Assembly: GCF_026151205.1 (NCBI RefSeq)
Contig: NC_087073.1
Span: 3,088,501-3,152,500 of the forward strand
DNA: 64,000 bases
Source of the DNA: Bolinopsis microptera
Lineage: Eukaryota > Ctenophora > Tentaculata > Lobata > Bolinopsidae
Direction: 5' to 3'
The notes under the pieces were generated by a model, which saw nothing but the letters and a program-made list of their open reading frames with translations, did not search any database and was not told where the DNA came from. Below are positions 1 to 64,000 of this stretch, in pieces (position 1 is the stretch's first letter; the number at the start of each line of letters is the position of its first letter). The translations under genes were made by a program, and so were the position numbers.

Positions 1-1640
1 ATCAGCCCTAAGAAAAGAGAAGCGAGTAAAGCGTGGAATAACGCAATTCATATGGCGCTCAAAAACAATCCTGGGTGTAAATCTAGCGCCACTGGCCTGC
101 GTAGACGTTAAAAAGTTTCAAGACTCAAAAAGGTCACATCATGATCAACAACATCGAAACTGAATACTTAACAACCTGCTATCACCTTGAGTCAGCTGCA
201 ATGCTCATAAGGTAATGGTCAAAGGTTTTTATTTTTCTGTGCTCCGATCACCGATGTCTCAACAACTATCCTTATTGTAATTGTTTTGTTTTTTTAATTT
301 TGGGATATCTGAAAAATCTAATACATATAATTATTTTTGTGTTAATAGATGTATCAACCCGGGATTTCGAGATAAGAACTTCAATAATTATATAGCAGTG
401 TATTTGCTGGTAATTGTACTTGCAATCCTCAATTAAGTTAGCTGAAGCAGTCTTATTCTCCTAAGCACTGCAGCTTATATTTAGACTTTATCGTCCTACG
501 CAGTTTTCAAGTTTAAACTTTTAACTTGAACTATTTATAGCCATTATCATCACGCTGAGCTTTCATTGTAAAGCTACAATCAATATGTGTTTGAAAATTA
601 TTTTAAGATTCGGATGCTGTCCTTTGTTTAATTTGACATTTATTTTAAACAAAATTCTTCAAACGGATACACTTTTTTTGCGAATGTTTTCGTGAATTAA
701 TTTCATGGCATGTGATTGTTGAATGTTGATGCTCAGAGATTGTTTAAATATTTTTTCGAGCAGTTCTAAATTTTGGAAATGTATGAAGATAAAACGACTA
801 TGACATAACTATATTATTTCGGTTCATCAATATATTATGTTATATTTATTGTGTATTGTGTCATCAACTTCAAGGACAAAAGAAAATCACGAATATTTTG
901 GCCAAAAAAAGCCAAACTAGGCGAAAATCTCGCATGGAAAGATAATGTATTTGCACGAATAGAATTATGAATTAGGCCTAGGGGTAGACTGGTTCGTACG
1001 GTAATGGCTTGCTAATCGGTTTGTGTGTTGTGTGTACGACAATAAAGCACTAGAGGTGGCTTCGTAGAGGTTGCGGCATGTTGCCAGCATTATGGCATGT
1101 ATACGTTTTTCACTATCACTATCATGTTCGTACAAATATTTCCTTTACCCTGGCCCTCATGAGTTTTTGTCCATATTATGTTCGCAAAGGTATGTTTGAT
1201 ACATGTTTCGTATCGCGAAAAGTGGCATGCAACGTATGTCAATAAAAGCCGTATTTTATTGGCGCAGTTTATATTTCCCGCGAAATCACATGAGCTGCAC
1301 TCCCCAAATTGCGTGCATTGTATGTTGTAGTAGTAGTACTACTAGTAACTTCCCAGGAAACCCTACCTAAGAGTCTATTTCCAAAAGTAAAATAGATAAT
1401 GTTTGTATTGAGCAAAATGCTCGTCTCGTAAAATGCAAACATGAAGTTATATAAAACTAAAAGCTTTGTGAAAGTCGTAAGTTTGGATCAACGAACCATG
1501 CATACTTTGCGTAAACTGCTAGCCGGACCGCCGAAGCCCCTTGATATTTCTTTAATTATCTGTATAGTAATACCTCAAAAACAACTAGCTAGCTGGAGGT
1601 CAACCATATATACAGATCTAATGAAAGTCTAGTTTCAAAA
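1..1640. other. Gene-free AT-rich DNA
   Basis: I see no coding exon, RNA gene or long repeat here. The sequence is AT-rich with short homopolymer runs, and open frames are short and without recognisable similarity. A small open frame at 1441-1632 (63 codons) has no features that support it as a gene. Confidence 0.5.
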
Positions 1641-2299
1641 GATAGTAACTTTACGGGTGATACTTGTAAAATATTTGTTCCAAATTCCTGCAAGACTGTC
1701 GACGGACGCGAGTCCAACTCGGCGCGCGCGTCTTGGACGGCAGTCCGATCCGAGTCGTAGGTTATAAACCTACAAATAGTAAATTGTGGTCAATTTAAGG
1801 TTAATATAAGTTTCTATAGTCCAATATAACCTACGCCCATTTTTAAAACTTTCACTTTCATAATTTAAGAAATTTCAATTTCACTTTAACATTTAAACAC
1901 TTTGGCTTTAAAAATGAAAAAGGGTAAGTCGTCAACAATTAAATCAAATTTTGATTTCATAATATCATACGAAAGGCGGTAAGAATTTAAATTTTTCAAA
2001 CATGCGCCACGATATTGTGGCCGTTAAAGTTCAATTTTCATCTCCGCTCCAAAATAAACTTTTAAAATTTCATAGTCTACTAGTCATACTTTTTCTATCA
2101 ATACAAAATAAGCTTATCGAAAAATTCTTTGTCCATTGTTGTTGCGTCCTGATAGTCGCAGCAACCCTGTTACTACCCTTTTAGTTCGTAGGAAAACTTA
2201 AACCCCTTTTCAGGTTAGCACCTTCAACTGTAGGACTCTCAACCCTGTATCACGTATAGTAAACGGGAGTTAGCTCACTCAGCCTTCATGCATCATAAT

Positions 2300-4152
2300 G
2301 ATTTTATCTCCTTGCAAGAGCATCGCCAACACCACAAAGAATCCCTAAGAATTGAAAACATCTTATCATATCAGCTCATCACTGCTTCTGCTACGAAGCC
2401 TGCTATGACCGGCTGGAGAAAACTAACCCTGAGCACAGGCATCGCAGTTCCTGGCACATCATCAGACAACTAACATCCTCCGACACCGTGCCATACTGCA
2501 AAGTGCCAGAAGAACGGCTCATCATCTGGTTCGAGCACTTCAAGTCCCTTCTAGGCACAGAACATACTCCACCTGACCTCACTCTCCCCTTCTTCAACCA
2601 GAGAGTCTCTGACACCCTGCCCATGCCCATCAGCTGCTCATCCTTTAGCATGTCAGAACTCGACACGGTTCTGAAGTCCGCCAAGTTCTCAAAGTCACCC
2701 GGTCTAGATATCATCCCTCTCTCAGTCTGGAAGCTTCACCAGCTACGTGAAAACCTCCTCGGATTCTGTAACAAAGCACTCATGGATGGTGTGATCCCTC
2801 AAGCCGCCTCTATCATTCCCATCCCCAAAAAGGGTGATCTTACTAATCCAGGAAACTACCGTGGCATTTCACTGGCGCCGGTTGCAGCGAAAGTTTTTAA
2901 CAAGCTCATCCTCAACCGGATCTACCCATTCATTGATCCCCTCTTGCGACCAAACCAAAATGGTTTCCGTAGAGGAAGATCCACACTCCCACAGGTCCTG
3001 TCGTATACTCGAGAAATGCAAGATCGGAAATCGCTCAGCCGCAATTTTGTTTGTCGATTTTTCGAAAGCATTCGACAGCATTAACCGGGATGCCCTTTTA
3101 CACATCCTCTCCCTCTACGGTATCCCTGTTCCACTAGTAGATGCTAATGCTATCAGGCTACTTTATGACTCATCGTTTTCTCGTGTCCAGACCATCGACG
3201 GCCTTACTGACTTTTTAGGACACTTATTGGAGTTCTTCAAGGCCGGGGACACTCTAGCACCCTTTCTCTTCATCATCGTCCTTGACTATGTCCTCAGAAG
3301 CTGCATGGCTGAAGAATTCGGTCTTACCATCGTGCCTAGGAAAAGTCGAAGAGTGCATGCGGTCAAAATCACAGAACTTGACTTTGCTGATGATTTGGCC
3401 TTAATTTCAGACACCATAGAGCAAGTCCAACTTCTGCTGACAGACCTTGAAAATGCGGCCGCACAAGTTGGTCTTGCTACGAATGCTTCTAAGACCGAGT
3501 TCATGACCATCAACATCCCTGACACTGTCGACCTACATTCCATCTCAGGCCGCCAAATTAAACTGGTTGATGACTTTAAATACCTCGGCTCTTTCATTGT
3601 GGACAGTAGAAAAGATTTCAACACAAGGAAAGGAATGGCCTGGTCAGCCTGTATTGTGTATTAAACTGCAAAAACTCTGGTCCTCTGGCATTTCCGAACA
3701 ACTGAAAGTCAAGTTCTTTAGAGCCTGTGTCGAACCAGTGCTGCTCTATCACTATGGATCAGAGACAGGGACCATCAACAAGCAGTTCGAGAAGCGCCTC
3801 AACGGATGCTACACCCGTCTTTTAATGAAAGCCAAGAACATCTCGTGGAAGAAGCATCCAACCCTCAAGCCGATCTATGGCAACCTTCCATCTATTGCCT
3901 CAGTGGTTGCGTCAAGGCGTTCCAGATTTACTGAGCATTGCAATTTGCATGAGAGCTTCGGACCAAGTTATCTCCTTTATCCTCCCCTGGCGACTTGCCC
4001 AGTCCGGCCGTGGAAGGAGACCACTCACCTTCCTGGACGTAGTAGCTCGAGACACTGGGCTCCAGTTGAACGACCTTCGAACTGTTATGTGCGATCGAGA
4101 CGTGTGGAGGCAGACAGTGAATGGGATTTCAAATGAGGATCGCCCAAAGTAA
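2300..4152 (+). pseudogene. Broken LINE reverse transcriptase (RTE/CR1-like ORF2)
   Basis: Reverse transcriptase of a non-LTR retrotransposon, the enzyme that copies element RNA into the genome at a nicked target. Visible RT landmarks are IPKKGDLTNPGNYRGISL (near 2825-2870), FVDFSKAFDSI (near 3050-3080) and the catalytic FADD box at 3383-3394. A C-terminal block of the form GR.R.TFLDVV...DR..WR..V runs to a stop at 4152. The frame moves at least three times (about 3000-3030, 3630-3660 and 3970-3990), so no intact product is possible. The apurinic endonuclease domain expected upstream is not recognisable. The sequence fits the RTE or neighbouring LINE clades, but clade assignment needs a phylogeny. 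Calling it a dead copy is safe. Confidence 0.9.
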
Positions 4153-4154
4153 AG

Positions 4155-4275
4155 TAAGTATTGTTAATCATTAATGGACTAGCCCGGCGCGCGCTACTTC
4201 GTAGCACTTGTCTCGGAAAAAAGCAGCGCGCGCTACCTCGAAGAAATTTAGACGAGTAGCATCTGTTAAAAAATT
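4155..4275 (+). repeat. GC-rich dispersed repeat, copy 1
   Basis: A GC-rich block with two CGCGCGCTAC cores and GAAGAAATTTAGACGAGTA. It matches the reverse complement of 49070-49190 over about 100 bases with few differences. It starts immediately after the RT stop codon, so it may be the 3' untranslated part of this LINE family or a separate element. Confidence 0.7.
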
Positions 4276-7229
4276 CTCCTCCAGTTTCCCATTTTCATCG
4301 TGGTTTCTTTTTTTGCCGCTGTTCTGCAGAACTCTCGACTTTAAACTTTTAATTCTTTTCTCCCGCTCTCGGCTAGCCAGCGCGCTATAGAGCTCCCGGC
4401 TTTCAGCTCCCGGCGCGGCTCATGAGTTTCATTGTAGGTTTATAAGTTGAAACAAAATTTTACAAGTATCACCCGTTAAGAATTTCAGCTCCCATAGCTC
4501 TCAGCTCTCGGCTTTCGGCGCGGCTCTCGCTCGATCTCGCCTCGCTGAGCGAAAATCGATGCACAATGACGAATGACTAATGAATTTCATCAAATTACGC
4601 GACACGGACTTTTACACTTTATATAAAAGCCTTGCAGCGCGATGCGTTACTGTGCCGCGCCGCGCATTCAATTATGCTTCTCGCAACGACAGGTCGGCGA
4701 AATGCGCTACTGTGCCTCGCCTTGTATCACGCGGTGACCCTCATTGTCGCTTTACAAACCCCTGTAGAGTTTCGATGATACAGAGGGAGCCGCGCGGCGG
4801 GTCATACAACGTATGACAAGCCTCGCCAACCCTGCGATGAATTGACATCGTCAATTAATAAAACCCGTGCGTCATAAAGTAGGCGAAACTCACTAACGAA
4901 ACTCACTAATGATCATTCCAAAATAATCATTCCATAAAAACAAAAAAGGTATGACAAATTGGATATTGTGAAAAAGCTCACATTTTGAAAAAAACTATGG
5001 TACACCATACACAAATTTTTAAAATCTGAACAAGTTTTATTTTATCGTGCGCCTCGCCACCTTTTATGTCCTAGGGTAAGAGTTGGGGTCAGGATTAAGG
5101 TTAGGGTTAAGATTAGGGTTTGGATTAGGCAATCAAAGTAACGCGTGGTGTTATTTGAAGTGGGATAGATCGACATGGGCTCGCTATATATAGTGGCGGC
5201 GCCCATTATTTAATGTGCGAAAAATTATACCATGGTTTATAAATAACTTTGCATGCTACCATTCAGCTTGACTGAAAAAATGTTTATGTTACTGAGCGCC
5301 TCTAAGCATGTCTAGTCATTCTGTATAGTCATCTTGCCATATAAGTTTATAAACATTAATCAATAATCATGGGTCCCCAGGTAAACAAATCGTAATATAA
5401 TAAATGAGTCATGATATGATGACATAACTATTTTAAATAAGTATCATAACATTTAAAAATTTAACTTAAATCAGGTCGAATCAAAATTAAATAAAAACAA
5501 CATCACCAGTGAACTGTAACCCATAAACTATAAGTATCCATAAAAATGTAAATCATGGCCATTAATTTACACTATTATATTATGATAGTACTGTAAATTA
5601 AGGTCAGATGTATCATACATTGACGATCTCAATCCTTCACAGCTCGGCACGGCCCAATCAAATAGTGCATCACGCTACAAACGATATCAAAGATCAAAGA
5701 CAGAGACGGGCACTTAACTAGACTAAAGCTGTTTGATGTTTGATTTGTCCTTTGCCGAATACAAATCCAACTGTAACCTATTTCATTGCACATCACAGAT
5801 GTCTAGCCCTTTTCAATCAATTTAACTCTGCTTCAAGGGAAGACATATTCTAGATGACTGTCCCACTGCCTATATCAATTTCATTTTCTCCTGCAGCAAT
5901 CGAATATTTTCACCTTAACTATTCAATAATTCGTTATGAACCCCTCCTCCTTCAAAGAATCTTGATCACATTTGGAAAACCTATTTCCAAAAGACTCCCA
6001 ACGAACACTTTAAAAAGCAACCCCTAAAGAACGCAAAGAGAGTAGAAAATAATCTGATTTTATGGGACATAAGTGCACTTAACACAAGGTGGGGCTTTTA
6101 ATAAGTGTTCACATGTTTTTAAGGATGTCCTGTTGGACTTCTAATTCTTGACTACAAATTTTGGATGTTGAAATTTGGGAGTCTTATTTTGACTCGCAAC
6201 TATGTCTCAGGAGGGAGCTCTGCTAAGATCCTGTATTATATAACAACCTCCTCTACCAGGGCTATGCCTTGTGTGTGCTGGGATCGTATTCTGGCATATA
6301 CATGCTTAACTTGTTTCATTAAGGGACTGGAAAAACTACTATCGTCTGGTGCATTTTGTTTTATTTCAGGATGTGAAATGATGGTGATTATTATCTGAGT
6401 ACATATTATATATTTTGTGCATTTATGATGCTCCTCTAATGTTATCATTTTAACATCTTTGTAAATAAATGATGATTAGAAGATGATACATCAGAGTCAG
6501 TTGAAGGCCTAAGACGGGGTATAGTAGCCCTTAGTAAATGCCTAACAAAGCACTTTGTCTTGCCTGGTGTGATTTATATAATGCAGTTGATGTTGAATGA
6601 GGACTTTCCATTGTTCGATGCAGTGCCAGCAGTTCACGTAGGTCTAGGTCTTCAGCTATACATGAAAAGCAATGTTAGATACATCTGTATGGTAGCGTAA
6701 AGTAAGGAACTGTGTGGTTCAGAAATCAGTTTCTGTCATTTAAACTTTTAAAATGAAATAGCACAAAAATAATCTTTGAGAGGTCATCTTTCCTTAGGTA
6801 TTATATAGCTTAATTTGACTGCTGGATTCACACTAGATGAACAACCACTGCTCTGATCTCTTGGACGTCTAGAAACAGCTACTACAGTATTTACTGTTTT
6901 AAGTTACCAAAGCTCATTTTTCTTTTCAGTCAGACCTACAGTAAGCCCAACGTCTTGTGCTGTTCATTTTGAACTGTTAAATATCTTTCATATCTGGAAA
7001 AAAGCGGCATTTAGCTAAGAATATTAAGACCTTAGATATATACCGTTATAAAGTTGTAATATGATTAAAATTATAATATGGACAATATTGATAACTTCCT
7101 TGTCTATATTTGTTTTAGATCCCCCTAGTTAACTAGACAATATCCTAACTAACGCATAATAATTTCAACAAAATCCAAACAGTCACATTCCATTGCAGCA
7201 TCAAAATGGTTTAGCAGGTCTGAAAATGA
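4276..7229. other. Gene-free stretch upstream of the semaphorin
   Basis: To about 4870 the DNA is GC-rich repeat sequence of the type seen again around 44.6 kb (both contain GACATCGTCAAT). At 5085-5130 there is a degenerate run of TTAGGG-like hexamers. The rest is AT-rich with no recognisable exon. A possible 3' splice site (TTCCATTGCAG, ending about 7198) lies 31 bases before the semaphorin start codon. A 5' untranslated exon may therefore lie somewhere in this stretch, but I cannot locate it or a promoter. Confidence 0.45.
5085..5130 (+). repeat. Degenerate interstitial TTAGGG-like repeat
   Basis: Consecutive hexamer-like units such as TTAGGGTTAAGATTAGGG are visible. A similar short run lies at 49705-49790 beside another mobile-element relic. 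This resembles animal telomere sequence away from a chromosome end. Confidence 0.6.
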
Positions 7230-10200
7230 ATGATGCTACTTTTGGCTACTTGTCTTCTACCCATAATAGCTGCCATTTGGGAGGACCTTCCTGACGAGAG
7301 TGAGTATGTTAGAATCGTCTACTCTGATCTGATACACTGCCCACACTCGAGTCACTTGTCTCAATATATTGTTCTGTTTCTCAAATGAAATTGTAAGAAG
7401 TCACAAACTCCTGTCACAAATCTCTATTAATTGCAGATTGTTACCACTGTGTGCGGTATGCGGGATCAGAGGTTTATTTCACAGCTCAGGGACTCGTCAA
7501 TTCAACTCTTGTCGTTGGGGGAAGGTAAGTCCCACACCAGCTTATGTTTCAATTATGGTTGGTGTCGTGTGAGGCCTCATAACACAAATTTTCCGTTAGG
7601 CCCGTCGATTGATTTAAACCTGTTAGAAATATGAGACACCTATTCACACGTACAAATTTTCACTTGCCTATTTACAGTATGATGCGGTAAATCAATAAAG
7701 TGCACAAACCCAAAACTTGCAATCTAACCCCCTGTCTTGTCCACTTTACATGTTAATTACATGATCGATACTGTATCCTCATTCGATATCTTGATTAGAT
7801 ATTATGCCAGGAAATGAAGGCTCATTCATCCAATTTAACTTCACCTCTAATTTTTCAGGAATGCTGTATTGAAGCTAGATTTTAAAAATCAGATCGATGA
7901 GAATTTTCCCGATAGAGTGAGTATATGTATATATAATATATAGTGAGCTGTTAATGAAGACTGTTAATTCCATTCTTTAATTCTTTTCCCTCTGTTCTGT
8001 TCTGAAAATGCTTTTATTACCCCTCATTAGATAATCTCATTGTGATAAATGCTTTGTAATTGTTGATTCTAATTCTAATTCTCTTCAAACTGAGAGTGTG
8101 TGTAAGTGAGTGTAAACTATGTAAATTCCAGGACGTAACAGGGCAGTCAAATATTCAAGACAGAGCCCACAATGACTACACTAACTGTCTGGATGCTGGT
8201 CGATCAAAGGTTAATTAATCCTCAGTCAGCCTATTTTTCCATTTTTAAGTTTTATTCAAATTCTTACTACAACAAACATTGTTCAAGCGTTCATTATTGT
8301 TTTTTTCTTCTTAAAAACATCCCTTATGCCATGCTTGAAGTACTTTGAGCAATTGAGCTTGCTGAGAAGCTCAATTTTAATATTAATCTTTTCCAACCAC
8401 ATATCCAGCACTCCCTCTCTTATATAATAATAATAATTAATAATATTATTATTCATTGACAATGGTGCGGAAATGCATACTACACTTACACTTTATTAAC
8501 ACTTTGGTACATCAGTGTCTTACAATAAAGTGTCGCTCATTACCATTGTGCATCAAATTAATTTCAATTAATCTAAACAACACAATTCACCCTCTTCAGC
8601 TGCTGTCGCACATTAGAAGTTTTCTTTTGCAATAAACTGACTAGTAACGAGCTAACATGAGACATATTACGTATTTAGGGCAATATAATACATTGTTACA
8701 ACTAGAGAAAATGTCACCCAATAACTTGATCATAATACACACGATATGATCAACTGCACTGTGTTATAATATATGTCAACTCCACCGAGTGTGTAAAGCT
8801 GACTAATGAATTGTTTTCAGGCGATGTGTGCTAACTACTACAAAGTAATAATCCCAATAGACGATAGGACGGTCCTTCTCTGTGGTACCTCCGCTTACAA
8901 CCCCCAGTGTGATTTCAGACAGGTAAAGTTCAACACAACCTTCCTACAATCAACACAACCATCCTACACTTAACTCAACCATCTTATTACACTGTCACCC
9001 CGCGGCCCGCACAATATATTGAGATCGACATATCTTCGAATTTAATGTGCCCCAACTTTAATGTTCCTAGAATTAATTCTTACTTCATTACTGTGGTGCT
9101 AATCATTTAGTGCAAGCGGACACTTTAACTTTAAGCTTTAACCATCACTCTCTCTCTCTCTCTCTCTCTCTTTGTCTCCCTCGGCTGACCGCTGTAGCAT
9201 TGTCCACCTACTCCCCCCATTCACCGACTATCCCCATTCAGCTCACAATGTTAGTCTCGACAAACATTGTCCTCAACTTTTACTGGGTTAACTGTAAAAG
9301 TTAATTAACCGTATCAGACCCTATAATAGTCACAAGACAGATCAGGTATTGAACGATATTGTAAAATTAAGGGACTAATAGGTTCACTTATAGTTATAGG
9401 TTCATTACCTACTCTCTCTAACTCTATAAACTTATAAACACTGTTTCTTTATTGCAGTTTAAACTACCATTGCCTAGTCACAGGTCCCTGTTACCATATA
9501 AACGAGGATTAGGGTCCAAAATATGGACAATTGCCCTTGCTAATTGCCCTATCTCCTCATTAGGATCATTATCTATCGAAATAAAGTTTCAGTTCATACT
9601 TAATAAGTATATAATAAGTATCGTTTTATACATGATAAACAAAGTCCCTACTTGATAAATGATAGGCCAGTAAGAAGACTGGACGCACAATTAGAATTTA
9701 CCTGCACACAGCACATGAATCAGTGCCATTAAATCTCATCTACATGTCAAGAAGTTGCCTTCAAAAACTTTCAAATTAAGAATATAATAATCCGAGAGAG
9801 AGTGCATATAACTGTAGAGCATGCGAGTGTACCAGTAACATGGTGATAAACATATTATATTATACGCGCATTAGAAACTCAAATAGCGGAGCTGTATTAT
9901 CAGCTGTATAACATGAGTTAGTGTTGTTTTGATCGCACAACAATGCTTGTTAGCTGTATTTATAAGATTGTTTGTGAGGTGGATGTCGTGAGGAGGACCA
10001 GAGAGAGGAGGAGACCGGAGTGAGCTTCACTGATTAAAAGTTAACGTGAACGTATAATAATACTTTACATAACACTGGCCAGGGCGGGTGTACAGGAGTC
10101 AAGATTACCACGCTCCCACTTTAGAGCTATCAGCTGTATTGCAGTGGTCGGTCATATATAGGTGTGTGAGCTCAAAATAGTGTGATAAATGTGCGGAAAC

Positions 10201-13200
10201 AGTGCTGTTGTTCCATCTCCAAGGGTAACTTCGTCTTAAAGCACCATAGGGCTAATGTCATGCGAGTTTAAAGGTTGTTACTCAAATTTTGAAGAATGAA
10301 CCACGGAAGGAAAGATCCTTGTTAGTTTCATTATTGAATGAATGTGACAATCCTGACGTAAGCTTAAGAATTCCAAGAATTTGATATTTGGGAGCTCGGG
10401 TCACGACTCACGTTTCAAAACTTATCACAAGTAATCAGATTGATGAACAATATGGTGAGTTTGTGTTGCAACCACTCTGCTGCAAAGAGTGACTGATAAT
10501 ACCATCATGTTTACAAAACGATACCCACGTGACCACGTGACCACGTGACCACGTGACCACGTGACCACGTGACCACGTGACCACGTGACCACGTGACCAC
10601 GTGACCCCTGACCAAGCGAGTCAGCCATTGGGTGCCTACACTGCTGTCTGTTATTGACTTATCTTCTCCTAATGAAATTGAAGAGAGAAAGGACTTGCTA
10701 AAGTTGGGCACTTCTTGCCCAATATTAATTGTTTAAGAGGGGCCACCAATTTGTGGTCATACACCCGCAACCGTGGCACCTAAACACACAAACAATACAG
10801 AATATTATCAGAATATCAGAGTGTCGACAAAAAGACTGACTCTGATACGCTTGAGCACATAATTAACTGCTGAATAGGGTTATACCTACTGTTCCATTAT
10901 AAGCTGGGAGTTACAGTGGTTATCATAAACGAGACAACTATTTATCTCATGAATGCATCTTTTAGCAATAGATTTACTGAACTTGAACTACTGTTAAGTT
11001 AAAAGTGATATCTGCGAGCCCTGGTCCTTTGTTTGAATTCACGCACCAGGTATCTCTAACCTTTTTGTGTAGAGAACGAGCAGCCCTGTACTTATTTCCA
11101 GTGACCGAGCACTGATCACCCCGGGATATTTGCTCCCCCTCATATGACGTCATTTGAGGGATGCCTGGTCGTCTATGACGTCATTTGAGGGGTGCCTGGC
11201 CGTCTATATTCTGGTCATCGACCCAACCCAACTCATTCTAACTGAAAGATGGGCTGACCTACAACATGAGCCAAAATATTCAGCATTCAATTTCTCAATC
11301 ATTGACACTGACAGTGCTCCCGATCAATCACTTGATCAGCAGACAGGAGAAGTCGATATTCCTTTCAATTCAACTTGGCTTTAGAGGGTAATTAAGAAGA
11401 AGCTGTTGACATATTTTGAGGGACACCCACCTTCATTATAACAATACGCAGTGGCAGACATTATTGTGTAACGGTGGAATGGTTGAACCAGTGAACAATA
11501 GTTACAACTATTCACGGTACGCGGGTACGATAGACCAAATTGAACCGTTGAACCATTGATCCTTATTCTAGAAGTCCGATGTTGTAAAAGTAATGTAAAA
11601 GGAGAATAAGTTAGTGAAATTGTTGGGCGCATGGTAGTCCGGAAACAAAAATGTTCGTTCATTCAATGTTACACAGAAGTTTCTCAAGCATTAAATAATT
11701 CAGGTATCTGCCCAAATTTCCATAATACTGTGATATTATGTGATAATACTGTGATGTTTATGTAACTCGCACAATTCACAGTCTCTTACTAGTAGTAGTG
11801 GTAGTAATCAGTGATCAAACCGACGCAGCAGTTCAGCCACTAATCACCGGGCTTGCTTGAGTAAAAAGCACCATCACGTCTTTATTAAGACCACTCTCTA
11901 ACTCTACAGCCGGCGGAGGAGAGAGAGAGAAAGTTGTAAAATCAAAAGGGACCCAAGTGAGGCGGGGTGTAATTAAGAAAGTTTAAGTAATATGCAATAT
12001 AACTTAATATATAATATGCAATATAACTTAATATATAATATGCAATATAACTTAATATATAATATAACGCTTATTATCGTTACACGGCGTGAGAGTGACT
12101 CGCTTTTCGGGGAGTTAAATATAGGCTGGTAACGCTGTGCGATGACAAACTACTGTTCTTATTAATGTACTTTCGAGAGAATTGCATAAATTAGTGTATG
12201 TTTTTGTGATGATGTAAGATTTTGGATAGTCCGGCTGAGAAAACGTAAAACGGGCATTGGGAGGTTTACAGCGTATGACGTGAATCATGTTTTATGATAG
12301 ATTGAGGGTTCACGTTTGGAATTTTAAATTGAACTCGAGGTCCAAAGTTGAATCGACTTGAGCTAAGAAAATACACAATGTTTAAACGAGTCAGTTTAAA
12401 ATAATTGTTGGACAATAGTTTTTATAAATGAACATTACTTGCAGGATGTATTCCCCACTGCACAAGGAAATAAAACCCTCAATATTTTACAGCAATGTCG
12501 AAAACTCTGACTCCCAATTCCCAAATATAGGGTCCCGGACTATGTCTCCACAGTCCACACACACACAATCTAACACATGATTTCGTAAATAAACATTCCT
12601 TCCTTCCTGCATAATGCCCAGATTTACACAGCAAACCTTATGTCCTTCGTTTTGTAGACGGCGTCTCTGCTTGCATTCCAATCTCTCCTGCGGTGTATTT
12701 GCACTATTAAGGGTCAACATTGTCCATGATGGAGCCCTGACGTGATATTCTCATCATGATAAATTAGGGTGAACTGTTCTCTGGGCTGCCAGACTGCGAT
12801 CGTGTCATCGTGTGCTGATAATAACTTTAGAGTAATCGTGTAAATCATATATTGGATCTTTTAAAACTTTTATAAAAACAAAGTCCAAGCGTGATCGTTA
12901 AATTTTTCCTGCTACGTTGTGATTTAATGAATCCACACATTACGTGTAAATTGCGGAATTTGTCAAATATTTTCGCCCAGACGGCCTAACTTGGTTTAAT
13001 TTTTACTAGGTCAGATTTGATTAGGACAAGATGGGTAAAATGGTAATTTTTCGTTCACTGGTTTTGATTGCGATAGACGTGATGAATTTAGCCCTGAAAA
13101 TCTCTCAAGAATTTAGATGGTGAAATTTGAAATGAGAGCCCAGTCTGGTTTTGGGACTTGGAAGAATATAATGTTGGTAGTAAATACCGTGCACTTTGAC

Positions 13201-14709
13201 AAATTGCCCCCCAACAAAGTAAAAACCACCAATTATTAAAGTAAATAAATCCATGATGTTATGGTTAATCTCATTCTCAGTATGAGAACTCCCACAGATT
13301 CCAGAAAGATACCCACTCAGAGCTGAAAACCCTGAAAAAATCTGAAAACTTAGCAAAAGTGTGAAATTTAGCCGCCAAAACCGTGAACATCAAACAAGAG
13401 AAAACCTGGGGGAGGGAGGTTTCTCACTTCACACGTTGAAGAAGCTGTGACAGGCTTGTAGTGCTTGTAGAGGGGTCTGCCTGGAGCAGACCCATCTGCC
13501 AGACCTCCGGAATTGGATCCAGGCAGGTGGTAGTCGTATCTCAGTCCATCTGCAGCCCAACTTAACCTCTAGTTTAATAACGTTACAATTACTCTAGTTG
13601 ACATGTAGAGTCAGTCTAATTACCTCCAGTCTTGTGGCACCAGGGTAGTTATATAACAACAGGGTTATTACCTGTTTTAAACTTGAAACCCAGCACTCCA
13701 GCACTTGTGTTGTGAGCTGTGGTGCTTTAAGACAGGGTAATGAGTAATTTGGTAGGCTCGGTGCTGATGGCTTAGTTAATTCATAATCCCGCCAAACTGA
13801 AGCCTCACATTTTTGCTTATGTCTCATGTTAAAAGAGTTCATACTGTATCTAGTTAAAATAGTTAAATTCAAATTAAGTTTGGCCCTCTTTAACTACTTG
13901 AAGTTGTAAATAGTCCAACAAAGTTGAAAACAGAATTTATTTCCATCTTTTAACCAAAATTCCCAGCTTTTATACTTTATACTTTATAAAAACCGTGAAA
14001 CTCATGACCCAAGCCAAAGTGTCTGAAAACGTGTCTGAAACACATATTATTATATTCTAGAGGGCTCTGGATAATTTTAGTAGGAAGATCCACTTAATTC
14101 ACATTATTTGGGGGTTGTGGTGGTGACAACACATAATTTGAGACCGCATTAAGTTCTCAGTGTCTTACTTTTAGTACAGTAAAGTAGAAATCACACATAT
14201 TCTCCTGTCAAAGACTAGTGATCTCTTTAAACCCGCTCTCCGCGCCACTTTATCCGCAATAATCTGAGTTACTAGACGGAACTTGTGTATAATTCAATAT
14301 ATTTTATTATTATATCAATATTATAATCCACTCTTAGCTCCAGATTCCGGTATTTATAGCCCGATGATGATGATCTCAAAAATACCAATGAAAGAAGCTG
14401 AAGATCTGTTATCAGTAATACTAATATAATAGACCCTGCTCAGTTTCCACCCTTCTTAACGGGCTACTTATTTCAATATCACAACTACCGCTAACTACTC
14501 TAACTGCCACTGTATTAAATTATCGGCAAATCTAACGAGATGATTTAATTCGTATTGCAAGACTTTTCTAGACATAGTTTAGAAGTCAGAACGGGTCCTG
14601 TGAGTGTGTCTCCATGGTCCTGTGAGTGTGTCTCTATGGTGCTGTGAACCAGGAGTTCAGGGTCTGGTCTGGCGAGGTGTCTCTTTAGTTCAGGTCTGGT
14701 TATTATCCT

Positions 14710-14747
<38 letters not shown>

Positions 14748-17700
14748 GGCTGTGGAAATATGGAAATATGACTTGCTAATCACGCGTTTGGAGAGTTCGT
14801 CCACGGTGCTGTTCGGTAACTTTCATCTCGAGACATGATAACCCGGCTAGACATAAGTTATCAGTCGCTACTACTCGATAACTTTCAGAGCTCCCTTGAA
14901 CCCCAGACATTGGTTATCCATGTAAAACTTTACGTTAGAGATATCAGATAAAAGCTGACTATGTGAGGTTTTATAAGAGGTTTTAGCGTTTATAATGTTT
15001 ATCATGATATTGTGTAAAAGTGATGAGTATACTGTTATCAGTAGATCCCTCACTTGCACAGTAGATTTGGGAGGTATACAGTGTAGCTGCTAGGCTAACA
15101 AGTCCATCTCCCTCAGTGCTTCTTAAAACTTAGGAGTGCCACACGGTAACGACCCGGTAATCCTCCGGGAGCTTCAAAAAGAAACTCGATCATTCACCCA
15201 GAACAACCACCACAATATGTTTTCCGGCTCCCTACGGGCTACGTCACAGGTTCCTTTTTCAAACACCTCTCCGCAGTGTATCTGATTTTTGAACTGCAGG
15301 ACACACAGCGGGGCCGGGGTGAATACTCAACAATTTGTGTGCAGCAACCTTTAATGTTTCAATAACCACAGGGGTAGAACAAACTTATTAAATAAGAGTT
15401 AAAATTTGATGATAGTTTCAGTTGCCCCGAGCCCCCTGGTGATGGTTCCCATTTGAGTGCAGACTTTTGTCGAGCGAGCAGCTCCAGCTGTTCTCCGTGA
15501 CTTGATCGGCTACGATTTGAAATGTGCCAAAGAGAGCTCATGATTATTTGGTAATGATTTAATGGCCTGGGTTCTACCGAGTAAAACCGTTCCCCGAATA
15601 AAGCTCACTTGGAAGGGCGTACCAGATCATTTAGTCTGCTCACTTCAAAGTTCTAGTTCACTTCAAAGAAAAGTGCTAAAATTATCGAACAGTCGGGATC
15701 ACATTTAATCAGCATCATTGCATTTCAACTTAAAAACCATCTTCAAAACCGCTTACTTTGCACAAAGAACTGATTTAGAACTTGAGAGCTCGAAGCTCGT
15801 TATTAGCAAATAGCGGGTATAGAAATTGGACAGCAGCCAATATAATGTCAGCGCGATAATCACGTGATCTTTATTCACCACGTGAGTCACACTGTACTTT
15901 TTAGCAAAGGTTTGATACTATTTAAACTGTAATGACATAGTGTCGTGTGGAAGGATATATTATAATATAACTACTCCCACCTTGACAGAACAAGTGTACA
16001 GCTCACTGTGTCCCAGATCTCATCTCTATTTGCTGAGACTTCATGTCTCAAGTCTCCACGTCAGTAGTAGATTACTGAATCTTGTTCAGGTTAGAATCAC
16101 CATGTGATGGAGTAAAAGGTTGTGATTTATTCAAACTCTGTCGGCTCTGTCTGTGACGGGTAGAGGCGTTTTATAACCATCAAGAAGGTATCATTCAATC
16201 ATTGTTACAATGGTACAAAAGTAAGGATTTGCATGAGTTCGAGGACTCTTTTGTGCTCGGGATCTAAGACGTCAAGCCCCTCGGAAAGTTTCTGTTAAAA
16301 TCAAGATACGCCAGAATAATGTATCCAGCAGTACACCCTTAATTCAAGTTTTAACAATGTCGCTGACTTGATAACAATTGCCACCTTGCCCTCAGCGTCT
16401 AATTGCGGTATACTAGGAGGGTGGAATTTGTGCCCTAATGAACTAATAAATTGGCCGGGCAAGGATCTGCCAGATTGGAGTCGACTAATGCGCTGTTTCC
16501 AGAGTGTTGCTAAGAGAGTTCATGGGTTGTTACGCTGTTCAGTGTCCTGGTGACTAGTTATCATACTAATTCAATATCTGACACGTGCTCCACTTATAGC
16601 TGCACGTGCTTGTTGCACTGCGCCTGCCAGGCTCAACTTGTTTTAACACACGTGCAGAATGCAGAATTGAATGAAACAAACTATTCTGATTTGAATAAAT
16701 CCTATATTATTGTACGTGCGGTATAAGCCGCTTCAAAGTGTCATGCCAAGAAATTTGAGAGATTTTACCTTTGATGTTGAGGTGTGTGTCATTATCAGGG
16801 TGTACTGTTCAGAACAGGGTGCACTGTTCAGAACACATTAGAGCACTATACAGTGTCTACGAAGGTGTTATAAAAGTGGTAACTTTTAGCATTGTCGCCC
16901 TCTACTACCCTCACTACCCCCCCTCTGATATGATGATAATACCGTTACAATTGACAAGGTTTGTGTTATCAAAGTAATCATATTATCGGGGACCTGATTG
17001 TATGGAGATGCGATCAAAGGAGGGTGAGTGCGTTTAACGTGATGTCCTTCTCTTGAAGATTATCAGCTGACAAAAGTTGTGATGTAACCCGCCCCCATTA
17101 TGATGAGATACTAAAATAGCTTTGGTTTCTCCAGAATAACACTCCCGGCTCATCATTCCCGATAATAATAACCTTATCATAATAGTTCGCCATAACCTTA
17201 TCGCTATCATGTGACATCTTATGTAACCGATAATATGATAATATGCAAGAAATGCTTTTAGCAAATCTCGTATCAAAGTGGCCTCATGATGTGCCTGTAA
17301 TATTGTCTATACTATATATTATGGTGATAGTATCCGCCTGGGCGATGGTGTAAAGGTGTAAAGTGTAAAACTGGGGAGTGGGTGACATGTAATTTAGCGG
17401 AGTTGGGGTGCATAACATTAATAAGTAATTCTGGAGGTGCTAATGTGCTATATAGAGCGTTTTTATCAGCACTGTATTCTATGAAATGTAAAAATACCAT
17501 AGTTTTAACCCATGTAAGGTTGTCTCCAGAGAATTCAAGTATTTAATAATTTGCATAAATTTTCATAATTTTCCGTAATATTATATGTGATGAAAGACTG
17601 AACACTACAGTAAATACTGCTTGTAATAATAATATCACGCAATGTAAGAAATACGCACGTGCTAATCCACAGTCACTGATAATGTTCTAGTGGCGACACC

Positions 17701-20700
17701 GTAAACCGATATCGATAATACGGTTCAGCCTGGAAATTACAGCCCAATCGATAACTCAATGAAAGTAATTGTTTAGTAATACTAGTAAAAGTAGAGGTTG
17801 TGAGTGACAAATGCCCCCTTTTCGCAGCCTCATAATCCCCCCAGTAATCTAGCGGGGTCTGCACGGTTTGAGAGATATCAGGGGGGAATGCTGGCTAGTA
17901 ATCCTCACTTCGTGTCGAGTTCGGCCTTGTTTTGGGAGGAAGGGAGTTGACGGGGTGAGATCAGGGGCAGGTGCTGGCACCACCACCAGACTCTCTCTCT
18001 CTTGACTGACACAGTCTTATCACACAGTGAGGGGAGCAGTGGGGAACAGTGAGGGAACAGTGGCTCAGTGGGGTGTGTGCTTTATTGCTCTTTACTTTCC
18101 CATAGAATAGGGCTCAATAGATCGGGGAGAATGAAGTGAGCCGGAGGGTTGAAGAGTTAAGGTGGATGATAATTGATTATTAGGTTCAATTTAATAACCC
18201 GCCCTAAACTTTTACTCATCGCATTGATGTCTAAAACATTAATTATTTGACCGACGCGTCTTAACTTCGTGTAATAATGTTACAGTCCAAATGAAACTTT
18301 TACATTATAATATTTGGTGCCATGTTATGAAATAATGATAAATGGTGGGAATATTGGCTGATTTGTGGTCCCCGATAATTTGCTCTCACCTTTTCCTGAT
18401 TCCCTCCTCCCTGTATTCAGTTCCTCTGGCTCTTTAAACCTAAGCCTCACTAGATTTTTAACCCGTCGACACAGTAAAGGTTCACATTCTTTCACGGGTC
18501 GATTTTAAAACCATCCACTTTTAAAGATTATGATTCTAGAACAATGAATTTTCAGAGCTGTACCATAAAATCGTTGCCTTTAAGCAAAGATCATTTGGTG
18601 CTATTTTGGGAACTTTTGTAATGGCTTTTATACGATTCCAACAGATACCTATACTAAATGAGACAAATCTGTTTGACAGCTGTTGAGCTGAAATGTTAAA
18701 CAAGTCAGGTAGAATCCCCTCTAACTTGTGTCAAATAGTTTAAGAGAGTAATGCTACCTGGACCCGGACCCCCACATGCTCCCGAACAATAACTAGATTC
18801 ATGATCAAGATGACATGTTATGAATGAAATGCCCTCAAGATAGCTCACCTCTAGCTTTGAACCGCAGAGCACGTTTTAAACAACCCTGAAAACTTCTTTG
18901 CCTGTGACGTGGCTTGTTTACTGAGAGAGAAAGATTGCTTGACTTGTTCATGATCGAGTAGAGAGAGACGAGGCTTGGTCACACAATCGTAATAGCATTT
19001 TAATTCGAGTTGACGGAAAGTTGAAAAGTTAAGTGAAAAGTTAGAGATGACTCTAAAAGCTTTACCTCACATTTCACAGCGTAACATTTAGCCTCTGTAT
19101 AAGAGCTGACTGAGGACCGCTCCTAACAGAGCGCCATTTGTCATGGCAACCACTCTCACTCACCAATTTGTCACATCTACATCCGGCCAAGTAACGGGTT
19201 ACTCCTTCCCCACTGATGGTGCCTAATATTGCTCTCTGAACAATGGATAGAGTGGCTAAAAGTGGCTAAAAGTGGCTAAAAATGGCTACAAGTGGCTAGA
19301 AGTGATTCGCCCCACCCTCCCTCCTCTTCCCCTCTCACAGCTAAATACAATAGCTAGTCGACTGTCTGGTTAACTATTGAGCTCTACCCTACAGCTGTTC
19401 CCATTGAACAATGTACATAATGAATAATGATATGTACCCAGGAGATAACTCTCGGTTATTATACCGTGTTGTAAAGGTGCTGTCTGCTGCTCAGTGAAGC
19501 CAGTGCTAATTAACTGAGTGCTAATTAACTGAGTGCTAATTAACTGAGTGCTAATTAACTGAGTGCTAATTAACTGAGTGCTAATTCACCGCTCACTTCA
19601 TCACACACTCCCTCACATGAAACTCTAAACTATAGTTACATGTAGACTTGTAGAGTAATACAGGGGGTTAATGTCACTTCTAATGTTCTGAACTCTGAAC
19701 AACAGGCTATAAAATAGAACTTATACCATCTTCTATTGTGTTACAGATATTCCATGATGAGTCTTTGCTTAGGAATGTTTTTGAGAAAGTTAAATCATCA
19801 AGATTAACTGTGTAGTGATAGATTCATAAAAATGACACACTTTGGAAGCTCAATGACTGTTCATATATTTTAAGATTTGAGCTATTCATTCACCGTGCTA
19901 TATAAATCACTTCATGCCCATGTTTGGATATCTGTTCATACCCATATTTAGAGATATTTTTTCATGCCCATATTTGGATATCTGTCTCTAAAACCACTCT
20001 ATTTCAGGTATCTGATCTGAGCTACTCTAAGAGACTGGACACGGTGTCAGGAGAAGGGCTCTGTCCGGCTGATCCTAACATGTCCGTCACGTACACCAAA
20101 ACCTCCACCGGTATGTTACCTTTCTATACCTGCAATTGTTCTCCTGATTTTTCGTTATTATGTGTCCTGATTATTCATTATTATGTGTCCTGATTATTCG
20201 TTATTATGTGTCCTGCTGATTCGTTATTATTTTGTGAGCACAGTTTCAAAGGAAACTGACTCTCTAAAACATGTTCCGTCCAATTGTCCTAAATCATAAC
20301 CCTTTTGTCGGCTCTCCTGTTCTCGTTATGAAATGATATTTTTCTTTTAAAATAAACAATTGGAAAATATGGATGGAATTTTACGCTTAGGACAGAAATT
20401 AGGGTTAACTTCAAATTTGCATGTTACATTTACATGGATTACGGGTTGAGCAGAGTATACTCCTGTGTTACACACTGTACCTACAAGGATTTGTTTTAAC
20501 CCCCACTTCAACATGACACTTTAATAATGAGTTTCCCTCCTTTCGGTGATGAATTTGTCAGGAGCGCGTTCAAATTATCATAATTAAGTGTCAGTAAGTA
20601 CTACCTTTATGACAAGCAGCAACTTTATTTAGTAATATAAAATTGCCATCTTTTGTCATTTGAGGACCAAGAAACTGAGGGGAAGGTGATTTGTGACAAC

Positions 20701-23700
20701 CTACCTCCGACTCTGACTGATTAATCAATATTAACGTACGGTCTTACGGTGTACAAGTGTCCAGAGTCTATTATATAACTTTATATATAATATTAGATCA
20801 CAGTTCATTTCTGTGCAGTTGTAGTAGTATATAACATAGTAGTAGGGTAGTAGTAGGGCTCGACCAAATCAGGCTCATATACCTGATCAACTTCTTGCTG
20901 CTCTAAATTTGATTAGCTCCGTTGTAAAGGGAGAGGAGGTAAAGTTGCTGCATACCACCACTCTATTAATCATATTATGTTATGGTTATGTGAAAAGATA
21001 ATATTGAAACATGTCAATGTTGCCTGAGTTAGATGTAAGAGCTTTGTTATTATGGTAAACAAGAGCTGGCGGAAGAGTAGATTAGATTGAGATACTGTAA
21101 GACTTGTTACCATGGTTACTGTGAGACTTGTTACCATGGTTACTGCGAGACTTGTTACCATGGTTACTGCGAGACTTGTTACCATGGTTACTGTGAGACT
21201 CGTTACCAAGGTTATTTAAGCTCAAACTAACTTAATAGACTCGCAATAAATACTAGGACAAAATAAACCTTCTAGGTATCTTCCTGACATGGTGAGATTT
21301 GAGATAATTCCGAAAATTCAAAATGCGTATTTAAACGTCTAAAATGTTGATGTTATACGGTGTTTAGGATATGATATTGATGGGACCTTGCATTTTAGAT
21401 TAGATAACTAAACCACCATTCTTCAGGTGTTGGTTTCGCTGGAACTTGTCGGAGTGTTTGTACTCAGCACGCCATTTCTCGCATGAACCTACAGGTCTGC
21501 TCATTATCTTTTATTATTAGTTAAATAATATGTTTATTTTGTAATCAACATTGACACCTACTTTAACCATCAAAATTACATTAACATCAACCACCAACGA
21601 AGTTTGGGAAATAGAGTTCATTGGCGGATTGTGAAAGACACATAATTCACAATCTCACCGATCATTATCACGATTATAATAGATTCAGTTCATCACTCTT
21701 AGTTTAACGACATCAAACTTGACAGTTATATGTTCTGAGATGAACTGTTCATGTTCTAGAGCTACTTGGTAACCATCGTAATCATGGTTCCGTAGAAACG
21801 AACCCTGGCATGTTGCCATGTATTATACTATACAGGGCCAGGGTGTTTCAAGACTCGTGTACTTGTAGTTCTACAGTATATTACTATACTGTACCTATAC
21901 CTACAACAGCTGTAGTATACTACGTAGTGAGCTATATAATAATTCTTATACCTGACATAGCTCACTCGGACCCTCGTGCAGTTGCTCATGGTTCAAAACG
22001 TAATTTCGCTCGTTTGGATCCTTAAAATCAGACTCAAAGTCGTCCACTTTTACCGTTTAAAAGACTTGACATAAGTACTGACGGTATATATTGCTATTGT
22101 GATATTGGATCACGATTCTAACCCTCTTCTTTATCTATAATTACTATAGAAAACTTGAGCGAAGCAGGATATTGTTATATAAACGAACATTACCGAGAAT
22201 TTAACAACCTCCATATTTTATACAGTCGGTCAGATCTTTGAACGAGAATGTGGTTAAGTGGTTCTGACATGACACAACATGCACCACTTCCCCTCGTGAT
22301 GGCCACTTACAATTCCCCACATACCAGCTGTACAGTGTACCTGAGCCCCCTCTCTCAGCGCCTCTTAGCCCCTCTCTCGGGTCAGCTCGCTTCTTTATCT
22401 TCCTCCCTCCCTCTCAGTCATCACAAAGCGCGGGGTCTACAGCTAAATTCATTAGCTATATCTGGGATATGAAGTTTACTGAGCTGGTTTTTGTTAAAGT
22501 GGCACGTGTTGAACCACGTGTTGTGACGTCATGGCACGTGTTGTACCACGTGTTGTGACGTCATTGCACGTGTTTTACTGAAGCTGTGAGAGTTACTAAA
22601 GTTGGGGTGCAAAGTAGTGCTACGTCTAGTGCACCACTCACTCGTTGTTCCTTTAGAGGGTTTGATAATTGATAAGACCACTTTGATGAGATGAAAGTAC
22701 GTAGTGTGGAGTATTATTTACTAAGCTGATATTATATAGAGGTCAGAGGCTGTGCTTTGTTGTTTTGTTGAGGAACTAAGAAGCCCCACTACTCAATACT
22801 CATTATTATCACAACTATCCTCACTACTACCAAGACTAGCCATTAAACTGTATAATATGATCATTATCCTCCTTCAAACCAGATTATGTTTACTAATTAA
22901 TCACATTATTTGTTCTCTCTCAGGCTGGATCTCTAGTCGCAACTGCGCGCACCTTCAAGACGGAGGAGGTACTAAGTGGAGCTGATTTTGTCTACTCTTT
23001 TGAGCAGGACGACTTTGTTTACTTCTTGTTTAAGGAGACCGCTCTTGAAGAGGAAAGAGAGGTAAGTTCTCAAACACAAGGAAGTTTGTAAATGGTACAT
23101 TTTGTATAGTCATCGTTCCGAAAGTCAGTAGTATAAGAACTACGAGGGGAAATGACAATTTCTTTCGGATGTTAACATCTAATCGCCTGGTATGGCCATA
23201 CCACGCCGTGAAATGGTACATATTTCAAATCTGTAGACTTGTTATCAAAAGATTCAGAGTATATCAGGACTTTCGGGTGCCTTCAATAGGCTATAGAATA
23301 GCAATCATTGATCAGTAAATCACTTTATGTCTGCGATGAAAGTTTTACAAAGATCGTTAGTATTCTGCATAATATCATCATAGAACCAGATGTCTCGATC
23401 TCCCCTGCATAATCATGATATATGTAATAGATATTTGAGAGTCTTCCTCCTGATTCGCCAGATAGCCGCTGGAGACCCTCCGGCTTGTAATCACGGAGTC
23501 ATTTAACCAACCCATAGTCCAACTGTGTCGCAGTCAGTCTGAGAAAAGTATTACTATTCAGTATGCGTCTGGAGTTGGGCATACAATCTCCATCACAATG
23601 GCAAACCTTAATGGCCTGGCCCGTCTGCCTTTTGTTGGCAGTGGTAGTGATGAATATAGAACCTATTGGCTGCCTATTATCCTTATACCTAGACATCGTA

Positions 23701-26700
23701 ACTCCAGCCTTCTCTGTCGCGCTTATCTCAAGACTTCAAGACGGGCGGGTTAAGTAACTGGTATTGTAACTCATTGGTATCCTAACGGGTAACTATTAGC
23801 TACAGTACTCAGATACCATTATCATATCATTAGCAAGGCTCTTTTTCTGGGTAACTCAACCTTGGAAATTCAGGAACCAGGCTCAATTTAAAATCCGTTA
23901 ACAGATCATTAGAATATTCTAATAGCTCAGATTTCAAGATGATCCCCGACCTCCTGTCCAGTGCCCATCAGTTCAACTGCGGTTCACAATAATTTCACAT
24001 GATCTAACATAACATTACAAACAACAGCATTGGAATATTTTTCACAATCAGATAAAAATGGCCCAATTAATAAATTTAAAATTAACAATCCCCTGACCAC
24101 CCTGCAGTACGTCTACTCGAGAGTAGGACGATTATGTAAGAACGATGTTGGGAGCAGCTCTGTCTTCTTCAAAGATTACTTCAAAACCTTTCTAAAAGTC
24201 AGGATCTACTGTACCAGCAACCAGCCGGGGGAGACCCCTTTCGACCACAACGAACTGGGTAAGACATTATTCAGTACTCAGTATTTTGTCGAGTACCTAC
24301 CTGATGAACATTAAGTATTTCTTTATTAGTTACGGGTCACTTATTGAGTTATTGAGGGGGAGGGTCGATTTCAAATGGTCTCTTATGATAATATTATGTA
24401 TTCTCTTCGTTTAACTTAGTAAATGACGGTGTCATTTAATTTTCCAACCACTAACTTGAAATTGATTGATCACCTTCCTTACTTCCTCGCCTCAAAGGTA
24501 ACGTATTTTGAATGTCCCCTTAAATTTGCAGACAAGTCGTCATCTTGTATCCTCCGCCATAATTCCCGAATCTTAATGAGCATCATGTATGTAGTATGTA
24601 CTCTATTATAGTCAATCTAACTAAAATGAGTAATTATTATGGAAAACAATATACGATATCGTCTGTATCCCGATCCCTAGTCTGTAGTGTTGAACGACGC
24701 TGCTACTGTTTACACACTACACACATGCACCAACTGAGGTCACGTGTTGTACGTATGATAATATCGTTAATAGCTTATATTGGTATGTATCGTAAATAAT
24801 TTGAATTCTATGATGATAAAAGGTGTGATATTATATAGTTTAACTTCGAACTCTGCTGTAGGAGGGCAGAGTGGCGACTGTAATGTTATTTGGCAGCCCC
24901 AAATTAACGCATTTAATAACATGAACCTACGTAATGAGAGATAGAGCTGACAACTTACCTTGGTATATCATGTCGTAGCAGGTGTTCAAATATCTGGCAC
25001 TCTCAGCCTGGTTTTCATGTCATGTTCAGTACTCAGTTCCAACACGGTGTTAATAAGGCAATCAAGAGAGGGGGCAGGGGAGCTGTGCGCACTGGGAGCT
25101 GGTGTACTGTGCGCACTGAAATGGTGTATAGTATGTCCACTTCTCATGTCATCGGGCACTCCGCAAAGTTATTTGTATATAGTGATGGTGGTGTCTCTCC
25201 CCTAGGTTATCCCAACCGTGACAGACTTTCGTCTAATGTGGCTAATATATGCAGTGTGAATAAATTATGTTATATATAATATGAATAAAATATTGGTATG
25301 TAAAATAATTAGGATAATATAGTGTTTTAGCATGGAAGGACGGCGTGCCACGGTGGTGATCATTTATTATTTTGTGGGGCTGTGCCTGCACTGTAGCGTG
25401 AACATGTCCTTATACGGGGGTGCTTGGATGGAAGTTTGAAACCATCTTTAAACGAATGAGGAGCAGCTGACTCCACCACCACCTCTCTTGACACACAGTG
25501 CTATTGTTAATAAATGCTGCCTGCAAGTGCAAATACTGTCGGAGTAAAGCGGCGTGAGCATTCTTTCGGAACTTATTCTAGATACATTAGGTTCAGTGCA
25601 TATTACAATATTTACATATTTATTTGTACTGTTTCCATTACGACCGTCACTCCATTAATTCATTTTATTTCCCACCATGTCTAGATTCCGCTCTCTTTTA
25701 AGATTGCCAGAGCTCTTTGATTTCAACCAATAATAAGGTCCTAGTTTTGATAGAAGGAAGACGGTTTGAGCTGACTACTTATACTGCAACTGATAGCTGC
25801 GTTGAGAGCTAAAACATGAGCAGCAATTAAAGTTAGCGCAATCCTTTCCCAACACTGCCAGTAAATGTGCCAGTAAATGTAATTTACGTGGAAATGTGTA
25901 GATATTGCCTGGCACTTTAGGTTAAACCGTAAAACAAAGATACGGCCGCAGTTACTGCAGGCTAGGTTTAATCCCTCATGAGAGGATGGCGCGCAGTGAG
26001 CCGTGTCGGCTAATGATGTGAAGCTGTGTTAGTACCGTGTTAATAACTCACATTCTCCAAGCACAGTTAGCACATCTCATAGCACAGTTAGCACATCTCA
26101 TAGCACAGTTAGCACATCTCATAGCCAGTTAGCACATCTCATAGCACAGTTAGCATGTATCTCATAGCACAGTTAGCACATCTCATAGCACAGTTAGCAC
26201 ATCTCATAGCACAGTTAGCACATCTCATAGCACAGTTAGCACATCTCATAGCCAGTTAGCACATCTCATAGCACAGTTAGCACATCTCATAGCACAGTTA
26301 GCACATCTCATAGCACAGTTAGCACATCTCATAGCACAGTTAGCACATTCTCCCAGCACAGTTAGCACATCTCATAGCACAGTTAGCACATTCTCCCAGC
26401 ACAGTTAGCACATCTCATAGCACAGTTAGCACATCTCATAGCCAGTTAGCACATCTCATAGCACAGTTAGCACATCTCATAGCACAGTTAGCACATCTCA
26501 TAGCACAGTTAGCACATCTCATAGCACAGTTAACACATCTCATAGCACAGTTAGCACATCTCATAGCACAGTTAGCACATCTCATAGCACAGTTAGCACA
26601 TCTCATAGCCAGTTAGCACATCTCATTGCACAGTTAGTACATCTCATAGCGCTTATAAAACTGAGTCATCACCGTGTCACGTGTTCCCCTCCAGTGTATT

Positions 26701-29700
26701 GCACTCCGATAATGTAAAACAATCCGATATCAGTGTTATCGAGAGGAACACCAATTTACGGCAATTCGGGGCCAGTTAACTGATAAATTAGAGCACTGGT
26801 ATTCACTGATAAGGGGCCAGGGAATTCCTAGGAAGTGCAAAAATATATTTGACCAGGTGCGAATTTTTACCAATTTATCGCTGACCTGTTTTTAATAGGA
26901 TACGTGTTAACGGCAATTCGTGTTGTCATCTTAGTTCCACGGTACCGTCGGTACCTAAAGTGGTGATATCTGTATGGGAAAATTCGGTGGTTTTTGGGGA
27001 ATATCATCCCCTGATAATAATGTCCCCTGATTGCTCCTGCATCACCAAGTGTTCACAGTTCAGCATGAATGAATCTAACTGTAGCCAAGCTCTATAATTG
27101 CTCCATCCTTTATTGACCACAGCTAAACTTTATAGACCATAGCTAGACTTTATAGCTAAACTAGGACACATCAAACATCGTTTACATAATATTTTACATA
27201 CGTTTCATTAGCCATAATAATATCTTGATGTCCCAAACAATAGACAACACCGCAGTCAGCATAAGGTGCAGATATATTGCTATACTTTACCAAGTTTACA
27301 GTTCGATAAAGACTACTGATTTGATTGAGATGTGCCTGGCACCCCGCCTGTTGGACTTATTATCAAAGCGCTGATAAGTTATGCTATCAGACATAATATA
27401 TTATGATAAGTTATGCTATCAGACGAAAAAAATGACAAATAAATCGGTTTTACTCTCTTAAATATAGCCTAGTCGTGATAAGACTGATTCGAAGCCTACC
27501 ACGCACAATGATTTTGTAATGCTTCGGTGCATTTTAAAAATCGTTCCTTGTCGTGAGCTCCAAATTCCCTCCCTCTTCATACAAAGCCCGGTCCGGATTA
27601 TGTTTTTATGGATTATTTATGCGAATTGTTAGGTCATAAGTTTTTTGTCATACTTAAAGAACACATAATGTTCTTAAAATACTTGGTTATCCGGCATGGT
27701 TCATATTTTAATTACATTACACGCCGTCCCACTCTATTGTGGTCGATTATTTATCTTTGATCGGCAATCAGCAAGCGACCTTTGCAGAACATTGGTCTCA
27801 TTAATTCGATTGTTAATTGACGGGAGGTCCCATTATCTAAGAGCAAGTCCTTGCTTGAAATTGCACGGATGACAAGTCATGATATTGTTTAGAATTTGTT
27901 ATTCAGTTCTTAGTGCACACAATTATAATTGAATAAAACAGTGAAGTTCTGGGGATTGAAAATAGCGTGCATACCTTTTCAACAAACTGATCTTTCAAGT
28001 TTGATCAAATAAAAGACATTTTTAGACGGTGTCTAGCATCTAACCTTTAACGTTTAACTTTTGACTTCCGATCTGGCCACAATTCTGCATCTAGGATGAG
28101 TTAAACATTTCATCCTAAATTAGCTGACTAATGTTGAACTGCCTGATGTTTACTTTGTGTTCATTTAACTATTTCTGTTTCAGGAGGCGCTTGGTTTGAT
28201 GAAGGAGTTCTCTACACCACTTTCTCCGGGCCCAAGTGAGTGTGGTATTTATTGTAACCTTATAAAATACCTGAAAACCACCTTAAGAAGCACATAAAAC
28301 CCACTTTATAAACTACATAAGCATGCATAACCCCACTACCACAAACCGTCTAACCAGTATAACCAGTATAACCTTGCTTGCTCTTTCAACTAGTCCTATG
28401 AATGCAACAATTACCACGGGCTTGCTAAACCCACCACTAACCTGAAACTAAACATAAACCACACTTTTAGAAACCTGGTCAGTGGTTCCATACTCTGCAC
28501 GTTTACTCTCCAACAAATAGAGGCCGCTTTCAAGGGCAAGTACAAAGTACATGACTTTGACACCATGAGGTGGATGCCAAAGAAGAACTTCAAGCCAGTA
28601 CAGGTATGAGAGAAGGTCATGTTCCAAAGAAGTGCAGAGAGGATGAGATCACGGGGGGACATGTCAAATTTGACATATTTCTCAAATAGTAAAACTCAAT
28701 AAAGAATTGGGGGAGCCCTTATTTTGCTAGATGAGCTCATTAAAAAGTAAAGGTACATTTTTCGTACCCTAGCACATATTCTACTAGTGCACTACTAACA
28801 CTGCAACATGAAAGAAGAACAATAGTAATCTGAATGTAAAAAAAGGGAACCGGCACGTTGGACATTATTAAGGCTTTACCTAACTTGGGCCTATTCTTAA
28901 AATAGGTCGAAACATTTGTACAGCTACTAACTACCCTCCTCCTCCTCAGTGCACCTCCCACCCCAACATCACAGCAGCCCGTGAAATAGTGCTGATGCAC
29001 GACCCCATCTTCTCCTCGACCCCTCTCTACTCCTACCCCTCACACAGACTATCAGGCTTAGTTGGCAGGGAGTTCTCCGCCTTTGGTTCTACTTTTTACG
29101 AGCTCTTCTCTAGTAATGGTAAGATTAAGGACACGTTGTCCTGTATATTTTGTTAGTAGATATTATATTCTCGGGAGTGTCCCGCATCATACCTCGTTTA
29201 GTGGTTATAGTATGTTGACTTCTGAGCGATAAAAATAGCTAAAGAATGTGGCACGTGGTTCTGAAAGTATTTGAAGTTGGTGAGAAGAAAGAACGGCATT
29301 TTAGGGCTTGTGCGCCGAGTTTGTTCCCCAACAGCTCAATGTAATCGTCTAAGTGTCTGTAAGGCTTCAAACCGTGGACCGATCACAAAACCCTGTCAGA
29401 TCCGAGAGCGATGTGTTAAGCTCTAACTCTGGGATAAGGTAGTAAATATTGCCCAGATGAGAGAGATATGTTTACGTGGTGACACCGAGTACGGCTTCTT
29501 AGCAACTTCTGGTCGGGTTTAAACGGCTTTTAACCAGCTTACCCGAACTTTTCTCGAGAAAAATTCGCTCTCTCCGGGTAAGGTGGATAGTCGTGCTTGG
29601 AGGGTCGAAGCTCAGTAATTGGTTGAAATAAGTACGATAATTGGTATGATCTATCAGCAGAGGGTAGAAATATTTGGGAGGAGCTGGCACCTACTCCTAA

Positions 29701-32700
29701 ATAATATTATACAGTGTCATCTCCCTTATCAAGATTCTAGAGACTAGATATGTATCTCATATTGTTAGTTTGCCAATATTTCAGTCACTGAGCTGCGACT
29801 GTAACAGAGATGTGGTTGTGTTATACTTACTCCTTTATAATATTATGTTTAACCTACTGCTTTATAATATTATGTTTAACCTACTCAGCTACTCCTTCAA
29901 TAATGGGATATCAGTTTCAAAGGAACTAATTCTTTCAGATACTTTAAAACTAAGCTACTAACCGAAAAATAAGTGAGATAATTTGACTAAATCGTGATTC
30001 AGATTTGTTGTTTCAGCTGAAGGGAAAGTTATTCGTGTTACATACGATAAAGGTAGCCCCCACATCATCTATGATCAGACCTTCCAAGCGGTACGTTATG
30101 TACGGTTATTTATTGTTTTCTCAATTCAAAACAAAACGTTTAACTTTTTTTAAATTTAGTCAGACTGTCTCAAGATTAAAAAAGATCTAGAAGCTGGTAT
30201 GTAATTCGTTAAATGTCTAGACATACCTCAATTTTAAACCATACAAAAAGAATGCAACTCTTGTTGAATGTTGAGTCCGTCTGATCATGATGAGTTATGA
30301 TAGGTAGGTAGTTATGATGATTGATGCTAGACCACATGCTTTTAAAACTCTTTTTTCAGGCTAATAGCGAGATATTATCTCTGCTCCTTGACCAAGATAA
30401 GATCTACGCTCTCTCCCAGACCTCCGTCACGATGATCCCTTCAGAATACGATTGTGGCAAACCTAAAACATGCCAGTAAGTGAAACACGTCCACCTAAGT
30501 GGCAGGGTAAAAGTGAGGAATTTACCGTGCCTTATGAACAATATCTCTTGTTATCGCTTCTAATATCTACTGATAACTTTAAAAAGTCTCCAAATTAATT
30601 ACGATAATTCTCCTAAACTGTGGTCAGACCAAGATGTAATTACGGTGAATCGTGATTTCTTAGTAACTCCTCGAATAATTTGAAACAAAATTAATGTATA
30701 CGTCGGCTGTCTATTTACTTGAATTATGTCCATTCAGACTAATTTATGATGACATTTTGGTAATTGTTTTAATTTTGTAGGGGTTGGACATCATTTTATA
30801 TATAGAAGTTAACCCTGCCATACTATGTAGATAAGTTTGAAAGCAGTTGAAAGAGGTTTCCCGTGCCAGCAGCCATGTACATAATATGCAGTAATTATCA
30901 GCTAACCATGTTTATTGCATCCAATCTGTTTATTGTTAAAGTACAGTTAGAAAGGCATTGAAGTGTGTAAAGGCAAGGGCTCTGTGTGGGGAATTGCTTG
31001 ATTTGCCAGTTCTCATTTGTCGCCCACTTATATGCGACTGTATGGAACGCGCAAGTCCAGATCTTTTGTTATCCACTCCACGTGTGCGCGGCTTAATATA
31101 ATATAGCTAGCTGGCGCGCTAGCTATAGCTGCATGAGCCCGGCCGCTCCGATCCCTGCGATAGCCAGCTCTAACTAGCCTGGCTACATAGTGCCGCTCTA
31201 GCTGCTCTATTAACAATTTAGCTAGCTTTAATATCAAATTGCAAGATATACGCTAACAAGAAAAAGCGTTTCAATCGATCTTTATCGGCTAGATCAAAAG
31301 TTATCAAGTAATGTGTATTTTGTACTATTAATCGTCGATCCAGTCCATTCCATCGCTGACCAAGCACATGCGTCGCATGCTCGGCCAGGCCCGACTGCAC
31401 AAAAATTCTTGCTTGGTAGATTGGTGACAAGAATTTAATCAACATAATATTACGAAATGACACAAGTTATTAAAAATAAACGATGTCGTGACCCTTACTT
31501 GCGAAAGTTCAACATAATATCCTTAAATTTGATTATAAAGTCTTGACACAAGTTGGCATTTGTAATATTATGTACTAGGTGTGTTACAGTAAAAGTTGAC
31601 TTTATCGATTATAGTTAGATTATCGTCGACCCATTTGTTCGGTCAATATTATGTTGAATTTAACAGAATGCACACGAAACTTTATTTATAGATGCCTGTA
31701 ATCTTCATTTGCCTTAACAATGTAACCAATAGATATTGAGCAACCAATCTTAATCGCAATAATCTAAAGACGATTTAATTGTCCTCTGTACATCCTGTCG
31801 TCTCATATCCTCGAATACCTAAATCCAGAGCAAGGTTTGCCAAATTTACCTGTGTTTGTGACGTGGGCTTTTTCGAATTTGCAGCTCCTTTTAAGGTACT
31901 TGATGGCTAGCAGTTATGAGAAGCTACACATCCAGCGGTTCAAACAAATGTCTTAAGAATTTCTAAATTTGTTGGTAATAATTACAACCGATTATAGAAT
32001 ATAGATATGTTACATTTTCTGGCGGGCCGTTGCTAAGTCAGTCAACTGCGTCCAGTGCATCATTAGAGCTTCTTAGAAAACTATAATCCTTATCGCCCGT
32101 CCTGGAGCCAAACTCATTACCTCAATAGCCGTAAAACGTCATTCATTGAGCCGATGTGGTCAAATTACAAACAGAAGAAAGTCAATAATACTCTTATACT
32201 CTTATAGCCAGAAGTTTTAACAATTAATATTTCGATTAGACGTAGACCAATTTCAACCTTCAAACATTTACGAGAATAAGTATTAAAACGCCGTCTTACT
32301 ATGTGAACAGCGCCCCTAACCTCAGTGCTCCCTCAGATCTTGTATATCCCACCCCTAACCCCAGTGCTCCCCTCAGATCTTGTATATCCCACCCCTAACC
32401 CCAGTGCCCCTCTCAGATCTTGTATATTTAAAGTCACTATTGTGACGGTGGGGGGGAACCAACGGGCATTAATGGCAGTATTTTAAAATTTTGTTCAGAC
32501 TGCCACTGCCATTAATGCCCATTAATGCCCATTAATGCCCATTAATGCCCATATTTAATAGAAAAATCGAAACCATGAGACACGTGCTTTCTCGACAGTA
32601 GTAGTTCTCTATCTCAGATGGCATCTAATACGCAGACCACATGAGCACCAGCTTTCAATCGGTACTAGAGCACTGAGGCGAGATCCTTCCGGGATGTATG

Positions 32701-35700
32701 ATCCTTCTTCGTCTGTATCAGTATCGCATGACCCATAGCCTTGCTGGCTAAGCTCGGGTGGGCGACAATTGACCCCCCGACAATTGACCCTAACCCTGAC
32801 CCTAACCCTAAGTCCTAACCCTAACCCTAACCCTAACCCTAACCCTAACCCTAACCCTAACCCTAACCCTAACCCTGACCCTGACCCTGACCCTGACCCT
32901 GACCCTGACCCTGACCCTGACCCAGGACCCTGACCCTGACCCTGACCCAGGACCCTGACCCTGACCCTGACCCTGACCCTGACCCTGACCCTGACCCTGA
33001 CCCTGACCCTGACCCAGGACCCTGACCCTGACCCTGACCCTGACCCAGGACCCTGACCCTGACCCTGACCCTGACCCTGACCCTGACCCTGACCCAGGAC
33101 CCTGACCCTGACCCTGACCCTGACCCTGACCCAGGACCCTGACCCTAACCTTTATCCTGACCCTGACCCTGACCCTGACCCTGACCCTGACCCTGACCCT
33201 GACCCTGACCCTGACCCTGACCCTAACCCTGACCCTAACCATAACCCTGACCCTGACCCTAGGACCCAGGACCCTGACCCAGGACCCTGACCGTACCCTG
33301 ACCCAGGACCCTGACCCTGACCCTGACCCTGACCCTGACCCTGACCCTGACCCTGACCCTGACCCTGACCCTGACCCTGACCCCGACCCTGACCCTGACC
33401 CTGACCCTGACCCTGACCCAGGACCCTGACCCTGACCCTGACCCTGACCCTGACCCTGACCCTGACCCAGGACCCTGACCCTGACCCTGACCCTGACCCT
33501 GACCCTGACCCAGGACCCTGACCCAGGACCCTGACCCTAACCTTTATCCTGACCCTAACCTTTATCCTGACCCTGACCCTGACCCTGACCCTGACCCTAA
33601 CCCTGACCCTGACCCTGACCCTGACCCTGACCCTGACCCTGACCCTGACCCTGACCCTGACCCTGACCCTGACCCTGACCCTGACCCTGACCCTGACCCT
33701 AACCCTGACCCTAACCATAACCCTGACCCTGACCCTAGGACCCTGACCCAGGACCCTGACCGTACCCTGACCCAGGACCCTGACCCTGACCCTGACCCTG
33801 ACCCTGACCCTGACCCTGACCCTGACCCTGACCCTGACCCTGACCCTGACCCTGACCCTGACCCTGACCCTGACCCTGACCCTGACCCTGACCCTGACCC
33901 TGACCCTGACCCTGACCCAGGACCCTGACCCTGACCCTGACCCTGACCCTGACCCTGACCCTGACCCTGACCCTGATCCTGACCCTGACCCTGACCCTGA
34001 CCCTGACCCTGACCCTAACCCAGGACCCTGACCCAGGACCCTGACCCTGACCCTGACCCTAACCCTAACCCAGGACCCTGACCGTACCCAGGACCCTGAC
34101 CTAGGACCCTGACCTAGGACCCTGACCTAGGATCCTGACCCTAACTCGATCAATTGACCCAAGTGTAATTACATGGTGGGTCAATTGTCGGGGGTCAATT
34201 GTCGTACTAAGCCCTTGATTTCGCGACAATTGACCCCAGCGTAATTACATAGGGGGTAAATTGTCGGGGGGTCAATTGTCGTACTAAACCCTAGATTTCG
34301 CGACAATTGACCCCAGTGTAATTATATAAGGGGTCAATTGTCGGGGGGCCGTCAATTGTCGGGGGGTCAATTGTCGGGGGGTCAATTGTCGGGGGGTCAA
34401 TTGTCGGGGGGTCAATTTTCGTACTAAACCCTAGATTTTGCGACAATTGACCCCAGTGTAATTACATAAGGGATCAATTGTCGGGGGGTCAATTGTCGGG
34501 GGGTCAATTGTCGCGCTACCCTAAGCTCTTGGTCACCTGGAGAGGGGGCAACCTAATTTATGTCAGAAACAACAGAAACAACCTTATTATAGCTGTAGGA
34601 GCAGTGTTATTTTAACCAAGCAAGGTGGGCACAAACGTGACGTCACAAGCTCGGTGGGGAGCATAATTAGATCTCCCAATATCTCGGGATAGGAAGCAGA
34701 TAAAAAGGTCCGGTTTTGACTAATCTTAGTTATATGTTACATAACAACAATATATTAAAATATAAGGGTGGGTTATTTTTGGGCGTCATGAACCTTTAAT
34801 ATGGTCTGTAGACAGGATATTTATTGTAGGTATGAAATAGACGTGACCTGAAAGTTTCAAAAGCGAATAAAAAAGTATGGGCATTAATGGCAGTATTTTA
34901 AAATTTTGCACAGACTGCCACTGCCATTAATGCCCATTAATGCCCATTAATGCCCATAAATGCCCATTAATGCCCATTAATGCCCGTTGGTTCCCCCCGT
35001 GACGGTACATTCGAACTAGACAGAAACAAAGTGCCCCTCTCAGATCTTGTATATCCCACCCCTAACCCCAGTGCCCCCTCAGATCTTGTATATCCCACCC
35101 CTAACCCCAGTGCCCCTCTCAGATCTTGTATATCCCACCCCTAACCCCAGTGCTCCCCTCAGATCTTGTATATCCCACCCCTAACCCCAGTGCCCCTCTC
35201 AGATCTTGTATATCCCACCCCTAACCCCAGTGCTCCCCTCAGATCTTGTATATCCCACCCCTAACCCCAGTGCCCCTCTCAGCTCTTGTATATCCCACCA
35301 CTACCCTATGTGTGGGTGGTGTTACGGACAAGGCACCTGGTCCTGCACTGAGTCCCACACTTGTACTACCTCCTGGATATCTCCTTTATCACAGTGCGAG
35401 GACCCTCCCACGTAAGTTTGCAATGTTGAATCTTACATTCTGATGAATACTCACTGACATTTTAGGATTTTGTGCTATTGATAAATGATGCGACCATTCT
35501 CAGAACAGAGACTGAGAGACAGCTCATATCTTTCGAACTTTGCTACATGCTTATTGAAATCTAACTAACAACAGGTTTAAGTCTGTACCAAAGAATGAGA
35601 CCTTCCGAGAGGGTGAAACAGCAATACTTGTCTGTTCTGCCAGGGACAGCCATCCTTTCTTCTGGACAAAACCAGGTTAGTTAAGCTGTGAGTATAACTG

Positions 35701-38700
35701 TAAGCACACTAAATTTTAGTGATCATTCTTTTAGAAGATATTGATATGGTAATTTATTTTCACGTCCGTCTTGAACACCACTCTCTGTCAGGAGGAGTAA
35801 TTCCCCGGAAGAGCAAGACAATGGATAACGGTCACCTGCTGATACCTCTCCTCCGGGCTGAAGATGAGGGCTGCTACCGGTGTAATATGAACAACACAAG
35901 CGGAGCTGTATTCGCGGAGGCCTGCCTGTCCGTCCTCGGTTTGTTTGATTTTTGTACTGATTTTCCGATGTTTTCCAATTTAAAAAAATAAAATTTGCCT
36001 GTTTTAGGTTGTTGTCTGGTAACTTTCAGGTGATTTACAAATGAAAGTCCATTGTTTCAGTTTTAAATAAGGTTGTAACATAAAATATTCATTTCGTCAT
36101 TTGAAAACTTAAATTTGAAAAGGTTAAAAATCTACGTTGTTGACAAGAAAGGGTGGTTTGCTATCATGCTTTCCGTACAACTATGTTGTTACTACATAAT
36201 ATCATAAATTGTCTTTAGCTAAATCTAGAGTCCTGGGTTTCTATAAAATAGAATTGGTCCATTTAAACGTCTCTCACGAAGGTGTTTACACCAAGTATCT
36301 TTAAAGTTGAGTTGTGGGACCCTTGTAGGAAGCCCCCTCACCTGAAGGTATTTCATTCAAACTCTTTGCACTCAACGGTCGTGATGAGTCTGTTTTTCTG
36401 AAGTTGGGGTTCCTGATGGATGCCATGGAGATGTTGGTCACGTTGTTTTGCGCAGTGGTGCTGAACCTCTGTAGTTTCCTCTTGAGGAACCCTGACAATG
36501 CCTGACCCCTCATTATGAGGATCACTGGATTTAGTGCTGCATTAATGAACGGACACATCACCCCTGTCAGATAAGAAATCATGCTCACGGTTCTTTGGCT
36601 GCTTTTGTCAAATTTTTTCTCTAAAATTCCATATGCTTTGAGACAATAATTTATAGGGTAATACACGTAGGCCGTATTGCAAAAGAAGAATAAGACTGTA
36701 AGCATGAAAATGGTGATGGTTATTTGCCGTTGTGTTTGCGTGTTAGCGGTTCTGTCAGGTCGCTGCTTGAGAATGGTCCGTATTTGAACTGCCATGCAGA
36801 CAAGGACTATACAAGAGGGAATTAGGTAGGGTATACTTATGAATAAGGCTACATTGCGGCACTCGCCCTTATCTCCAGTGCCGCTGATATAAAGAACTTG
36901 ATATTGACCAGGAGAGTACACATAAGTATTTAAAAGAGAGTGGTGTGGATCCCAGCTGGTCAACTGCCAGATTGTGAATGCAAGCAACCCGCAGGAGTAG
37001 GTAGCTGTCGCTACACCAATCCCTGTAATCCGCATCCTGTAGAAAGGTAGCAGAATGTTGATGGTGCGGACGATGGCGATGGCAAGGTTCAAGAAGACTG
37101 AAACCTTGAAGGTGATTGAGTAGATTGCGTATGCCACTGGGACAATATGCAGGGCAGCCTTGTAGGTATCTGTTTCTAGCAAGAAGAACATTATGGCCGT
37201 GAGGATGGCACCAATACCTGTGATTGAATCACAAGCCGCCATTAGCAAATACATGAATGGAACGACTTTTTTGTAAGAAGGGAAGTAGAATGATATAACC
37301 AGAGCGTTCGCTATGATAGCTTGCAGTCCTAACAATAAGTCTGCAGTTCCGACTATGTGATTAAAAACGCTTCCCAGGTAGCTGGTAGTTTTAATCCATT
37401 CTGTCGGTGCGCCGGTGCCTCCGGTTGAATAGAAGTTTGCTACCATCTAAAAAAGGTTTTTGTTACTTTTTTGCAGATAACTTGAAGGAAAACGCTAATG
37501 TTGATTTATCGAATACTTTTTCTCAAACATAGGAAAATTTGAAGTTTACTTAATTCGAATAAAATATTGTAACATGACAAACAGAAAAAGGATGATTTCA
37601 ACTCTTATATTGACTATATGGAATGACGGAAAAATTGAGTGACTTAAAAAAATGTAGAGCTGGAAGCGAAGGTCAGTCCACTGTGCCACATTATGAGCCC
37701 TGCGATATTGTGGAGTAGAGGCGGCATGTCGGGGGGGGGGGGGGGGGGGGGCAGCATGTCAAAGCAGTCCACGGAGGACGGACAGTGCTTGATTATTGGA
37801 CATGCTAGAGACAGCTGTAGATTATGGTATACTCCTCTATCAGTAATACTAAGGGTTCACAGCTGCCTAGTACTAGTAGTAGTAGTAGCTGCCTAGTATA
37901 CTTTATAAACAAGTTTTACTCATTCATATCAACGAATGGACACTGTGTGACACTGATAGTGGCGTACTGGAGAAAGGTCAGTAATATCCATAACCTTAAT
38001 ATAAGGCTCTTAAATACAGCTCTCCAACTACCAGCAACATTCCATACAAGCTAACGTGCTGGATGTTTTCAATGAGAAAGTCTTCCAAATGCCTTAGTTG
38101 AGCTTGATGGAGCGCCTATTTGAGACTACTGACCAATCTACCGACGTGAACTCAGGAACTAACCAAGGATCCCTCTCCTGACAATAACCTTATCCTAGCT
38201 CATTAGGGAGCACAAAAAACCACCGCATTGGCTACTAAGGACATAAAGGATCTAGTGAGGGATGATAAAGGGCGGCTCTGTTTACCCCAGGTAAAGCATT
38301 ATGACGGCTCTGACACCTGGCTCACGTCCTTATCTGACGCAGGGCGCCTGAAGGAATGAGTTACTTTTTGGTGTGGTCCCCGTCAGCCTTCTAATGGGCA
38401 CTTAGCAGGGCTGATTTTAAACGCTGGCACTACCGGTCTATGAAATTCTACGAAAGCAGGAGAAAACAAGTCTGAAAATACGGCAAACACGTGTTTCTTT
38501 ATGGTCTGCTACTTACCTAACGGAGATTTGAAAATCGAGAACATGTGAAATATGCGAGTAACAGATGAGTGTTACATTTGCTAGCTGGAGGTTTTTCGAA
38601 TTAAATTTACAATTAGTCATGAGTTTTAGGTTGACGACATGGACTATGAAAATGGTCGTGTTAGACCACCTGTGAAAATGGTATATTACGCTTATCGCTT

Positions 38701-41700
38701 AAAATTACACGTAACGTGTTAAAAATACCGCAATTTGGCAGGTTTTTCAGTGTTTTGTATCACGCTCCGTAAACTTTTGTATCAACTAAAAATACTCTTA
38801 CAAATATACTGCCAACAACTGTGATAGAAATGATTGATGGTTAGTAAAAAGTTCGGTGTTTGTCGTCGTCGCACATCTTGATGTGTATTTAACAAATATA
38901 AAATTACACTGTCTACAGGAACTTAAATTAGATTTGGGGATGTAAATTGTAAACATTGGTTGAACGAGATAACTTTATCAACTGTACAAATAACGTGACG
39001 TCACTGACGTCAAAACCAGTTATCTGCGTCATCAAAGCAGACTATCTGCCCATTAAATAATATTAATGGACGAGTTTGGAGACACAATGAAAACAACACA
39101 TAAGAATCTCATCTTAACCTGTTTATTTCTCCACCACATGATGATCCAATTTCCCTGTATCCTACGGTTCAGGCTGCTCTCCTCTAATTCCTCCATTTAA
39201 TTATTCCCTGTTCCCGATGATGATTGTGCTCAGCCGACAGGTGACTGGTGAGCGTAACGCTGCGCCGTGACTGATGAATTAGGGTCAAATTTTCAACTAT
39301 TATCAGTATCCCGATTCGATTTGAGACATGGTCCATGTTTTGGGGGGCCAGCTGGTGCCCACCCCCTCCCCCCCAGATGTTAATGACTCCTCATTTCTCT
39401 CGCAGCAGCGGTGAAAGTGAATTTGTAGACGTTTGGAGGTAGATTGTGCTCGTTGCTCGGTTATAAACACTGAAATTAGATTTAATGTTATGTTTGGAGC
39501 TGTTAGTAGCTCTGGTTTGGCTGAGTAACTAAACATTACATTTTACCTTAGTTTACAAGTCCTCTGTTAGTTTACAAGTCCTCTCTTCAAAATTAGATGG
39601 TAGATGTAAATCAGAACTTGAAATCTTCTTAGATTCTTAGTGGGATTATTTCAGACAATTTATTTCGCTCTATTTTTACTTAACCTTTAATAAATACACT
39701 AGGGCTAATTGTACTATATTATGCTAATTGTACTGTTATATGCTAATTGTACTCATATGTAAGGTATGAACTAAAAGAAAGTAAGAGAATTTTAAAATCA
39801 TTTATCCCTCTCCTCAGTGCTAGTCCCCGATGGTCCTTATCGTGTTGTTTAGTGGCTTTAAGCTTTGGGGTTGTGAAATAATTCTGACAATAGTCAAGCT
39901 AATGCTATAACTGGTGCAATACGAGCACGATTCAGTTTTAAAAAACGTACAAATTCCTTTCTGTAGATAACAGTACAAACAACTTTTCGAGTTTTTAAGA
40001 TTAGATGTAAGATATAATAATTTCTCAAAAATTCACGGCAATATTGGAAGAATATTTTAATTATAAATTTAATCAACCTAACTACATCAATAATCTTTAA
40101 TGGAATCTATTCTACTCCAAACAGAGAATTTAAAACAATCAGATAAAGGACCCAAAACCGCCAAAATCCCACTTAAACAACTGATAAAATGCCAATGTTA
40201 AAGTTGAGAAACAGTATATCTGGTTTGCCGAGCACTAGATACAGGTGAGGTTATGAGGGAGAGTGCAGATTCTCTGATCGGCCTGATCACCACAGCACTT
40301 ATCTTCTTCTTAACAGATCCTCTGATCTCCTTACCACGCCAGATCAGGATGGCTGGGTTGAAAGCAGCGTTGATGTAAGGACACAGCACTCCCAGGCAAT
40401 ACTGTAATCTCAGCTGTTCTATGTAGCCTAGACCCAGCGAGGTTTGCCTGTGTAAGTCGGGGTTTTTGATGAATCTATCGTAGTAAAGGATGGGGTAGAC
40501 GATGTAGAGAGTGTTGCAGAAGAAGAAGAGAAGTGTTAACATCAGGATTGTTTTAGTAATTTCTTTATTCTTGTCGGACTCGGAGCTCCGGGAGGGGTTT
40601 GGCTTTAAGACCGCTCGAATTTGTATAGCCATGCATATTACGGCTACGACTGAAGGGAGGACGAATGGTACTGTAATAAATAGAGTAGCATTCCTGAATT
40701 CTTCTGTCTCAGATATGCCAGAGTATCCCAATATTTGGTATCCTGAAGGTTTATACAAGAGCTTCTCCAACTCCTTTCTGTCCGGTCTCAACAATTCAAC
40801 CTTCCTTTTGATGAGGAGAGCCACCGATAAGAAGACGGAAGCTGCACTGTACAATGTGACAGCAACACCAATAGTAACTCTCTTCATTCTGTAGAAGGGG
40901 CGGGTTATGTTGATGGTTCTGACGATGCTGATGATAAGATTGAGGAAGACTGAGACCCTGAAGGTTATGGAGAAGATGAAGTAGGTTGGGACCAGGAGGT
41001 AGTTGCCGGGATTACCTTTAGGTTCAGGGTGGTATTCCAGGATCAGGAACATTAGACCGTTCAGAAGTGCTGCCACACCAGTCATTGAGTCAGTCACTGA
41101 CAGCAGGATGTACATGAACGGAACCATTTTCTTGACAATGTTTTTGTAGTAAGCTGTGACGATGAGATTGAGCACCAACGTTTGAACAGCTAGCCCCAAC
41201 TCCGTTACTCCAATACACGTGTTGAACCACTTCCCAAGGTACTCACTTGATGAATTGAAGGGAGATGATGTACTGGAAGTGGATGTCATTGTTTGCTGCC
41301 TATCTGATGTATAAGGTTGTTAAGTTTTTACTAGTGATTCAAACAAAGATATCAAAGTAATTCACGATAACATGTTGTCTGAACAAACTAACTATACCAT
41401 GGGTTGCGCTAGGTTCTAATATAATCGGAAATTTCTGGACACCTGGTTAACCTGAAAAACGATAGTTTCTATAAAAGGCCTGGGTTCACGACTAACTAGG
41501 TCAATAACATGCCAACTTCTTAAAAAGGCCCTTTAAAAACTCAGGATATTATTCCTTGTTATCATATTAGTTGTTATAAATGATACGAACGATTTGCCTT
41601 GAACTTTGGAGTTTGGTCAACCGTGCAACGATTATCCTAGGTTACCAAGAATTATGTTTGAACCTAGCGTCTCATCTTAACCATCTGAACTTTCAGTTGC

Positions 41701-44700
41701 ACCAGCGTTCACAGATAAAGGGAAGCCACAAGACACTTCAATACAAGTTGGATACTCCAACTTGCTGCTGCCCTGCGTCGGGACTGGGAGCCCTAAACCT
41801 GCTGCCACCTGGGAGCGGATAGGACCTAAACTACCTGAGGTTAGTTTAAACTTGGTCTCATGGTGTTTGTTTGATACTTCTTGATATTTTGTTATGTTAA
41901 TATTTGGAAATTGTGGACTGCAACGATGACACCATTGTCCACTTTGCTGCCGCCATGACGACTAAATTTGGGCTGTAGAGTGTAGAAGCTGTAGTAGTAT
42001 TGTAAATGAAATTACAGAAATTTCTAAAATAACATGGATCATTTAGAAACATTCTGGCGTTATAAAAGTCAAACTATTGAAACACATCTGAACTAAAGCT
42101 TTGCTCAAGAGTATGAAAATCCAGTTTTAAGTAGCTAAAAGATGGAGGTTTTGCCACCTATTTCTTGCATACATCTTCCATCATCTCTTTTTAAGTGAGA
42201 TGTCAGCATGTATTCCAGCTGGTGCCAGATATCTCTGGGGTCTAAATGATTTGTTGATACGAATGCGGAATGAGACGTTCGGTTTTTGACAGAAACTCGA
42301 GACTAACGACTTGAAAATTATTGTATGACCATTTAAAGGCTATTTAAGTATTTATCAGGATAGTTCTAAACTTGTTGCTCTATAACTGGTCCGGTTACGA
42401 AAGTAATTGCCACACGTCAAATCAACATGTCAAGAGTCGCTTGTCAGAATAAACCAAAATAACCATAATATATTATCAAAAACCAAATGTTGTCAACTTC
42501 CAGGTACACCTAAATCATTTCCGAGGCCCAGTACACTCCCTACATCCCTACTGATATCACCCTAACTTAACTTTTATATCCAATCTTACGCTGACGAGTT
42601 ATATTAGTGCTTTTCAATACAAATTAAAACGAGGCCTTCATGTTATGAAGCCAGGGTTTGGACTGGCTTTTACCCGCTTAAAACGTTTTCATCACGTGAC
42701 ACGTTACTCAATAAATGTAATAGATTTGTAATTAGTTTGGTTTTTCGCAGGGCTCAGTAGTCCTGGAGGACGGGTCTCTGAAACTGATCAGAGTGATGAC
42801 TATAGATGCTGGTCAGTACAAGTGTACGTTGGAGAACCAGGAGGGTACAGTTCACCAGTTCATCAACCTCCGGGTCGACAGTCCTACAGGTAAATATCTT
42901 AATAATCAGTTAATTTATTAATTGATCGCCTTAATTCTCTTAAGTATGATTAAGTGGTTTATATTTTCTATTTAGTGTTATGCCTTGTTGGGGCAGCTGG
43001 TGCTTTTACACGATGGGCATTGTTTGGTGCTGATAACTGCTGCGCTCAAGATGAATTGTACCAATTGACCAAATATGATAATTGTATAATATTATGACTT
43101 AAATTGCGGGTAACCACCGTGGCCGGCCAGGGTTCATGAGAATTTCCAGACATCTTGACCAAGCCGCGACAAAGATTTTAGTAGTAATGGCCCGGTCTTC
43201 ACATCTGGCAGCTGGTATCCAAGCTCACATGCTCGCTTATCTAATGTCACGCCAAATCATCATTTATTGTTGACTCGTGTTAATCTATACAGTTGGCACT
43301 CCTGCTAAGGCAATGATTTGGCACGTGATTTAAATAGTCGAGACTGAGAGGCTGTTGTTACAATACTGATATAATAATAGAGGGAGGGGGGTAATAATAA
43401 ATGTCGTGGTTAGGAAACTTAACTTATATCCTATTGGAGTATTTTTAGGGGAATACAACTAATAAACAACTATTTGGTATTGGTCACATATCGCGAAAGT
43501 CCTCTTTTTGAAAGTAAAGGGGGATGAGTGGGGTGTCGAGATCCTACTTAAGGGGGCCGGGGGTCTTCAATCGCTCGCGCAATACAATTACACATAAGCG
43601 CTGACCTCAGACCACCGGCGATAATTTCGGCTAGGAAAAATATTTTTCCATAGAACCAAAAGCAGCTGGTAGATATCACTCCCCTCTATCAGAAACAACT
43701 ATAAAGTCAATTTCGAGAGAATTTTGATGAAGACCCCCGGCCCCCTTAAGGAATACATTTTCAAACAACCTTTCATATTACCTCACAAATAATTAATCGA
43801 TGAACACATTAAATTACGAAAGGGCAAATAATAAAAAATCGAGTAATGAGTAATGACCAGCTGAAATTGACTAAAAGGTATCGAAAAATTCATGATTTTG
43901 ATCATTTATTTGACTGAGGCCTCGACAACCTTCCTTTAAGAGGCCCTGCTATAAATTATAAAATGGTTAACTCCTGCATCGATTCTCAGAAACCACCTCC
44001 CCTAAAATGAGAGGCAATATAGATTATATACTAGTGAATATATTATATATACAGGGTGGGCCAAAAGTCAGTGGGCATACGTTGGCCTTAATAGCTCCGC
44101 TGTGTTTTATATTTGAGAGCTGTTGCTTTGCAGATGGCATACTGTACTTACTGGTTCGAGGATTTCGTCGTCAAAATTTGAAAATTCGAATATTTTAGAC
44201 CACGTCCATTCAATATTAAAACACCTAGATATTGTTTTCTCTGAACATGTTGAACGCCTATTTTTTTCAGAGACGGTAGATTATGAAATGTCGCATATGA
44301 TCTGAAAACATGAGGCAAAACAGATTAGAAATGACGAAGTTATCAAGCATTTTCTGTATCGCGTTAACAACATTGACTGGGTGATTATGTGGCACCGTGA
44401 CACGACACCTTAATTGGGCACCCTTAACAATTCCCATAATGTTTAACGGGGTGGTTAACGGGGTCACCTAATCACGTGATTAGGTAAACCAATCACCTGA
44501 TCACACGTAATCAATAAACTCGTTATGCTTCATATCTCTGTCATCTGAGAAGCTGCAGTTCTAATTTTTTTCTTGGAGGACTTCGCCGCGCCGCGCGAAC
44601 TAGCATTCTTGCATCGCATCGTCGATCGTTGCTCTGCTTCGCAGAGCAACGATCTCGATGGGTTGACATCGTCAATCAAATTTTTTCAGGACAAGCGTAA

Positions 44701-47558
44701 TTCGAATGGTCAAACACAATTCAATAAAATTGAGCTCGATTCGATTATCAAAACTATCAAATAAATGCAAAAATGAACCTTCATTTGAAAAAAACGAACT
44801 CTAATATTTATCGATTCGACAAATTCCTCGAACCAGTGGTGGTAGTAAGTCATACCAGAAAGAATTATTTCAATTGGGCACTCAGTGACTGAGCTATTAA
44901 GGCCAACGTATGCCCACTGACTTTTGGCCCACCCTGTATATTACTAGTGAACTATAGTAAACCCCTGCATTACTGCTCGATTCTGAGAATTTCGATTTGT
45001 TCACAGATGTCGATAATTTTTCAGTATGTGGTCCTGGCCGGCATAGCTTAGAATTGCAGACCGTGATGGAAAACGGAGAAAAGTTGAGAAAATAAACGAA
45101 AAGTAAACGATTTGTAAAAATTAAAACTTAATGGGTGAACATCTGTTATCTGACTTGGTAATAGCATGTGTTAAAGTAGTAATGGAAAATATGATCGAGA
45201 AACAGATCTAGGTAGAGTAATGACCACTGACCAGCCAAGACCACAATCTGCACAGCTGTGGTCCTCCAGTAAAGTTTAGTTTCATCTAAAAACTGTTTTT
45301 ATAGCGAAGTCGCGCCGGTTTTAGTACATTTAACATTAATGGCAAATGATCTAAGGTCCGCACTTACAGATGAGGAAAACTGAATTTAAATAACAAATTC
45401 TAAAGTTCTAAATTTGAATTTACATTTAAGTCTAAATTTAAAATCCAATATTCGATAGACATTAAACAAAACTAACACAATTTCTCTCCATATCAGACGC
45501 GATCACTAACGGAACAGAAGAGCAACAATATGGTAACCAGATGAACAAGCGGACGATAATAACTCTAATAATATGTGTGCTAGTTGTGGTGCTCTGCTTT
45601 GTAACCGGATTTGTGGCCTTCACGTTTAGGAGACGACAAAGGAAACGCCGTAATAATAGACACGAGGTAAGTCGTGCGATGCTATTTTGGAGTTAACTTA
45701 TATGCTCAGAACATCTGGAGTTTTTATTCAAGTTTTTATTCAAGCGTTATACTATATAATAATGCCCTATATAATATAGTATACTATATAGTATAGTATA
45801 TAATATATATACTATATGGTATATTATAATTCTGTTGGTCAAATAAACGTCTCTGTCCATCTATTTTACGACTGCACAGTGCACCTGTTATAATACCGCA
45901 TCCTCTTATAACCCTAACACATTAACTTTCTCAGTACCTAGAGAATGATAATCCCCTCGCAATGGACTCTCCTCTTCCCATTGCTAACACTCCTTTACAA
46001 GCTTTACACAATCACTGGTCCAACATGGTACGTGACTTTCCATGTTTACCCTTCAAATAAGGGTCCTTCACATATTATTACGTAATCACTTTTTGGACAA
46101 TTTTTAACCCCCCCCCTCCTCCCCCTCCGTAATCACTTTACACATTGTGCTATTGTGTCCAAATTACACTAGCGTAATCATTTGGAAACCCCCGCCCCCC
46201 CCCCCCCCCCATCGACTGATTACGTAAGATGTGAACGACCCCTAATGGTCGGTGGATAGTTGAGCAACTTGGATGCTGAATATTAACCATTTATATAAAT
46301 TCCATTTCATTATATTATATTAAGTTATAGGTACTATAATTGTACTCGTTTCAGGCGGAAGAGGTACCACAGACCCCTCTAGCAGGTGCAGCCGGTCTTC
46401 ACGGCCTTGTAACCCTACCTGAGGTGGAGGGTAAGTGCAGCTCATTTATATAGATCTCATTGTTGGAGTTTTAATCTAAGTGTAATGTGTTAAGTTGAAG
46501 GGAAGACAAGCTGAGCTCTTTTTAGTGTTGATCTAAACCCTAATTTGTATAACCATGTTTGATTCCACTTTGTTAGTTAGAGCTTTTATATAAATATCTG
46601 TATTTCAGATGAAGCACCCCAGCGTACACATTATAAATATCTGTATTTCAGATGAAGCTCCCCCAGCGTACACATTATAAACATCTGTATTTCAGATGAA
46701 GCTCCCCCAGCGTACACATTATAAATATCTGTATTTCAGATGAAGCTCCCCCGGCGTACACATTATAAATATCTGTATTTCAGATGAAGCTCCCCTAGCG
46801 TACACATTATAAATATCTGTATTTCAGATGAAGCTCCCCCGGCGTACACATTATAAATATCTGTATTTCAGATGAAGCTCCCCCGGCGTACACATTATAA
46901 ATATCAGTATTTCAGATGAAGCTCCCCCAGCGTACACATTATAAATATCTGTATTTCAGATGAAGCTCCCCCGGCGTACACATATAAATATCTGTATTTC
47001 AGATGAAGCTCCCCAGCGTACACATTATAAATATCTGTATTTCAGATGAAGCTCCCCCAGCGTACACATTATAAATATCTGTATTTCAGATGAAGCTCCC
47101 CCAGCGTACACATTATAAATATCTGTATTTCAGATGAAGCTCCCCTAGCGTACACATTATAAATATCAGTATTTCAGATGAAGCTCCCCAGCGTACACAT
47201 TATAAATATCTGTGTTTCAGATGAAGCTCCCCCAGCGTACACAGAGCACCCTCACATCCTCCGTGACCTGTCCTCAGACTACCATCTCCTCTCCTTCCCC
47301 ACCCAATCCAACCCCTCTCCCGTCCTCTACCAGCCGCTAGCGCAGCACGAGTGCGGCGGCCGTCACCAAGACTGCAACTCCAGACCTCACGAGTGCAGCT
47401 CGAACGGGCCATCAGGTCCGCGCTTCATCACTTCTCTCCCAGATAGCTCTCCTAGCTTCTTATCAACTCTACCAGTTAGCAGAGAATCAGATGAACAGTA
47501 TGACGTCATGCCCTCTCAAGCTGGTTATAACGCCCATTCTAACGACCCCCCCGATTGA
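7230..47558 (+). CDS. Transmembrane semaphorin, 23 coding exons
   Basis: A cell-surface guidance ligand/receptor whose family partner is plexin. Exons: 7230-7299, 7437-7524, 7859-7916, 8132-8209, 8821-8922, 20008-20110, 21427-21494, 22924-23061, 24108-24258, 28184-28235, 28471-28603, 28950-29118, 30017-30090, 30360-30475, 35283-35411, 35575-35675, 35792-35938, 41697-41839, 42751-42889, 45497-45666, 45935-46027, 46355-46430, 47221-47558. All have GT-AG borders and compatible phases, giving 2736 coding bases and about 911 residues. Order: signal peptide (1 to about 16), sema (about 25-455), PSI (about 460-510), Ig1 (about 515-592), Ig2 (about 594-686), TM (about 706-730), cytoplasmic tail (to 911). 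The start at 7230 is chosen because it gives MMLLLATCLLPIIAA; an overlapping ATG at 7226 is out of frame and stops early. A plexin is excluded by length and by the absence of IPT and GAP domains. Two Ig domains on a transmembrane semaphorin are unusual. Confidence 0.92.
10526..10606 (+). repeat. Nine tandem CACGTG E-boxes (9-bp minisatellite)
   Basis: The 9-bp unit CCACGTGAC repeats without error. CACGTG hexamers start at 10526, 10535, 10544, 10553, 10562, 10571, 10580, 10589 and 10598. CACGTG is the canonical palindromic site for Myc/USF/CLOCK-class bHLH factors. The repetition is seen directly; regulatory use is inference. The apparent VTWSRGH protein on the other strand is only a translation of the repeat. 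Confidence 0.85.
11143..11204 (+). repeat. Duplicated 31-bp block with TGACGTCA (CRE) sites
   Basis: Two adjacent copies of a 31-bp block, each containing a full CRE palindrome TGACGTCA (11145-11152 and 11176-11183) followed by TTTGAGGG and TGCCTGG. They differ at two positions. A CREB/ATF site is plausible from the motif alone. Confidence 0.6.
11991..12064 (+). repeat. 24-bp AT-rich tandem repeat, three copies
   Basis: Three tandem copies of a unit containing TATGCAATATAACTTAATA. No function is suggested. Confidence 0.7.
14583..14746 (+). repeat. Two short tandem repeats
   Basis: A 22-bp unit with TCCTGTGAGTGTGTCTC is present twice from about 14596. A 7-bp CTCAACT unit is repeated five times at about 14714-14746. 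Both are simple minisatellite DNA within the large intron. Confidence 0.6.
19252..19302 (+). repeat. 10-bp AGTGGCTAAA tandem repeat
   Basis: About five units of AGTGGCTAAA, decaying toward the 3' side. No function is suggested. Confidence 0.65.
19502..19590 (+). repeat. 15-bp array repeating the TAATTA homeodomain core
   Basis: A 15-bp unit (GCTAATTAACTGAGT) is repeated six times. TAATTA occurs at 19507, 19522, 19537, 19552 and 19567, and the sixth copy is altered to TAATTC. TAATTA is the core site for Antp/paired-class homeodomains, spaced here at one and a half helical turns. It lies about 420 bp before semaphorin exon 6. Confidence 0.75.
21094..21213 (+). repeat. 24-bp minisatellite, about five copies
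   Basis: The unit is GAGACTTGTTACCATGGTTACTG(C/T), near-perfect over five copies. Because 24 is a multiple of three it gives a spurious open frame on the minus strand (repeating MVTSLAVT). Confidence 0.8.
22503..22572 (+). promoter_or_regulatory. Clustered CACGTG and TGACGTCA module
   Basis: Five CACGTG hexamers (22503, 22515, 22535, 22547, 22567) and two TGACGTCA palindromes (22524-22531, 22556-22563) occur within 70 bp. They are arranged as a 32-bp duplicated block (E-box, E-box, CRE) plus a final E-box. It resembles a composite enhancer for bHLH and CREB/ATF factors, about 350 bp before semaphorin exon 8. Function is inferred from motif density only. Confidence 0.5.
23062..28183 (+). other. 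Semaphorin introns 8 and 9
   Basis: Exon 9 (24108-24258) is the only coding DNA seen. Intron 9 contains the large 21-bp minisatellite (26055-26650) and a 20-bp direct repeat GATAAGTTATGCTATCAGAC (about 27374 and 27407). Nothing else is recognisable. Confidence 0.55.
26055..26650 (+). repeat. 21-bp minisatellite, about 28 copies
   Basis: The unit CACAGTTAGCACATCTCATAG is repeated almost exactly. Variants include an 18-19 bp form lacking the leading CA and a TCTCCCAG form recurring at intervals, which points to higher-order duplication. It is intronic (semaphorin intron 9) and non-coding. Confidence 0.9.
29119..30016 (+). other. Semaphorin intron 12
   Basis: AT-rich intron without a nested gene. 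A 27-bp direct repeat with TTTATAATATTATGTTTAACC is present twice at about 29831-29885. Confidence 0.55.
32326..32424 (+). repeat. Left part of 40-bp splice-acceptor array (three copies)
   Basis: Units of the form CTCAGATCTTGTATATCCCA plus CCCCTAACCCCAGTGC, with CTCAG acceptor dinucleotides ending at 32336, 32376 and 32416. They match the repeat that borders exon 15 at 35031-35282. The last copy is cut short (TGTATATTTAAAG) about 20 bp before the 2.5-kb insertion begins. Confidence 0.85.
32791..34142 (+). repeat. Telomere-like (CCCTAA)n/(CCCTGA)n array
   Basis: It begins with about ten uninterrupted CCCTAA units, the C-rich strand of TTAGGG telomeres. It then passes into hundreds of CCCTGA units broken at intervals by CCCAGGA, CCTTTATCC and CCGTACC variants that recur in larger blocks. 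The long open frames on the minus strand (repeating VRVRVR or GSGSGS) are translations of the repeat, not genes. Confidence 0.92.
34146..34513. repeat. GTCAATTGTCG inverted/tandem array
   Basis: Alternating GGGGGTCAATTGTCG and CGACAATTGACCCC units, with a 60-bp spacer containing AGTGTAATTACATA repeated about three times. The left counterpart is two units at 32764-32790. The units are palindromic around CAATTG, so the DNA could form hairpins. Confidence 0.8.
35031..35282 (+). repeat. 40-bp splice-acceptor minisatellite bordering exon 15
   Basis: Tandem 39-40 bp units, each consisting of a C/T tract, CAG and a sequence nearly identical to the first 22 bases of exon 15. Acceptor AGs end at 35043, 35082, 35122, 35162, 35202 and 35242; the seventh, at 35282, is the true exon 15 border. 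The array appears to be a tandem amplification of the intron-exon junction. In the phase used by exon 14, a decoy acceptor would add about seven residues and then hit TAA within the unit. Confidence 0.88.
35283..35411 (+). other. Semaphorin exon 15: PSI domain
   Basis: Encodes the cysteine-knot PSI module that follows the sema propeller. Continuing exon 14 (CGKPKTC), the exon gives HSCISHHYPMCGWC, matching the PSI signature of paired cysteines followed by HPYCGWC, then more cysteines up to SQCEDPP. The acceptor lies in the final unit of a 40-bp repeat. The real copy differs from the decoys by a handful of bases that remove the in-frame TAA. Confidence 0.88.
35575..35938 (+). other. Semaphorin exons 16-17: first Ig domain
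   Basis: Two exons (35575-35675 and 35792-35938) form one Ig-like fold. Exon 16 carries the B-strand cysteine and the tryptophan (LVCSARDSHPFFW). Exon 17 carries the F-strand pattern ending in DEGCYRCNMNN. Both outer boundaries are phase compatible (2 in, 1 out). Confidence 0.85.
36301..37446 (-). CDS. Intronless seven-transmembrane receptor (class A-like GPCR), 381 aa
   Basis: A plasma-membrane receptor expected to couple a ligand to G proteins or arrestin; the ligand is unknown. Seven hydrophobic segments are visible. TM1 carries an N (IIANALVISFY), TM2 a D (MAACDSITG) and TM7 an NP motif (INAALNPVILI). Departures from class A: the DRY box after TM3 is replaced by VRT (IAIVRTINILLPFYRM), NPxxY is NPVIL, TM6 has LFFFCNTAYVYYP instead of CWxP, and the TM3 cysteine of the usual disulfide is absent. 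It ends in TTQL, a class I PDZ-ligand form. One exon, with a clean ATG just after the TM-free N-terminus. It is a paralog of the receptor at 40198-41289. Confidence 0.9.
   Translation of the reverse strand: MVANFYSTGGTGAPTEWIKTTSYLGSVFNHIVGTADLLLGLQAIIANALVISFYFPSYKKVVPFMYLLMAACDSITGIGAILTAIMFFLLETDTYKAALHIVPVAYAIYSITFKVSVFLNLAIAIVRTINILLPFYRMRITGIGVATATYSCGLLAFTIWQLTSWDPHHSLLNTYVYSPGQYQVLYISGTGDKGECRNVALFISIPYLIPSCIVLVCMAVQIRTILKQRPDRTANTQTQRQITITIFMLTVLFFFCNTAYVYYPINYCLKAYGILEKKFDKSSQRTVSMISYLTGVMCPFINAALNPVILIMRGQALSGFLKRKLQRFSTTAQNNVTNISMASIRNPNFRKTDSSRPLSAKSLNEIPSGEGASYKGPTTQL
38996..39012. promoter_or_regulatory. Paired TGACGTCA (CRE) palindromes
   Basis: Two full CRE octamers one base apart (38996-39003 and 39005-39012), about 1.55 kb upstream of the minus-strand receptor that starts at 37446. 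A regulatory role is inferred from the motif only. Confidence 0.4.
40198..41289 (-). CDS. Intronless seven-transmembrane receptor (class A-like GPCR), 363 aa
   Basis: Paralog of the receptor at 36301-37446 with the same hallmarks: MYILLSVTDSMTGV in TM2, VFLNLIISIVRTINITRPFY at the end of TM3 (DRY replaced by VRT), LLFFFCNTLYIVYP in TM6 and NAAFNPAILIWRG in TM7. The extracellular loops have no obvious cysteine pair. The C-terminus is VSQL, again a class I PDZ-ligand form. One exon, start at 41289, stop at 40198. The pair probably arose by tandem duplication, since both lie in the same orientation inside one semaphorin intron. An open frame on the + strand at 40511-40894 is its antisense shadow. 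Confidence 0.9.
   Translation of the reverse strand: MTSTSSTSSPFNSSSEYLGKWFNTCIGVTELGLAVQTLVLNLIVTAYYKNIVKKMVPFMYILLSVTDSMTGVAALLNGLMFLILEYHPEPKGNPGNYLLVPTYFIFSITFRVSVFLNLIISIVRTINITRPFYRMKRVTIGVAVTLYSAASVFLSVALLIKRKVELLRPDRKELEKLLYKPSGYQILGYSGISETEEFRNATLFITVPFVLPSVVAVICMAIQIRAVLKPNPSRSSESDKNKEITKTILMLTLLFFFCNTLYIVYPILYYDRFIKNPDLHRQTSLGLGYIEQLRLQYCLGVLCPYINAAFNPAILIWRGKEIRGSVKKKISAVVIRPIRESALSLITSPVSSARQTRYTVSQL
41697..42889 (+). other. Semaphorin exons 18-19: second Ig domain
   Basis: Exon 18 (41697-41839) gives the first half with the B-strand cysteine and W (LLLPCVGTGSPKPAATW). Exon 19 (42751-42889) gives the second half with the conserved DAGQYKC block. This is an I-set-like arrangement split by a phase 0 intron of 0.9 kb. 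That intron (41840-42750) holds nothing recognisable. Confidence 0.85.
43548..43749. mobile_element. 202-bp MITE with TTAA ends
   Basis: A perfect inverted repeat with arms TTAAGGGGGCCGGGGGTCTT(CA) and its complement, 43548-43569 and 43728-43749, bounding about 160 bp without coding capacity. TTAA is the target sequence duplicated by piggyBac transposases, so this may be a piggyBac-mobilised MITE. The long GC-rich arms are seen directly; the family is inference. Confidence 0.75.
44052..44936. mobile_element. Mariner/Tc1-type element with perfect 46-bp inverted ends
   Basis: The ends begin CAGGGTGGGCCAAAAGTCAG and form a 46-bp perfect inverted repeat (44052-44097 and 44891-44936) flanked by TA on both sides, the Tc1/mariner target duplication. 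At 885 bp it is shorter than an autonomous copy. A minus-strand open frame at 44267-44467 may be a decayed transposase C-terminus, but similarity is weak. The interior also holds a 14-bp hairpin (GATCGTTGCTCTGC, 44624-44654). Perfect ends suggest recent insertion. Confidence 0.85.
45497..45666 (+). other. Semaphorin exon 20: transmembrane segment
   Basis: Encodes a short extracellular stalk with an NGT sequon, then about 25 hydrophobic residues (TIITLIICVLVVVLCFVTGF and on), then a basic stop-transfer RRRQRKRR. This sets the protein as type I membrane-anchored. Confidence 0.9.
45667..46608 (+). other. Semaphorin introns 20-22 with exons 21 and 22
   Basis: Exons 21 (45935-46027) and 22 (46355-46430) encode a proline-rich cytoplasmic juxtamembrane region with no known domain. 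The introns contain an AT dinucleotide-rich patch (about 45750-45835) and C-rich runs (46107-46122, 46191-46210). Confidence 0.6.
46609..47220 (+). repeat. 44-bp splice-acceptor minisatellite bordering the last semaphorin exon
   Basis: Fourteen tandem units of 43-44 bp, each made of the first 22 bases of exon 23 (ATGAAGCTCCCCCAGCGTAC and on) followed by TTATAAATATCTGTATTTCAG, a complete 3' splice site. Units start at 46609, 46652, 46696, 46740, 46784, 46828, 46872, 46916, 46960, 47003, 47046, 47090, 47134 and 47178. The acceptor used for the long exon is the last, ending at 47220 (TGTGTTTCAG). Entry at a 44-bp unit in the exon 22 phase reads DEAPPAYTL and then stop. The 43-bp units shift frame. 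Confidence 0.92.
47221..47558 (+). other. Semaphorin exon 23: cytoplasmic tail with PPAY motif
   Basis: The last coding exon gives 112 residues starting DEAPPAYTEHPHIL and ending at a TGA at 47558. PPAY (residues 803-806) matches the PPxY ligand of WW domains such as those of Nedd4-family ubiquitin ligases, suggesting regulated turnover. The rest is Ser/Pro/His-rich with no known domain. The acceptor is the last of a ladder of near-identical sites. Confidence 0.88.
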
Positions 47559-49069
47559 GGGGAGCGAGGGTTTATAAATTAGGGTTTTGATTGACTGTTT
47601 TGTTCGGGTTTAAGCGAAGTGAGGTTGATAGGTTCAGCTTTGTGGAACGGGTGTTTTTCATTGGGTTGATCGGCGATAATGTTTTTTACTTCGGTTCATC
47701 AGGTTAAACCTTGTCCCTTTCCTGGTCCGTCAATTTTTTGTGACCATCAATATGATTATTTCTGCTTATTGAGTTAGTTTGTACAGAGAATTTAAATTAT
47801 TCACAGGAGTTAGTTTAAAGAAAGCTTATAGATGTAATGGAATAGTAAATGCAATGATATTCCTTACTTCTACGCCGTTACAATGTCAAAATGCCACCTG
47901 AAATTAAATAAGTAGCATGTTTTGATTTTGAAGAAAAAATATTTAAGTTTAATGTTTAAATCCCAGATTTTATTCCGACAAGATGAGAAAATTTCGCCAA
48001 ATATCCATTATCCACAACACTAATATTTTATACCATAGTTAACTACAGTTTCCTTTACATATTGGATTGAAGCTAAGATTCAATTGCCTAGGTTGGGTTT
48101 CACAATCCATGCCACTGGATTGATTTAGGGGGACGGATAGGAGTTTTTTATGCTACTTTATCACTTTAAGAGCTCGAGTTGTTTAAATTAAATATTCTGT
48201 AAGTTACAACAATTGGAGTGTTCTTTTAATTTAAAAATGATAATGTGGGAACATGCATACCTTTCAGTGTTACTAACCGAGGCGTGCACTTTGAACACTA
48301 GTACTTGGTAAAAAGCTTTGTGCCGATAGGATTTGCCTTGAACTGTAGAATAACATCACACCTACCAATAATATTGATAGTAACTGTTATATTGCTCATT
48401 TGCGAGAAAGATTTTTAGGAAATATGCGAGTTGGTTGATTACCATCAGTGCGATATTTTCTGTGAAAATTGGTTAATTTACTCACCACTAAATTTTGATA
48501 TTTAAACATTTTAATTAATTATTATTTTATGCTGTTTTGTCAAAAATTCTTACAGTGTAATATATTTATAGCATTTTTCTTGTTTGCTGGTTTGAATTAC
48601 ACAAACATGACCGACAATTGATTGTTTGATTTGTTTGCCACGGCAGTCATATGTCAAATTCTACACAATGGGACATGCATGATATAGAGATGGAGCTAAT
48701 CACATAAAAATGTCAAAATACAACTGCATTTTTTCAATAATCGGCAGGGTAACACCCAGGAGTCATCTTGCATCTCCAACAAAAACTTGTATAAACGCTG
48801 CAATGCTAAACCATTGCCAGAAAACGTGGCCCGTGCCCCGTAGTCGGTGGAGATTGTACAATGTTAGGACATGTTTTGCGGGGTCCATGTTTTGTTGACG
48901 AACCAGCGTTTTCTTTCCTCATTTTTGCCATCAATACACTGGACTTACCAGGGAGAAAAGGAAAACCCCAAAGCAATTTATGTTAAAGAAATCTTCGTAT
49001 GAATTATATTTTTGATTTGCATTATCACGATCCGTAATTTATAATTAAAATTTAGCTTATGATAATTTG
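47559..49069. other. Intergenic AT-rich DNA after the semaphorin
   Basis: Presumably includes the semaphorin 3' untranslated region. No clear AATAAA was located close to the stop, and no other gene is seen. Short open frames lack similarity. Confidence 0.45.
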
Positions 49070-49190
49070 TGGGAATATTTGACGGATGTTACTCGTCTAA
49101 ATTTCTTCGAAGTAGCGCGCGCCGCTTTCTTCTCGACGGCAAGTGCTACGAAGTAGCGCGCGCCGGGCCAGATCATTAACAATGGTCAAT
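49070..49190 (-). repeat. GC-rich dispersed repeat, copy 2 (inverted relative to 4.2 kb)
   Basis: Reverse complement of 4155-4275. Shared landmarks include GGCGCGCGCTACTTCG, GTAGCACTTG and GAAGAAATTTAGACGAGTA. It shows that this GC-rich block is a mobile or multi-copy family in this genome. Confidence 0.7.
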
Positions 49191-49889
49191 GGGAATATTT
49201 ACAGGGATGCTGATCATACAGGAAGACCTTTTGGTAGTTGCTGTGACCAACTTCATAGTCAAGTTCTTGCATGTGATCAGCAACATGTCAATTTGGTACA
49301 TTTTCCTCGATAAAGAGTACTTTGGGGAGAACAAATATGCTTTTGCTACACGTTGTATACCTCTCTCGTGCACTCCGGCCGGCCGGCCACCGCGCGCGAT
49401 CAAAAGGGGTTGCAGCGTGTGTCAATTTCGCTTCCAGTGTTGCCTGCGCTATAATAAGCTTAGCTGGAGGAGTAGCTGTAGTCTAACGAGCGTGCTAAAT
49501 CACTTTACAGTTGATCTTCAAGATTGTTCTAAAAGGGCCCCCGACAGTTGAAACCAGCTCGAATCGATGTATTTTCAGACGCTGATTCAGAATCCCCCCA
49601 ATGACATTGAACATAAGGTTAAAATGCTCCCCTGCCGAGATACTGGCGAAAAACTGTCTTGATCACGTGATATGACCGTATAAGGGAGTTGGTCGAATTT
49701 CTCGTTAGGGTTAGGATTTCAGCATATGCTTTTGTTAGGGATTGGGTTAGGGTTAGGGTTGGGATCAGATATATAAGAGGGTTAGGGTTTCGAAAAGTCT
49801 TTCAGGGCCATACCAGCCTAGAGAACGGGTTGAAAAAGTCACGTGACAGTCGAGTGTAGAGTGATTAATCATCATCCGTAGTCTAACTC
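49191..49889. other. Gene-free repeat-like DNA
   Basis: An open frame at 49189-49551 (120 codons) has no recognisable similarity or domain; I do not call it a gene. A GGCCGGCCGGCC patch lies near 49377. Runs of TTAGGGTTAGGGTT are present at 49705-49790. Confidence 0.4.
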
Positions 49890-51935
49890 TATGTAATAAG
49901 CGCCATGAGCTGGCACAGAATTTTTTGTCTCTGATTTTGATAAATTTGGTACCAAAAGTTGCCTCTAACTGTGAATAATGAAAATTCACCGTGTAGCACT
50001 GAGCACGATAACGTCGAGCTGTATGTGGGCCTCCTGTGCATTGCAAGAGTGTACAAAGGACGAAAAATCGGTAATTTATTGCTTAAAATGCCTATAACTC
50101 CTAAAATATTGAATATTTTAAAATAATTCTTACAGGATCGTAATGTAAATGAGCTTAGTCAGACACAACTTTTGGTACCAAAATTATAATATTTGAAGCA
50201 CCAAATTTTTCAAAATATGGACCCTTGTGTTCATATTTTAAAATTTTGAAAATAATTTTCCTTTAAATCTTAAAATATTAGTACTAAAAGTTTCGTCTTG
50301 ATGAGCTGATTTAGATTACGATGCCATAATAATTATGTGATAATAACTGAAAATGTGAAAGTTATAGTGTGTGTAGTGTGTGTAGCTTACGTTGCAATTA
50401 TCGAGCTCCCTTATCTTTTGTAACTTAGCGATAAGTTCAGTTTGCTGCTACCGCGTAGTTAGCCTTTGCGTGTGTAATTGTACATTATTATACAAGTACA
50501 CCATGGAGGATGATCTGAATTTGACCCGATCTCAGAAGAAAATCAAGGATTTCAACTACGAAGAAAAGGAAGATGTAGAGGGCTGTGCTGAAAGATGGTT
50601 CACTTCGATGGCAAGAGAACTGAAATTAGAAATCTTCGAAATTCGTGGAAATATGGACCAGGAAATACTCATGTCTCCGTCTATCTATAAAAGGTATATG
50701 GCAAACTGGGTTATGCAAGCAGCAGACCTCGTACGACGGCAGAGTAGTCAGATGAGCGCTATGATGGAAATCGTTGAGTGCCTCAAGACGGAAGCACTAG
50801 CAGACAAGGAAAAGATGGTCAGGTTGCAGGACCAGTTGCTAGTGCAGAAGGACGAACAACTACAGTTGTTTAAGACGTCAGTTGAAGAGACAGTACAAAC
50901 AACGATGGAGACAGGGATTAAGAGCTACAGTGCAGCTGTACAAAAGAACAGCACAAGTGGCGCGGTCTGCAACAGTAAAATTCTGAAGAATGTAATGAAG
51001 AGTGTGGCTGCAGAGGAGGACAGGAGCAAGAATCTGATAGTGTTTGGTCTGAAAGAAGAGGATGAAGAACAGCTACCAGCTCTGGTAACCGCACTATTGG
51101 AGGAGATCGGGGAGAAACCTCATTTTGAAGCGACTAGAGTCGGCTGGAAGAGGCCAGGTACGGCTATCCGACCAGTCAAGATCACCGTCCCAAGCTCAAC
51201 AGCAGTTCATCAGATTCTGATGAAAACAGGGAGACTGAAGATGGCTGATGCACACAAAAATGTATGGATCTGTCCTGATAGATCCAGTGAAGAGCGTGCA
51301 GCAAGGAAGAACGTGGTAACTGACCTGAAGAAGAAGAGGGCTGAACAGACTCATCTCGACCACTACATCCGTAACGGGAAGGTCTGTAGCCGGGTTAAGA
51401 AGACACCATGATGACGTAATTCATGTTTCTCGGAAACCACCGATCAGTATAATATGTACTTGTAGGGGTATTTTAAGAGTTAACGGACGTTATCTGTATT
51501 TGAGAGACAATTATATTATATACATACATTATTATTTGATTGTTTCACACTTTTCACATTTCATAATTTTATTACTAGGTGGAGGTGATGTTATTGAGAC
51601 TTTGGGAGGCCAAAAAACTCTTGTTCTGAAAGTTGTCCTCTGTACTTGTTTCACTGACCCACGCTTTTTAGCATTTATACATTTCGGCCCATTTTATATG
51701 TTTGTTCGAATTGCTGTACATTTGTATACTTGCTATTTTGTAAAAGTTTCAAATCATAGGCCAAAAACTAAATATTTGCGCGAAAAAAGCACGCGCGGCG
51801 AACAAGCGCCGTGTAGCATTTTTAGCGAAAATTGCTACACGGTAGATTTATTTTATTCACATTTTTAGACAACTTTTGGTACCAAATTTATCGAAATCGG
51901 AGCAAAAAAGTTCTGTGCTCGCGCTTGGCGCTTAT
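49890..51935 (+). mobile_element. ORF1-only retroelement bracketed by inverted repeats
   Basis: The ends carry an imperfect inverted repeat of about 100 bp: left around 49890-50010, right around 51825-51935. Shared landmarks are GTAATAAGCGCCA, AATTCTG/TTCTGTG, AATTTGGTACCAAAAGTTG and ACCGTGTAGCA. Between them lies an intact LINE-type ORF1 gene and no reverse transcriptase. This resembles the concept of mammalian HAL1 (an ORF1-only LINE derivative), but inverted ends are not typical of LINEs, so a transposon-captured ORF1 or two facing insertions are alternatives. Confidence 0.55.
50503..51411 (+). CDS. LINE ORF1-like RNA-binding protein, 302 aa, intact
   Basis: ORF1 proteins bind element RNA and act as chaperones during retrotransposition. 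The start at 50503 is preferred over an upstream in-frame ATG at 50392 because it has a good Kozak context (ACACCATGG) and because the upstream 37 residues are hydrophobic and unlike the family. Residues about 75-165 are charged and predicted coiled coil. Residues about 205-290 form an RRM-like segment with KNLIVFGLKEE, RVGWKRPG, RPVKITVPSS and a C-terminal DLKKKRAEQTHLDHYIRNGK. I recognise this type from CR1/L2-like elements of invertebrates. It is intact over its full length, unlike the broken RT at 2.3-4.15 kb, and the two need not be the same family. Confidence 0.75.
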   Translation: MEDDLNLTRSQKKIKDFNYEEKEDVEGCAERWFTSMARELKLEIFEIRGNMDQEILMSPSIYKRYMANWVMQAADLVRRQSSQMSAMMEIVECLKTEALADKEKMVRLQDQLLVQKDEQLQLFKTSVEETVQTTMETGIKSYSAAVQKNSTSGAVCNSKILKNVMKSVAAEEDRSKNLIVFGLKEEDEEQLPALVTALLEEIGEKPHFEATRVGWKRPGTAIRPVKITVPSSTAVHQILMKTGRLKMADAHKNVWICPDRSSEERAARKNVVTDLKKKRAEQTHLDHYIRNGKVCSRVKKTP

Positions 51936-53517
51936 TACACTGACTACTGGGCCCGCCTTAGTCGCTTGTGCACTAAGGCACTAAGGCATCACAAGTACAC
52001 CGACATCACAAGTTACAGTGACACTGACTGCAATAGTGGTCAGTGCACTACAGATCCTAATAGTGGTCTCCATGACAGAGCACAGAGTATGGTACGAAGT
52101 CAACCCCAATAGACACATGCGACATGCTAGGCTGGTACAGTGGTAGTAGTTCGCAATATTGACAATGGCATTCTTTGATTTATAAACTTTAGTACTTAGT
52201 AGTGAGTAGATTTTAAAATTTACTACGATTAGAGACGTCGTTTTACTTTGAAAACAGCGATTGTGTCGGAATGTGAACCAAGCATACGTTTCACTATGTA
52301 AAAGCAAATAAACAAGATTCATTACACAAACTTTAAAACGATAAAACGTTATATTTACAATTCACGTCATTAATATGCCGACCTACACGTACTGCAGAGC
52401 TGTTTGTAGATAATAAAGCCAGGGAGAAAACCTGAACTTTTTATGGATAGTAGTTCTCATGGTTATACTACTTTCAAATTGAATACAATTTGTTGACTTT
52501 ATTTCATTGAATTCGACGCCAAACTTAGTGTTGCATCGCAGGAAATAAGCGTGTCCTGTGTTTTTAACCACATTTCTAGACATGCGATTTGAGGGGAGAA
52601 TTTGTTGACTTCTTGGTAAATTTGCTAAAAATTCCGTAAACACGTACTCTAAAATCTAAAAATCGTACTTTGATTTTAAACGAAATAAATCTGTACCATT
52701 CAACAATGAGGTGAAAGTAACATGACGTCACGGTACTGTCTACTAGACAGTGTCTAGTAGTAGCCTATCTATTCTCTACTCTATCAAGCTTTCATCCTTA
52801 TACAATATACATAGCAAATTCAATTTGATATATTATGTATATATAATATATAATATATGTATTTATATATTATCATTAACCAACAATTGGTGAAACAAGT
52901 ATCACAAAGCAGCAACGAATTAAGATGATGACGTGAAACCTTCCCTTGTCTCCATATACAGCACTTTGAAACTCATTAAAAATCTCAACAGTATAAAGCT
53001 TTCTGAAAACATCTGAATCTAAATAATTGTACAGCTCTTATTTGTTATTCCCATACTTGAAGCAAAGCAAAAAATCAATCGATAATGTTGGGCTCTGTTT
53101 ATAATTAGCGTTGAATCATTACATTTTGGCATCGACTGAATTAGGACCGCACTAGATTATTTAACTCCTACATTTTTGACAGATTATGATAAACTTCGCG
53201 ATGTTGAAGCTAACCTATAAAATATATAACTTTGCTTATTACAATTAAAAAAGTTCAAAAACATCACAACAATAAAAAATTTTCTATATAGAGCTTCAGC
53301 TGTTCTTTGCGCACTGCGTGCCAGATAAATGTTAATCAAATTTCAGCAAATTCTTAAATCAGTTTTTCCATACAGTTCAATTAATTTCGATCCTTGCAGT
53401 CCTGATCAGAATATTTCGTTACCAGATCGAGTGTTACTAAGGCTAATTTCATCCTCTCTTCAGATGATTCAGGTAGATTACATGGCGGGCCGTCGTTCCG
53501 TCTAAACGTTTTCCCTG
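51936..53517. other. Intergenic AT-rich DNA
   Basis: Includes the probable 3' untranslated region of the minus-strand myosin-like gene. An AT-only patch lies near 52828-52870. No gene or RNA is seen. Confidence 0.45.
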
Positions 53518-53828
53518 TTATCTATCATCTTCCTCATTCGCTATTTTCCTAGCGGCGGCGATATCTGCTGCTGTTATTGATCCCTGTGTCCGTCCGTCCC
53601 GGCTCCTTCTCCTGTCCTTCTTGCGTTTACCTTCCCTGCCGCCGCCTCGTTCAGATGATGGTGGTGTTCCCCCGTTTCGAACTTGTCGAGGAGAGGAGTC
53701 CCGAGAGCTGGTGTTGCGGAGAGGAGAGGAGGACACACGGGAGCTAGCATTCCGGAGAGGGGAGTGGGAGAAGAGACTGTCGCGCGACGGTCTCGTGTCC
53801 AGCGCCTTTCTGCCCCGTCTACCCGTAT
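53518..53828 (-). other. Last exon of the myosin-like gene: basic SR-rich C-terminus
   Basis: Codes for 103 residues entered in phase 1 and ends ANEEDDR-stop at 53518. Two near-identical nonamers, SPLRNASSR and SPLRNTSSR, occur 10 residues apart, followed by a lysine/arginine stretch (KRKKDRRRSRDGR). No domain is recognised. The SP sites look like proline-directed or basophilic kinase targets, which is inference. Confidence 0.85.
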
Positions 53829-56800
53829 CTGATGGAAAGGTGAAAAATTGAATTAAATGAAATAACCAAATTTATGCCTCACAAATGTGTGCTACACCTT
53901 TTGTTGTAAACAATAAACAATCATTGACACCAGCAATTTTAACATATTCTCTCATAGTTCTCAAGAATAGAGCAAATGGTGAATTTTAAAAAATGAATGC
54001 AAAACTATAATTTTCTGCTTGCGGGCTACTATCTAAGTCACTTAACACCCGGATCAATTATATGCAGTGATAACGTTCTGATTGATCTCAAGTGATCACC
54101 TTGAAGTTTTAACAAATCAAAACAGCGAATTGTTACAGTGATTTTATTTCAACACTTAAATCTATGATCACTCTTTTACCTCCTTTTGTTGGGAAATATG
54201 AACTCAGGACTGTGCTGCAGTTTGTATAATTTAGAAACTCATTACAGTTACCAAGGTCACCAAGGTCACCAAGGTTACTAAGGTTACTCAAGCAGATTAC
54301 ATAAATCGGATCTGACCGAGATTTTGAAAATGCCTCCATCACGTTATATTCTAGATTTATTGTGAAGATGCCTTGTACTGAAGTAGTAGGTTGAGAGAAA
54401 GAAAGATTTAAGAAAAGTACTTCTTTCATCTCACTTTGGAAGACTTCAGAATGGAATTTCTTACCTCGAACATCTAACTCGATATCCTCGTCATCTAAGA
54501 GATAATCGTCATCGTCATCGTCGAGGAAGTTATCGTCAATGTCGTCACTGAGAAGGTCGTCGTCCGACACGGCGTAGGACGACGTGTCCTTTGCGCGGCT
54601 CTCCGCCACCGTCAGACGATCCTTCAGACCCTTAACCTGCGCATCGTGGTGGTTACTATGGTGGTTACTCTGGTGGTTACTATGGTGGTTACTATGGTGG
54701 TTACTATGGTGGTTACTATGGTGGTTACTATGGTGGCTACTATGGTGGTTACTTGCTTATTATATATAAGTGATTCTGTGAAAAGTTTTACAGCAAGATG
54801 TCAAAAGCAGGCTCATCAGAAAAGAGCAGGGTAAATCACCTGATTCTGGAACTTGTCTCTCTCGTAAGTTAGTTCTTCTATTTGCTCGTCGTACTCTCTC
54901 TTCTTTCTGTTCCACTCGACTGAGGAAGTTACAGATTGTTACTTTGTTTTTGTCAGAAGATATAAAATTAAAATATACGTAGGTCGTAGGTCGTGGTTCC
55001 AGATAAAATACAGCTGATAACGGCACCGCTATAAAGCTATAAATAGAATTGACGGCCCTGCCAGCCCTTCGAATAACTTCTAGTCTGGTACTTATCAAAA
55101 CAAAGGACACCTCGACAAATGAGTTTTCCGGCAGCGAACAATATTGTCATGGTAAAATCTCAACGATTCGCCTGAATAAGAATAAATCCCTACCATCTTT
55201 AGTCTCTGTGTCGTTAGCAGCATCGCTGGCTTCCCGTAGCTGGCGCTGGAGTCGCCTCAGCTCATTCTGGATCGAGATTTCGTTACTCTTCTTGGTTTCC
55301 ACTTCGTCCATTGCCTGTCATTAAGTAGATGTTACCATATCATAGCCACAGCCTATAAGTTAGGGTCACGCATCTGTTAACAATTACAGTAAATCTTGGG
55401 TCACGAAATCTTAGATAAATCTTAATATAGTTTGTATACCTCTAGACCAAAAAGTAGTCTATATTGTATGTATTGTGTTGTCCGAAATGGTTAAATCGAT
55501 CTTACATCAGCAAGAGAATCCTTGAGTTTCTTGATTGTTCTCTCGGATCTAGTTTTCTGGGACTGTTCCATTTCCACCTCGAGTCCCAGTTCCCGGATCT
55601 TGTTTTCCAGGGATACCACCTTGTCTTTATCAGCTGTATCGCGTTGAACCCTGAAAATATTCTTAAGTTACACTTCAAGGGTAAACACATAGTATCAAAC
55701 GGGACTTCACATCCGAATGATGTGGGTTCATCAGGTCATGTAAAACAGGGGAAATTAAAGCTTACAAATGCAAATGAAGCTGAGCACAGAGATACTATTA
55801 CTCGAACTAACAATCTGTACCTATCTAAAGAAGCTTGCAGGTCTGTGATCTGTCGCTCCAGCTCTCCCACTCTCAGTCTGTTTTTGTCACACTTTGTTTG
55901 GCTGCCAGCCAACTCAAGCTTCACCGCGCTCAACTCAGACATGTGCAGTCGGTTCTTCTTTTCTGCTTCTTCTATTTCTTCCTCCATTTCTTCTACTCGG
56001 CTCTGCGCTTCTGACACCTAATATCGGAATGTTTCAAAAATGACTTTATCTCATTCATATTCACTATCCCCACTCCAAACGCTTACTTTTATACAGGATG
56101 TTACAAATGACTTCACAGACCTGTTTCTGCAGGGTTGATATTCTGTTTTCAGCGTCCATCTTAGCAATTCCAACAGATTGAAGCTGGTCAGTCACTTCTG
56201 ACAATTCACTGTCAGCTGAGCGTTTGGCACGTTGAGCGGCACTCAGTGCATCTTGTAAATCCTCAACCTGTAATGGAAACATTGGTATACTACCTATATA
56301 TATATATACTACCTATATATATATATACCTTCTGTACACTGATATAGTATCTTAAAAAGTCTTACTTGTGAAGATTGGGTTCAAAAACTAAAAAAACATG
56401 AATAAGAAGATCGAAATTCTAAATTTTACAGAACTTTAAAGACGGGAGTAAAGTAAACCTGTGCTTTGAGGTTGTTGAGTTGTGATTTGTTGACGGAAGA
56501 TGACTGTCTAGATTCTAACTGGCTCTGAGACTCTCTGTATAGCGCTTTAACCTTAGCCAGCTGCTTCTTAACTCTTCTTATTTCTTCTTCCCCGACACTT
56601 GAGTCCTGGACATCAGCTAACCGTCTCTCTAACTCCCTCTTTTGCTGAAAAATAAAACCTTGTTTTTACGCTGTCGAATGATCTTAATATGTTAAACCCG
56701 TGAAAATCAAATCTTCAAAGTACACAGTAAAATCAAATCTTCAAAATGCACTAAGTACACAGTAAAATAAAAGAGAAATACAGTTAAAATTAATGGTAGT

Positions 56801-59800
56801 TACCTTGAGAGCGGTTTTGCTGGTGGTGTACTCTTCCTCCAGCTGGTCTTGAAGAGAGTTGATCCTCTTGTTTAGGGTGTCTCTCAAGGTGGAGATCTCC
56901 TCCTCCTTAGCGTCGTTATCGTGAGTCAGCTGAGCTCTCAGTGAGCCAGCTTCCATCTCCCACTGTGGAATTATAAGTTTACTTATAGTCCTGTTTTCTC
57001 TAAAACGCGCACTTCCCAATCTTAAAACTTGTTAAAACACACAATAAAACAGGTTATCTCCTCCTCCCAGAGCTGACCTTTGTTTTAGCTGATTGAAGAG
57101 AGGAGACTTGGCATGTGACCTCCTCTAATTCCTCTTCCAACTCGTCCACTTTCTGCTCTGAGTCTCGTTTAGCTTTCTTCAGCTGGGCGACCTGTTGTGG
57201 AGCATTGTTGTCAGAACTAGCCGTTCATTAGTTCGTTCCTTCAAGTAAATCAGAAACGCACGAACTTTAGACATATTAAAATTAAATATATTATTACTGC
57301 CCATATTCTCGGATAAATAAAGATAATACGACAATAAGAAAGACAGTATATATATAAAATGCCCTCACATCAGTAGTATCGAGCCCCTGAGCTGTCAGGT
57401 CAACTAATTGAGACTCAGCGTTTGTCAGTTTTCTCTTTGTCTCCTCTGCTGAAGCATTGGACTCTCGTAGCCTATCCTTGAGGGAGATGAGCTCGGTTTG
57501 CAGGGCTTCTTTCTCCTTGCCCAGCTTCTCCTTACTGCTTACTTCGTTCTTCAGAGTGTGGTTCACTTTAGCTACTTCCTAGACAGTATAACAGTTAGCT
57601 TGAGATATTCTCTTTCAATTTGAACTAGAACATATTGTTATTGTATATCAATGGATCAGTGGTAACTCGGTTCACCCTCTCCTGCATTTTAAACTCTGAG
57701 ATATTTCTGCCGAAATTAAATTTCTTAATATTGTTTACTATTTTCATGAGGTTTAAAACATTAGGTCACCTGATCAAATCGTTTCTGTTTTCGCTCGAGC
57801 TCGCTGTTTCTGGACTGTATGTGCTCTAGGTTGACCTTCAAGTCAGCTATCTCCTCAGCTTGCTTCTGTTGTGCCCGCTTGTAGTTGTTAGCCAACGTTT
57901 CTTGATGTTCTTTCTCATCCTCAACTTCCTGTAATACAACCAATTTTAGATATTGAATAATTCAGAAGACATACTGTATTTCATAACTTTCATAGGATGA
58001 TCTCATATTAGTAAGCCTCCTGATAGTGAACCATGGAAATTTCATCTGATCATTTCCCGGATATAGAGAATATTCCAGTAGAAAACGCGACCCTAATGTC
58101 ATTCTCCTATAGTCAATGACATTAGGCTCCGCATCTATGGAGATTATTCACAGTCTAAAGATGATTTTTAGTCCCCATTAGTCCCGAAAAGTCTCCATTA
58201 GTCCCCATTTAGATTTATCCTACTCTTATCTTGGACAAAACATCTCGATCGTATCGTTATTAAACTAACTTGAAAACCATAAATAACTGTCAAAAATTCT
58301 GGGGACTTATGGGGACAAATGGTGAATTACGTCAACGAGTTGACCTCTAGTCCCAACGATTTTTAGTCCCCATTAGTCCCCAAAAGTCTCCATTGGTAGT
58401 CATTACCCCCCCCCCCCCCCCCGTCTAGTCGTTAGGACCCTAGGCTAACAACATATAATCCAAGCAGCTCGGCTACGATCAGTGCGAGCTATTTACATCC
58501 CGACAAGTTTTAACAATATCATTAGCCTAACAGAAGTATTGCCGTGAGCCCGCCTGACATCATTATTCTAAGCTTCATTAAGAGTTGAGTTTTACGAGTG
58601 CAGCTTCAGATTTATTTTGATCTCTCTGATAATTAGGATATTTCTGTGAGGAAGATTTAAGGAAATACTTGGGACGTGCAAGGTATCATGATATAACGTG
58701 CACGTGCAAAGATTATTGAATAAAATAAGATCTGGTTTGTGGTGATAACGTTGTGTTCAGTGGGCATCATATTTTAATCGGCTATATTATCTCGGCTATA
58801 TTATCTCGGCTATGCCTATATTATTTTCTGTTTTCCGAGGGAAATCTATTGGCCATTAATTGTGTCTTGATTCATTTGAAATGATCTCGTAAAATACGTT
58901 GCTTTCTTGTGACAACTAAAACCCAACCGTGATTTCTAGTAACAGTTACAATACTTCTCTTATCATGGTCTGTAATTATTTCCCAGTCTACGATTGCAAA
59001 TCAGTTTGTAACAGTCCCACTATCAGGATGTATGTCTACTAGCAGTAACCATGGTAACAAACACTGTAACCATGGTAGTGCTCTACCTCCTAATACCACT
59101 ATATGCTGAAGAGTGGCTGATGGTGGAGAGGAATACAGATATATCTCACAATCTGGATACCACCCCACTACAGATACAAACAGATTCTCAGCTTGGAAGC
59201 GGGGAAACGTTGCTTCTACAGTTTCATGATGACCAAAGGAAGATGGAAATACAGTTCCTCAATAACGTCTTTGTGACGGTGACAGATTGTGTAGTGCGAA
59301 GAAAGGTACCTCTCCCAAAAGAACAACCGGTGATCTGGACGATAGTTCGAAATACGACGGAACACCTCATGATGATATTGCAAAATGGGCAAGAGGTTCT
59401 AGTCTTTGATTATTCGAGGAATGGAGATTGCGACGATCAGTATATCTGGAACGATGGAAACGATATCACAAATTTCAAGTTCCTAGTTATGCCTACGAGA
59501 TTTGATGATGCCTCTGATGCCTTTAGAGCGATGCCAACAGGTACTTTTATTGAAGTAAAATCACCCAAATGAAGGTTTAAAATCTTTTGTTACGCATGTG
59601 CTATTTTGTCCTATTCCGATCCAAAATATACTTAGACTTTCACCATATTCTACCCCAGCCTGCGGCGCACTGCCGGAGACCTGGCGAGGGGTATCCACAA
59701 ACGCCCAGTTTCCGGTGCTGCACGGTACCGTAGTGACTGTGTCCTGTCAAGAGGGCACCAATATTGGCAGTGAAGTGGTGACATGTAATACTTATCTCCT

Positions 59801-62800
59801 CGGTGATTACCAGTATGTAGCTGCACCAGCTTGTGTCCAAGGTAAGATCGGGAGTGTTTTTAGACCAGACTTTGATTGAAATAAAGGCACAAGTCGGGGG
59901 GGGGGGACAAGTCTGGGGGCCGGGGGGGGGCACAAGTCGGGGGGCCGGGGGGAAGGCACATGTCGGTGGGGGGGGGGGGGGGAAGCACAAGTCGCACTCC
60001 TCCAAAACAATCAAATAATTGAACAGCCAAAGACAAATTAGTCTCATCTATATAATGAATTACCGTCTTTCTTGTTACCATATATATAATACTGTTACTA
60101 CTATTCTCAGGTTGGGTGACTTCGGGGAAGCGGAACACTATCATTGAATGGGACCTGGAGACAACGCCTATCCAAATAATCACATCCTCAGAGGCAGGGA
60201 GTGGAGACTGGTTGTGGGTCCACTTCAAACCTTTGCATCCTGTAAATTTTGATAATGTCGGAGTAGGAATCAAAATAATCTTTTCCGACCCTCCTGAATT
60301 CTACCTGAACTACTGCCAGGACGGCGAACTGTTTGAAATGCCAGCGGCGGAGGTGCATGTTTGGACATTTGCCAGGACTGACTGTTGTGTGGTTCTGCAC
60401 TGCAATGGAGTTTTAATAGTGAACTACAATATTGTGTCATCAGGCTGGGCAAAGTGCACTGAGAAATGGGGCTCGGACATGACTGTATTCAAGTTTGTTT
60501 CTAAAAATAGCGAGGAAAATGACAATGCTTCGGAGTTCTACAGACCCAAACCTAAAGGTAAACTTATATTTCTAACAACACATCACCCAAATATGATCAT
60601 CCAACGTTTAAAAGATAAATCATTGAACATAACCCAATTCAAATTGTCTCATTCCACAGTTTGTTCGAAGTTGCCGCTGGACAACATGGAAACAACTACA
60701 CAACTGCCAGTAACGCATGGGAGTAAAGTGGATGTTATATGTAACGGACAGTCCACCCAACTGTTATGCAACACCTACCTGCTGGACTACTTCGGGACCA
60801 GTACTTGCACCCAAGAATCAGGTATAATATGCGTGAGTTAAGTAGCTTAAACTAGTTTTTAGGGGCTTAAGATTGATGTTTATAACTGCTGTTCAATACA
60901 ATATATAATTGTCTCGCTCCTTCCTCTTTTAGTTTGATTTCCCTTATTTATCTGACAATGAAACAGCTCTTGATTGGCAACTACTGGATCCTCAGTAGAT
61001 GGAGGTTGGGGTGACTACACAGACTGGACGGAATGTTCAGCTGGATGTGGGGGAGGTATCCGGTCCAGAACCCGACTCTGCAACAACCCTGCTCCTCAGA
61101 ATAACGGTGTACAGTGTGTTGGTAATGGTACAGAGACAATAGAGTGCAATCCCTCCCCTTGCTCAGGTCCTAACATTTTTATTTCTAGTGCGTTTTCAGC
61201 GCCCATTCCTTTAGCACACGGAAAAAAAGGTTGTAGAAGCTATGACAAGACACAATTTTAGAACATTTCAATAGCCCAATTTAATGTTTAAAGAAAATAA
61301 AATCCTTAATTCATAGGAACGTGCACGACGTTGCCGATAGGAGAACATCTGACAACAGACACGGTACTCCCGGTGAATACGGGAGGTGAAGTGCTGGTGA
61401 AGTGTGTTGAGGGGTTCACCCTGACATCAGGAGACAGAGTGATAACCTGCGTGCATGAAGCTGAATACACATCACCAAGGGAGCTGCCGGCTTGTACTGT
61501 TGGTAGGTTTTAGGTTAATACAACTCTTTAGTGTCTTTAATTATACTATTCAAAACCTGCATAACTATGCATTTTTATTAGTTATTACAGCCGGTCAACC
61601 CAAAGCAGGATTCATCAATTTCACAAAGTTGGTCACAGCAAGCCAGATGAATATATATTATATATAATAAATATATATAATAGCACAATTTTGTATATTT
61701 TCAGACGAGTGTAGCGCACTACCAGCTGATATATTCAACCTGCTGCAGACAGATGCCTCACTACCCGTGGAGCATGGAACAAGTGTGGAAGTGGGCTGTA
61801 TCTCAGGATACAGTCTGTTAGGGAGCAGTCTTATAACCTGTAACAAGGACACCTCCTGGTTCTCTGACCAGGCTCCTACCTGCACTCTAGGTGAGTTGAA
61901 AACTATATCGTTCTGAACACTTTCACTGACAGAGGATAGAAAGTTGTCAGTATTAAATCAGTATTACTCACTATCTCCCACAGAAACGTGCACAGATCTG
62001 CCAGTCTCGCTATCAGACATGACAACCACCACCTCCTTCCCCGTCATAGTAGGAACTGTGGTGGAAGTGAACTGTAGACCGGGACACACTCTCACTGGAG
62101 ACAATGCTATAACTTGTATCAGGGACCTTTCGTATACTATCGGTGATCTCCCAAGTTGCGCTATAGGTTTGATGATCTTTGAATGTACAACTTTTCATTT
62201 TCACTGTAGTAACATAAGTACAAAGAAAGCTCAGCAGTTAAATTATCGTTTACTACAACAAATACTGTCCAGACTCCAGTCAGTCGATTATGTATATTGA
62301 TGCATGTTGTCACACTTTTGTCACTCTGCTGTTTTCACAAACTTGAACTATTTAGATCACTGCACCGGGATGATGACAGAGAACCACCTCTCGACTGAAG
62401 CAACATTTCCTATCCCTTACGGAACTGCTATCACACTAGCCTGTGATCCTCAGTACTTGCTGATGGGTAGTAGAGTGATAACATGTGAGAAAGGGATCGT
62501 ATTCTCTCACCAGTACTCAAGACCCAAGTGTCTCGACCAAGAGGATCCAGGTAAGAACTCTTTTACTTGAGTTTTACTTGAGTTTTACTTAATTCTGTTC
62601 AACAATTATAACTCACTTCAATTTGAAAAGCGCACAAGGTTGACTAAAAGGATTCATACTAAATATGTGCTGTTTCATTCGTTAGTTCACTAAGCCCTAA
62701 GGCAGGTGTTGCTGTACAATGCATGTACAGATGTATGTTGTTGTACGTGGATGCATGTATGTAATTATTAACTAACTGTTCCACTGTCAGCAGCTATATC

Positions 62801-63824
62801 CTGTCATATCTTATATCCTATATCTTCACAGACGTGTAGATAAAGGATATTCTTAAACTAGTTCTGTATCGTACATGTGTGATACCTTCACAACATAATG
62901 AGCATACAAAATGTCATTAATTGTTCAAGGTAAGTAATGTCATATATTCTGTTAGAAGGTTTAATGTCAGGTTTATTGCAGTTTCAAAATTTACTAACCT
63001 ACATGTTAAGTTGCTAACCTCCTTGTTAATTTGATAATATCCTTACCAACAGATATGTTTAAACTTCATCAGGAATATCAAATGATATAAAGAAAATTCA
63101 AAAATCACAAGTAATAATATCACCAAAGTGCATCTTCCTAAAACGTACCTGCAGTTTTCGCTCCAGCTGTTTGACAGATTGCTTGACAGCATCCCCCGCG
63201 AACAAAGCTTCAGTTTCAAAACTCTTCTTAGCAGATTCCAGATCTGCTGTGGCTTGTATGTACTTCTGCTTCCAGAACTCTGGGATAAATATCACGGTAA
63301 GCGAAGACAATAATCTGCAGATAGAGCACGAGAATGAATTTGATATTTTTATAACATTTTATAAATTTCCATTTTTGTACAATTTCATTCATATTGTGTA
63401 TTTTAATATCTTATATTATGTCCAGTGTAGCAACAATAATATTTTCTAATAAACTCACGAGCAGTGTTCTCCTGCTCGTCATCCTCCGACCCGAGTCCGG
63501 AACTCGGAGCCAGGGACTCGTTACTCCGGATATGGGTCGTCTTCGTCTCCTCTATCTCGAGTCTCAACTTCTCGTTATCTCGTAGTAACGTCTCGTACTT
63601 CTCCTGATAGAAGTAGATACGTGTTAGTCCGATAGATGCATGCTTAGTAAAGTCGTTCAACTGCATGACCTTAAAAATAAAGTTTAGTCATCCGCTTGAA
63701 ACTGTATTTCCAAGATAACAAACGGATTTATTAATAACATTTATTTGCTACGAACTTTGAATTCAGCGAGGCTGTTCTCATGAGTTCTCCTGTCCACCAA
63801 CTCGGTCTGGTACATATTAGCCGC
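53518..63824 (-). CDS. Myosin XVIII-type coiled-coil tail (C-terminal part; 5' end outside window)
   Basis: A long heptad-repeat rod. Exons in transcript order: 63756-63824, 63459-63669, 63149-63279, 57770-57928, 57369-57578, 57078-57191, 56804-56962, 56459-56644, 56121-56267, 55821-56017, 55506-55650, 55194-55314, 54840-54919, 54465-54636, 53518-53828. All have GT-AG borders and consistent phase, totalling 2412 bases (803 residues). Blocks such as LQDQLEEEYTTSK, QKRELERRLADVQ, NNLKAQVEDLQ and NKIRELGLEVEMEQ line up with the unconventional myosin XVIII tail better than with myosin II. The rod is followed by an acidic cluster (SDDDLLSDDIDDNF) and a basic Ser/Arg-rich end with SPLRNASS/SPLRNTSS repeats. 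Known role of the family: actin-linked scaffolding, with weak or absent motor activity. Myosin II or a non-motor coiled coil remain possible until the head exons are seen. Confidence 0.78.
54237..54292 (+). repeat. AAGGTCACC tandem repeat
   Basis: CAAGGTCAC is repeated, then decays to AAGGTTACT, inside an intron of the myosin-like gene. AAGGTCA is the extended nuclear-receptor half-site. The array is too short to claim function. Confidence 0.5.
54646..54756 (+). repeat. 12-bp minisatellite abutting a 3' splice site
   Basis: ATGGTGGTTACT units, about nine copies, with CTGG and GGCT variants. On the minus strand it ends about ten bases from the acceptor of the exon at 54465-54636 and so occupies its branch-point and polypyrimidine region. 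Spurious open frames of WWLLWWLL and MVVTMVVT derive from it. Confidence 0.85.
58093..58425. repeat. Hairpin and TAGTCCCCATTAGTCCC repeat cluster
   Basis: An 11-bp inverted repeat CTAATGTCATT / AATGACATTAG (58093-58125) precedes two direct copies of a block with TTTTTAGTCCCCATTAGTCC (58163-58210 and 58359-58396). Between them are complementary GGGGAC(T/A)(A/T)ATGGGGAC sequences, and a long C run (58408-58425) follows. It looks like a small non-autonomous element, but I cannot fix its ends. Confidence 0.45.
59051..59540 (+). other. Exon 1 of the modular gene: signal peptide and first FAMeT domain
   Basis: Residues 1-163. Two in-frame Met codons (59051 and 59075) precede a hydrophobic core; either gives a signal peptide. 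The FAMeT fold is recognised by alternating strands with WTIVRNTTEH, NGQEVLVFDY and NFKFLVMPTR, and by comparison with the second copy in exon 3 (VWTFARTDCC, NGVLIVNY, VFKFVSK). The donor at 59541 is GTACTT, weaker than its neighbours. Confidence 0.8.
59051..62839 (+). CDS. Secreted FAMeT/sushi/TSP1 modular protein, about 736 aa
   Basis: An extracellular multidomain protein. Exons: 59051-59540, 59659-59841, 60111-60557, 60660-60821, 60996-61166, 61317-61502, 61705-61890, 61984-62166, 62356-62550, 62832-62839. Every internal junction is phase 1 and each middle exon encodes one module. Order: signal peptide (MVVLYLLIPLYA from the second Met), FAMeT domain (about 20-162), sushi-like, FAMeT (about 225-372), sushi-like, TSP1 (about 428-483), then four sushi modules. 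FAMeT is the Pfam name for a domain first described as farnesoic acid O-methyltransferase; in such extracellular proteins it is more likely a binding module than an enzyme. The sushi modules show the four-cysteine pattern with V.C, TC and a final C, mostly without the usual tryptophan. No membrane segment is seen. The final exon is inferred (Asp-Val-stop). Confidence 0.85.
59890..59996 (+). repeat. G-rich intronic repeat (possible G-quadruplex)
   Basis: Three to four units of GGCACAAGTCGGGGGGCCGG with expanded G runs, beginning about 50 bases after the exon 2 donor. Four or more G runs on the sense strand would permit an intramolecular G-quadruplex in the pre-mRNA. Proline-rich minus-strand frames here are artefacts. 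Confidence 0.7.
60996..61166 (+). other. Exon 5 of the modular gene: thrombospondin type 1 repeat
   Basis: One phase 1-1 exon encodes a full TSP1 module: WTECSAGCGGGIRSRTR followed by CNNPAPQNNG and the closing cysteines CNPSPC. W, CSxxCG and RxR features are all present. The acceptor at 60995 (GGATCCTCAG) is chosen because it keeps phase 1; another AG at 60966 would bring in an early stop. Confidence 0.85.
62832..62839 (+). other. Proposed 8-base terminal coding segment (Asp-Val-stop)
   Basis: After the last sushi exon (donor 62551, GTAAGA) the next good acceptor in the right phase is TATCTTCACAG ending at 62831. Reading in phase 1 gives Asp, Val and TAG. The segment would start a mostly untranslated last exon. 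Alternatives are read-through of the donor at 62551, which stops at 62568-62570, or an unseen exon. Confidence 0.4.
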
Positions 63825-64000
63825 CTGAGAGACACAATACATTACTTAAATATTAACAACCAGACAGATTCACTAACAATAATCATAACAATGATCAGTA
63901 CAATGATAATTGGCGGAGTAAATACAGTGTTGTCAGGTGAAGTTGGCGATTACTCGTACGTCAAACTACAACCTCTCCTCAATGCTTGTTTAGATTGCAA
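63825..64000. other. Right edge of window
   Basis: Intron of the minus-strand myosin-like gene upstream of the exon at 63756-63824. No further exon is recognisable in the last 176 bases. Confidence 0.4.

Follow-up and report, generated by a model that had tools for sequence, protein, structure and literature searches.

In lancelets, tandem repeats termed mirages span exon–intron boundaries, and many of them carry AG or GT splice signals (PMC3087553, PMC3902484). These accounts describe mirages in Adh3, the globins BflGb6 and BflGb9, PGBD5 and troponin C; they report that splicing is regular, that haplotypes differ in array length and that the unit at the boundary is exempt from homogenisation. 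Related cases include human duplicated genes, where boundary minisatellites alter splicing or gene structure (PMC2812944), and intron gain by tandem duplication, which involves duplicated splice signals within a gene (PMC4974935; model in PMC3087553). We found no report of mirage-type repeats in ctenophores in the open-access literature. Here we describe repeated acceptors (“ladders”) in a semaphorin gene of Bolinopsis microptera, lying in a window of 64,000 nucleotides (contig NC_087073.1, positions 3,088,501 to 3,152,500). The explanation that we favour, with good though not full confidence, is that of a mirage-type minisatellite at an acceptor, whose cause would be the minisatellite activity of this genome and not semaphorin biology.

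The acceptor ladder and the transposon within it

We assign the gene as a semaphorin through a Sema-domain match in one exon (Pfam, 24.1 bits against a cut-off of 23.7), which lies at 28472-28606 of the window; a genome search likewise hit the domain in the window. The exon upstream of the ladder is without a Pfam match of its own; it terminates in ...CGKPKTC plus two left-over bases, CA, and its GTAAGT donor starts at 30476. The exon downstream of the ladder scores 13.4 bits against Pfam PSI (under the cut-off of 23.1) and aligns weakly with plexin-B1 (E 0.5), and its cysteine pattern is, by eye, compatible with PSI. Two intronless rhodopsin-type receptor genes, the first of them below the Pfam cut-off, are nested in introns of the semaphorin on the opposite strand, which accords with the many nested genes known in ctenophores (PMC8527503).

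Between these two exons the 40-bp repeat unit straddles the exon–intron boundary. By reading, a typical unit takes its first 23 bases, CCTAACCCCAGTGCCCCTCTCAG, from the end of the intron and the remaining 17 from the start of the exon, with the intron part passing from a CTAAC branch-point-like motif (its A placed 19 bases 5' of the cut) through pyrimidines to CAG. A pattern search that tolerated at most one mismatch located ten copies of the acceptor core, i.e., CAG followed across the boundary by ATCTTGTATAT: nine exact copies, the decoys, and one copy with a single mismatch, the real exon. Dinucleotide shuffles contain this core 0.03 times on expectation and at most once in any shuffle. Decoy AGs end at 32336, 32376 and 32416 in the left block and at 35043, 35082, 35122, 35162, 35202 and 35242 in the right block, ahead of the real acceptor at 35282; the 39-bp step from 35043 to 35082 is the single such step in an otherwise 40-bp ladder. 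In a genome search that skipped very common words, the unit was found at this locus only, as two blocks. These results bear out much of the initial annotation: TRF, pattern search and shuffles agree on units made of intron end and exon start, the nine exact cores match its count of three plus six decoys before the true acceptor, and a pyrimidine-rich CAG stands in 9/9 decoys, whose AGs look usable.

Table 1. Features of the semaphorin locus and of the other ladders
Feature	Position	Strand	Units or size	Basis or remark
Upstream exon, open frame	30321..30475	+		sequence reading; end of sema domain
Left block of ladder, three decoys	32313..32427	+	40 bp x 2.9	TRF, pattern search
Left target-site duplication, GTGACGGT	32442..32449	+	8 bp	
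DNA transposon-like element	32450..34998	+	2,549 bp	terminal inverted repeats and target-site duplication
Right target-site duplication, GTGACGGT	34999..35006	+	8 bp	
Right block of ladder, six decoys and real acceptor	35030..35303	+	40 bp x 6.9	TRF, sequence reading, pattern search
Exon encoding SCISHHYPMCGWCYGQGTWSC..., probable PSI module	35283..35411	+		followed by GTAAGT donor (35412)
Second semaphorin ladder, 14 decoys and real acceptor	46589..47243	+	15 units x 44 bp	TRF, reading
L024 ladder	~5 kb upstream of window		43 bp x 52.7 (~53 units)	ends at exon NSPPYGYGMEYYLYIG...
L026 ladder	runs on to ~C1:2510279	minus	46 bp x 38.2 within examined stretch, at least 38 units	
L050 ladder		minus	54-bp units, two blocks, 24 acceptors	probable last exon, 49 codons

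The two blocks are a single array parted by a transposon insertion. The inserted element carries terminal inverted repeats, (G)n-AACCAACGGGCATTAATGG, and contains a (TGACCC)n array; with these termini, its target-site duplication and its dispersed copies, it is a class II DNA transposon. When the genome was searched with 161 bases from the right end of the element, 65 places matched (of 69 candidates, 40 were scored); some of these places are the two ends of a single copy. By script, the 8-bp duplication was recovered at three of five element copies (window, L020, L022); for the L021 copy the script returned none, while by eye TTCGGGAT flanks both sides beyond an interrupted C-run, and for the L023 copy no matching second end was found. 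Of the traits that would place the element in hAT, the 8-bp duplication was observed, and superfamilies other than hAT make 8-bp duplications too. Coordinate arithmetic places the blocks ~45 bases apart before the insertion, so that the left three units belong to the same ladder, displaced by 2.5 kb. Consequently, where a ladder had been claimed over 32326..35282, the units stand and the continuous span does not, most of it being transposon.

Ladders elsewhere in the genome

A second junction of the same gene is built alike, as had been claimed, with a 44-bp ladder preceding the last semaphorin exon (EAPPAYTEHP...); its unit matched nowhere else in the genome search. The other ladders adjoin unrelated or unassigned exons. 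The exon of the L026 ladder matches Pfam copine at E 1.5e-4 (21.7 bits, under the cut-off of 27) and copine BONZAI 1 in the PDB at E 2.6e-7, with all 45 residues aligned, and by this homology we assign it to copine. The L024 exon, NSPPYGYGMEYYLYIG..., has no family match in Pfam, and the 49-codon exon of L050 no clear homologue. Units of all five ladders found measure 40-54 bp. A dispersed satellite was rejected as their source for the three units checked, i.e., those of 40, 44 and 46 bp, each of which, in a search that skips very common words, matches its own locus only. An array at L048 (7054-7096, 17 bp x 2.5, TTTCATTTCAG) is ladder-like, but no exon was seen after it. Around exons of other Sema-domain genes (L003-L006, 1.5 kb each side, acceptors not placed), no such array was seen. 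A COX1 search of the assembly turned up no mitochondrial contig.

Ladders stand before copine and other exons and therefore are not semaphorin-specific: they recur across this genome and do not amount to a device of the semaphorin gene. The initial annotation had suggested a mechanism shared by the two semaphorin junctions and a search of the whole genome for repeats across acceptors. A small sample has now given further ladders (L026, L050), and the presence of like ladders at other acceptors sustains the first suggestion.

How frequent such loci are was estimated from a small, unbiased sample of 18 stretches of 10 kb at fixed positions (L025-L038, L048-L051), chosen blind to repeats. Within these 180 kb we recognised two ladder loci (L026 and L050), one of them confirmed by homology. 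Extrapolation from both gives ~2,900 ladders in the genome (95% range 356-10,622), and from the homology-confirmed locus alone 1,470 (range 37-8,192).

Beyond-chance association with exons was examined in arrays of at least four copies and period 20-130. An acceptor in the last unit was followed by an open, donor-bearing exon in 5/45 strand-arrays, a set that includes the chosen window and its neighbour L024, and two of the five flags (L022, L031) are probably false. Random flanks gave a mean of 1.09 exon-like arrays and reached five in 2/300 trials. In a relaxed scan of 90 strand-arrays (without L048-L051), eight were flagged and three kept; those dropped (window minus 4020-4104, two in L022, and one each in L031 and L034) were of low complexity or unconvincing. 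The ladders at 46589 and L050 escaped the relaxed detectors and were recognised by reading; of stricter detectors, one flagged nothing and another missed L026. Donor-side ladders were flagged in 0/45 strand-arrays, an absence that is not significant because random flanks lead one to expect 0.51.

Decoy stops and the choice of acceptor

Joined to the real exon, the upstream CA opens the reading H-SCISHHYPMCGWC (H-SCISHHYPMCGWCYGQG). Joined to a decoy, it would read Q-SCISHP-stop, i.e., seven residues and then the TAA inside the CTAAC of the following unit. The earlier claim to this effect holds for eight of the nine decoys and fails for decoy 32416, which stays open for 22 codons and runs into the transposon. 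When each ladder is read in the frame that its open last exon sets, a stop also falls before the end of the first repeat for 10/14 decoys at 46589, 45/46 in L024, 27/28 in L026 and 4/23 in L050. Typical units contain such a stop in four of the five ladders (three at CTAAC itself), that of L050 being open. Shuffling that destroys the branch motif leaves ~1.1 of five ladders with a stop, suggesting an excess; the apparent excess is gone once CTAAC is kept and the rest shuffled (2.3 of five expected; P=0.14 for at least four). On these grounds a designed stop was rejected as unproven: the decoy stop is what a CTAAC branch point yields by chance, and no design is needed.

These counts bear directly on two functional readings. 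Leaky decoy use could tune protein level via transcript decay, to a degree that scales with unit number; some decoys equal the real site by sequence and nearly all here lead to an early stop, yet 19/23 L050 decoys read beyond the first repeat, and we regard such tuning as unlikely. We give somewhat less credence still to a regulated ladder in which splicing to decoys would yield a soluble protein of the sema domain alone, lacking the PSI, Ig and membrane parts. While real-site signals are present in the decoys and their stop falls right after the sema domain, a stop is often expected by chance, and arrays also precede copine, membrane-segment and other exons, where a sema-only product would be senseless. 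The decoy stop moreover lies 5' of further exon junctions, and by the mammalian rule transcripts bearing a stop before later junctions are normally degraded. Because decoy transcripts would be expected to meet this fate, the sema-only product that the initial annotation had envisaged is unlikely to exist in stable form.

Spliced leaders are frequent on ctenophore mRNAs (PMC8527503), and any acceptor could serve a leader, so the ladder might act as a set of landing pads from which short mRNAs begin at the PSI exon; however, the other ladder of this gene precedes the final exon, leaving little to translate after a leader, and we consider trans-splicing here highly improbable. Least credible is that the repeats or their number are assembly errors, for while tandem arrays are error-prone in assemblies and the unit number may be off, differences between units are readable and the array encloses a transposon flanked by its target duplication.

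On the mirage reading, use of the real acceptor would mean a choice among near copies. Decoy 35202 cannot be told from the real site in the 128 bases upstream or at exon bases +2 to +17, so that no mark of the true site can lie within those 128 bases. Identity to the real site upstream of the AG extends over 85 bases for 32416, 48 for 35122 and 5 to 14 for the other six decoys; in the L024 ladder the longest such identity is 164 bases. Exon base +1—A in 9/9 decoys, C in the real exon—is the sole near difference of 35202, and it makes the boundary unit distinct from the homogenised ones. The usual splice consensus does not favour C over A at this position. We infer that the choice rests on the first exon base, on the exon beyond base 17, on the donor at 35412 or on position, and pairing with the downstream exon (exon definition) probably selects the real acceptor. 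Work on duplicated splice sites by Reed and Maniatis in 1986 reportedly pointed to exon sequence and proximity.

Origin of the ladders and comparison with known systems

For the favoured minisatellite origin we propose the following course. A 40-bp segment (23 intron-end and 17 exon-start bases) would have been duplicated in place, and the unit then expanded and homogenised through unequal exchange or slippage, as the near identity of the units suggests. The array may have been tolerated, the last acceptor still adjoining an intact exon and the extra units leaving with the intron. A DNA transposon split the array later, as its terminal inverted repeats and duplication show, and misuse of a decoy would give a transcript with an early stop that is probably destroyed.

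A broader generalisation is offered tentatively, as a possibility that we think less likely to be right than wrong: amplification of the ctenophore 3' splice module (branch point to ~20 exon bases) could be common, perhaps at hundreds to thousands of loci, and acceptor-restricted, with the spliceosome picking the last of up to ~50 acceptors and exon definition overriding acceptor sequence. The shared unit size of 40-54 bp may likewise reflect acceptor constraint and not ordinary slippage. The interest of these loci lies chiefly in their possible frequency in the ctenophore and in splice-site choice made testable by identical decoys: decoys identical over 128 bases (164 in L024) amount to natural competition assays for 3' splice sites, and the choice among ladder acceptors is readable from existing long-read cDNA (Iso-Seq is mentioned in PMC10232365). 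In mirage-bearing genomes, exon starts may be set in the wrong place by gene predictors and by the mapping of short reads.

Compared with other boundary repeats, the ctenophore ladders differ in what they leave of the gene. Human boundary repeats alter exons and create introns in recent paralogs, whereas the ctenophore exon appears unchanged and its intron grown (PMC2812944). Unlike intron gain by tandem duplication, the ladder shows no evident new intron, the old one being enlarged. With lancelet mirages, on the contrary, the likeness is close: a boundary-spanning unit, splice signals and a distinct boundary unit recur, known here from genome sequence. The host is a ctenophore, however, arrays run to as many as ~53 units, unit sizes are 40-54 bp, one array has a transposon inside it, and while lancelet mirages occur on acceptor and donor sides, the ctenophore cases found are acceptor-side only. 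On sequence resemblance, these ladders appear to belong to a kind already known from lancelets, which would place mirages far from lancelets, in the opposite corner of the animal tree.

Decoy frames in the acceptor ladders

Before the last exon of the semaphorin gene, reading of the decoy frames (decoys being the unit copies that precede the real acceptor) gives eight codons and then a stop in 10 of 14 cases, and some of these stop-reading decoys retain a PPAY motif. Transcripts whose stop is located in the last exon as a rule escape decay; because the stops fall in that exon here, transcripts that carry them would probably escape as well. In L050, another stretch of the genome, reading continues beyond the first repeat in most decoys (19/23), and the decoy nearest the real acceptor has a frame open right through into the exon; its use would therefore give the protein an extra 18-residue repeat. 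The L024 ladder ends at an exon encoding a membrane-like segment, and one of its decoys equals the real site across 164 upstream bases.

Repeats and genes within the semaphorin gene

Semaphorin introns house both intronless receptor genes. The array of AGCACAGTTAGCACATCTCAT units, lying between semaphorin exons, is apparently intronic; the TGACCC array, with CCCTAA stretches, lies within the transposon that splits the 40-bp ladder.

Acceptor ladders, repeats and nested genes
Feature	Location	Strand	Description
Last-exon ladder, semaphorin gene	window 46589-47243		15 units x 44 bp
L050 ladder	L050 3942-6191	minus	54-bp units, two blocks
Copine-exon ladder	L026 8230-10000	minus	at least 38 units x 46 bp; ends at copine exon
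L024 ladder	L024 1299-3553 (about 3081298-3083552 of its contig, C2)		~53 units x 43 bp
TGACCC array	window 32785-34127		1.3 kb
AGCACAGTTAGCACATCTCAT array	window 26060-26650		21-bp unit x 28 copies
Rhodopsin-type receptor gene	window 36304-37446	minus	match below Pfam cut-off
Rhodopsin-type receptor gene	window 40201-41319	minus
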